Source: Hoplostethus atlanticus (taxonomy: Eukaryota; Chordata; Actinopteri; Trachichthyiformes; Trachichthyidae). From it: a stretch of 64,000 bases of DNA. This document shows, in pieces, positions 1 to 64,000 of the stretch (position 1 is the stretch's first letter; each line of letters opens with the position of its first letter). The translations under genes were made by a program, and so were the position numbers. The stretch lies in NCBI GenBank assembly GCA_034670405.1, contig JAXDDX010000053.1, forward strand, positions 1,846,001-1,910,000. Reading direction: 5' to 3'. The notes under the pieces are model-generated. The model searched no databases. It was not told the origin of the DNA and saw only the letters and a list, made by a program, of their open reading frames with translations.

Positions 1-1259
1 GGCATCACTTGTGGAGCCCAGAAAGAGCCATATGGTTTGGAGTGCAATAACTTGAAGCCGGTGCCAACAATGGAGTAATTGAGAAGGGGGGAAGAAGGGG
101 GTCTGAGTCTTGACTCGACAAAGCTGCAAAAACTCCCTTCTTTCAGCCTAATGAAGCTGTTGTCTGGGGGTGTGGTGGTGGTGGTGCTGGGGGGAGGGGG
201 GGCTGGGGGGGGCGACGGCCCTGGACGTGATTTGTCATACAATCTGAATCTTTAGGAGGGCTGCTGCAGAAAGACCTCCTCTCCATATGTCTGCTTCGTT
301 TGCATCTGAAAGCTCAGGGCTAAGGGAGGGAGGGGGGAGGGAGAGAGGGGATAGAGAAGGAGGGAAGGGGGTGGGGGGGGGGGGTGAAGGTGGTGGTATA
401 AGTTGCCTCTCTGCACCGGGGAGGATGATGTGGTTGTTATTGTGTTGCTTGGTTCGGTTGCCGACGCCGAAGGAGAAGAAACAGACGGACGGAAACAGAA
501 ACTCAGAAAACTCAGGAAGGTTTCACATTTCTGCACCAGTGTGAACACATCTGGGTTGTGGTGATAAATCCGTCAGTTCTCTCTCCTCGTCTGTTTTACT
601 CTAATATGTGAAGATAAATTGTCAAGTGAATTTCTGAATCCAGAAGCTGCAGACAGAGAAAGTTCCCATCATGCAGCATTTCAGAGGATGACTGTTTCAC
701 TGTTTGATGTTTAGTTTTCCTGTCGTTTATTTTTCTACTCAACAGCGGAAAAAATACGCGTATAAAATACACAAATTTTCAAAAATAATCAAATTTTGAA
801 CGCAAAAGTTGAAGTTAGCTACAATATTCAGTAGTGAATTCATGCTGGGAATCTTTTCAGAAGAACGCGTCACTTTAAAACAAAACGTTTCCTCTTCCTC
901 TTCGTCTCAGATTACAGGAGGAAGACGACAAAACCAAACCACGGTTCAGTTATTTCAGTTCACCGGCTGCATGTAGTCTCTTTAGAGATCCACTAGATCG
1001 ATCCTGCTGCCATAGAAACGTGACTTTCTGCACGGATCCCCACACCGACATGAAAGCCAAACCATCGTGCACTTCAAATAGTTTTCATATCTGCATCAAT
1101 AACCAATATATTGATTTTGAACCCATGATGATGTTTTCTTCTTGACTCCGACATCCAAACCCTCGTGTGACTTGTGAGTGTAAGAATGCACAGGAGGAAC
1201 AATGTGCATGTGTTGTCATTGTGGGTAGGGACGGGGGGTGGGGGGTTCATCTGAAACCC

Positions 1260-1323
1260 TGATGGTGATGATGATGATGATGGTGGTGATGATGATGATG
1301 ATGGTGATGATGGTGATGATATG
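1260..1323. repeat. GAT/GGT trinucleotide microsatellite
   Basis: An imperfect run of GATGAT and GGTGAT units. Read on the minus strand it gives a spurious poly-histidine frame. Confidence 0.85.
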
Positions 1324-2254
1324 CGAGGGTGTGCCTGATGTCGACACGAGGGTCGTGAACTTGCGACTCTTTGGGGACATCTGTAGCTGCACATTCCCTG
1401 ACTGCAGCCTCTCCCCATATCAAGGTTAATGACATCTCGCTCGCTCCCTCTCTGTAAGAATGTACCTCCCCCACCTCCCCCACCTCCCCCCCCAAAACCC
1501 CCCAAGGGCCCCCGAGCGGTGGCCCTCGCTCCAGCAGACAGAATGAGGAAGTCCCCCAGGACCCTCTGTCTTCAGGATAGGGACCGACCCTCTTTTTTTT
1601 GTTGTTGTTGTCGAAACAAGGCTGCAGCAACGGCCCCGACCCCGGCGCTTTGGTGGACATCTGCCCCCTGGCTCATCAACATGCATGGCCTTCGTCGTCG
1701 GGTAGCTGACCTGCCGGGGCCACAATGGAGGAGAGGGCTGATCTATGGCTGCAGCGCTGCTACCGCCTTTATGCTCTCGCTCAAAGAGACAGGACTCTAA
1801 AAATTGGCCCTTTTTGAAAAGTTAGGGCGAGCGGGGACCCTCCTTTCAGCAGACGGGGCCAAACCCTACACTCCTCTTCTTCTCCTCTTCCTCCTCCCCA
1901 TGCGCCCTAACACAAGCCTCCCACGACTGATTGTTTTTGCCCAGGCGACCGCACCATTGTGACCCCCGAGAGGTGGAGGAAAGATGGATGGAGAGCAGAG
2001 GACCTGGAGGGGGACTGGAGGGCAGATAGAGAGGGCCTGGGTGGGTCCTCTGTGACCACGGTGGACCACGCTGAAGCTAGTCACATGGTGCATTAGAGGA
2101 CGTCAGGAAAATAGAAAATTCACTAGTGGAAACAAGCATCAAAATGAGGCATGTGTTGTGAGAAAGATGATGAGGCCTGCAGCCGCTCCTCCTGAACCAG
2201 GAACAAACTGCAATGGGAAATAGGAGCAACGCTGCCATCTACTGGCCAATAATA

Positions 2255-2560
2255 ATACTACTGATATTAATACTACTGCTGATATTGATACAACTACTAA
2301 TACTAGGCTACAATGACAACAATTACTACTACTACTACTAATATAACAGTGATGATAATGACATTTTACATAAAATGTCTGAAAATACTCAAACTAACTC
2401 TAACCTGCTAGTCGAAATTACTCCTGCTACTACTATTACTACTACTACTACTACTACTACTAGGCCTATTACTATTACTACTACTCCTACTATCAATATT
2501 AACAATATGATGATGAATACTAATACTGATACTATACAACAACTACTACTACACTAGACA
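2255..2560. repeat. Degenerate ACT/ATT trinucleotide tract
   Basis: About 300 bases made mostly of ACT, ATT, AAT and GAT triplets with many interruptions. Similar tracts occur at 40700-40805, at 47450-47555 and near 54510-54830. It is an old, decayed microsatellite. Confidence 0.8.
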
Positions 2561-2993
2561 ACCAGTGTAGTATTGATGAATTCTACAATAAATATAATCA
2601 ATCAAACTACATCATATCATCATATCAGAGATGAAGCACACTGATAACTAATAATATGATAAATATGAGCCTGATATATCCGTCTACCTGCAGGACTGTC
2701 GACTCTCTTTATCACATCCAAGACAAGTACAGTGTCAAGTAAGAAAAACACAGAAAACACAGAAAACACAGAAAACAGCTCCACCTGGTGGTCAAAGAGA
2801 AGAAGAAAGTGGACAGCGACCCGTTTATAAAGTCCCCTGGTATTCCCGGACTTCCCAAGAGAATTGATCAAATTCCCTGACTTTTCCTTGAATGGCAGCC
2901 CAGCGGGATCCAACCACATAACTAAACTGGTGCTGAGATGTTGTGAAGTTAAAACATATGACATCACACCAAGTTACATTTTGTCCATAAACA

Positions 2994-2999
2994 TTTATT
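2994..2999 (-). terminator. Poly(A) signal of paip2
   Basis: AATAAA on the minus strand, about 750 bases past the paip2 stop codon at 3752. It gives a plausible 3' UTR, and no other canonical hexamer is as well placed. Confidence 0.6.
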
Positions 3000-3751
3000 T
3001 TCAAATAGTTTAAGAAAAAATAGATTTTTTTACAACTTTTTTTTCTTTATTCGATTTTTATACAGTACTTATGTGCATTTAGAAAAACAAAACAAAAATC
3101 AGTTAACGTGGCAGTAAGTAGCCACAGGCTCTGAGAGGGTTGGCAGGCAGCAGAGAGGAACGGAAAGGAAATCGGAGTTTCAGATTCAGGCTGAAGAACT
3201 TGAGGCTAAAGAAAAAACAGCACGAAGGACAAATCCAAAACGAGGTCAAACGAGGTCGACACTTTGACACTGAAACCAAAGAATGAAAGGCAAAGTGCAT
3301 TTAAATGCAAGGAGACGCTGTAACCTGAAGGATCTGCAGGAATTCATGACAGCACACAGACAAAAATAAGATAACATGAAACAGAAGTGCAAAAACAATT
3401 CACCTCCTACGAGCTGAGCTACTGCTGGGACACCAACGCAACTAACACCTGCTTGTTCTCTGAGGAAACTCCTGGATCGACTCAACGCAAAAACACGACA
3501 GTCAGTAACGAACAGGAACGAACCTTCCTCTCACCCTGATAATACATTCAAAAGTTACAACAAATAGGCATGTAAGTATGCTGTACTTGTACGTATGTAA
3601 CATTATTCAAACTGGTAGACATGCAAGGCTAGCGGAGAACTTTGGCAACACGTCGGGCCTAAAGTCGAGTGCAACGGAGTGACGACTGAAAACGACACAC
3701 ATCTTCTTCCACTGGTTCACAGTGCGGACTGCGGCGCCGGCCCTCCGCCGG

Positions 3752-6301
3752 TCACATGACGTGCTTCTGTATCCCCGGCGTGAACTCCTTGGCGTTGGGG
3801 TTCAGATTGCTGTTGACCTGCAGAAAATATTTAAAAAAGGGGCATGAAGTCATTTATGGCTTTTATCGCCCCCTACTGGTGACCATGGGTTACAACATGA
3901 AGCTCTGGCACGTCTTACTGTGATTGACATAAATAATAAATCACATTTTCACAAAGTAGAGCAGTGAGATAATCAATTAGAGAACCATCTAGTGAAGACG
4001 TGATAAATCACCACAGTAAATACTGGAAGAAGAAAACTGCTTTGGCATTTGTTATTTTTGGCTTGAGGCTTTTTACCCTTCGAGGCTGAAATGTCTTTCA
4101 GCGCCACATACAATCATGACAGCATTCATAGATTACATACATTACAATTGAAGTGCATGGTGATGCAAACAGATTAGAATCACATTAGATCACCAAGGAA
4201 GGAAGTAAACGCTACGGGACAGGAAGGGAAACGCCTGCCGACTCACCACAACGTCCTCGTACATGTCGACATCGCCGCCCAGCACCAGAAGGTTGATCTG
4301 GTCCTGGAGCTGGCTGATGGCCTGGGGGGGGAGGTCTCTGGAGGGGATGAACCACTCCCACTGCTCCTCCTCCTCCAGCATCTCCTGGAAACAACGCTCG
4401 ATGAACTCCTCCTCCCACAGCTCCTCCTCCACCTGGACACACAGGTGAGTAGAGAAACCGCTTAATGCTTAACGTCTCAACACTGGGCAGCTCCCAGTGG
4501 AACCAGCAGGAGACTGTGAATGTGAAGCTAAAACAACAACCCGGTGTGTTCAATGACCCTTCCCTGGATAAAAGTTAACTTAAAGACTGTCCACCAGACG
4601 ACACATCAGGTCAGTTAAAAGTAATAGTAGTAGCACAAACTGGTCACTTCTGGATGAACAAAATCAAGAAGATGAGATTTCAAACCACTACAAACATGAT
4701 CAGAAGGCTTTTATTGTCCTAATCAATTTTCCTTGATCCAAATGTCGTTCAACAGCGTCGACCAGCGCTACGCCGACTGACCTCATGGTGGATTTGATAT
4801 CTTCAGAAAAATCAAGGAAACGTGATTCTGGTAAGCAATTTATTGTGTTTCACCGACTTCTCTGCTGTCCTACCTTGATTTCTTGGTGACCTTTGCAGTT
4901 TGGATTACAGATTCTGTTTGTCCAAATGAGTCAAAGTAAACTAAATTATTACCCAGAGTTCAAAGGGACAGGTTCGTCCCCAGAAATCACCGGCCCCTTT
5001 CGTTATTTCAGCAGCCAACTAGATGTTGAGAATAGAACGGGACTCCAAATGATGATTGGTTACCTACAGACCAACTAGCCAGACACTAAATTTACCAGCA
5101 TTCAATGGGTGGCTGGTGGTCATCACCAACCCTGACTGCAACAATTGATTTATCAGTTATTGATCAAACCACGCTGTGATATTTCTAGGTTGAACCTGCA
5201 GATCACGTCCCAGTTACAAACCCATGATTAAGAGTTACAACAGTCAAACTATGTGAGATAATCTGTTAGTAAGACGGGAACATTTTGTGCTTGTGCTTGC
5301 CAAGAAAAACAGCATGCACCTGTTCTGGGAGCGTTCAGTGGTGCTGACCTGGGCCACAAGTTGAACATGACTCAACCTGAAGCGCACTGCGTCAGCGTGA
5401 AACTAGTCCTTGAAATGTTTTTATCTAGGGGCTGTTGGAGGAGATGATGAAGCTGCCGGTGCTCCGTTCTCCCAGCAGGAGGTCAGGGAGGCCTCTTCCT
5501 CCTTTCAGAACGCCTCCTCATCCTCTTCTTCAACAGCAAGCAGAGCAGTGGCTAACTTTCTCTGCACCATTTTTATTTCAACAACGTTACACCCCCCCCC
5601 ACCCCCTCCGCTGTAGCCTCAGGTTAGCCAGCTAACCATAATCACATAGAGGAGAAACAGGGCAGTGAACACAGAACCCCCCCCAACTGTTAGACCTGGG
5701 TTTGTGATGGTAAACAAGGTGGGAAGTGCTGCTGGTGGAACAGTGGACATCCAGACATACACTCTCTGAATTAAATGCCATGATCCTACATAGCCTACAT
5801 CTCATATCCTGCCTTTTTGAAAAGAGACTCCTCAACACATCCATACTAAAAGACTGGAAACCGCATCAAAGAGCGTGTCCGGGTTTGGCTTCACCTTTTG
5901 GCTCTAGTTGGTTGGTACGTCTGCCTACCAGCCACTTTGACAGGTAACCCACCACCGTTTGAAAGTCCAATTATGTCTTAAAAAACAAACTGGTAAATTT
6001 AAACACTACAAAATGATGAGCTAAAGCCACGACACCATGTTTCATTTAGACAAGAAAAAAAAAAGAGTTTCCCGCCCGTCAACACCTTCGTCATTCTGTC
6101 TGGACGGTCTGGTTAAAGTGTTTCTGAGTTTTGGTGGTAAATATCAGCAAAACAGCCAACCTGTCTGTTGAACTCCTCTTCGTTTTCCATCCACATGTAG
6201 TCAGCGAAGGGATCGTCCTCCAGGCTGAACTGGTTGGTCAGGATGACGTCGTTGCTAATTGTCATGTTTGTGGCGCTGTTGCTGCGACCTGGGTCTTTCA
6301 T
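3752..6301 (-). CDS. paip2: Polyadenylate-binding protein-interacting protein 2 (Paip2)
   Basis: Paip2 represses translation in the cytoplasm by binding PABP, displacing it from poly(A) and competing with eIF4G and Paip1. Three coding exons on the minus strand: 6301-6161, 4432-4247 and 3817-3752, all with GT/AG borders and phase 0, giving 130 residues (human PAIP2 has 127). Residues 1-47 begin MKDPGRSNS and hold the conserved block [14 protein letters not shown]. Exon 2 carries the acidic PAM1 region ([20 protein letters not shown], then WFIPSRDLP). Exon 3 carries the PAM2 motif [13 protein letters not shown], which binds the MLLE domain of PABP. The start at 6301 matches the family's MKDP start; an upstream in-frame ATG at 6337 is less likely. 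Human PAIP2 lies beside MATR3, as here. The paralogue Paip2b is less similar in the N-terminal block. Confidence 0.93.
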
Positions 6302-6631
6302 TTCACTCTTCACCGCAACCTTCCTGCGATGCCACAAAGAGACAGAAACTATGCAGTACGGTCCACAACACGATGGGAGACATACAGATACAATTTCATC
6401 ATCAAAACACTGGGCAGTTAGTCCGTTATGTCGACATTAAGGGTTGTTATGATTGCCGCTAGCTTATAGACAATAGCCAGCTAGCGACTGGCTAGCTCGC
6501 GCTGCCATTTTTAGGGTTAATAGACTCGACGAAAAATACGTGTTACTACAAAGGAGAAATATTGAGGCGAACACTCAAGGACATTACATTGATCAGAGCA
6601 AAAGTCGAGGTTGTCTATTTAAGTGAAATAC

Positions 6632-6720
6632 CTGACAACCACTTCGCGGCGGTCGCCAAAGCTGGAAACGTCAAACTCTCCGTCGAACTCTTCAAGTGTA
6701 ATGGCCGCGCTGGGTCTGTT
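6632..6720 (-). promoter_or_regulatory. Probable paip2 5' non-coding exon and promoter
   Basis: A good minus-strand donor (CAG followed by GTATTT) lies at 6631. Upstream of it is a CpG-containing stretch. A first non-coding exon here would splice to the exon with the start codon at 6301. CTAGC/GCTAGC clusters at 6458-6510 lie just inside the proposed first intron. The transcription start cannot be placed exactly. Confidence 0.4.
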
Positions 6721-9276
6721 TGTTTACATCTACAACGTTATTCTGTGCTCGCATGCGATTGGCTAAATCGGTTGCCGCCTTCACGTGCTGGTTGAAATAT
6801 TGTAATAAAAATGATCCAACATAGTGTCAAATACAGTAGGACTGGGATATTGGTAACTTTCTATGGTATGGTATAGAATAGTATAGCCATGGCATAGTGT
6901 GGCACTTGCCATAAGTGAGTCCAAATTTGATAACATGTTTTTATCATTAAAATAGAGAACAAAAATCCAGGAAAAAAAGAAATCTATTTGGATGTCATAT
7001 TAAAATCGCATCAGGAATCGGATCATTCAGGACCAATGCTGTGAATCTGTGCAACATAGTTTGCTGCCATACATCTAATAATTTATCACATTAACACAAT
7101 CAGAATCAGAAACCAAGTATGGTTGCATTCAAGGAATTTTTATTTGACACTTGGTGTTGAACACAAGCAGTGTAGTCCAACAATAAATATTAAACCACAG
7201 CACTGCCAACATGGTACATAGACACACAGGACCCACAATAGTGCAATAGGCCATTGCAGAACACAGAATCAGACAGTGGACAGCAGACAATACACTTAAC
7301 TACAATGAGGCACAAGGTAACAGGTACAATGCTTGTATGCAATGAATAGAGGAGGTAGTGAGGTTCCTTTTTTGGTGATAAATGATATCAGATGCAGGCA
7401 CTTTGCCATAGTTTTGGATTTCGTGAATGGACACCGCTTTTGTTAAGATGTGATGTTTAGGTGGCAGAGAGTGTGAAAGCTGTGTCAACAATTCATGGTA
7501 AAAATGAATATATTTTATTTATTTGATGATTTCTAAAATAAAACAGCAGCCACCAAAAAACACTTTTGTTACAGGGTCCATTGTGTTTTTTCCTACCAAA
7601 AGCCGTTGACTGTTGCGACAATTCATACTTACAACTCCGAATTTGGTGTTAGAATTTACGAGGAGTGTGAAGGCAGCACGACTTCAGTCCCGTCTCACTG
7701 GCGGTCCCCGCCCCCAAAGAGGGGTGCTTGATTTGTTGTACTGCGGATAGCTGGTAAGCGGAGCCCATAACGCGTTTGCTAATTTAATGACACAAAGATA
7801 AGAGATATTCAAGGTCTCAGGGTGGGATTTTGTGTGTTCCATAGTGAATAATTATCTTAGCAGCAAACCTAAAAAGAACAAGACATACATATGATACAAA
7901 ACATAACAGCTCCACCAACCCGTGCTGCCTCATACTCCAAACCGCGATCCTCTATTACTCCAGCCTGTGTGGCTTCACCGGAGGCAACACATTACATGCT
8001 AGTTGGTTTAGCCAATTAACTACTCATAACGCAAGCTAAGGTAAGCGTAAGTTGTTTTCTGGTATAGTTAGATAACATAACCCAAAGTAAGTACATAGGT
8101 ATACTCTCTGCAGGGCGAACACCTTTAGTAAATATTAACAAACGACGTTAGCTAACGACTAGCATAAGGATCAGCAGGCTAATGACATCACTAGTGGAGT
8201 TAAGCTAGCTTAACATTAGCACCATTTACCCTTTCGGCAATTCAGTCGCCAATTCGTCATTTTATGACTTCATTAATGCTTCATAGGTTTGTTTAATGGC
8301 TCATGACGATGAACACGAATGTTTTGCTTTTAAGTAACGAAACCTTAAATTCACACGTAACGTTAGCTAGCTACAGCGGCTAGTTTAGCTGCGTGCACAG
8401 CACAGGCCGCGTTGTACGTATGCTCACTTCGAAACTTGACGCACTATTGTGCACCACAGTGGAGCTTCGCTATATGTTCATTTGCCTGATAACGGTGTAA
8501 CGTTACTGTCCAAATATCATCTGTCAAGGATTTAGTTAACTAGTCTTTCTTTCATGAAAAACACAAGCTAGCAGTCTGCAGGTTGAATGAGGTTAGACTG
8601 TTACTATCAGGCCCTCCTCTGCTTGCAGTGCAGTTGGACACATTTGGCTTCCTTCATGTCTTTATCAAGGCATCTGTCGGTCCATGACCTTTTTACACAG
8701 TGACTCATATATTGACATATTTGATAATTCATATTTCGTCCAGATATTTGACAATGAGTTCTTTCTCAACGAAGTTGGTTTCAGTTATGATCCATCCCCG
8801 GTCACATCACTGACCGACCGTTCATTATGTATCTTCTTCCTCCTCGTCTGAGGTGAATTCTGAGTCTTCATAGCCTGTGTCTCTTTATGTCACTGTCTTT
8901 TTCTACCCTTCTTTTGAGTGCCTTGTAATTGCCTCTCATGTTGCCTTCCTAATAAATCTAGGCCAAAGTCTATTCAGTTGACTATTTTTGTGGTATTGCC
9001 TCTCCATTTGCTTCTGTTTTCTTTACGGAGGCAACATTTCAAGAATGTCCCTACCTCATTGTGTTTCAGCAGAAATAAGACATTCCCCCTGAGGAGAGGA
9101 CAAGTTCCCCTTGACTTAGACTGATTTCACTCTTTTCAAATTAACCTGACAGAAGAAATCAATCTTCCCCCAGTCCTTCAGAAAAGACATTTTTTTGCCT
9201 CCTGCTTTATTCTGTATCTTGAGTCATCTGAGCTGAAACGTTTTGAGGCCAGAGAGCAGAGCCAGCTTGTGACACA
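6721..9276. other. Intergenic region between paip2 and the plus-strand matrin 3-like gene
   Basis: No coding exon found. A weak candidate for a 5' non-coding exon of the plus-strand matrin 3-like gene ends near 7753 (CTG followed by GTAAGC), after GC-rich sequence at 7690-7730. The stretch 8020-8400 is rich in CTAGC, GTTAGC and TAACG motifs typical of sequence near teleost gene starts. The rest is AT-rich unique sequence. Confidence 0.5.
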
Positions 9277-10881
9277 ATGTCCCAGAAGAACCCATCAGAC
9301 AGCGGTCAGAAAGGCTTTGCTGTGGGTCGCGGGCTCCTGGCCGCCGCAGAGACCTTGAACTTCAGTATGAACGAGCAGCGTTCTGGCCCCCCCAGCCGAC
9401 CAATGGGGGGCATGGTCTCAGGTATTGGGGTTGGTGGTGGCGGGGATGGCCAGGACTGCAACTCTCAGACGAGCCGGCGGGGTGGCGGCAGCCATCTTGG
9501 CAGCACCATGAAACTGTTTGCCAGCTTGGGGCTGTCGCCTGCCGACCTGGACGCTCTGGCACAGATCCCTGAAGAGAACATCAGTGTGGAGACGCTGCCG
9601 CACATCCTCATGCAGCTGAAGAGCCGTAAGGGGGATCCAGGAGACCGGCGCATGGCAGCCAACCCCAGAGATCTGGCTTCAATGTCCTCCGAATCGTCCT
9701 ACCGAGGTGGCAGGGAAGACTGGGATGACATGCACGTGGGTAGAATGGGTGGTCCTTCTATGGGGCAAGCTTCAGCCCGCGCCCCGCCCCCCCCAGACTT
9801 CGGTTACGGTTCCATGCAGGACGTCCCCCCCGCCCGGGGATACAATTTAGATTATGGCAACAACAGCGGCAGCAGAGAGCGGCAGTATTCAGAGCTTTCC
9901 CACCACGATTCCTACGGTGGGCTTGGCATGGGGCCCCCGGCGTCCGACCCTGTCTTCATGCAGAGGAGGATGGGCTCCCCGTCACACGGAAAAGTCCAAG
10001 ACTTCTTGGGAGTTATGCCCCCCATGTTCCCCCATGTCTGCTCTCTTTGTGACTTTGATGTGCATTCCACCATGGTGAGTACCCGTCCTTCCTCCTTTCC
10101 TCCTTTTTCCTCTCGGACTAACTTGTTGTAAATGTTCCCATTCATTGATTCCAATCCAGACACTTGAGCTCAGTTCATGTATTGTCTTCGGTCCACGAGG
10201 TCCACGAGGTCCATTCAGGTCCATTTGTAATCTTTCCTCATGCTCTCCATTGACGAAATCCAATTTGCAACATATAATTGACCTGCTTAATATCTTCTAG
10301 CCTGTATGTCTTCATTTTCTTACACTTACAGCTCAAATGCTTCAGGAATATACAGTTTGAGAAGTTTTCATCCAGCCAAATATCTTTAACATCTTACAAT
10401 TGTAGATCTAATACTTTGAAATATAAAAATATTGGGATATCTACAGGTTAATTCCTATATGATTTTATTCTCGGGGGAAACAATCTGTGCCATGTCAGTA
10501 ATCCTGTGTGTTTGTTTAGGAGTGGAACCAACACACAAACGGGCTTCGCCATGCAGAAAACCGAAGGTTGCTGCTTCAGATGTAAGTGACTCCATTACAC
10601 ACTGATGTAGTTCCAAGTTCCTTCAGGCAGAAGCGTCTTGATGTTACCACAAACTAGCTTGTACTCTTTTGAATGGAGTTATTGTAAATAGTGTGAACCT
10701 GTTATTTTGCACATTTCTGCTGAGCATTGCCACTTTGCATTTCACTACACACCTCGTGTGTGTATGTGACAATTAAACTTCTTGAATCTTGAATCAATAA
10801 AGAAGAATAAAGGACAACTGTTTTCTTGTTGTGTTCAGGTATCCAGACTGGGACCCTGGTATGGCCTCAAGCAGAGGGTAA

Positions 10882-10950
<69 letters not shown>

Positions 10951-13900
10951 GATCTGACTGGCGTCCGATAGAAGGTGTTCATTGATGTTATCCAATAATG
11001 TCACCAAAGGATTTAATGACAGGAAAAGAGCCTACATGGATTTAACCATGGCAGGAAACCTAAAGGGGCTTTAAGTAATCTATGACCTTTATTGACCTCT
11101 ATTGGCGACCAGTAGGAATTACAACATCAATAGGGTTGGATCTTAAAACTCAAAACGTCACTCCTTTCCTCCACTACATCCTCCTTTCATCCACTACCGC
11201 CTCCTTTCCTCCATCACCTGGAAACCGATGTTCGGGCCGCCATCTTGCTTTCTGTCCCGACGGTGGAGGAGATGAGAGAAGATGCTCCTGAAGTCTCCTT
11301 CTACCCAGGAAGTCTTTTAAATGACATCATTGACAAAACTTGAAGAAAACGTGCATCTCTCCGAAATGACCTACTGGATAGATGAACATCATCAGGATAA
11401 TATGTCTGCATAAAGTCTATGATTGGCTATGAGGCCTGTTGTGGGCGTGGCTACGACGGTGATGATAGCAGTGTATAGAGTCGCAAATAAAGTCCCAAGC
11501 AGCCTTCGCTTCCCCTCGTGTCCTCCCAGTTACTTCCTGGTAGGAGAGGAGTGGGACCTCCAAATGTTGGTTGGTAACTGTTGAGTGAACTAACTCAACG
11601 TCTGCTTCCCACCCGGGGCTTGTTTCACCGCCGGTCCTGCTACGTAACTGAGTGATAACATCTTTTCTTCCAGCGGGGGGTCTCATCTCCTGGACACTCC
11701 CAACCTGTCGGCAGGGCTGCTGGGATCTGCACCCATACCTTCAGGCCAGACCGCAGGGGGCATGCCCTCCAGCTGGGGTAAGGCATCCAGTCGGACCGGA
11801 TTCAAATATATAATCAATATTTAGTTTTGACTGATTGTAGCTGTGCAATAAGCTGGATAATGTACAGCGAACCTTCAGTCTTGATTCATCCTGTCAGGTT
11901 ATTTTGTGATACTGACCTGTACATTATTATACTTCCATAATACGATGTTTTGTTTTGAATCCAGTTGTAATCTGATATGTGTGTTTGTGTCCTGGAGGTG
12001 GAGGAGGTCCTGGTCTCTCAGGGAAGAACCAGTCTCACCCTGGACAACCCAAGGTTGGTCATTCTTTATATTGTTAAAGATGTATATTTGTTTCTATCGT
12101 TTGTTCCATTATATTTGTTAATACTAATTGGATTCTCTCTCAGATCTGTACTGCATCACTTTTACTTTAGTTGCCTCATATCATCGAACCGAACTCTAAA
12201 CCAATCGCTCAACACTAAAATCATGATTTCTGATGGAAGATCCAGTGGCTGGTGTATTTTGAAATGCATTGTGGTGGATGGACAAAGAAGTGAGTTTCCT
12301 GAATAGACACTAAAACCAAATGTTGTGTCTTCCACAGATGAGAAGCAGAGTGGTGGTGGCGAAATACGACAGGAAGCCTCTCAGCAACAAAAGCCTGTTT
12401 GGCTTCACCGAACCGTTCGGCTGCCTGAGGGAGCATCTGGTCCTCAAGAACAAGGTGCAGCAGTAGAAGTAGAGCTGTGTCGTGTATTTCTCTGAACTGG
12501 GTGAAATGAAACGATGTTAGTGCCCCATTTATACTCCACCAATTCCATGCAGATGTTGAATACAAATGGATGAAACTTTACCGATCTCTTGGAGAAATTG
12601 GGCGGTTGCAGCAGCACATGGCAGCAGGACAATAAGATGGAAATCAGTGAAGAGGTTCATAATAACATAAAGCAGAAATATATGAATCATAGTATGAGAA
12701 GGTATTTTCAAAATAGAAGCAGTAGTGGAACAAAGTGGCAGAGACTAAATGCTTTGGCTGCACTTGCCTTTGATATGTGCTTTTAAAATACAAAGCCTTG
12801 TGCATGTGACACAGTGAACATAGATGGGATGACAGGTTGCAGCTGAAATGATCATCTGGAGTATTTATTATTATTTTTGGCTATTTTAAACACCCTCAGT
12901 TTAACAACAAATATAAACTGAGTCTCTGTGGGAGTTGTTGGGTGTGTAAGTGTGGTAGCATTGAGCTTTCCTTCCCTTCAGGCCTTCTTGGAGATGGACA
13001 CCCACCAGGAGGCTGCAGACATGGTGAACTACTACCAGCAGCACCCAGCCACCATGTACGGCAAGCCAGTCACCTTCTACCTGTCCAAGGAGCTGATGGT
13101 CATCGAGGTAACGATACTGGTTCATCTCTTCCAGTGTTTCCTATTGATAACTAGTCCAGTGCATCGCCAACCAGACGTCTAGGAAACAAATGACAGTCGG
13201 TTTTGAGTAACAGTAACAGCGACTGCGGCTTATTGGTTTGCAACAGGGCAGGACGTCTTCCAGTGACCTCCCAGCTATAGGATGGTCTTTCTAACCACTA
13301 GGCCAGGTTTTTCTACCGCTGCGGTGACTTCCTGTTTACCAGCCAACTAGATGTTTAGAACAACTAACCAAGCATCATCTGGAGTCCTAGAGAACTGTTG
13401 AACTGATGGATATGCGCTGATGTGACCTGCGTTGTTTTCCGACTCCAGAAAGACGACCGGTCGGGAGAGAGAGCCAACAGGGAGGTCAAAGGTCGCGGCA
13501 GCCAGGTCGTGTTCTTCTCCAACCTGCCCAGGGAAGAAGAGAAGAAGATGGAGTTGCTGACCATCGCCGGGCGTTTCGGCACCGTGGAGAAACACCTGTT
13601 CTTAACCGATGAGGTAAATAGAGATGGACACACAACTCCCATTTATTTGTGGATTCCTGTAGTAGCTCCACTGCCTTACACAAGGGAAATATACAAAATA
13701 CAAAGTACCTTTTCACTCCGGAGGATATAAAATAAATACTTTGACTTTACTCAGCTTCCTCAGGCTGGAAAAGCAGCTAAACCTCCTTCTTCTTCTTCAC
13801 CCTGTTCCTATATGTCCTGGTCCAGGCGTTTGTCCAGCTGGGAACCTCAGAGGACGCTGAGATGCTGGTGAAGTACTACAACCTGAACCCCCTCACCATC

Positions 13901-16900
13901 AAAGGCCGGCCGATCCGCCTCAACATCTGCACCAAGTACAAGACCCTCAAGTGAGTAGGAAGCTTGAGGAAACACCAAGTGAATGTAGCATTAGTACCTG
14001 GACTGTGATGCCACTATGTACAAGGGTTATTACTGAGCGTAGTAAAGTAATATAACGAAACACCCAGAGAGAGAATACAAAATCAAGATGACGGAAAATG
14101 GATGAAATATTCAGCACTGATTTTATTTAGCTGTCATTTCACATTTTATGGGAACTTTCTGCGAAGAACTGTTGATACGAAAGAACATTATTTTTAATTG
14201 TATTATTTTGTACCCTGTGACAAAATACTTTCTATCTCTCTCTTTAGCTTCTATTGTATTTTTCTTTCAGTACCTTGCTCTTACATGATCATTCTGTGGT
14301 CACAGGAATATTGTCAGGGCACCAAGGACCTGTTACCTTCGCACTCCTTATTTTTGGTTGCTTGTAATTTTTTATTCTAGGATTAAAGTTTATTCTACTG
14401 CTGCACTCAGCTAAATGTGGAAAATGTCATATAGAAATGGCTCAAACTGAATCTGCGTCTAGACACTAGAAAGACATGAAGAAACAACATTTTTTACTTC
14501 TGTTTGAGGAGGTGTTTTTTTGTCAGTTTGAGGAGGTGTTTTTTCCTCCATGACTGCGAGCTCCTCTTGCATCTGGTCTTAAATGTAAAACACAAATGAA
14601 TGAATGTGTTTCAGTGTGAACCGGAGACTGGGCCAGGGGAACTTCGGAGGAAACAGCCGAGGTCGGAGGAGCAGCAGTACCACCACCACCTCCTCCAGCT
14701 CTGGAGCCAAGTCCTCCAAGAGTTCCTACTCCAAGTCCACCTCATCCTCCTCCAGCTCCAAAACCAAGGAGGAGAAGAAGAAAGAGGAGGGGAAACCTGG
14801 GGCTGGGGAGGAGGTGGCCGGCGTGATGGAGGGAGAGGACAGACGAGAGGAGGAGGAGGAGGAGGAGGAAGAGCAGCAGCAGCGTGGGGGGAACCAGAGT
14901 AGAGACAAGGATGAGGACCAAGTCTCAACACCGGCCAAGGAGGCAGAACCAGAATCCACCATGGAACCGGTTCAGGAGTCGGACGGCGTTCCCGGGGAGA
15001 AGGTCAGGAGAAGACGAGATTTAAATGGACGCTGTAGCAGGAAGTTGTAATAAGACCCAGTAAAGAAAGATAGAAGAAGAATAGAGCTAACGGGGCGATA
15101 GTAGAACCAGGGTGAGAACAATATAATGGCCTTTTAATAAAAACCTCGGATGTGCAGATTATTTGATTACATATCAATTGTAGAATTGATCAATACTACT
15201 GGTTGTCTGTGTCCCTTCACCTGACCAGACTCTGAAGTATCCATGAATGTATTCTTCATTTTATCATTATTAATATTACTATTATTATTGGTCTAAATGC
15301 TGTTTCAGAGTCTGGGGGAGACACTGGCTGGAAAATGGTCAAATTTAAAATTATTATTGGTTGAACCCTGGTGGCAAAATAACAACTGAGGATTTCAACT
15401 GAGAATGAAGAACATAAGAACATACTGAGAAAGAATAAGTGAATGAAACATGTACGAAATATACCAAACTTTATGAATTATATACAGGTTCCTGGTGGTG
15501 ATGACATCACAGAGGAGGCAGACAGAGATGAGGGTGGGGCTAAGGGTGAGGCGGAGCAGGGGGCGGAGTCAGAGAGACTGACTGGACCAATGGAAACTGA
15601 AGCCGGGTCTGAGGAAACGGAGGCTAAAGACGAATCGACCGCCGAGCCTGGAGAGAGTTCAGAGATGACCGAGGGAGATCTACCTGGAGATCTGGTAGGT
15701 TCACCACCACGGAGACACCGGACATGTTATAGTAGGTTCACCACCACGGGGACACCAGACATGTTTTAGTAGGTTCACCGCCACGGAGACACCAGACATG
15801 TTATAGTAGGTTCACCACCCCGGAGACACCGGACATGTTTTAGTAGGTTCACCACCACGGAGACACCGGACATGTTTTAGTAGGTTCACCACCACGGAGA
15901 CACCGGACATGTTTTAGTAGGTTCACCACCACGGAGACACCAGACATGTTTTAGTAGGTTCACCGCCATGGAGACACCAGACATGTTATAGTAGGTTCAC
16001 CGCCACGGAGACACCGGACATGTTTTAGTAGGTTCACCGCCACGGAGACACCGGACATGTTTTAGTAGGTTCACCGCCACGGAGACACCGGACATGTTTT
16101 AGTAGGTTCACCGCCACGGAGACACCGGACATGTTTTAGTAGGTTCACCGCCACGGAGACACCGGACATGTTTTAGTAGGTTCACCGCCACGGAGACACC
16201 GGACATGTTTTAGTAGGTTCACCGCCACGGAGACACCGGACATGTTTTAGTAGGTTCACCGCCACGGAGACACCGGACATGTTTTAGTAGGTTCACCGCC
16301 ACGGAGACACCGGACATGTTTTAGTAGGTTCACCGCCACGGAGACACCGGACATGTTATAGTAGGTTCACCGCCACGGAGACACCAGACATGTTTTAGTA
16401 GGTTCACCGCCACGGAGACACCGGACATGTTTTAGTAGGTTCACCGCCACGGAGACACCAGACATGTTTTAGTAGGTTCACCGCCACGGAGACACCAGAC
16501 ATGTTATAGTAGGTTCACCACCGCGGAGACACCGGACATGTTTTAGTAGGTTCACCACCACGTTATAGTAGGTTCACCGCCACGGAGACACCGGACATGT
16601 TATAGTAGGTTGACCACCATGTTATAGTAGGTTCACCGCCACGGAGACACCCGACATGTTTTAGTAGGTTCACCACCATGTTATAGTAGGTTCACCGCCA
16701 CGGAGACACCCGACATGTTTTAGTAGGTTCACCACCATGTTATAGTAGGTTCACCACCCCGGAGACACCGGACATGTTTTAGTAGGTTCACCACCACGGA
16801 GACACCGGACATGTTATAGTAGGTTGACCACCATGTTATAGTAGGTTCACCACCCCGGAGACACCGGACATGTTTTAGTAGGTTCACCACCACGGAGACA

Positions 16901-19900
16901 CCGGACATGTTATAGTAGGTTGACCACCATGTTATAGTAGGTTCACCACCACGGAGACACCCGACATGTTTTAGTAGGTTCACCACCACGGAGACACCGG
17001 ACATGTTTTAGTAGGTTCACCGCCAAGGAGACACCGGACATGTTTTAGTAGGTTCACCGCCACGGAGACACCGGACATGTTGTTTGTTATCCTTGACATT
17101 AGACAACTTCAACAGAAATATCTACTAATATTAGTTGTAAGTAATAAATGTTGTTGTTGGTTTTGTTGTGTCTGTCAGGAGGATCAGGACATCTTGGAGA
17201 ACATGGAGGACTTTGTGACTCTGGACGAACTGGCGGAGGACGAGGATGATGCACACAGCATGGAGTCTGACGTGATCGGTAAAGCATTCATGATGATTGA
17301 TTGATGATGGTCATGATCAGGGCAGCAAGTTAACTGAAGCTGTTGGTTTTTAGCTATTTTTGATCCATAAAGAAGCCAAAAAAAATAATTTCAGAGGACG
17401 TAATAATCTGTGTTTAAATAAAGAAATGAACATGAGATTTAATACTAACTGGATTTACAGTCTGCTGGCCTCAGTGGCTGTTGGATCCCAAAACCCACCC
17501 GGTAGTTTGACTGGGTTTTAATAGAACTGGACATTTTAAATGATGCATAAAGTGGCTGGTGATAATTTCCCGCCGTGATCATGATAAAACATTTAAAATA
17601 AAAAAACTCGCTGAATGAAACTACAGCTAACATTCAACCTTCTCCCTCTTTCCTGCAGACAAGTCAAGGAAAGGGGTATGTATCTATCATTTCACACTTT
17701 ATTAACACTTTATTAACACTGTAGTCACCGCCATGGTAAAGAACGCCCCTCTGCTGTAGTAAATGTGCTAATATTCCCCAGGTAGACGTTGAGTTATGTC
17801 AGGTTTATTTGTGAAGTCTCAAAGGGCTTCACAATAAAATATTATTACCACAGAGTTGAATGTGTTTTGGTTTTCCTGACTTCTCTCTCTCTCCTTCAGG
17901 GCATGAGGGTTGTGAACATCGTGGGCTTCAGGCGAGGCTACGCCTTCCTCAACGAGCTGCTAGCGCTCGCTAAACCGTTTGGGAAAGTGGTCAGACACTT
18001 GGTGCTGGACTTAAGACCCGAGGTACACCGGCCTTCAGCCCCGGTTACTTTAGTGTTATGTTTATGTTTATGTTTAGTTTATGTTTCCTTTCTTCCTATG
18101 TTTACGTGGCTGGTAGGAGAGATCTGTCCAGGGGTAAATTAGCTGCTTAAGAATCTGAAAAAGTCTTAAATTCTCTAAATTTGAGGCTTTAAAAAGTATT
18201 GAACGGTATCTAATACAGTAGAGGAACCATGTCATGCAGGTTTATGTTTTGGTTTCTTTTTGATGTCAAATAGATTTAGTTAGAGTCTTTACATTCAGTG
18301 ATATTCAGTCAGAGTTGTAAGCGACATGAGGTTGATATTTAACCTAACGAACCCCTTCAGGTTCATAGGAGGTCTGACCAGGGTTCATGACCGACACGTT
18401 CAACCTTAAAATGATCATGTATGATAGAGAAGCGTATTATGTAACAGTAGCATCATGATGAAGAAGTACTTGCTTTTTTTACTTAATTACACTTTATATT
18501 TTTTTACTTCATTTCTTACAGTGTATTTGTTTCTGAACAGGCGTACCTGCAGTTTGCGACAGAAGACGAGGCCAAAGCGATGGCCACGTTTTACAACAGT
18601 AACGTCACAGCGTCGGTGTGTGGCCGATCTGTTGAGATACAGCCATCCTCACCACCCCAGGTGAGGGTCTGAGGTCAGCACTCTGACCTACCTGCTCTCC
18701 AGTGAGCGTTCGTCTTGTCCTACTTGATTTAAATTGCTTGATTTCTTTTTCAGTGATTTAATTGACTTGTCCTATTTGGCTGTGACTTGAGCCTGACCGC
18801 TTTAATACCTAGAACTAAGTGACGTTTATCTGAGATAACTTCTTTCGTGAATTCTTTAAGCTGTCTGTGTCATTCTTTGTGAGGTAAAGCTGTAATATTG
18901 GTAGTACCAAGTCAGACTATCGTTGCCATCAGGTCTCTTGTTGCTACTTGCTAGCATTCGTCTTCACTTTTGGGTGCACTACAGTAAACGCCCGGGAAAC
19001 GGTATCCAGCAAAACCATACATTGTTATCTCGAAAACCATATCAGTCATGATCTCGACATAGATGTTGAAGTCATGTCTCGACATGCTGATGTTAACCTA
19101 TGCCAAACGACGTGTAAAGACCTAATTCCAAACGACGTGTTGTAATCTAAATTTCACTGCGTTTCCCTGCTTTGATGCGTTGGTTCCCTCGAACGTGATA
19201 CGTTAGTCCTGATTGTTTCCTCCGTCTTAAGGCTCAGTGTGTCCTCCCTCTGTGTAAGCTCCATCAGAGTCTCATCGAGACCAATCCCGAACAGCCTTGA
19301 AAGTGAGAGTACTTGTCAACGATCATAAAGAGGCTACTGGAAACTAGGAAAATATTTTCAGTGCTATGATAAAAACAGGTACTAAACTAGAAATATTTTT
19401 TGTTGCAGTGCTTGATAACTATCGATACTACTGACAAGCATTTTGTGGTGTCAATCAGGAAGACCATAAACGTGGTTCTAGTATTTAGCAGCCCCTGAAT
19501 AAGGAAATGCGGAAGACCGTACGAACATGGCAGGAGGTAACAAAGTCGGAGCCCCGAAACCAGGATCTTCTCACGGTTTACCGTCAGCAGAGTCAGCACC
19601 TAAGTAGCAGAGTCATACCCGGTCTTCACGATTCAAACCCAAAAAGCCGGGTCCTGTCTATCAAGCATCCGATCTCGAATCATCACACGACTAATGCACT
19701 AAACCAGTATGTACGCCAGTAGATCTAGGTTTAGGATACACAATCGAAGGTCAATCAAATGCATCAGACTGCCGCATTCTGTGAACCAATAGTACTAGTG
19801 AACAGACCTAAGGCTCTCAAACGCATCCACGACTAGCATCACTCCGCCCATTGAAACACAAGATTCAAGAGCACGCAAATGGTACGACGCCGAAGCCCAA

Positions 19901-22836
19901 AAACACGAGAGACCGATCAAGGCTGGCCAATAGGAGAAAAAGATGTTGATGCTTAGGGGGATGATGAGGAGGAGAGTATTGTGCAGGTAAGAGAGAAGGC
20001 TGTAGGCGCCCATGGTGAACAGGAGTACAACAATCTTCGAGTAAAGGAGATAAGAGCACACCCAGTTCGATCACGGAGAAGCTATGAAGCTTAGAAGTTG
20101 TAAGTGGAAAGTGAAATTCATGATGAGCATGGATATGATGGAAGATGGATTGTAATGCTCAAGCTTTACACATCCACTTGTTCCGATTGAAAACAGACGG
20201 GAACCTACTGCCGTAAGACCTCTTAAACATCCATACTGTTGGCTGAACATCACGATTTTTGACAAATATAAATCAATCTTGATATGGTCATTAAGTATGC
20301 ATACAGACTGACATGCCACACCTTCTACACCAGTCCTGCAGGAACACCGACAGGGTTATTCCGTATTAGTACTTCTGAATCTGACAGCTGATGTTCTAGA
20401 CGTCAAAGAGAGATCAAGAACGACACTCTCCAAACAAAACAACGAGCCTCAAGCCAAGGAGTAAACTGGGGGTCTCAAGAGTGTGAGGATGGAGGAAGGA
20501 AAGGTTGAGGAAGGAAATGGAAAGGCCAGGCTTGAGCGCTTGGTGTCACTAGATCAGAATGCCGAAGATTTCGGGAGAGAGATAGTGGAGCACAATCTGA
20601 TCCCCAGAAACCTAGAGATCCTTGGTCTGATCTGAACTAGAAATTAATGATGTTGGAAGGATAGTAGATAGTGCTATAGATGGATGGATGGATGGATGGA
20701 TGGATGGATGGATGTGCCTCAGACTTTTACACAGTCCTGTACATGCATAGAAAACCTATCAGACTATCCTGCTGCCGTCAGGACCTCTTATCTCCCTCTC
20801 AGAAGCGTTGGGCTGAACCATCAACGATTCTTTGACAATTTAAATTCAATCTTGATATTTGGTCATTTAAAGTAATGGCAGGTAGAAAACATGAACTCTG
20901 CACTACCACCTTCACGACCACGTCCTGCAGGAAACACCGACAGGGAAATTAAATCAGTATTAGTTCTTCTTGAATCTTGAATCTTGATGTTTTCTAGACT
21001 GATGACGTACGGTACCATTTAAAAGCTACATGTCAGTTCAAAACAACACTCACACTGTAAACTGGGCTCTCATTGGCTGTTGTCGGATGGAACAAGGTCA
21101 TATAGTTTTAGAAACATCTTGTAAATGTTGAAAGTTCCAGCTTGGCTGCTTGTTGATCCACTTCAGATCAGAAATGTCCTGATAGTTTCGGTCCTAAGAG
21201 ATAGTTGGAGCAGAAATCAGACCTGGACATTCACACCACATGTTCAACGGAGAACAGAGACTCTGATGGATCCTGGTCCTGGAGGTCCTGGATCCCTGGA
21301 GAAATAAATGTTGAAGATAGTAATGCTGTCTCTTGCGCTGCAGGAGGTGAAACAGGAGGAGGTGGAGGAGTTGGACGCATCCGCCGGTCAGAATGGACAA
21401 ACTGAAGTGCCGCCGCCCGCCGATACCAAACCCAGCGCCGCCTCGCTGCCCCTCGCGCCCTTTGACCCCAACAGCCCCATCGGTGAGCAGACCTGGTTCA
21501 CTTTACCGTGTTGTGATCTCACTTTTACCTTCCTTAGTCATGTGAAAAAAAGGTGTAGTAGTTTAGTACTACTAGTACTCATGTCGGTGCAGCTCCATTA
21601 TGCTGCCTAGTATTGACCCATCATAGGAACCAGTCCATCATGTGATCAATAGGCTTTACACTGAAAATCAACAATTCTAATAATGAAATAGAAAATGAGC
21701 AGATTTTTCTTTTTGAAACATTTCAGCATTTTCATGTCAAACCAGAAGTTTAGAGTAAATCAGAGTAAAACCCAAACTGATGAACTGATTTCTGTAGTAA
21801 AAATGGAAAAGCCACTGAAACGGCACCTCCTGTATTTCCAACCATAATTATTGGAAGTGGATGATTTTCTATTTTGTTGTTGCTGCTGCAGGCGTTGAGC
21901 ATGTGAAGATGGGTTACTACTGCCGCGTCTGTTTCCTCTTCTACTCCAATGAAGAAACGGCCAAGAAGGTCCACTGCAGCAGCCAAGCTCACTACGACAA
22001 ACTGAAGGTCTGAGACGTCATGATGCTTCACAACCAGAGTAGAAACCCATTAGAAAGAGTTGAACTTGTTTTAGTCACCAGGCCTAAACCAATCTGAACT
22101 GAGAACCAGAACTAACTAAAGTGATGATGGTTTTAACAGATACTAACAGGGTTCCCATGGGATACAGAAAAGTAGATTCCAGACACGAAATTTTGTGGGT
22201 GTCACTTAAAAAAACCCAGAAACCTTTTGTTTAACCTCTTCATGCAACAACTCACCTCATCTTTCAGAGCGAGGTTTCTGTTTCTGGTTAAACAAAGGTC
22301 TCTCTCTGTAGGGATCCTTTCTGTAATGTTGTCAGACGACGTACTTTGATCGGCTCACCTGTGGATCATGTTGCAGCCCGACTGCTGGCTGAGGCGGTTT
22401 ACCGGAGCAATTCCAAAAATTTTTGTACCTATTTTGGGATATAAATGATGCACCTCAAGTTTATTCATCCAACATTTTTGTAGTTTGGCTCCTTTGTTCC
22501 ACACTCCGATAGTTGTGAGTCCTTGGTAGCTCCCACTCTGGCTGTTGAATCGATAACGCCTGTAAATTTTGGTTACAAGATATTTTCAAGGACTTGGTGT
22601 CACGAGTAGACGACAGACACGCTAAATGTAAAGTTTGTGCTACAACTATGCAGGTATTTGTTCCAGCATGCACCACCTGAAATAAGTCAGATCAGGCTGG
22701 ACCCAGTATAACAACTGATCTGGATCATGTGAATTGAAACTAACGTTCCTTCATGTTGCTTCTCTCTCAGAAACATTTGGAGAAGGAGCAGGCCAAAGCA
22801 CAAGGCACCAAGAAAGGGAAGAAGACTGCTGCATAA
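9277..22836 (+). CDS. matr3-like: Matrin 3-like nuclear RNA-binding protein, plus-strand copy
   Basis: Predicted nuclear-matrix RNA/DNA-binding protein. Eighteen coding exons join in phase into 955 residues: 9277-10074, 10520-10581, 10839-10877, 11674-11777, 11998-12053, 12338-12454, 12982-13107, 13449-13613, 13826-13950, 14615-15002, 15488-15694, 17179-17278, 17659-17675, 17900-18022, 18541-18660, 21344-21482, 21892-22007, 22771-22836. Domains: matrin-type zinc finger 1 across exons 1-2 ([10 protein letters not shown], then [11 protein letters not shown], about 253-280); RRM1 about 354-434 (weak RNP); RRM2 about 440-531; a Ser-rich then acidic region about 540-765 ending in FVTLDEL; RRM3 about 769-849; C-terminal zinc finger about 903-930 ([19 protein letters not shown]); basic tail. 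Mammalian matrin-3 has two RRMs, so the third domain marks this fish branch. Zebrafish carries paralogues named matr3l1.1 and matr3l1.2; which one this is cannot be decided here. Confidence 0.85.
10680..10797 (+). mobile_element. LINE 3'-end fragment in a matrin 3-like intron
   Basis: About 118 bases match the 3' end of the LINE at 44629-45545. Both share a TGTAAATAGTGTGAAC block, GAGCATTGCCACTTT, and a TATGTGACaAtTAAAC end followed by short TTGAA-type repeats. It lies in the intron between the second and third coding exons. It has no coding capacity. Confidence 0.75.
10884..10950. repeat. CA dinucleotide microsatellite
   Basis: About 33 CA units start four bases after the exon end at 10877, so the array abuts a 5' splice site (GTAAGA followed by CACACA). 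Confidence 0.95.
15695..17085 (+). repeat. 37-bp minisatellite of about 37 copies
   Basis: Tandem units of 37 bases start exactly at the splice donor after exon 15488-15694. Each unit reads GTAGGTTCACCgCCACGGAG and then ACACCGGACATGTTtTA. Variation is mostly at CCACC/CCGCC, CCGG/CCAG and TTTTA/TTATA. Between about 16560 and 16960 several units are shortened (…CACCACcatgTTATA…), giving a mixed higher-order block. The whole array is intronic, ending about 90 bases before exon 17179. Confidence 0.95.
20678..20713. repeat. GATG tetranucleotide microsatellite
   Basis: About nine tandem GATG units in the large intron of the plus-strand matrin 3-like gene, directly before a Tc1-like terminal sequence. 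Confidence 0.9.
21125..21284 (+). repeat. Dispersed ~160-bp sequence, copy 1
   Basis: Almost identical to the reverse complement of 26362-26520; only two or so substitutions are visible. It lies 60 bases before exon 21344, in the sense direction of its host gene. No terminal inverted repeats or poly(A) tail are visible. It may be a short retroposon or a sequence exchanged between the two paralogous genes. Confidence 0.75.
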
Positions 22837-22997
22837 CTCAAAGACACACAAGATGCTCCCCGGGTTTATTTTCTATTGTACCGTTTTGTAGTTCCAGCGT
22901 AGCTGCTTTTCATTTTACACACTACAAGGAACAAAGGTTGAATGTGTTAGTTTCTTTGAATCCCCGATATCGACGTGTGTATTCTGTTTTTAAAAAA

Positions 22998-23003
22998 AAT
23001 AAA
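22998..23003 (+). terminator. Poly(A) signal of the plus-strand matrin 3-like gene
   Basis: AATAAA lies 162 bases after the stop codon. The opposing gene's likely signal (ATTAAA, minus strand, 23102-23097) is about 100 bases away, so the two genes converge tail to tail. Confidence 0.7.
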
Positions 23004-23096
23004 AGCTGAATAATTCAGTTACCAGACGTTTTTCAATATGACATTCATTAAATGGGAACAGGTTAAAGAAACACCCTGAAACTGAAAAGTCACATC

Positions 23097-23102
23097 TTTA
23101 AT
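23097..23102 (-). terminator. Possible variant poly(A) signal of the minus-strand matrin 3-like gene
   Basis: ATTAAA on the minus strand, about 660 bases beyond the proposed stop codon at 23761. It is a common variant hexamer. No AATAAA was seen on the minus strand between it and the stop. Confidence 0.35.
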
Positions 23103-23760
23103 ACACATTTACATCCCTGTTTGAATTCAAGACCAACTAAGAACAGAAAGAACTCAAATTACTGTATGAAGAAAAGAACAAGACATGCAGGTGTAGCGAT
23201 TAGAAAGACACTTTCTATTGGACAACGGGTTCGAGGACCCTGACCTCAGAACAGGGAGGGGAATGACCACCAGCCAACTGCTGGTTAGTTAGAATGAGAA
23301 CATTCAGTTTACTGACCTCACCACGGGGTTTCTGGGTAGTGAAGTCCTCAACATTCAAACAGTCACTTCTCCCTGCAACCAACATGCAAAATCGACCAGC
23401 CCAGCTTCAATCCAGCAAAGAAGAATCTGAACTCATTTGCTCAGATAAGATATTGTGGTTTCAGGGAGGACGGCTGTTAGCAGGAATGTGTTTTGTTCAG
23501 GGTTCCTATATAATAATCCCATATATAATCCAGGCTCCAGCCCAAATTGATTGCTAGCTGTAGCTCCAATGGTGTTGCAGCGATCGATGGGGCCAATAAC
23601 AGTATGTGATTGGTTGCCGATTGGTGATGTCATCAACTTTTCCCCACCAACAAACGAGGAAAGGCCACCGTGGTCAATATCGGATGAATGTTTCTCTGGT
23701 TGTAGAACATTTGTGGAGTTACTGGCGGTGAAGGGTTTCGGTACCCGGCCTCCTGTCTTC

Positions 23761-26700
23761 TCAGCTCGTCCACGGGTTCTTCCCCGTGTGTTCCTGAAAA
23801 ACAAAAAAGGGTTTCCATGGTGATTGGGTGGGAGGGATTAATACAGAATTGTGGGCAACAGGGAGGAGGGCGGGACTAACATTATACTTCCTGCCTCAGA
23901 GAAAAGTTGCACATTATAGTTTTAATGTGATTAGATACACCAAAGCCCCCCCTCCAAATTCTTTTTTTAATTAAATCAGGAAATCTATTGAAAGTGGTTG
24001 GACGTTATGTTTACAAAAAAATGAAACCCAGAAAGTAAAATCTAAATGGAGTTTCTAATCTCTCCACAACATTGAGAGAAGACCAAGAAAAGGTTCTGGT
24101 TCGTCTCTTATTGAAGGAGCTGACCTGGTATCTGCGGTAGTGGGCGGGGCTACTGCAGTGCTGGTTCTTGGCCTCGTCCTCGCTGCTGTAGATCACCTGA
24201 CAGAGGTTGCAGAAGTAGCCGACGACCGGTTTGACAAACTCGACTCCTACAGCAAACACAATGAGTAAAACCCAGTAAATACACCGAGGGGAGGATCTCA
24301 ACATTCAGTGAAAAGAATAAAATGGGAAACTGAAAGAAAAAGACTATTCTCAGTGAATTAATTTCAATAAGATGGACAAGAAAAATCCTTACACACTTCC
24401 AGACGAGGATGGATGGAAGAACAAGGAACATAAAGAGACGAAGTAAGCCGGTCTGAACTGGTTTCTAGGTTTCATGTTTGCGTTAGATTGTTAAAACTCA
24501 GTAAACAGTTTCAATAAGTGTTATTATTAATAATAGAAACAGAGTGACAGGTACAGTGACTCAATAGAAACACCAGGTGAGTCCATCTGGCAGCAGTCTG
24601 ACCCTGGAAGGTTGAACCTGTTTCTTACCAACAGGTGTTGTGGGCGTGTCCGGCTCCACGGCGCCCCCTGCTGGTCCAGGCTGCTGCTCCACCTCTGCAT
24701 CCTTCAGCCGGTCACCGCTGGCTCTCTAAAACACGTTGAGAAGATGTGATTTATTATATACTTATTTAGACATTTTGATCAGTAGGCATGAACGTGTTTT
24801 GTTATCATCATCATCATCATCATCCTCCTGAGAGTTTTAGTGGAAACACTTTTCTGCATGAAAATGAACAAATTTAAAGATATTGAATATCAGCACAAAG
24901 TGTTAGCAGCTTCAATCCAAAACTAAAACCCCTGTACTGATCGAACCCTAATCCAGGTTATGCCCACCAAACTACTTTAAGGTCAAATCGACCCCAAAAT
25001 CAGCCACTAGATAGGTAGTGCATCAAGAAAAAGCAACATTTTGAACATATTTGAAATCTATTGAAGACTCAAAGCAACATCTGACATTGTTAAAGACCTT
25101 TAAGACCTTTAATTCAGATGATTCTGTTCAAGACTTTTAAAAGACAATCTGGAAGGCAGAGTGACCAAAACAGAGAGGAAGATGCTGCAGGATGTTCAGA
25201 TTAATGGTGATTTAGGCCACAGAGGATGATCGTCACCAGATTAGCTAAATCACTATTTCATCAACCGACCAGATGTTTAGGACTCCACAGGACGGTTGGT
25301 TACCTGGAGAGGAGACTAACTTACCACACTAACATTTACCAGCATCTGCTAGTTATGGCTGCTGGTCATCAAGTAAGCTTCAATGTTATCTGAGTTTACC
25401 TTCTCAGCGTCTGGTCCTGGATCTGTAGCGGAGGGCTTCTCTCTGATCTCTGGATCTTTGCTTCCTGGTTTGGCCAACTCCTCCTCCTTCTCCTTCTCCT
25501 CCTCCTCCTCCTCCTCCTCCTCCTCCTTCTCCTCCTCCTCCTCCTCCTCCTCCTCCTCCTCCTCCTCCTCCTTCTCCTTCTCCTCCTCCTTCTCCTCCTC
25601 CAAACAAACGCCTTTAACTTTGGTCTCTTCATCTGCAGTCTTTTTAGCCGACTCCTCTGGATTCTTTTTAGCGGTTAACTCCTTCTCGGGAGTCTTTGTT
25701 GTCGCCAACTCCTCCTTCCTCTGAGTCCTTTCTCCTAACTCCTCCTCTTTTGGTGACGTTTTGTTTGGCTCTTTTCGCTCCGAGCTCCTCTTGCCGGACT
25801 CCTCCTTCTCAGAGGTCCTGGATTTGCTGCTCCTCTCCCTCCTGCTGCTCCTCTCCCTCCTGCTGCTTCGACTCCTGCGATCCCTCCTCCTCTCCTCGTC
25901 GGATTCAGGGTCCGACTGCACCCTCCATCTGGCGTGAAGACGCATTGATGGCAGAATACAACAGAAATCAAGAAGCTACAAATCATATCACTAAATAACA
26001 AGGAGAGTAAAATATCTAAGTTTGTAGTTCAGGTGTATTATGACTGATTATGAGACTTTTACAGACTTTATTTCTTTTCCCTTTTCATTTCTTTCCAGAC
26101 CTTAGTAGAAAGCCGGTAAAGACATCTAACAGGGTGTAATTTGACACTCACCCTACTGTGAGTCTCCGATATTTGTGGGAAATTTGGACATCGAGTTTGC
26201 AGCCGTGGAACTCCAGGGTTTTACAGCTCAGCTCCCGGAGAGCTCGGAGAGCCTCGGAGGAACTGGACATCTCAATGAAACCCTGGAATAAAAACACCAC
26301 AATTTACAAGGTTACTACACCGACCTGCTGATCAAAGATATATAAGGACCTCCAGCAGCATCTCCAGGACCAGGATCCATCAGAGTCTCTGTTCTCCGTT
26401 GAACATGTGGTGTGAATGTCCAGGTCTGATTTCTGCTCCAACTATCTCTTAGGACCGAAACTATCAGGACATTTCTGATCTGAAGTGGATCAACAAGCAG
26501 CCGAGCTGGAACATTCAACACTTCACTGGTTGGAGGAAAAGATCAGCAACACCTTTACAAGACATTTTCAACCCTGGAAAACACATTTGTTGAACTTTTC
26601 CAGTTTTTCCATGACTGTAGATGTGGTGCCATCAAGATATCAAAATTATGATTTTGGTAACAAAACCAGCCAAAAGATAAGATGAAACTTTCATGATCCC

Positions 26701-29700
26701 TGTGGGGGAATTTAGCAGAATATAGAAATGCATAAATATCTAGTTTTTTTTTTACAGCATCATGAGAGTTAACAATAACAATAACAAATAACACTAGAAA
26801 CAAATGACAAAGATGACAAAGAAGAAGATGAATGAAAATATGTACAATATGAAACTACACTAGAAACTAAAATACATGCAACATGAAATAAGGGGAGTGT
26901 CGGTGTTAAAATAATAGTAAATAAATAAAAAGTGAATTAATTAAATAACCTAAAATTTGCTTAAATTCAATAATTCTACTAGTTAACTTTCTTTAAAAAC
27001 CCACAGAGAATAGAGAGAAAACTGAAAAGGTTTTGTTGTTATTAATGTATTTTGCAAATAGATGGTTGATAAAACAGTGACGTGATGAACATGAAACTGA
27101 TTAAGAGATACAGACAGACAGACAGGCAGGCAGGCAGGCAGGCAGGCAGACAGACAGGCAGGCAGACAGACAGACAGACAGACAGGCAGGCAGACAGACA
27201 GGCAGGCAGGCAGACAGACAGACAGACAGACAGACAGGCAGGCAGACAGACAGGCAGGCAGGCAGACAGACAGACCAACCTCTCGGCGGTGGCGGATGAG
27301 GAGATATCGCGCCACTCTCCCAAAGTCCTTCCCGACTTTCACGAAGTCGGCGTCGCTGTAGAAACGCTGCGGGAGGTTTTTGAAGTAAATCACTCTGGAG
27401 GACGGAGGCTGCAAGAAACGGTCCTCCAGGTCAGTCTGGTACCTGAACGCAACATGCTCTACCATACATGTAGACATGTTTCCTTCTCACCTTGGGCTCA
27501 TCTCTGTCTGTCCCATCTGCAAGAAACAAACCAACACATTAACATCACTTCCTGTTGGATACTGAATATGTTCGACCGACAGGTTGCCCGACAGGTTGAC
27601 TGACAGGTTGCCCAACAGGTTGACACAACAGACAGACTGCTGCCGTACCTTGGTCATCAGACTCGTCTTCGTCCAGCTCATCCAGCGTGATGCAGTTCTC
27701 CAGGTCTTCTGGGAAATCTGGTTCCTCCTGGGGGAGACGGCAGGTACACATTAAGGTTAGACCATGTTGTATATGATGTGATGGTTCAGTTATTAATAAC
27801 ATCATCATCATCATCATCATCTGGTTCCAGTGGAGAGTTTAAGTGTCTATATATCAGAACATCATATCATTTTTGGCAGCTTCAGTCCAAAAACCTCATT
27901 GGTCAAAATCGTCATAATTATTAATCCCGATAATTAGTCTCAACATTGTATTGTTTTACTGCTTCTCAGATCAACATCTTCAGTGTTCTCAGCTACCAGC
28001 GACGTTAACGTTTCTAATTCAAAGTTTCAGTATCGCCAAAATTCTACAATTATTAAGAAACTGAAATCCCAATTTAAGATTACAAACGATTTACAGCCTC
28101 GATTAGAGCAGACACTGAGGACGGGATACTACTACTACTACTACTACTAGTACTCCTCCTCCTCCTCCTCCTCCTCGTCCTCGTCCTCTACCTCGTCCTC
28201 TGGTTGGGTCTCTGTTGTCTCCTCTGGTTCTCTCTTGGTTTCTGGTTCTTTTGCCTCCATCTTGAGCCGAGATGTCACCTCCTCCTGGAACCTCCTCCCT
28301 CCTGTGTCCCTCCTCCTCCTCCTCCTCCTCCTCCTCCTCCTCCTCCTCCTCCTTCACAGGTTTCTCCTGATCGCCAGGCTCTACATCACAACCAATTGAC
28401 AAACTATGTATTTTTCTTTAGCAGTATCTAACTAATAAAAAGTATTATTGTGAAGATCTAACTCTTAAGATCTTGTGCTGCGTTCCAGAGCTGCAGGAAA
28501 ATCAGAAATCGGATAAGCAGGAAACACAATTATCTTATCTCCCAGTTTAATCAAGACCTTAAATCTATCAAAGCTCCTGTGGTAAATGGTCTAACATGAA
28601 TCTGGCATGTTAAGTTGCACCAACGTGCTACGCTAACTTGCTAGCTAACGTTGCAATTAATCATTAATTAATAAACTAAAATTCAATCAATACAAATTGT
28701 ATTGATTCAGTATTTGTAGCTTTCTTAGCTTTAGTTTAGCTACTCATTTTATTTTTACCTTGCCCAGCAGCATCCTCCCCCAACGCAGCCTCACGCCCCT
28801 CTTCCTCCTCCTCCTCCTCCTCCTCTTCGTCGGTGCTGCCCAGGCTCTTCATGTCGTCGTCCTCCAGATTCTCTCCATCTTCCCCGATCACCTCCATCCC
28901 CTCGATGTCGCTCTCCTCCCCGGAGGACCTGCAGGTTTCAGCAGGTTTAGTTTCCAGCCTCAAGACCACTTCTCTGACTTGTCTCAGTCTTGTTCCTATA
29001 CTGACTCAGATGTCTCTTGATCTCAGCTCCTATTGGATGTTGACACGACTGTTTCCTGACAATATAAACATTTTCAAAGCTGCGTTTTTCTCCACTTGAT
29101 TCCATGTTTTCTCATATCAAACTCCATTATAGCTGCTGGAAATATCTGACGTCACATCGTCATTTGGCCAAAAATACACCAAACAACTAAATGGACCCAG
29201 AAGTGAAAGGAGTTAAAAGCATCACCAACAGACAACAAGAGTTGAGGTGTTTTAAGGAGGATTTTGGGTTTGTTTCCTTCCTGGTCAGAGGTTCGGTGCA
29301 GGGCAAACCACCATGGAGCATCAAACCCGTTCTGTGGATCTGCAGGTTCTTAATGTATAACAGGATTATTCACTGTTGATGGAGTGAGATTCTGAATAAT
29401 TTGATGCCGTTTCAGTCTGCTGACACTCCTGCAGGTTAAACAACCATGAATCTTTTGTATTTTCCTGTTAAATATGTTTCTGTGCCATCAGACTCTCGTA
29501 TTTGACACTTTGGCTCCGGGGTTGGTTGGGAAACGAGAAACACGAGAAATAACTGCTCTGAACCAAATCTAACTAGGTGTGAAAAGGCAGGTGTGTTCAA
29601 AGCTGGTTGGAATCAGACAGAAGATCATTTCATCATCGTACCCTTCCACCTCCGTCGGTGCGTTCTGGCTGGTTTCTGGTTCGGGAGACGCTGGCTTGGC

Positions 29701-32700
29701 GGGCTTGGACTCGGTTTCTGTGGGCAGGAGAGAATGTATTGATTAGATCTGCTATTGTGGACCTCCAATATGAACTTCCTGTAACATAACCTGAAAGCCC
29801 TCTGTATCAGGGGTTCTCAAAGTGGGGTCCAGGGACCACCAGGGGTCTCCAGCAAGATGAAAATGATTTAAAATCAGATTCTGGGCGCCTCTCGCTTCGT
29901 TAATCTGATGTATTTCCTGTTGAAACAGGATGTAGGGGCGGGACATAACAGTGCAAATTCTCAACTGACCATAAAACCCTTCTCAGGTGAGGTTCTTGGT
30001 TCTATTGGTTCTGTGGGGTCTAACAGGTTTCTATTTTCTCACCAATGTGCTGAGTTGTTTCTGGGACTGCAGCTCTCTCCTTGGACCTGCCATCCCTGGA
30101 GGATCTATCGCTGGATCTATCGCTGGACCTCGACCTGGTCCTCCTCTCCCTCTCCTCCTCCTCACTACTCCTACTACTCCTCCTTCTCCTCTTGGAAGGA
30201 GCCAGCTCATCTCTCCTCCTCGGGCTGGGACTCCTCGATCTCTTGCTTGGAGAACTTTCCTCTTCGTACTTCTTGGCTGATGAAACCCGCCTGCAGAACA
30301 GAATATATCGATCTTTTGACATCGAGGAACTGGAAGGACGTTCATGGGTTTTATTCTCTCTTCTCTCACATCCTCCTGAATCACATCCCCATGTCTTCCT
30401 CTACTCAACACTCTTATTGAAGTAAAAATAAACTCTTTCCATCCCTTCTCCTTCCATGATCAATCTAGGGTAACAGGAACAGTTTGTTACATCCATCATC
30501 AGGGTGCTGTGACCTCTGACCCTTGACCTCCTTACTATTGGTTGCTTGTGCACGTTGGTGATCTAGACTTGAAGCGGGACTCATTGTAAGTTGCCCTGCA
30601 TAGGAACATCAGCTAAGGTAAAGGATCAGTGCAGGAAACTGTTTGTTATATTTCTTGTTATCAATACCAGGAAAACGTCACCAAGTGAAACAACATTGAA
30701 CTTACATGAGGGAGTTGTATTCTCCGGAGAAGGAAACCTTTATGATTTCATTGTTTATCCTCAAGGTGTTCGAGGAATAATATTCAACCAGCTTCTGAGC
30801 GTCTGCAGCGTTCTTCATTTCTATAAAAGCCTGATGAAATAACAGAAGGTTAATATGACGTTGTAGACTGGTAGAGAGGTAATATTTCTCAATTCTGGAA
30901 AAAAATATCGACAAAGATGAAAGACCCACAAAGCAGATAACAATAAAGACAAGTGGAAGTCACACTGCTTGAAGTTTCCCTCAGTAACAACACACTCACA
31001 TGATTTCATTTTCTCCATCAGGACTATTTTAATTTATTAAACTAAATATTTCAAAAGGTAGTTTACTTTTCTAGCCTACAATCTTCAAAAGATCTGGTGG
31101 AGGGAAGAACTTCTGATCCATTTGATTCAGATTGGTCATTCATCTTTGCGCCTGCAGGGGGTGCTATTTCACATAATGCTGTTCTACCGTTCGGGACGTG
31201 GATCTCACCATGGACGGCAGGAACAGCGTGTAGAGCGGCGAGCCGAATCGCTTGGTGACGCTGATGAGGTCGACGGGGCCGTCATCTCCGCCCGGAGCCG
31301 GAGTGAAGCTCAACACCTGAGAACTCTGGGAGAAAACACGGCGGCTTCACAAGACACGAACTTCAGAAAATCGAATTACACAAAGAGAGTTAACATAAGA
31401 GACAGAAAAAAAGAAAACAATATAAAAAAAGACGCAAAAGATGTTTTTTGCTTTTCTCTGCTGAGAAAGTCAAGAAGATGATATGAAGTTAATCAGTGAG
31501 GTACCAAGGGGGCGCTGCATCCCTACATAGTGTCAACTATCACCTTTGTAAGTCACTTTAGATAAAAGAGTCTACTAAATGCCTAACGTAATGCCTAACG
31601 TAATGCCTAACGTAATGCCTGACGTAATGCCTGACGTAATGCCTGACGTAATGCCTGACGTAATGCCTAACGTAATGCCTAACGTGATGCCTAACGTAAT
31701 GCCTAACGTAATGCCTAACGTAATGCCTGACGTAATGCCTGACGTAATGCCTGACGTGATGCCTGACGTGATGCCTAACGTGATGCCTAACGTAATGCCT
31801 AACGTAATGCCTAACGTAATGCCTAACGTAATGCCTAACGTAATGCCTAACGTGATGCCTAACGTAATGCCTAACGTAATGCCTAACGTAATGCCTAACG
31901 TAATGCCTAACGTAATGCCTAACGTGATGCCTAACGTAATGCCTAACGTAATGCCTAACGTAATGCCTAACGTAATGCCTAACGTGATGCCTAACGTAAT
32001 GCCTAACGTGATGCCTAACGTAATGCCTAACGTAATGCCTAACGTAATGCCTAACGTAATGCCTAACGTAATGCCTCAGCTGTTAGAGCAAAATGTAAGT
32101 ACAGCCTCTTTTCATTTATTGGGCATTTCACCGCGCAGGGAAGGACGTAGAAACGAGCCTCTGGTGTGTCGACCTGCCTGAGCATGAATCTGAACCACGA
32201 CTTAGTCTTCTCTAGCAGGTACCGACCATCACTATTTACAATCTGTTGTATATTATAAAAAGGATTTAAGAATTAGCTCAGATTTCCCCGTCTGATCAGT
32301 TTTGATTGGACGAGAGTCTTTACCTGGAGGAAGTTAAAGGTGGAGGAGATGTAGAAGCTGAGCTCTTCCCCGTTTACGGAGGCAGGGTTGCTGCTGTAGT
32401 ACTTGACCAAGTCCTTGGCCTGGTCACTGGAGCCCAGCTCCACGAACGCCTGGGGGGGGGGGTTAGCATCGACGTCGTGTTAGCAAGATGTGTGCAGAGC
32501 AGGAAGGCCTGAGTGCCAAAACGTCTGTTGTGACGTGTGGTGTGTCTGTATTAAGCACAGACAGGAAATGAACTGGACTTACTAAAGACGGGAACGTGAT
32601 GACTTTCACGATCCTCCCAAACGGTTCCGCCAGCGTCCTCAGGTACGTTTCATCCACAGACTGAGCCGGAAACTTCACAGAAACCACTTTGCCGTTCCCC

Positions 32701-35007
32701 GACTGCTGAGAAGATTTAGAAGAAGTGAAAGTGAAGGTACTGTACACGTCGTCACTAAAACCCAATATACCAAAGTGTTTCTAGGCGGGTCACTCAGGGT
32801 CTCTACCTTCTTCTTGGTGTTTTTATTCGGCTGTGGATCTGTGGGACAAAAACAACAAACAGTTAGCACAATAACATTGAGCATAATGACACGGACATAA
32901 GAGACACTCCAATAAAGGAACTTTACAAGAGTTTTGACTGGTTGTCCGGGGCTTTTGGGCGGGTCTTCCTTCCTCCTTTAGCTTCTCCGATTGGTCATCG
33001 GTCCTTGAATGAGAAGAACAGATTTTATTTGGGATGCTGCTCCGTCATAACGTCTAGCTTAGCCTCATCACAGGAAGATCTTTCAAGCTAAAACACTAAA
33101 CCACACTTTACATTATCATCTACACAGGAGTTCACCATGGTTTATGAGACACATCATTCATTACAAAGCTTCAGGTCAGTGTGAGGTATGTACTATACTG
33201 ACCTGCTGTTGGTCTCCAAGCGACAGTCCCAGTCAGGGAACCTGGACAGAGACGTGACAATGAAAACCAAACAATTCCTCTTGGGATTGTAGCCTACTTC
33301 CACTTTCCAACTAATACTACATAAAAAGCCTGACTTCTATGATGGCGACCTCTGTTGAAGGAGGGAACAGACATAAACACACTTTATATAAAAGGATGGA
33401 GGAAAAGGGAGCAGCGGTCTCAGCCGTGTGCCACGGAGGCCCAGCAGGCTGCAGGGGTCATTCCAACCAATCACTGCAGCAGCTCACTGGTTAGCTCCTC
33501 ATCTGCTGTTGGGCCTCGATGGCTCACGGTTGCGAACCTCTGATTTGCAGTGCTAACTCACAGCTGAAGCAGGTTGAGCTGTCCGTCTGCATGTTGAGGT
33601 GCGTTGATGTGCTGAATCCAGAACTGCAAAACAAAGAGCAAAAGCATGTAAGAGCTGAAGTGTCAGGCAGGAAGTTGACCGTCTGCTTCCCCTGACAGCT
33701 GCTGCAGCCACGATTCATGACGCAGCGCTGGGAAAAAAACTGTTTCCAACCCAGTCACAGCAATGACCTACCTGGCATGCGTCTGCACCAAGAAGCCAAA
33801 TGATGAACTGTATAAAGGCTGATGAGTGAAGAAGAGTACTGACCGCCCCTCCCACCCCACCCCCAAATGGAAGAAACCCCGCCCCCCCCACCCCCCTCAG
33901 ACTCTGGTAAGAATGCAGAGAAATTCAAGGAGAAGGAAAGATGGAGGTACTTACCTTCTCTGACAGAACAGTGATATCGCACAGCGAGCATGCGTACGGG
34001 TACGTGGTCGGCAGCGTCCCGTGGAAGTCGAGTGCCGCTTTCCTAGAGGGCATCGTGAGGCCGGGCCTGCCGCCGCCGCCGCCGCCGCTCTTGTTGTTGT
34101 AGGAAGCATCAGACACGCGGCGCTCGGCCCGACCTTTCGGCCGCTGTTCCTCGGGGGGAGGCGCGAACCTGTAATCAGCTGATCTGGGCTGAGAGATGCG
34201 GGGAGGGGCGTTTCTGTTGCCGTCCCCTCCTGCCGCTGAGCTGTAAGAGGGTCGGTCATTCCTGGAAACCGGACCGCCGTCCCTCCCTTTCTTACCATAA
34301 TCAGTAGACCTTCCCGTATGGGCATAATCCACTACGTAGCTGGATGATGGTGAAGTTGATGATGGTGGTGGTGGTGGCGGGTCTGGGCTAGAGTGGGGTT
34401 TTCTGGTCTTCCTGGGATTCCCCCAGCGGTCCTGCCAGTCCTGAACCTGCTCAGGTGGGAGGGGCTTGGGTGTCATGAAGGCGTGGTTCAGCGGATATTT
34501 CACGGGCTGGCTTCGAAGCCGATCCCATTCGCTGCTGGGGGGGCTGGCAGCAGGCAGACGGGATGAGCCAGGAGGATGAGAAGAGGATGAAGAGGAGGAT
34601 GATGATGAAGGGATGAGAGGGTAAGGCGTGTGCATCTCCCTCTTGCCTTTGATCTCTTTGAGGAGATGCGGGAGGGACTCAAGGGTGAGGACTTCCTCGG
34701 GCAGCTCGGCCAGCAGAGACAGGTCGTTGGGTTCAAGCCCACAGCTGCTGAGGATGCTGACAGCGCTGTCCAACCGCTGACCCGAGTACGACGGCTCCGC
34801 AGAGGCCCTGGATGAGGAAGACAACGGGTAGGAGGAGGAGGAGGAGGAGGAGGACGGCGGCAAATGAGACAACGCCTCCTGAGGTTGCCTGTAAAAGTTG
34901 TAGCCTCCCGAGGCATGATGGCGATCTGACGAGCTGTAAGTTCCAAGATTGGGCCGGGGCTCGTCGGCTGGCAGCGGTAGTCTTCTGTATGGGTAGCTGT
35001 CAGACAT
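23761..35007 (-). CDS. matr3-like: Matrin 3-like nuclear RNA-binding protein, minus-strand copy
   Basis: Paralogue of the plus-strand gene, in convergent orientation. Coding exons, high to low: 35007-33955, 33623-33562, 33241-33203, 33003-32927, 32838-32807, 32702-32583, 32449-32324, 31325-31209, 30830-30706, 30290-30043, 29717-29642, 28928-28759, 28380-28192 (frame conflict), 27727-27649, 27516-27491, 27408-27280, 26282-26152, 25928-25400, 24725-24629, 24246-24125, 23793-23761. If a 73-base intron splits the conflicted exon, the product is about 1168 residues. Domains: Ser-rich N-terminus; zinc finger 1 (YACSLCDITV, then FWIQHINAPQH); RRM1 about 422-503; RRM2 about 504-584; Arg/Ser-rich segment about 590-660; acidic region with ITLDELDEDE; RRM3 about 823-909; charged Lys/Glu repeat about 925-1085; zinc finger 2 (YFCNLCQVIYS, HCSSPAHY). 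The short last exon (EHTGKNPWTS) is the least certain part. Confidence 0.8.
25488..25600 (-). repeat. Coding GAG/GAA tract (poly-Glu) in a matrin 3-like exon
   Basis: About 113 bases of GAG triplets, broken by AAG, lie within exon 25928-25400 and encode about 37 Glu/Lys residues. The flanking protein is also charged (many Glu, Lys, Arg), so the tract extends an acidic-basic domain. Length variation between individuals is likely. Confidence 0.9.
26362..26520 (-). repeat. Dispersed ~160-bp sequence, copy 2
   Basis: Reverse complement of the sequence at 21125-21284, in the intron that splits the RRM3 coding exons (27408-27280 and 26282-26152). Like copy 1 it lies just upstream of an exon and in the sense direction of its gene. 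Confidence 0.75.
27108..27279 (-). repeat. CTGT/CTGC tetranucleotide array at a splice donor
   Basis: On the gene's strand the intron starts GTTGGTCTGTCTG and continues as about 170 bases of mixed CTGT and CTGC units. It follows the exon encoding the first half of RRM3. The same two tetramers form the arrays at 44315-44360, 51243-51330 and 60700-60800. Confidence 0.95.
28285..28357 (-). other. Possible 73-base purine-rich intron, or a frameshift in a GAG run
   Basis: Exon 28380-28192 cannot be read through in one frame. Entering in phase gives EPGDQEKPVK and then poly-Glu, but leaving in phase requires a different frame (KMEAKEPETK, then TETQPEDE). A GT (GTGAAG) at 28357 and an AG (GTTCCAG) at 28285 would remove 73 bases and restore the phase on both sides. 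This candidate intron has almost no pyrimidine tract, so a one-base indel is also possible. Confidence 0.4.
31546..32074 (+). repeat. 12-bp array grown from a retroposon tail
   Basis: About 41 tandem copies of CCTAACGTAATG (31580-32074), in an intron of the minus-strand matrin 3-like gene. They follow the sequence GTAAGTCACTTTAGATAAAA and then GAGTCTACTAAATG, which is the well-known 3' tail of fish SINE/L2-type retroposons. Variant units read CCTGACGTAATG or end in GTGATG, and the variants are clustered. The open frame across it (Met-Pro-Asn-Val repeated) is a by-product of the 12-base period. Confidence 0.9.
33412..33542. mobile_element. Short hAT-like inverted-repeat element
   Basis: Ends read CAGCGGTCTCAGCCGTG at the left and CACGGTTGCGAACCTCTG at the right; these are imperfect inverted repeats with the CAG…CTG ends typical of hAT elements. 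It is 131 bases long, non-coding, and lies in an intron of the minus-strand matrin 3-like gene. The flanking 8-mers match only partly. Confidence 0.55.
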
Positions 35008-36060
35008 GATGGAAGGTAGCTGTGGATGAACGCACTGGGTGTTTTCTGTTGCCAGGGAAGAGAGGAGGTGTAAAAATGGCTTAAAGAGAAGTGACCTTTG
35101 GGCATGTGGACGTTTGCTGGTATATCCTAAGATTTTAGAATGCAGAGTAATACGTTTTTCTCTACAGAGAGTGAGGAGGAGAAAAAGCCCCTGGAGGCTA
35201 AATGCAGGCCTGGTGGTATTTGATAGGTACAGAAATCAAGGCAGGAGGCGCAGACAGAAAAATTAACACAACCTCTTTCATATCAAAAGATCATGGGAAG
35301 GTTTTAAGGAAAAATGAGTAGTTAGTTATACATACCATTACAAACAAAAACTATAGTAAACTTTAGATGGATATCATACAAGTATCACAGCAAAACTTAA
35401 TACCACGGGAAATAAAAATACTATTAGGTATGACGAGTTACTCTCGAGTACCACAGACACTGGAAGTCCCTACAGCAGTGGTCCTCAAATCCGGGCCTCG
35501 GGGTCCAGAGTAACGTTACTGCTGGTTTTCTATTCTGCCAGGTAGTTTCCATTCTAGCTTTCTGATCAGGGATTGATTAAGACCTGGGATGCAAGGTGAA
35601 TGCAATGAACTTCCTGATAGGAGAGAAAACCAGCAGTAACGTTACTCTGGACCCCGAGGGCCGGGTTTGAGGACCTCTGTCCTGCAGGAATATTGTAAAT
35701 ATTTCGTTAGGGGCGGTGCTAGCTACAGAAGACAACCATAACATCACCAAGTAGTTTGCTATATAAATAAATGCAAGGTCAGGACCACAGAAAATACCAA
35801 ATCAAACTAGAGACTTTGCCTTGTCTAAAAATTCAAAACCTCTCTATTTATTATCGCAGTTGGCTAACGTTAGCTAACCAGCTTAGCATCTTAGCTAACG
35901 TTAGCTAACAGTAAATGGTGAGATCTGCAGAGACGGTCTTACCTTAAACACTTGACATTAATCAAAGAAATGTTTAATGCCCAGTCGCACTATGAGGCTA
36001 ACTAGCAATAATAATGGTGAGCCAGTTGTGTGTAAGAGGCTAGCTACTACCGGATACTAG
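35008..36060 (-). promoter_or_regulatory. 5' region of the minus-strand matrin 3-like gene
   Basis: A minus-strand donor (AAG followed by GTAAGA, at 35942) suggests a first non-coding exon at about 35943-36055 that splices to the exon with the start codon at 35007. Just inside the intron, 35868-35910 carries two copies of the palindrome CTAACGTTAG. A fold-back hAT-like element lies at 35476-35679. The exact transcription start is not visible. Confidence 0.4.
35476..35679. mobile_element. Fold-back hAT-type MITE
   Basis: 204 bases with long inverted repeats: the left arm starts CAGTGGTCCTCAAATCCGGG, the right arm ends CCGGGTTTGAGGACCTCTG, and the arms also share GGTCCAGAGTAACGTTACTG. Flanking 8-mers CCCTACAG and TCCTGCAG look like a decayed 8-bp target duplication, as expected for hAT. 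It has no transposase. Confidence 0.8.
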
Positions 36061-37157
36061 TGATGTTACGCGCTTCGGTATCAAGCGAGAACGTAGGGCA
36101 GTTTAGTTTCCCAAGTGGGGCTCGAGGCTTGTATCGTTATAACGTCATTACGTCAGAGATGACTTTTGAAGCCTCATCTACGGAGTGCTTCAGATTCGGG
36201 GTTGGTGGATATCATAGACATATGGGTGGATATAAGGAAAGAACCCCTTACACCTCGTGGGTTGTAGTTTGTACTGTATTACTCATTACTCATGAGAGTA
36301 TAATGATAAGTATTTTGATGCTGTACACTATCAGTGATCAGAAAAACAGGAAGAGAAATAATTCATTGACTAACTTGGGGACCCCACTATGAGGGGTGGA
36401 AGTAACACAAATTAATTGATAAAAATGGAGGTGATGAAAATGCTTACGAATTAATTAATTAATTAATTTGATTGGCATTTTATTTGAAACAGTGTTGCTT
36501 TGATAATCAACTGGTCTGTTACTCTCTACTGTCTACCATTCATCATTCTCAATACCCAACTGACATCTATCGTTTACAGCAAGCAATCTTTGTTACTGGC
36601 TGGAAAGCTTCAACGCTTCAGGAAGCTTCATTTCACCATCACTACCAGATACTAATGAAGTATTTCCGTGTGTGGAGATATTAATAATATCATGCTTCTA
36701 TAACTTTATCTAGTCAAAACTGTTCTGGTAAACAGAGAATAAAGCTCATTAGTAAAAACAAAACATGTAATATAATAAAACTTCATGTTATCAGTTCTAA
36801 CAGATTTATATTTATTTATGTTATGTGTGTTATCCTTCATATCAAGGGGGCAGCAGGGTGATGTAGTAGTTAAAGAGACCCGGGTCCAAACCCCCACCCT
36901 GCTGAAGTGCCCCTGAGCAAGAAAACAGAAACACTATTTCCCTACAGGGATGGATAAAGTGTCACTTTATTGTTATGGTGCTGTTCACTGGCACTATTGC
37001 ACTGTCCTTCCTTTTTGTGCTGTAGTATATTTGATGTCCTTTTTAATAAACTGTTTAGTATTGGTTGTGAATAAAAACAGATCCAGGGTCTGCTGTGTAA
37101 TAAAATCATTCCAATATACAAAACTGAAGACCATCAGCACAGAATCTCAAAAAACAG
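36061..37157. other. Intergenic region upstream of the duplicated block
   Basis: No coding exon. At about 36845-36930 there is a tRNA-SINE-like remnant (gtagttaaag, then GGGTCCAAAC, then GAAGTGCCCCTGAGCAAG). The rest is AT-rich. TTTATT at 36964-36969 or 37158-37163 could be the minus-strand poly(A) signal of tmem216. Confidence 0.5.
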
Positions 37158-37390
37158 TTTATTACCACGCCTGCATGAGTGCAAACCTGCCCGTACAAAA
37201 CCAACAGTAAAAAATGTTCAGTGCTAAACAGAGCTAAATCTAAATTTCACTATTAGAAAAATATGATATCTTATTTACAGCGAAAAACTTTTTACTGGAG
37301 CTGAAGTGAATCAAAAGGGTCCCTTGGTGAGCTCCAGGAGGAATCCCTTCTTGATGCTTGGTGTTAAAGTCATCCAACAGTTTCTCTGCT

Positions 37391-40300
37391 TCAGTACACT
37401 TTCGTCCTACAAGGAAAAAAGGAAAAAGTATGATTTCAATATTTCCAGAGGTAGAAGAAGAACTTCAACTACAGGTACTCTTAAATGTACACAACGTGCT
37501 CTGCGACACCAGATCAAGGCGGAGCTTCACATGAATCCAGCAGTAAAATGCAGACTGGAGGCAGAGTCACGCTTCTAACTGGAGTCACTGGTCTAGAGGT
37601 TGGAGAAGTAGGCTGGCCAGAAGGTTGCTGGTTCGGATCCCAAGACCAGCTGGGAAAATCTGGGCAACACCAGTCATAACAGCTGGGTTTACCTGGAGAA
37701 AGAGGATATGGACACGAGGCCCAGCAGAAACTCCAGGCCGTAGAAGCAGAGCAGGATGGCGCTGAGGATGAACTCCAAGCGCAGGACGAAGGTCTGCAGC
37801 AGCAGGTAGTAGACGGCCAGCGCTGTGCAGGGCAGCAGGATGAACACTGAGATGCTGGAGGCCAGGGAGCGCTCACACAGGTTCCCCTTCCAACCTGGAC
37901 AGCACAATACTGACTCATGATATTCTGTTTCTTTTGTATCCTATTACTATTTGCTGCTGCAACGACCCATTTTTCTCGATCATTGAAGTTTCCGCCACTC
38001 TCACAAAAATGTATTATCTTGAATTACATGAAACTTATAGGGGTTCCCTGTGGCGAACTTGGGTCATTACAGCAGCAGAAAAAGGACAAAAAAAGAGAAA
38101 AATAGAACATAAATAAGAAAAGAGCAAATGGAGGTGTGATCCAAGTGACAGCAGTACAGCATACTGAGACATATACAGTATGAAAACATGAGGAAATATA
38201 GAGATATATGCAATACAGTGTGAATACAGGATGTGCAAAATGAGATTTGTTAGTACCATGTCAGATCATACATATGTAGTAGATGCTGTGTGTGACAAAC
38301 AAACAGGCCATATATATTTTCAGAGGTGTGTATGTATATGTGCAGAATTTTTGTTTTTTTTAATAAATGTAATTGAAAACTGTATTTGGCTGGAAAAACC
38401 GCAAAGGTGGACGGTAGACTTGGAATCCACCAGACCTGCTGCTAACAGAGGCCGTGGTTACACCTCGTTTCATGCGATCTCGGTAATCGGAATCTGCTAA
38501 TCGGAACACACAAGTGGTGCGTCTACACTTGACAGTTAAATGCGAGCTCTTTGGCCAGATATGTGTTAGGATTTCCGGTTCCCGCGCAGTATTTAAATAA
38601 CCATAACAACAATCCCTGAAAATGGTGCTGGGTGTGCGGGAGATTATGCTCCTTTACTTTATGTTAAGAATTGTGTGTAGTCGCGGTAGGGCCCGTACAA
38701 GGCGTTTGCTATTGAGGAGACAACAGCAGCGGCGCAAAACTGAAACTGTCCAGTCGAGTCAGCCCACAAAGCAAGTAAATATTTTGTTTCGGTATTCGTC
38801 CAGGCCCTTGCTATCGTTCTCGTCATCCATGGCTTTTCCTCCCGGTAAATAACAAAATTCGCGGCAGAACTGGAGGGAAATGGGCGTGATTTGATGACGT
38901 GTCCCCGCTGTATGCGTTTTGAGGTGCCTGATTGCGTCTAGACTATTCAGAGTTCCGAACACAAAGCGAGCTCGTCCACCTCGCGAGGTGGCCTGGCTGA
39001 TCTGAACACAATGCGAGCACAAAGCGACCTCTGTGCATCTACACCTGTCACTTCATGCAGCCTGGCGTGATCGGATGACCGAGATCGCATTGAAAAGACA
39101 GGTGTAACCACGGCCAGATTAGAAGGTTTTCCTGTCAGAAAACCGGTAGCTGCCAAAGGTGCAAATCACTTTACGTCCACTTGGTGGCAGTAATGAACCT
39201 TATCTGGAGGCCAGGCAGCATCACTGGGTCAGGAGGAGCACACCTCATTGATTTAAGCCACTTCCACTACTAACCAATTAGTCACAACAGAGTTCAAAAA
39301 CATTTAGTGTCCAAGCGGTCAGTGCTGTTTCACAATATTAATACTATAGTAGTGGGTTATAGGTTAATAGGGAGTGCAAATGTCAATGTTTCTAGACAGA
39401 CGACCCACCGTAGAAGATCCTGAGGGTCTCCAGGCCGAGGTACAGCAGGAGCAGCACCACGTCCAGAATCAGATTATTTGAAGGATAGGGAAGCAAAATC
39501 CCTGCAGAAACACACAAAAAGCACCAAGGTCAGTGAGGATGCTGGGTAGGGTGACATACAGCATTTCTTACTTCATGTATAGAATCAGATGCTGTGTATT
39601 AATTGCTCACTCCCTCATACAATGGTTCAAGTTTATGATTGATCATGAAGTGCAACAGAATTCAATACAACAGAGGCATGTTATCGTCTCAACAAGTTAC
39701 CGTCCAGTGTGCCGGTGACCCTTACTGATTTATCCATTAGACAAATTTTACCAACATTTGACGCTTAGCGGTGGTTAATTTCAGACCCTGAATCAGTCCC
39801 TGAAATGTTTTCTACTAAGGTGAAGGAGCGTTTGATTCGACTCATTTGGCTTCGACTCCAACATCTTTATTGGAGGTGGCAGGAACAAGCTTATGAGCAA
39901 TGAAACTATGATTAGTGCTGACAGCAGGTAAGGAGGCAGGTGGTTCTGGGAGCCAGCACTTCCCGTTGGTCCTTCTGGAGGTGTGGAGGCTCTAATTCAA
40001 CCAAATATACAACGTCGCAGCATTGTACATTAGGAGGTTTGCATTTTAAGATATTAGGATTTGTTGTGCAATGGGGAAAACAGTGAACTTGGGCATGGAG
40101 AGGTCCATTTCTGAGACGTTCCAAGTTGATTTTTACAATGAAATCATCCTTCAAAGTGTTTTTCCCATCTACTGTATCTCTTTTGTATATACTCATGAAG
40201 GAAGGTATTGTTCTATCAGAACCCGTCACGTTCAAGCTAAATACAAATGAACTGCAGCGGTCTGGGTTGGTTTGGGCCCAGACTGCCACCCACTGCAGCT

Positions 40301-40444
40301 TACAGACCTTTATAGATGAACATGAGAACCTCTGCCAGGAAGAAGGCTGCAAAATACCAGCTGTTGAGGTAGAGGAGAACCTGCAGCGGAGCGGACGACA
40401 GCTGAGGAAGAGGCAGTCAAGGATGAAAGAAAGAAAACATCAGA

Positions 40445-40500
<56 letters not shown>

Positions 40501-41246
40501 GAGAGAGGCTGTTTCACTTGAAGGATACGATTGGTTGCCTCCCTGCAATAAAACAAGAAAATAGGAAATATAGTTAGGGTTACACTGATATATTTAGTCA
40601 AATCAGATATCAACCACCCTCTGATATGATGGTATGATGTAGTTGATCAATTGATCAATACTACACTGGTTGTCTATGGGAAGAAGTTAACCTGAAGTAG
40701 TAGTAGTAGGAATAGTGGTAATAGTACTATTACTAAAAGTACTAATAGTAATATTAGTAACAGTAGTAGTAGTACTAATAATTATAGTAGTAGTAGTAGT
40801 ACTGGTAATGGTATCCTGGGTTTCAGTGGAGAGTTTTAGTGTCCATGAAGTTTCCGAGGCTTTTCCACTCTGACAAGAACGTTTTGGAGGAAAAACTGAA
40901 TATTTGGATTTTTGTGCACTTTGTGTATTAACTGTCAACTATCGGCCTTCAAAACCCACATCAGTCAAACCTACCAGCTATATTATTTACACTACCGTGG
41001 TCAGTAAAGTTCCAAGCTCCTATAAAGTAAAATGGGACTTTTTTCAGTTAACGACTGCTAATGCTAGCGGCAGCATAAGATGTCTGCCGAACGCGGTTTA
41101 TGGAGTAACTTAATAATAGTAGTTAAATGTTGTAGTAGGTAGCCTGTATTACCTGCCGACATGTCTATTTGGTATTATAAATTACGTTAATGCTTTAATA
41201 TCTTTACAATATTCGCGCAAATGCACAGTTACTTACCAGACGCCAT
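37391..41246 (-). CDS. tmem216: Transmembrane protein 216 (Tmem216), copy with all core exons
   Basis: Tetraspan protein of the ciliary transition zone (MKS/tectonic complex); human TMEM216 mutations cause Joubert and Meckel syndromes. Exons on the minus strand: 40401-40308 (SSAPLQVLLYLNSWYFAAFF, then LAEVLMFIYKG), 39501-39409 (LLPYPSNNLILDVV, LGLETLRIFYG), 37894-37693 (WKGNLCERSLASSISV, YYLLLQTFVLRLEFILSA), 37406-37391 (last residues TKVY, stop). These align with human TMEM216 and give four membrane segments. The first exon is uncertain: the ATG at 41246 (Met-Ala-Ser-Gly) ends at a GTAAGT donor in phase 1, but exon 2 must be entered in phase 0, so a micro-exon or another first exon is missing. 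The gene is head to head with tmed9, about 390 bases between start codons. It is the only complete copy of the two in the window. Confidence 0.88.
37590..37660 (+). mobile_element. tRNA-SINE-like fragment, copy in unit A
   Basis: The sequence GGTTGGAGAAGTAGGCTGG followed by AGAAGGTTGCTGGTTCGGAT resembles the A and B box region of fish tRNA-derived SINEs. It lies in the last intron of tmem216 and recurs in unit B at about 45865-45935. It is short and non-autonomous. Confidence 0.5.
38450..39115. mobile_element. 666-bp terminal-inverted-repeat element, absent from unit B
   Basis: Ends are GGCCGTGGTTACACCT and AGGTGTAACCACGGCC, a perfect 16-bp inverted repeat, with further inverted similarity inside (GCGATCTCGG against CCGAGATCGC). 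The insertion is flanked by AGA on both sides; unit B has a single AGA at the same place, so the target duplication is 3 bp. That fits PIF/Harbinger-like or similar DNA elements, although AGA is not the classical TWA target. No transposase frame is present, so it is a MITE. Confidence 0.85.
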
Positions 41247-41634
41247 GTTTGATTGCCATGGAAACGGCTTGGGGAAGTAGCGAACTTCCGGCAGACTAGA
41301 CGCTGAAAGGCGTATTGCTGCCCTCTAGCGTCCATGGAAACACTTACTTCAAGAGGATATAGGCCTGTAATGTGTAAAAAGTTCGAAACTCTTCTTTCAG
41401 TGATCTGATGATGTTCACCTCGACTAAATTTCCTAAATTGTCTAATTCCTTAAATAATCGCTATTTATAGTAGCGTTACTAATCTAGTCAATTTGAAGGC
41501 AGGGCCCAAAGGGCTTTAAGGACAACAACACCCACAAGTCACTTGCAGTGCCCTGATTGGCCGGAGACGAACGATGGTTTACGTGGCACTGATGGGTTTG
41601 CGCAGACTCAGAAGAAGTCTCGCCCGGCAGGAAG
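41247..41634. promoter_or_regulatory. Bidirectional promoter region, tmem216/tmed9, unit A
   Basis: 388 bases lie between the divergent start codons. CCAAT-like sequences (CTGATTGGCC at 41553-41562 and CCATGG near 41256) and CpGs are present, with no clear TATA box. The same region recurs in unit B (47998-48408) with a ~24-base insertion near 48034. Confidence 0.55.
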
Positions 41635-42746
41635 ATGGTGGCCGTCAAAATGCAGTCGTGTGTGTTGTCACTTTTACTTTTGAACGTTTTCTACAGTTTC
41701 GTCTCCTCCTTGTACTTTCACATAGGAGAGACCGAGAAGAAATGTTTTATAGAAGAAATCCCGGACGAAACGAGGATTATCGGTGAGTGCATCGGCGAAT
41801 TAAGTGACGGGCTAACGCTAGCTGCTAGCTCGCCAACTTTAGCTAGTTAGCTAATCGGCTAGCTTCTGAGCTTTTAAATCTCCTTCAGAAAGTATTCACA
41901 AAACACTGCATTGCTAACGTGTTACTTTACATGTTAAAAAAAACAACTAGTTTTTCTATTGTTGTTCATTTTAATGGGTCAACCACATGAATTTAATACC
42001 TCGTGTTTTAACTCAGTGGCCTTGAAAAGTCCTGTCCCTCTTTGAGAACATGGGTGATGGTTGTTCAGTTAACAGATGACCGTTAAATGTGGTGTCATCT
42101 GGATGGGAAACCTCGGGCTGCTCCATAGGCATTGATTGGGAAACTGACTGTAATGTTCACAGCAATGACAAAGCAGCTATAGAAGGTGACATTGTATTTA
42201 AGTGTGTGCTGTTTGGTGGATTAGACGAATGCCGAATTTAGCAGACAACCGTAGCTTGTTGGATAAAAAGTCTTGAGTCATCATGATCTACAAGGTGTGT
42301 ATTTGCCCATGAGCAAGGCATCACTTCCTTGACCGATTTGGACATGCAGTTTGACTGCATGAAGTTGAGTCTTAGTTCTTGACTTTGCCAGGAAGTGGTT
42401 TGAAGTGACTTCTCGAATTATTTCTGGTAGATCTTGCAAACAGATCGTAGTGCTGAACAGAAAGGAAGTCAGAGCAACACACACAGGATGGTAATCTAAA
42501 GGTTACGCCCCCGGGGCGAGGAGATTTGGGTACGCTGTTAGAAAGATCCTTCATCAATGACTGAGTAAGACTTTGTCAACACACTGTCACCTAACGAACC
42601 AAACCAACTCCCTTTGTACATGTCATCATGGTCTGGTACTATGCATGGGTAGCAGACCCCCGCCCTGCCGAAGTGTCCTTAGGCAACACACTGAGTCCTG
42701 AAACTCAAATAGCAGTGGACTCATCATATTAGTGCATAACTGTATA

Positions 42747-42832
<86 letters not shown>

Positions 42833-44877
42833 GGTAACTATCGGACTCAGCTGTATGACAAGCAGAAGGAGGAGTACCTACCGGCGACTCAGGGCCTGGG
42901 GATGTTTGTCGAAGTCAAAGATCCTGATGAGAAGGTTTGTTGTGACTCACCAGACAGCGTGAATGGAAGCTTTAATTCCTAGATCACCAACAAGGTAGCA
43001 AATAACATAACAGTCAAGGGTCAGAGGTCACAGCATCCTGATGACAGATGGACATTCCTGTGACTGTAGAATGATCATGGAGGTCATTGCTAGGAAAAGG
43101 AAATAAGAGCTGATTATAAATGTTTTACTTCAAGATAAAAGCACAATAGAGCAAATGGGTGAGAAAGTCGAGGCCCGCTGGACTTCGGACACGATCCCTT
43201 TGAACGTGGTTTTCAAGTGTTTGCACAACCTGAGGTGTGTTTGAGTCGTCACCGTTCAGCTGCATGTGCACCTCAACAGTTTTCAACCGGAGGGTCAGGA
43301 GACGACTTGGAGGCTCATGTTGTGAATATTTGTGTCAAATGTCTTTGAAGTAAAAAGGATGAGCGTAGGATGGTCTTTAAAATCACTTCTTAAACTGTAC
43401 GATGCTTTTAATCTTTTAATCTGTGTTTCCTGTAGGTCATCCTGTCTCGGCAGTACGGCTCCGAGGGCAGGTTTACCTTCACATCCCATACTCCAGGAGA
43501 ACACCAGATCTGCCTGCACTCCAACTCCTCCAAGTTCGCCCTCTTCGCCGGAGGCATGCTGGTAAGTAGACGGAGTTACCGAGTTACCGTTACCGGCAGT
43601 TAGTCTGTTCTGTCGGTAACCAACCATCATCTGGAGTCTTCACATCTAGTTGGCTGCTAAAATAGTGACAGTGGCTGGTGAAGTCTGGGATGCACCAGCC
43701 GACAGTGGAATTTAAATAAGCTAGGTTCCTGCCCTGTCAAGAATTGAAAATTGGCATGAAAATCATCAATTTGAAGACATTGATTATCAGCGACTTCAGT
43801 CCAGAGTGTCTGAACGTCCTGAAAAAGTCTTAAAATGTCTGAAATGATCCAAGCTGAACTCTGAAATTCAGTTTCAAATGTCTTGAAAATGTTTTGGTTT
43901 CTTGGTGAAGTGTCTTCCTGCCCCCCCACACACCGGCCACTTTATTAGGTACACCTGCTGTTCTCATTGATCTGCAATTGTTTTTCATGTCATTTGCCAA
44001 ATTGGTCTTTACTTCATTCTAACATCATCAAAAAGCTCTTAAAACGTCTTCAGTCTAAAGATATCAGCATCGGCCTCCACAAGCCCGTATCGATCGACCC
44101 CTAATTACAAGCAGCTGAAACCCCCCCTACATACTGTGACCCGTTGGTTCCTCCCGTCCCGCTGCAGAGAGTCCACCTGGACATCCAGGTCGGCGAACAC
44201 ACCAACAACTACGCTGAGATCGCCGCCGAGGACAAACTGACGGAGCGGCAGCTCCGAGTCAGACAGCTAGTGGAGCAGGTGGACCAGATCCAGAAGGAAC
44301 TGAACTACCAGAAGGTCAGTCTGTCTGTCTGCCTGTCTGTCTGCCTGCCTGTCTGTCTGTGTGTTTGTGCATCAGATAGATCAGATGCATCTACTAAGCC
44401 TCCATAAAGTTTTGAACAGGATAAAAACCGTTGTGATGGAACAATACCAGACTGAGTAGATGAACTAGGTGTTGTTTAACGTGACGCTGACGGTCGTCTT
44501 GTCTCCTTCAGTACCGTGAGGAGCGTTTCAGGCAGACCAGCGAGAGCACCAACCAGCGGGTCCTCTGGTGGTCCATCGTCCAGACCCTCATCCTGGTCGC
44601 CATCGGCTTCTGGCAGATGAGACACCTCTGGTGCCAGGACAACAGCCTCCTCTTGAATGTCACCAAAACTAAGGAGCTGATTGTGGACTTTAGGAGGACA
44701 CAACAACAGAGGACGTACTCACCACTGTGGATAAATGGGATTACTGTGGAGAGGGTGAGCAGGTATAAATACCTGGGAGTCCACATCACTGATGATCTCA
44801 TATGGTCCTCACACACAGACACTGGTGAGAAAGGCAAGGCAGCGCCTTTACCACCTCAGACAGCTGAGGAAATTTAA
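41635..44877 (+). pseudogene. tmed9: tmed9 copy A, cut and fused in frame to LINE sequence
   Basis: A p24-family cargo receptor copy with five exons: 41635-41782, 42834-42934, 43436-43561, 44168-44314, 44512-44877, all with intact splice sites. The open frame is 295 residues: 213 of TMED9 (signal peptide, GOLD domain from [12 protein letters not shown], coiled coil, membrane segment ending QMRHL) and 82 from the LINE reverse transcriptase (starting [10 protein letters not shown]). The normal tail with the COPI-binding KKLV is lost. Against copy B the coding part has about six amino-acid changes and one silent change, several at positions conserved in human TMED9 (Met to Arg in IPDETMIIG, Lys to Glu and Leu to Arg in exon 4). 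It could be expressed, since the promoter region and frame are intact, but a normal p24 role in Golgi-to-ER recycling is unlikely. Pseudogene is an inference. Confidence 0.85.
42752..42830 (+). repeat. TC dinucleotide tract at a splice acceptor
   Basis: About 40 TC units end at the CAG acceptor of tmed9 exon 2 in unit A, so the microsatellite is itself the polypyrimidine tract. The unit B counterpart is at 49671-49758 and differs in length and in CCCTC interruptions. Confidence 0.95.
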
Positions 44878-45545
44878 AGTCTCTCGGAGGATCCTTCAGT
44901 CCTTCTACTCTGGAGCTGTAGAGAGCATCCTGACAGGGAGCATCACTGCCTGGTTTGGCAGCAGCTCCGCTCAGGACAGGAAGGCTCTGCAGAGAGTAGT
45001 GGAACTACACTCCCAACCCTGCAGGACTTGTACACCAGGAGGTGCAGAACCAGAGCCTGCAGGATCATGAAGGATCCTCACCACCCCAACAACGGACTGT
45101 TTCAGCTGCTGCGGTCAGGCAAGCGCCTCCGTAGTCACGCTGCCAAAACAGAGAGACTGAGACGGAGTTTCTTTCCTCAGGCCATCAGGACTGTGACCTC
45201 TGACCTCACCAGGACCCCACCAAGACACACACACTGCCCCTCTTATGCACACACTCACACACACACACTCACACACTTAGGTAATGACTACACATAATTT
45301 ATATTATATTATACATACATATAATTTCTCTTATTTCTATATTGTTAAGTGCTCTTACTGTAGATATTGTATTTCTTTTATATAGAGCTCTTACTCTAAT
45401 ACTGTAAATATTGTGTTGGTTTTCTTTATTGTAAATAGTGTGAACTTGTTGCCCTTTGCACATTTCTGTTGAGCATTGCCACTTTCTCATTTCACTGCAC
45501 ACCCCGTGTATGTATGTGACGAATAAACCTCTTGAACTTGAACTT
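44629..45545 (+). mobile_element. 5'-truncated LINE (L2/CR1-like) at the duplication junction
   Basis: The 917-bp insert encodes the C-terminal end of a reverse transcriptase in broken frames: [34 protein letters not shown], then after a frame change [19 protein letters not shown], and further on LTGSITAWFGSS. This order (KTKE-VDFRR, then YLGV, then R-L-LR) is typical of fish non-LTR elements of the L2/CR1 group. The 3' end is TATGTGACGAATAAACCTC followed by TTGAAC repeats. Its left edge is inside tmed9 exon 5 and its right edge touches the start of unit B. Confidence 0.88.
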
Positions 45546-45670
45546 GATATCTTATTTACAGCGAAAAACGTTTTACTGGAGCTGAAGTGAATCAAAAGGG
45601 TCCCTTGGTGAGCTCCAGGAGGAATCCCTTCTTGATGCTTGGTGTTAAAGTCATCCAACAGTTTCTCTGC

Positions 45671-47191
45671 TTCAGTACACTTTCGTCCTACAAGGAAAAA
45701 AGGAAAAAGTATGATTTCAATATTTCCAGAGGTAGAAGAAGAACTTCAACTACAGGTTTTTCTTAAATGTACACAACGTGCTCTGCGACACCAGATCAAG
45801 GCGGAGCTTCACATGAACCCAGCAGTAAAACGCAGAGTCACGCTTCTAACTGGAGTCACTGGTCTAGAGGTTGGAGAAGCAGGCTGGCCAGAAGGTTGCT
45901 GGTTCGGATCCCAAGACCAGCTGGGAAAATCTGGGCAACACCAGTCATAACAGCTGGGTTTACCTGGAGAATTTACACTTGTTTACCTGGAGAATTTAGA
46001 TTTGTTAGTACCATGTCAGATCATACATATGTAGTAGATGCTGTGTGTGCAGAGACAAACAGGCCATATATATTTTCAGAGGTGTGTATGTGCAGAATTT
46101 TTGTTTTTTTTAATAAATGTAATTGAAAACTGTATTTGGCTGGAAAAACTGCAAAAGTGGACGGTAGACTTGGAATCCACCAGACCTGCTGCTAACAGAT
46201 TAGAAGGTTTTCCTGTCAGAAAACCGGTAGCTGCCAAAGGTGCAAATCACTTTACGTCCACTTGGTGGCAGTAATGAACCTTATCTGGAGGCGAGGCAGC
46301 ATCACTGGGTCAGGAGGAGCACGCCTCATTGATTTAAGCCACTTCCACTACTAACCAATTAGTCACAACAGAGTTCAAAAACATTTAGTGTCCAAGCGGT
46401 CAGTGCTGTTTCACAATATTAATACTATAGTAGTGGGTTATAGGTTAATAGGGAGTGCAAATGTCAATGTTTCTAGACAGTCTTATCCGTTAGACAAATT
46501 TTACCAACATTTGACGCTTAGCGGTGGTTAATTTCAGACCCTGAATCAGTCCCTGAAATGTTTTCTACTAAGATGAAGGAGTGTTTGATTGGACTCATTT
46601 GGCTTCCACTCCAACATCTTTATTGGAGGTGGCAGGAACAAGCTTATGAGCAATGAAACTATGATTAGTGCTGACAGCAGGTAAGGAGGCAGGTGGTTCT
46701 GGGAGCCAGCACTTCCCGTTGGTCCTTCTGGAGGTGTGGAGGCTCTAATTCAACCAAATATACAACGTCGCAGCATTGTACATTAGGAGGTTTGCATTTT
46801 AAGATATTAGGATTTGTTGTGCAATGGGGAAAACAGTGAACTTGGGCATGGAGAGGTCCATTTCTGAGACGTTCCAAGTTGATTTTTACAATGAAATCAT
46901 CCTTCAAAGTGTTTTTCCCATCTACTGTATCTCTTTTGTATATACTCATGAAGGAAGGTATTGTTCTATCAGAACCCGTCACGTTCAAGCTAAATACAAA
47001 TGAACTGCAGCGGTCTGGGTTGGTTTGGGCCCAGACTGCCACCCACTGCAGCTTACAGACCTTTATAGATGAACATGAGAACCTCTGCCAGGAAGAAGGC
47101 TGCAAAATACCAGCTGTTGAGGTAGAGGAGAACCTGCAGCGGAGCGGACGACAGCTGAGGAAGAGGCAGTCAAGGATGAAAGAAAGAAAAC

Positions 47192-47240
<49 letters not shown>

Positions 47241-47997
47241 AGACAGAGAGAGAGGGAGGCTGTTTCACTTGAAGGATACGATTGGTTGCCTCCCTGCAAT
47301 AAAACAAGAAAATAGGAAATATAGTTAGGGTTACACTGATATATTTAGTCAAATCAGATATCAACCACCCTCTGATATGATGGTATGATGTAGTTGATCA
47401 ATTGATCAATACTACACTGGTTGTCTATGGGAAGAAGTTAACCTGAAGTAGTAGTAGTAGGAATAGTGGTAATAGTACTATTACTAAAAGTACTAATAGT
47501 AATATTAGTAACAGTAGTAGTAGTACTAATAATTATAGTAGTAGTAGTAGTACTGGTAATGGTATCCTGGGTTTCAGTGGAGAGTTTTAGTGTCCATGAA
47601 GTTTCCGAGGCTTTTCCACTCTGACAAGAACGTTTTGGAGGAAAAACTGAATATTTGGATTTTTGTGCACTTTGTGTATTAACTGTCAACTATCGGCCTT
47701 CAAAACCCACATCAGTCAAACCTACCAGCTATATTATTTACACTACCGTGGTCAGTAAAGTTCCAAGCTCCTATAAAGTAAAATGGGACTTTTTTCAGTT
47801 AACGACTGCTAATGCTAGCGGCAGCATAAGATGTCTGCCGAACGCGGTTTATGGAGTAACTTAATAATAGTAGTTAAATGTTGTAGTAGGTAGCCTGTAT
47901 TACCTGCCGACATGTCTATTTGGTATTATAAATTACGTTAATGCTTTAATATCTTTACAATATTCGCGCAAATGCACAGTTACTTACTAGACGCCAT
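45671..47997 (-). pseudogene. tmem216: tmem216 copy B, exons 3 and 4 deleted
   Basis: Exon 2 is retained without change (47154-47061), the short last coding exon is retained (about 45687-45672), and the first ATG is present at 47997. Exons encoding the middle and C-terminal membrane segments are missing: at about 45975 the sequence jumps from the exon 4 border to intron, with a short repeated filler (TTTACCTGGAGAATTTA twice), and at 46480 it jumps across exon 3. The last base of the candidate first exon is G to A (TCTG to TCTA before GTAAGT). Only one of four membrane segments could be made, so this copy is non-functional. Confidence 0.9.
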
Positions 47998-48408
47998 GTT
48001 TGATTGCCATGGAAACGGCTTGGGGAAGTAGCGACAAATTCTTCTTCTTTTTTTTAAACTTCCGGCAGACTAGACGCTGAAAGGCGTATTGCTGCCCTCT
48101 AGCGTCCATGGAAACACTTACTTCAAGAGGATATAGGCCTGTAATGTGTAAAAAGTTCGAAACTCTTCTTTCAGTGATCTGATGATGTTCACCTCGACTA
48201 CATTTCCTAAATTGTCTAATTCCTTAAATAATCGCTATTTATAGTAGCGTTACTAATCTAGTCAATTTGAAGGCAGGGCCCAAAGGGCTTTAAGGACAAC
48301 AACACCCACAAGTCACTTGCAGTGCCCTGATTGGCCGGAGACGAACGATGGTTTACGTGGCACTGATGGGTTTGCGCAGACTCAGAAGAAGTCTCGCCCG
48401 GCAGGAAG

Positions 48409-49665
48409 ATGGTGGCCGTCAAAATGCAGTCGTGTGTGTTGTCACTTTTACTTTTGAACGTTTTCTACAGTTTCGTCTCCTCCTTGTACTTTCACATAGG
48501 AGAGACCGAGAAGAAATGTTTTATAGAAGAAATCCCGGACGAAACGATGATTATCGGTGAGTGCATCGGCGAATTAAGTGACGGGCTAACGCTAGCTGCT
48601 AGCTCGCCAACTTTAGCTAGTTAGCTAATCGGCTAGCTTCTGAGCTTTTAAATCTCCTTCAGAAAGTATTCACAAAACACTGCATTGCTAACGTGTTACT
48701 TTACATGTTAGGGAATCAATGCAACTTACAGACACACTGTTATATCTGTATGGTTGGTTACTGGCTGGTTAGCTACTCAAAGTTACTACACGTCACCGAG
48801 TGTCAAGCTGTCAAACATGGGGTCAGGTCTACTCTCCAGAGCTCAGGGTGTCTGGTTGCTGAAAAACTCGTTTTTCTATTGTTGTTCATTTTAATGGGTC
48901 AACCACATGAATTTAATACCTCGTGTTTTAACTCAGTGGCCTTGAAAAGTCCTGTCCCTCTTTGAGAACATGGGTGATGGTTGTTCAGTTAACAGATGAC
49001 CGTTAAATGTGGTGTCATCTGGATGGGAAACCTCGGGCTGCTCCATAGGCATTGATTGGGAAACTGACTGTAATGTTCACAGCAATGACAAAGCAGCTAT
49101 AGAAGGTGACATTGTATTTAAGTGTGTGCTGTTTGGTGGATTAGACGAATGCCGAATTTAGCAGACAACCGTAGCCTGTTGGATAAAAAGTCTTGAGTCA
49201 TCATGATCTACAAGGTGTGTATTTGCCCATGAGCAAGGCATCACTTCCTTGACCGATTTGGACATGCAGTTTGACTGCATGAAGTTGAGTCTTAGTTCTT
49301 GACTTTGCCAGGAAGTGGTTTGAAGTGACTTCTCGAATTATTTCTGGTAGATCTTGCAAACAGATCGTAGTGCTGAACAGAAAGGAAGTCAGAGCAACAC
49401 ACACAGGATGGTAATCTAAAGGTTACGCCCCCGGGGCGAGGAGATTTGGGTACGCTGTTAGAAAGATCCTTCATCAATGACTGAGTAAGACTTTGTCAAC
49501 ACACTGTCACCTAACGAACCAAACCAACTCCCTTTGTACATGTCATCATGGTCTGGTACTATGCATGGGTAGCAGACCCCCGCCCTGCCGAAGTGTCCTT
49601 AGGCAACACACTGAGTCCTGAAACTCAAATAGCAGTGGACTCATCATACTAGTGCATAACTGTAT

Positions 49666-49748
<83 letters not shown>

Positions 49749-51641
49749 TCTCCCTCTAGGTAACTATCGGACTCAGCTGTATGACAAGCAGAAGGAGGAG
49801 TACCTACCGGCGACTCAGGGCCTGGGGATGTTTGTCGAAGTCAAAGATCCTGATGAGAAGGTTTGTTGTGACTCACCAGACAGCGTGAATGGAAGCTTTA
49901 ATTCCTAGATCACCAACAAGGTAGCAAATAACATAACAGTCAGAGGGTCAGAGGTCACAGCATCCTGACGACAGATGGACATTCCTGTGACTGTAGAATG
50001 ATCATGGAGGTCATTGCTAGGAAAAGGAAATAAGAGCTGATTATAAATGTTTTACTTCAAGATAAAAGCACAATAGAGCAAATGGGTGAGAAAGTCGAGG
50101 CCCGCTGGACTTCGGACACGATCCCTTTGAACGTGGTTTTCAAGTGTTTGCACAACCTGAGGTGTGTTTGAGTCGTCACCGTTCAGCTGCGTGTGCACCT
50201 CAACAGTTTTCAACCGGAGGGTCAGGAGACGACTTGGAGGCTCATGTTGTGAATATTTGTGTCAAATGTCTTTGAAGTAAAAAGGATGAGCGTAGGATGG
50301 TCTTTAAAATCACTTCTTAAACTGTACGATGCTTTTAATCTTTTAATCTGTGTTTCCTGTAGGTCATCCTGTCTCGGCAGTACGGCTCCGAGGGCAGGTT
50401 TACCTTCACATCCCATACTCCAGGAGAACACCAGATCTGCCTGCACTCCAACTCCTCCAAGTTCGCCCTCTTCGCCGGAGGCATGCTGGTAAGTAGACGG
50501 AGTTACCGAGTTACCGTTACCGGCAGTTAGTCTGTTCTGTCGGTAACCAACCATCATCTGGAGTCTTCACATCTAGTTGGCTGCTAAAATAGTGACAGTG
50601 GCTGGTGAAGTCTGGGATGCACCAGCCGACAGTGGAATTTAAATAAGCTAGGTTCCTGCCCTGTCAAGAATTGAAAATTGGCATGAAAATCATCAATTTG
50701 AAGACATTGATTATCAGCGACTTCAGTCCAGAGTGTCTGAACGTCCTGAAAAAGTCTTAAAATGTCTGAAATGATCCAAGCTGAACTCTGAAATTCAGTT
50801 TCAAATGTCTTGAAAATGTTTTGGTTTCTTGGTGAAGTGTCTTCCTGCCCCCCCACACACCGGCCACTTTATTAGGTACACCTGCTGTTCTCATTGATCT
50901 GCAATTGTTTTTCATGTCATTTGCCAAATTGGTCTTTACTTCATTCTAACATCATCAAAAAGCTCTTAAAACGTCTTCAGTCTAAAGATATCAGCATCGG
51001 CCTCCACAAGCCCGTATCGATCGACCCCTAATTACAAGCAGCTGAAACCCCCCCCTACATACTGTGACCCGTTGGTTCCTCCCGTCCCGCTGCAGAGAGT
51101 CCACCTGGACATCCAGGTCGGCGAACACACCAACAACTACGCTGATATCGCCGCCAAGGACAAACTGACGGAGCTGCAGCTCCGAGTCAGACAGCTGGTG
51201 GAGCAGGTGGACCAGATCCAGAAGGAACAGAACTACCAGAGGGTCAGTCTGCCTGTCTGCCTGTCTGCCTGTCTGCCTGTCTGCCTGTCTGCCTGTCTGT
51301 CTGCCTGTCTGCCTGTCTGTCTGCCTGTGTGAAACTGAGTGTGTTTGTGCTTCAGATAGATCAGATGCATCTACTAAGCCTCCATAAAGTTTTGAACAGG
51401 ATAAAAACCGTTGTGATGGAACAATACCAGACTGAGTAGATGAACTAGGTGTTGTTTAACGTGACGCTGACGGTCGTCTTGTCTCCTTCAGTACCGTGAG
51501 GAGCGTTTCAGGCAGACCAGCGAGAGCACCAACCAGCGGGTCCTCTGGTGGTCCATCGTCCAGACCCTCATCCTGGTCGCCATCGGCTTCTGGCAGATGA
51601 GACACCTCAAGAGCTTCTTCGAGGCCAAGAAGCTGGTGTAG
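48409..51641 (+). CDS. tmed9: Transmembrane emp24 domain-containing protein 9 (Tmed9), intact copy
   Basis: A p24 cargo receptor cycling between ER, ERGIC and cis-Golgi, acting in COPI and COPII vesicle traffic. Five exons, 48409-48556, 49760-49860, 50363-50488, 51096-51242, 51492-51641, give 223 residues. Residues 1-25 are a signal peptide ([20 protein letters not shown]); the mature chain starts [20 protein letters not shown] as in human TMED9. The GOLD domain follows, with [20 protein letters not shown] and the conserved Cys in ICLHSN, then a coiled coil (about 140-185), one membrane segment (about 190-210), and a cytosolic tail ending FFEAKKLV, which carries the FF and dilysine signals for COPII and COPI. 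The motif [20 protein letters not shown] is closer to TMED9 than to TMED4. This is the only complete copy in the window. Next downstream is b4galt7, as in human. Confidence 0.96.
49671..49758 (+). repeat. TC dinucleotide tract at a splice acceptor, unit B
   Basis: The counterpart of 42752-42830, directly before the TAG acceptor of tmed9 exon 2. It is longer and ends in CCCTCTCTCCCTCTAG. Confidence 0.95.
51243..51330 (+). repeat. CTGC/CTGT array at a splice donor, unit B
   Basis: Starts at the donor of tmed9 exon 4 (GTCAGTCTGCCTGTCTGCC). The unit A counterpart (44315-44360) is about half as long, so the array has changed length since duplication. Confidence 0.95.
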
Positions 51642-53247
51642 AGTCAGTGTGTGTGTGTGTGCGAGCGCGAGTGTGTGTGTGCGCGTGTGTGTTTCGTTGT
51701 TCATGGATTGATGCAGTACTGAGCAGCAGCGGTCGATGGAGAAACCTGCCGACTGCTGAGGAGACGGGATGCAGAGGAATCCACCTGGTTGATCTGGCTG
51801 GAGAACAGCCTTGGTTTAGGTTCTGCTTTTTATTGCCCCCCCAACCTGCCCCCCCCCCCCCCCCCGTGATTTCACCCCCATGTTTGCAGCAGACTATCAG
51901 GACAGATGTGATATTCTATTTATTACACAACTACATTTTACTCGGACCAGAACATGGTTTCATCCCTTCAATTCGGACCGGACTCTGGAGAGCAGGTTGT
52001 GTTGTTCATATTAAAACCACTTTCTTGTGTTCTTCATGTACTTTTGTTTCCTGCTGACTCCATCGCAGACGCATCCCATGATCCTCTACCAGGCAGACGT
52101 ACTGATGTGTTTCACATTGTGTTGTTTTCTGTTGTTCCTGCTTGCTGCTCGTTGTAATGATGACGTGTTACTGGCCACTAGAGATCCTCCATGTTGTTTA
52201 GAGTAGTTCGGCTCATGTGATGCCATCGGTTCGCAATCGTGATCATTTGTCTTTTGTCAAAAGTTTTTTGATCTCTTTCTGCATTTTACATCAACAGTTC
52301 AGCTGTTTTCAACTGCAGGCTCGTAGTAAATGACATATGAAATGCTTCACTGTTGCCAAAGGCTGTGATTGTGGTTATTGCTAAAATCACATTACTCTGT
52401 TAAACACGATGCTGGTGATGTTCCAGCCAATCAGTCAGCAGCTCGGCTGGTGTTGTCACGATACCTGAAGACTGACGTACTACGACCCCAGGACAAACTA
52501 AACCCACCACAGCTCAACCACTGGCTTTTATTTAACCGGTTTCCACGTCGACCCGACGCTCGGTTGGCTGTCCGACCTTCATGGTTCCGTATTTTCCTCC
52601 TGGAACCAGTTTGTCAACCAGTTGAAATGGACTGGGATCCAGTTTGTCAAACAGGTATCATAGTTGGATTTCAGTTACCGTGACAACAGTGCAGTGAAGT
52701 GTTGATGCTCTTTGCGTTCACTGTGACCGGCCTGGCCCTGAATCCTACCGCGACTAGTCCTGTTGTTGTGTGCAAGCTGATCTACGTCATGTCCAAGTTG
52801 AATGTATGTTTGTCTGAACAGTGTAGGTGTTGGTCTTTTGGAGGCGGGGGGGTGATGATGTCTGTTTGTGGTTCAGGAGTACCGATCTACCGCCGCGGTG
52901 CCGTGGCGTCTGATCAAAACGCTGCCAAAGATGTTCCTCTGTACAGGAGGTTTGGTTGTGAAAGGAAGTCCTCAACATTTTGAATTTAGTTTGTTGTTCC
53001 TAACCAGACACCGAGAGCTGCCCAGTAAAACCAGTTTCATACTGGTGACCACTGGGAGCTTCCCGGCAGTTGGGGTGAAGTGCCTTGCTCAACGGCAAAG
53101 CTGCTGTAGCTGTCGAGGCAGGGCAGAGCAGAGCAAGTGCTTTTCACTTCCTGTGCCCAGATGTTGTCAGTCAGATTTGAACCAGCGACCTTCTGGGAAC
53201 CAGTACCTTTACCACGTCATTGGTTTTAGTGAGGGACGCTGAAGAGT

Positions 53248-53383
<136 letters not shown>

Positions 53384-54055
53384 TGAGAAGGACCTGGTGA
53401 AGAAGAACACTAAATTTCAAAATGCCAAGTAACTTGAATGCAGCTTGGCCTGGGTTGTACCATGTCTGTGTGTAGGGGTGGGGGGGGGTGCGTTGTGTGA
53501 ATGCCTCAGTTTCGACCAACATTAGCTCGTTCTCCCTTTCAAGCCCCGTTGTTTCTCTTTTCGCAAAACCTCAGGTAGAGTAACGCAAACACTGATCCTG
53601 TCCTGTGTGTCACTAATCTCTTGTACAAAGTGGAATCTTTATTCTCAGACCGGCCCAAGACTACAAAGACCAGAGTCCTGTGTTGTCGCAGTATATTCAC
53701 CTTCCTCGGGCTTCCTCTGAACTGATCACGTAGAAGTTCACTGACAGGAAATGTGGAAAAAATCAGAATGAACCCGATGACCTGATCAATTCATCAGACG
53801 CCCGTCAGTCAGATTCAAACGTGCGTTGACCAAGATACTGGATGTTACAAGCCAAGAAGTTTTATTCTTATTTTCTCTTGATGTTTCTTCTCCAACGCCC
53901 TGGAAGCTTTTGTTCATTTTTTTGTTTTCTGCGTTTGTTGCTTTCAGAAACGTATTTCTAGGTTGGAATCACCTGGTGAAGGTTTTAGATGGGAGAGGGG
54001 TTTGAATTTTCTAGAAAGATGCTGTAGACGTGAAATCTGTCTAAAATTGCACTCG

Positions 54056-54061
54056 AATAAA
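54056..54061 (+). terminator. Candidate poly(A) signal downstream of tmed9
   Basis: AATAAA followed by a T/GT-rich stretch (GTTTTTGTCACATTTG), as in real poly(A) sites. It is 2.4 kb past the tmed9 stop. Confidence 0.5.
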
Positions 54062-55493
54062 GTTTTTGTCACATTTGGTTTAATGGATTGAGTTTGTGAT
54101 TTACAGATTTACTCAGATTCTTGTAATATACTCCACTAATAGATAGACAGACTAGAAATCACTTACATGATTTTACAGAGCGATGTTATTAATGTAAACT
54201 AAAGTGAAAAACTGTGAAAAAAAAACATCTTTGTAATTTGAAATAAATGTAAAAGAAAAATTATGCAATAAAACTAAAACTAATCCAAACCTACATTGCC
54301 TGGTTCAAAAACTCATTTAAATTCTCATGGCTTGGATCCAGTGTGGACAGAGCAGTGGTTTCTGTGAAGCACAGTCAAAAAGTGGGATTGAAACTAAAAT
54401 TGGAAATCAAGTGGATATCATTGAAAACCAAATTAAAAACATGAAACTATCATTTCTATAAAAGCTTCTATGTAATGACACCATTGTTTCTTTGTTCTGC
54501 TGCTGTACTAGTATTAGTATTAGTAGTAATAGTACTTTCATTACTATTAATCTGATTATTATTACTACTGCTGCTATTGCTATTATATATATTACTATAA
54601 ACTTGTAATACTGATTGATGTCATTGCTACTACTACTATTATTATTAACATTACTATTACTACTACTATTACTATTGCTATTACTACTATTACTATTACA
54701 ACTATTACTATTATACTTCTTAGGAAACTTTATTAGTGATTGATGTCATTGCTACTACTACTACTACTACGACTATTAATATTACTACTACTACTACTTC
54801 TACTATTATTACTACTACTGCTACTATTACTGTTGACTGTTAATGATATAAAATAGAAAAATACAATTAATACTACTATGACTATTTATGCCTGGTAGGA
54901 ACGCTTATTACTAATTGACGACGTTCCCCCCCGGACTCATTTAAAAGTCGGACATCATTTACAATCGGCTTCTGATATTGTCGAGTGTGAAATTATCGTA
55001 AAATATTACTCTGCTCGGTTCATTTTTCGTTAAAATTGCCGATTTGTAAAAAGCAACAATTAAAAACGATGTTATTTAAGACGCTGTCGTAGAGAAGTAA
55101 ACGGTTTAATGTTAACACAGTGTAACGCGCCCCGTGCACAGCTATGCTACGTGTACACTAACAGTAATGTAAGCAGGGCTAGCTAGCAGGCAGAGATGGA
55201 TCCAGAGCAAACCGGTTAGCAACATTTAATTCAACTTTTTACTTGACTTACCCAAATGTTTTATATCTGTTTCACCAAGTCAGCGGTAGATTTGTGTGTA
55301 AACTAACGTGACCATGGAGGACAGTTTGGAAACGGTGTCGCTAAAGACGAGATGAGAGACTTGAGGTTAAAGAAATAAGAGGATGGAGGAGTGAAGAACA
55401 CTGGACCTACTCTGGCTGTCGAGCAACGCCATTATTTCTTTTCGTTGTTTTCAACTTCACAACTCGACTGTAATTAGTTGTACTTTTGAAAAA
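54062..55493. other. Intergenic region before b4galt7
   Basis: No gene seen. AT-rich sequence with a decayed ACT/ATT trinucleotide tract at about 54510-54830, then a more CpG-containing stretch (54920-55490) that should contain the b4galt7 promoter and 5' UTR. GCTAGCTAGC lies at 55180-55190. Confidence 0.55.
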
Positions 55494-60277
<4,784 letters not shown>

Positions 60278-61270
60278 AGGACGGGCGTCGGTTCGATTCC
60301 CCCCCCCTGGCCGAACTGGACCGGAGACGGGCCGACGGGTGGGAACCTGAAAGACCCAAACACCTGGTGGGAAATGGACTGTTACTCCGCGGTGTCCACC
60401 GGGACTCTTTTATTTTTAGCTAGCAACACTAACCCGATATGGGAAGCGCTGGTCGTGGTTCTAGTTCTCTGACTGACTAGTGAAACCCGGTTTGAATCCT
60501 GGCGCCCTAAAAACACGCCAAGCTCTCGGCGATGTCGGGAATGTGAATCTTCTTTCATCTTTCTGCTGGAAATGACGAGAAAAAAATAAGTTTTCAGTTT
60601 CAGTTTCCCCTCTAGTGAAACCAAATGTGGCTGAGCAGCAGCCCTGAAGATATCGTGGCCATTGTGGCAACAGCTAGCCGCCAAGACGCTTCACTGGTAC
60701 AGGCAGGCAGACAGGCAGACAGGCAGACAGGCAGGCAGGCAGGCAGCAGACAGACAGACAGACAGACAGGCAGGCAGGCAGGCAGGCAGACAGGCACAGA
60801 CGATTACTCCCCCTGTACCAAACAGCCAAATGACCAAGCTGAACAGAACCAAGATACAACCATGTCTGATCCAACCAGAGAAAAAGGTCACGTGATGTCA
60901 TGAAGGGGTACAAGCTGTAACCAAGACAACAAACTACATTTCCCATCAGCCAGTTCATCTCAAGAAGAAAAGAAGGATTTTGCTGTTTTTAGAAGCCGGT
61001 TAGAATATCAGGATGGAAGAAGACCTCCAGCTTGGACCGGTCCCTCCACAGGGAGCCAAACCCAACCAGGCTGAACTGGACTAAGCCAGACCAGCAGGGT
61101 GTCTTGGTACTTGACGTTGTGGACTGGATGCAGTCTAGTATTTTTTTGGGCTTGTGCAAATGGATGGCTGGACGCAGCATGCCTCTGGATGTGGCGTCGG
61201 TCTGCCATAGACGTCTCATACATCTGAAGGGTTTCACTTCTAAACTATATCTCCATTATGAAAAAATAAA
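60278..61270 (+). other. Probable b4galt7 3' UTR
   Basis: Sequence from the stop codon to a candidate AATAAA at 61265-61270. It includes a tRNA-like B-box remnant (CCCGGTTTGAATCCTGG, about 60486-60502) and a GGCA/GACA tract (60702-60797). No coding potential seen. Confidence 0.45.
60702..60797. repeat. GGCA/GACA tetranucleotide array
   Basis: Mixed GGCA and GACA units, of the same family as the arrays at 27108-27279 and 51243-51330. Confidence 0.93.
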
Positions 61271-64000
61271 AACCTGAAATCCATCAGTCAATAGTTCATG
61301 ATCCTTCATGACACAGATCCTAAAGTCCTAATACGACGACTGACTTTACCAGTCGATGGAAAAGAAAAGGAGACAATTGGTTTCAAATGGTGGAAATCTC
61401 CATTTGGAGTGAAACTCTTCTGATGTGTGACTGGAGTAACTGGATTGTGTCCCTTGTACACAGTAAACTGAGCCAAACTGGGCCAAACTGGGCCAAACCA
61501 GGCCGAACTGAACTGGTCTGAGTTCAGATCCAGCGTCAGGATGGGTTCTACTCTAGTGAGAGAAGAGGCTTTCCTTGTCTCAGCGTCTGTCTGCAAACAG
61601 AAGAAGAGGAAATCCACCAGAAGGAACATCGTCTGACAACACGGCAGGAAATGAACCTCTTCATCTTCATCTTCTTCTTCAGCTTCAAACCTTCACCAGG
61701 TTCTTCTGGTGTTTCTCGGCCAACGTTTCCAGCCAAAGTGGTCGGTAGAGCAGCCAAATACCTATACCGTGTTGTTTCTGTCTCCCGACTCGATCTGAAC
61801 GGTCCTCATTGCAATTACTACTCGACCCTCAAGTCTGGACGGTCTTGATGACGACCGAGACGAAGAGGAGGAAGATGGGAATGATGACGGTGGCGCCTGT
61901 TGTCCCAAAGTTTCAGCGGAGGTCGTTGAGGCCGACCTGCCGAACGACCTCAAACCTCAGAGGAAAAACAGATGGGAATGTATTTATATGTTTTCATTTG
62001 TTTTTATTTTATTATAATTTTTATTTGGATTCAGATTCATTTTTATTTTTATGAATGAACTGCTTCGTGATCTCAAACCAGCCGTAAGGGGTTGTGGCGG
62101 CGCGGCGCTTCAGGGGAGGCGACCGGTGTTACGAGGGACCGGTCCGAGGGTTGGCCGGTTGTTAAAGGCCAATACTGATATTTTATATATTTTTAACTTT
62201 AGGCCATAAAATGAAAGAAGAGTTTATCCTGATTCAGCTCAGTAGAACCGGGTCAGGTTAAACCCAGTACAGTATTGATCAACCCCACAATTTATGTCAA
62301 TCAAAATGCATCGTGGCGCCGACTGGACCAGATCTGATATCGACCTCGTATCGGTCCAACGCCGTCCTGAATACTGATGATGAAACAGGAAGTTGTGCGG
62401 CATCCTCATCCTCTTCCGCCCTGACAAACAGAAGGTCTTATTCTGTTTGGTGGAAGTGGTACCAGGCTCGGTGTTGGTTGCATGTCGGCACCACGCATTT
62501 GCAAAATATTCCCTCTTATTTATATTTTACAGGCTTCTGATGGTGTTGAACTGAGAAAGGGATGATCTTCTGTCAAGCCCCGCCCACAGCTTACAGCACT
62601 GTGCAGAAGTCTCAGGCACCCGAGATGTTTTATATAAATTTGGTCTTAGATGTTTATTTTGTTGTTTTCTGCATCAGTGTTTTACATTTCTGCTCTTTAT
62701 GGTGATTTTTAGATATTTAGAAACTTTTCATTTCATTATTTTTTTTATCTTAGATTTTACCTGCCTCAGACATTTGCACAGTCCTGTACATACAAATAAA
62801 AACCCTGTTAGCATCCTGGTGGCTGATCAAGATTACGCTCAAAGCATCCTGCACTATGTCCCGCCCCAACTTCCTGTTTCAACTAGAAATACATCGAATT
62901 ATGGAAGCGAAACCTCAAAACGCCGTTTCCTTGTGACTTGGTCTTCTGTTACAGTCTGGACTCTCCTCAGTCATAACCAGTCTCTTACTGTCTCGTACCG
63001 GTTAGTGGAGCCTCTGGAGACCTGGGGGCGCGTTCAAGAGCATCATGGTGGGAAACAGTTTGATGTGTTTTAGATGAGCACTCTGTCATGTATGGGTCTT
63101 GATGTTGTCCTGTTGAATTTATTTGAATGAGACACAACGGTACCATGTGTTTGTACAATATTCAGTATTTATATAAAGCTTTGAGTCAAAAAAACAATCT
63201 GAGAATCATTTTTCTTTTCCATTTCCTCTGGAGTCCTGGAGGAGGGGGGAGAGAGAGAGAGAGAGAGAGAGTGAGGTAGAGATTAACTGATCCAGATGTC
63301 AGTGTGTTCACATGGATCCTGGTTTATGTGACTAAGTGTGTTTGTTCATTTGCACAGATACAGACTCTTATGCACGTATACGTGTGTGTGTGTGTGTGTC
63401 TTGCATGTATATAAATACATGAGAGAAAGGTATAGACGTGTGTGGGCAGTTAGGCTGCGTTCACAGCCAGCATGTTCGGATCGGTTTATTAAACTGGTTT
63501 GGTTTCCAGGTGAGAACAACAACATTCACCAAATAACCGACGAGACGCCTGAAAACGTCTCAGTCCTCTAACAAGAGAACACAAGGCATTATGGGTAAAG
63601 AGAACTGTGGTGGTTCGTTAGGAGAGAGAACGGAATCACTACAACCGATGTGCATATGCAGAGAAATCTGACAATAAATAAAAAATAAGTCAACAGAATT
63701 TAATAAATAAATTGGTAAAATAAATAAATACATTTACTTTAATGTATTTATTTCACTATTTATTGATTTCTGTGTTGCCGGCTCCATAATATGCTTCTGC
63801 AGGACACAAAGTGTGTTAAACTCCACCCACATGTTTGATTGACACATGATAGTAGGCAGAAACACGGAAATAAATAAATGAATATAGATCATTTTTCTGA
63901 TTTGTCTTATTTATTCATTCATTTATGTTCACTGTTAAATATTTATTTCTATGCATTTATAATAAATCTATATATTTATTCATAGATTTATTGAATTATT
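61271..64000. other. Downstream region without a recognised gene
   Basis: No domain-bearing exon found on either strand. It holds a Tc1-like MITE (62592-62788), GA and GT microsatellites (63248-63272, 63382-63400), and AT-rich sequence at the end with repeated AATAAATA. Short open frames here lack homology that I can recognise. Confidence 0.6.
62592..62788. mobile_element. Tc1/mariner-like MITE
   Basis: The left end TACAGCACTGTGCAGAAGTC and the right end CATTTGCACAGTCCTGTA form an imperfect inverted repeat with TA at both edges, as in fish Tc1-type miniature elements. About 197 bases, non-coding. A matching right end lies at about 20714-20747. Confidence 0.7.

Follow-up and report, generated by a model that had tools for sequence, protein, structure and literature searches.

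A LINE fragment at the seam between two young tandem copies of the divergent tmem216-tmed9 gene pair in Hoplostethus atlanticus

Results

Two tandem copies of the tmem216-tmed9 block

The window analysed here is a stretch of 64,000 nucleotides from contig JAXDDX010000053.1 of Hoplostethus atlanticus (assembly GCA_034670405.1), in which tmem216 (reverse strand) and tmed9 (forward strand) lie head to head in a 7,365-bp block. The block is present as two tandem copies, units A and B, with the 3' end of a LINE between them:

37264 to 44628, no strand assigned: unit A, 7,365 bp
44629 to 45547, forward strand: LINE 3' end, 5'-truncated, between the units, 919 bp
45545 to 51608, no strand assigned: unit B, 6,064 bp

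The gene kept is tmem216 in unit A and tmed9 in unit B, and unit B is the shorter through deletions of its own and a mobile-element insert found only in A. Aligned pieces of the two units are 94.7–99.3% identical, which bears out the almost identical tandem pair of the preliminary description. Its view of a young duplication also holds: substitutions number 50 in 5,806 aligned bases (0.86%), or 25 in 5,428 (0.46%) with microsatellites and indel edges masked, a divergence within the allelic range for fish. The differences are clustered along the block (p 0.005, masked sites), the raw difference being 1.3% at the left edge, 1.4% at 39730–40520 and 2.6% at the right edge, and 0.18% in the upstream region, 0.73% in tmed9 intron 1 and 0.15% at 42835–44167; this unevenness counts against a simple clock. 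Among the 66 matches listed in the 633-Mb assembly, the block core is full-length at A and B only: three matches belong to the block (one for A, two for the pieces of B), and a third copy or haplotig was rejected because the others are short, with 73–83% identity.

tmem216 is kept in unit A and broken in unit B

The gene on the reverse strand was identified as tmem216 by a match to the whole Pfam Transmemb_17 profile (E 2e-33); the query began MASG, with residues from a candidate first exon, and the match starts at residue 12. The features of the two copies, and of the region upstream of them, are as follows:

37158 to 37163, reverse strand: AATAAA following tmem216-A, beyond the edge of unit A
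37391 to 41246, reverse strand: tmem216-A, the good copy, with 40308–40401 (TM1), 39409–39501 (TM2), 37693–37894 (TM3-4) and the last coding piece, 37391–37406
38450 to 39116, no strand assigned: mobile element in a tmem216-A intron, 667 bp, inverted ends of about 15 bp, 3-bp AGA target duplication
45672 to 47997, reverse strand: tmem216-B, broken, with the TM1 exon (47061–47154) and the last exon kept, and TM2 and TM3-4 deleted
45972 to 45999, no strand assigned: 28-bp filler repeating the flanking TTTACCTGGAGAA, at the seam where unit B has lost the TM3-4 exon
46478 to 46484, no strand assigned: seam where unit B has lost the TM2 exon, with 328 bp of A absent
48034 to 48056, no strand assigned: 23 bp that only B has, within the upstream region shared by the two genes and near the tmem216 start

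The TM1, TM2, TM3-4 and last exons of tmem216-A are all in frame, with GT-AG borders. The candidate short first exon (41237–41246) is not in phase with the TM1 exon, and no convincing candidate was found for a middle exon linking the two. In tmem216-B the TM2 exon is gone and the TM3-4 exon is reduced to about 8 bases; genome-wide, these two exons are matched in unit A only (five matches in all), save for one distant 33% match to the TM3-4 part on contig C1. The filler at the TM3-4 deletion is as in templated end joining. Moreover, tmem216-B is cut in its 3' UTR at the unit edge, without the first AATAAA/ATTAAA seen after the stop in A; the AATAAA of tmem216-A lies outside the duplicated block and is therefore absent from unit B. 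Unit B also represents the empty site for the 667-bp mobile element. The distance from the candidate first exon of tmem216 to the ATG of tmed9 is 389 bp in unit A and 412 bp in unit B, and this shared upstream interval differs by one substitution and the one 23-bp indel.

tmed9 is intact in unit B and runs into the LINE in unit A

The assignment of tmed9 follows from Pfam EMP24_GP25L (E 2e-59) and from the solved structure of human TMED9, 9cjk (E 3e-125). Its features are:

41635 to 44628, forward strand: tmed9-A, exons 41635–41782, 42834–42934, 43436–43561, 44168–44314 and 44512–44628, exon 5 cut
44629 to 44877, forward strand: tmed9-A reading frame continued within the LINE, 82 residues and a stop
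45522 to 45527, forward strand: AATAAA within the LINE 3' end, a polyA signal that tmed9-A may use
48409 to 51641, forward strand: tmed9-B, intact, exons 48409–48556, 49760–49860, 50363–50488, 51096–51242 and 51492–51641
48716 to 48861, no strand assigned: 146-bp part of tmed9 intron 1 that B has and A lacks

tmed9-B is complete, with 223 aa and a C-terminal KKLV. Exons 1–4 of tmed9-A are open and exon 5 enters the LINE at 44629; the last 10 codons and the stop are lost, the LINE-encoded residues continue in frame, and the open frame is a 295-aa chimera. To call tmed9-A dead, as had been done, goes too far, for the chimera can still be encoded. Coding differences between the two copies comprise six nonsynonymous and one synonymous change, and human TMED9 sides with tmed9-B at five of the six nonsynonymous ones; judged from these comparisons, tmed9-A looks unconstrained. 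According to PMC11414720, the normal 10-residue tail of tmed9 carries COPI and COPII signals. The tmed9-A chimera has the full lumenal domain and the membrane span, with a predicted LINE-encoded cytosolic tail that lacks COPI/COPII signals. It adjoins the still near-identical shared upstream region.

The preliminary description was right, then, in its inventory of the locus: unit A keeps tmem216 and has a truncated tmed9, unit B keeps tmed9 and has lost two tmem216 exons, the net outcome is one good copy per gene, about 7 kb apart, and either copy of the shared upstream region now has a good gene on one side and a broken one on the other.

The LINE fills the seam to the base

The 919-bp LINE fragment at the seam was absent from that description. 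It occupies the space between the units to the base, both of its edges being unit edges. At the 5' seam, tmed9-A and the LINE are joined at 44628/44629 with a 3-nt overlap, CTC; at the 3' seam the overlap is TGA (45545–45547), at once the last 3 bases of the LINE and the first 3 of unit B. The CTC microhomology was judged from the sequence upstream of the base corresponding to base 1 of the seam LINE, which reads ...CTGTCACTC in 27 of the 29 other LINE loci examined (L031 and L032, both among the 27, appear to be a single locus counted twice). Because these 27 loci extend further upstream, the seam LINE is 5'-truncated. Its 3' end is the natural one: in most loci compared, a CTTGAA-type repeat tail is followed by unrelated flank, as is also seen in the second LINE copy of the window. 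Truncation at the 5' end and a natural 3' end are marks of retrotransposition, and the seam LINE has both. The layout, the two 3-base overlaps, these two marks and the gene lesions can be read directly. One reading-frame piece of the seam LINE matches Pfam ALKBH8_N, a model that presumably picks up LINE proteins.

Besides simple repeats and short weak matches, LINE matches in the window are confined to 44629–45547 and a distant copy at 10679–10793. The outer edges of the units have none, neither that of A (37263) nor that of B, where the sequence from 51609 onward is tmed9 exon 5; recombination between two LINE copies was rejected as the source, the outer block edges being without LINE. Private substitutions of the seam LINE number 8 in 919 (0.87%, an upper limit), against 0.46–0.86% between A and B, and amount to about two to four times the prediction from half the A–B divergence. 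The last fifth of the element is distinct: it is 98.9% identical to L004, and none of the other 28 loci exceeds 91.0%. L004, which is not the nearest copy in the first fifth, also joins this unusual last fifth to the common LINE body, and since it shows the same combination there is no sign that the seam LINE is an assembler merge of two copies. A long target duplication was found at none of the 22 other copies with their 5' end in the flank (0.5–1.4 kb of 5' flank searched), which would make the event unusual for this LINE family. No relatives of the LINE were found in viral contigs, and its RNA tail folds no better than shuffled sequences.

Discussion

The reading that we favor, at a probability of roughly 0.6, is that a LINE cDNA bridge made the tandem duplication and the seam LINE together, the inner gene copies being cut at that moment and decaying later. 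Target-primed reverse transcription would have started at a nick in the tmem216 3' UTR (37264), and the 5' end of the incomplete cDNA, rather than closing a few bases away on its own chromatid, would have joined a broken tmed9 exon 5, 7.4 kb downstream on the sister chromatid or the homologue, through the 3-base microhomology CTC. The product would be block A, the LINE fragment and block B, that is, a 7,365-bp target-site duplication. As the genes point outward, each breakpoint would cut the inner copy of one gene and leave the outer copies whole: tmed9-A would lose its last 10 codons and stop and gain 82 LINE-encoded residues together with the LINE polyA signal, and tmem216-B would lose its polyA signal at the breakpoint. 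Later decay of the redundant halves would then account for the two-exon loss by deletions in tmem216-B and for the amino-acid changes in tmed9-A. We infer the order of these events, the bridging step, the use of the polyA signals and transcription of either broken copy. The private divergence of the LINE, of the same order as that between A and B, is compatible with a single LINE and duplication event; its excess could stem from gene conversion in mid-block or from variants that the source copy carried, or else from an older LINE.

One copy of each gene was thus probably cut at the moment of duplication. Since the breakpoints cut both outward-facing 3' ends, the outer copies are intact by geometry. 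The locus had been described as complementary decay, or reciprocal loss, of a duplicated pair, which holds for the exon deletions of tmem216-B and the amino-acid drift of tmed9-A but not for the truncation of tmed9-A or the 3' UTR cut of tmem216-B, both of which lie at unit edges. Both units did not start with intact copies of both genes, as the cuts fall at the unit edges themselves, and the complementary outcome is due to the breakpoint positions. Reciprocal gene loss after duplication is known as divergent resolution, and the locus resembles it in having one intact copy per gene in different units; unlike divergent resolution, the first damage to both genes sits at the duplication breakpoints, and only the later damage is decay.

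Two target copies flanking a 5'-truncated element with a natural 3' end recall an ordinary LINE target-site duplication, although the target duplication here would be 7,365 bp, as against a median of 21 bp for canonical human mobile-element insertions (PMC12350158). The layout would be that of a target-site duplication of 7.4 kb, and it fits the LINE-cDNA bridge put forward for human tumours, in which, as drawn in Figure 7b of Rodriguez-Martin et al. (2020; PMC7058536), L1 cDNA invades a break overhang on the sister chromatid, downstream of integration, and a direct tandem duplication results. What the two share is a direct tandem duplication with a short LINE at its seam, and the proposed bridging by cDNA. 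The same report gives short junction microhomology (1–5 bp) for 75% of the L1 deletions whose 5' breakpoint was resolved (47 of 63), and the fish seams have 3-base overlaps. In contrast, the duplication shown there is somatic, involves human L1 and spans 22.6 Mb, whereas the case in the fish assembly spans 7.4 kb and has a CTTGAA-type tail, with breakpoints that fall in both genes of a divergent pair. In the open-licence literature we found no paper with both tmem216 and tmed9, and none on teleost segmental duplication with target-primed reverse transcription.

An identical final layout, down to the absence of a LINE left of A, could be reached in two steps: an ordinary LINE insertion into the tmem216 3' UTR on one haplotype, and later an end-joining exchange between the LINE-carrying and a LINE-free homologue, with one break within the LINE and the other in tmed9 exon 5, to produce the duplication. 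Exchange between homologues would supply a starting divergence, in keeping with the clustered A–B differences, and the LINE may then predate the units; however, two events are required where one suffices, and we consider this route unlikely. Replication template switching of an MMBIR-like kind, copying a LINE stretch from another locus into the seam of a tandem duplication, would suit the short microhomology at both seams, but a stop at the natural LINE 3' end is not expected from it, which leaves it quite improbable. If an ordinary duplication had been followed by a separate, independent LINE insertion into the seam and, after that, by neutral reciprocal loss, the net gene content would be the same. 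Such an insertion had to hit the seam exactly, for otherwise block sequence would stand on both sides of the LINE, and none is spare; with both LINE edges coinciding with unit edges, we rejected this very improbable course.

It is also unlikely that the assembler created the arrangement, by joining two haplotypes head to tail or by merging two heterozygous LINE insertions. The A–B divergence does resemble that between fish alleles, and at least one redundant pair exists among the 30 LINE loci, L031 (contig C1018) and L032 (contig C101), which match at 98.7% over 3.6 kb, 3' flank included; that pair, however, differs by 8 mismatches over 3,646 aligned bases (0.22%), less than A differs from B. 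Moreover, no N occurs anywhere in the window, overlaps of 3 bases are too short for an assembler, so that each seam would be expected in reads, and the 66 matches listed for the assembly include no third block copy. In a plain haplotype join, the LINE should lead into the remainder of tmed9 exon 5 and not into the tmem216 3' UTR. A merge would need two LINE insertions in the same direction and conserved genes carrying two damaged alleles in trans, and L004 likewise has the unusual last fifth on a common body.

Chimeric genes can be born at tandem-duplication breakpoints, and tmed9-A is similarly a fusion made by a breakpoint, although its partner is a LINE reading frame and not another gene. 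That tmed9-A gives rise to an expressed chimeric p24 receptor that modifies or disturbs TMED9 traffic, jointly with a one-step germline split of the pair by a LINE via a kilobase target-site duplication, seems to us rather doubtful.

Under the LINE-cDNA bridge, the locus would be a young and legible case in which one retrotransposition event could both duplicate a divergent gene pair and part its genes from their common upstream region. It suggests a rule: when a tandem duplication cuts two genes that both point outward, each unit is left from the beginning with a good copy of a different one of them. Where apparent reciprocal loss is met elsewhere, truncation at breakpoints should be checked before decay is assumed. 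The locus also offers a natural test of whether the expression of tmem216 and tmed9 depends on one common promoter.

The duplicated block and its genes

The window is part of one contig (C53) of the 633-Mb assembly. Here tmem216 (minus strand) and tmed9 (plus strand) stand head to head, about 0.4 kb apart, in a block that occurs twice in tandem, as the preliminary description had proposed.

Features of the duplicated block (window coordinates)
37264-44628: unit A, tmem216 (-) and tmed9 (+)
44629-45547: 3' end of a LINE, between A and B
45545-51608: unit B, tmem216 (-) and tmed9 (+)
38450-39116: mobile element of 667 bp in unit A only, with an empty site in B

Among the 66 matches listed in a search of the assembly with the block core (40521-42740), only A and B match in full, and the remaining 63 of the 66 are short (73-83% identity). 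Gene identities rest on Pfam and on the solved structure of human TMED9. The assignment of one kept gene to each unit also stands: tmed9-B encodes a full-length protein of 223 aa with the C-terminus KKLV, and in tmem216-A the exons encoding the membrane spans (TM1, TM2 and TM3-4) and the last exon are all in frame, the first exon being a candidate. Since in zebrafish the first membrane span is seemingly encoded in exon 3 (PMC7425700), a small exon of tmem216-A may have been overlooked. Of the tmem216-B exons, TM1 and the last are retained; for TM2 and TM3-4, unit A gives the only exon matches in the assembly, bar one distant match elsewhere (33%).

Downstream of tmed9, 57385-57720 (+) matches Pfam Glyco_transf_7N and is presumably the start of a b4galt7-like gene; in human, B4GALT7 adjoins TMED9. 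Two further reading frames, 9247-10131 (+) and 33925-35235 (-), were named from protein text as presumably matrin-3-like, and a Pfam search with parts of both gave no match. The window also holds a satellite-like array (15695-17081; step of 37 bp and multiples), a 12-bp repeat array with 42 registered copies through which three long reading frames are open (31458-32196), and an inverted pair of 165-bp repeats (21126-21290 and 26356-26520; 97.6% identity).

The LINE at the seam and the origin of the duplication

The 919-bp element at the seam is repeated in the assembly (40 of 3,514 candidate places were scored) and was labelled a LINE because it has many copies whose 5' ends vary and whose shared 3' end carries short tandem repeats, and because a piece of its reading frame matches Pfam ALKBH8_N, a model linked to LINEs. 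The seam copy is 5'-truncated: at 27 of 29 other sampled loci, further element sequence (CTGTCACTC) precedes the point where it begins. At the 5' seam, exon 5 of tmed9 ends with GACACCTC, CTC being common to exon and element; at the other, the LINE ends with CTTGAACTTGAACTTGA and is followed by TATCTTATTT, the tmem216 3' UTR, with TGA common to both. Thus A passes into the LINE, and the LINE into B, without spare sequence at either seam. In most other copies the end is a run of CTTGAA-type repeats, beyond which the DNA is unrelated. The LINE is absent to the left of A, and to the right of the shared part B runs on into ordinary tmed9 exon 5 sequence. Elsewhere in the window, a second, short copy of the LINE 3' end (10679-10793; 87% identity over 118 aligned bases) gives an independent view of its natural 3' end.

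This layout is the usual trace of a LINE insertion, the same sequence on both sides, but with a repeated target of 7,365 bp. In the route proposed for human tumours (PMC7058536), LINE cDNA joins a second break downstream on a sister chromatid, and the product is a direct tandem duplication whose seam holds the LINE. We consider the same mechanism the most likely origin here (probability about 0.6): LINE cDNA would have joined a second downstream break on the sister chromatid, and this joining would have duplicated the 7,365-bp block in direct tandem, with the LINE at the seam. An older LINE insertion followed by end joining between homologues would leave an identical final layout, and is an unlikely alternative. 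Template switching is very improbable, because the LINE halts at its natural end.

That the assembler produced the arrangement seems improbable. The assembly does contain at least one redundant pair, two contigs with the same LINE locus (L031 on C1018 and L032 on C101) that match at 98.7% over 3.6 kb, shared 3' flank included, and represent a residual haplotig or a real duplication, and a merger of two insertions inside the LINE is conceivable. However, the window is without N, only 3 bases are common at each seam, so that assembler overlap offers no explanation, and joined haplotypes would not pass from the LINE into the tmem216 3' UTR.

Age and later changes

Units A and B differ by 50/5806 substitutions raw and by 25/5428 after masking. 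These are clustered (p 0.005; 10,000 shuffles), raw divergence being 0.15% and 0.18% in some mid-block stretches, 0.73% in tmed9 intron 1 and 1.3-2.6% at the edges; gene conversion in mid-block would suffice for this unevenness, as would an origin from two different haplotypes. Substitutions private to the LINE (8/919) give a maximum for its age. At substitution rates usual for fish, the event would be roughly 10^5 to 10^6 years old.

Several changes probably came later than the duplication. Unit B lost the TM3-4 exon in a deletion whose seam carries a filler repeating 13 bases of flank, and the TM2 exon in a separate second deletion; a 23-bp extra stretch lies close to its tmem216 start. In A, tmed9 differs from the B copy, 146 bp of its intron 1 are missing and the 667-bp element is present. 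Six nonsynonymous changes and one synonymous change separate the tmed9 copies; were tmed9-A constrained at a dN/dS of 0.05, six or more nonsynonymous changes out of seven would arise with a probability of about 8e-5, and human TMED9 matches B at 5/6 nonsynonymous sites and A at 1/6. The 667-bp element has inverted ends of about 15 bp and a 3-bp AGA target duplication; its 41 matches listed genome-wide, itself included, comprise 37 other approximately full-length copies, the nearest at 98%.

Complementary losses and the breakpoints

The block starts in the tmem216 3' UTR, 127 bases past the stop codon (final base at 37391), and its other end lies within the last exon of tmed9. In tmed9-A, MRHL is followed, in the same exon, by 82 residues in the LINE frame and a stop at 44877, with an AATAAA of the LINE downstream at 45522; the FF and KK signals, which in TMED9 serve COPII and COPI according to PMC11414720, are lost. 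tmem216-B is without the AATAAA of 37158, a site outside the block; the next on its strand lies within the LINE (45425), so tmem216-B may still have a signal. As both genes point outward, the outer copies, tmem216-A on the left and tmed9-B on the right, are whole, and the inner copies are cut. The complementary losses had been attributed to reciprocal decay, an origin that is not supported, because the breakpoints themselves cut both inner copies: the retention of one good copy of each gene is set by the breakpoints and not by two independent decays.
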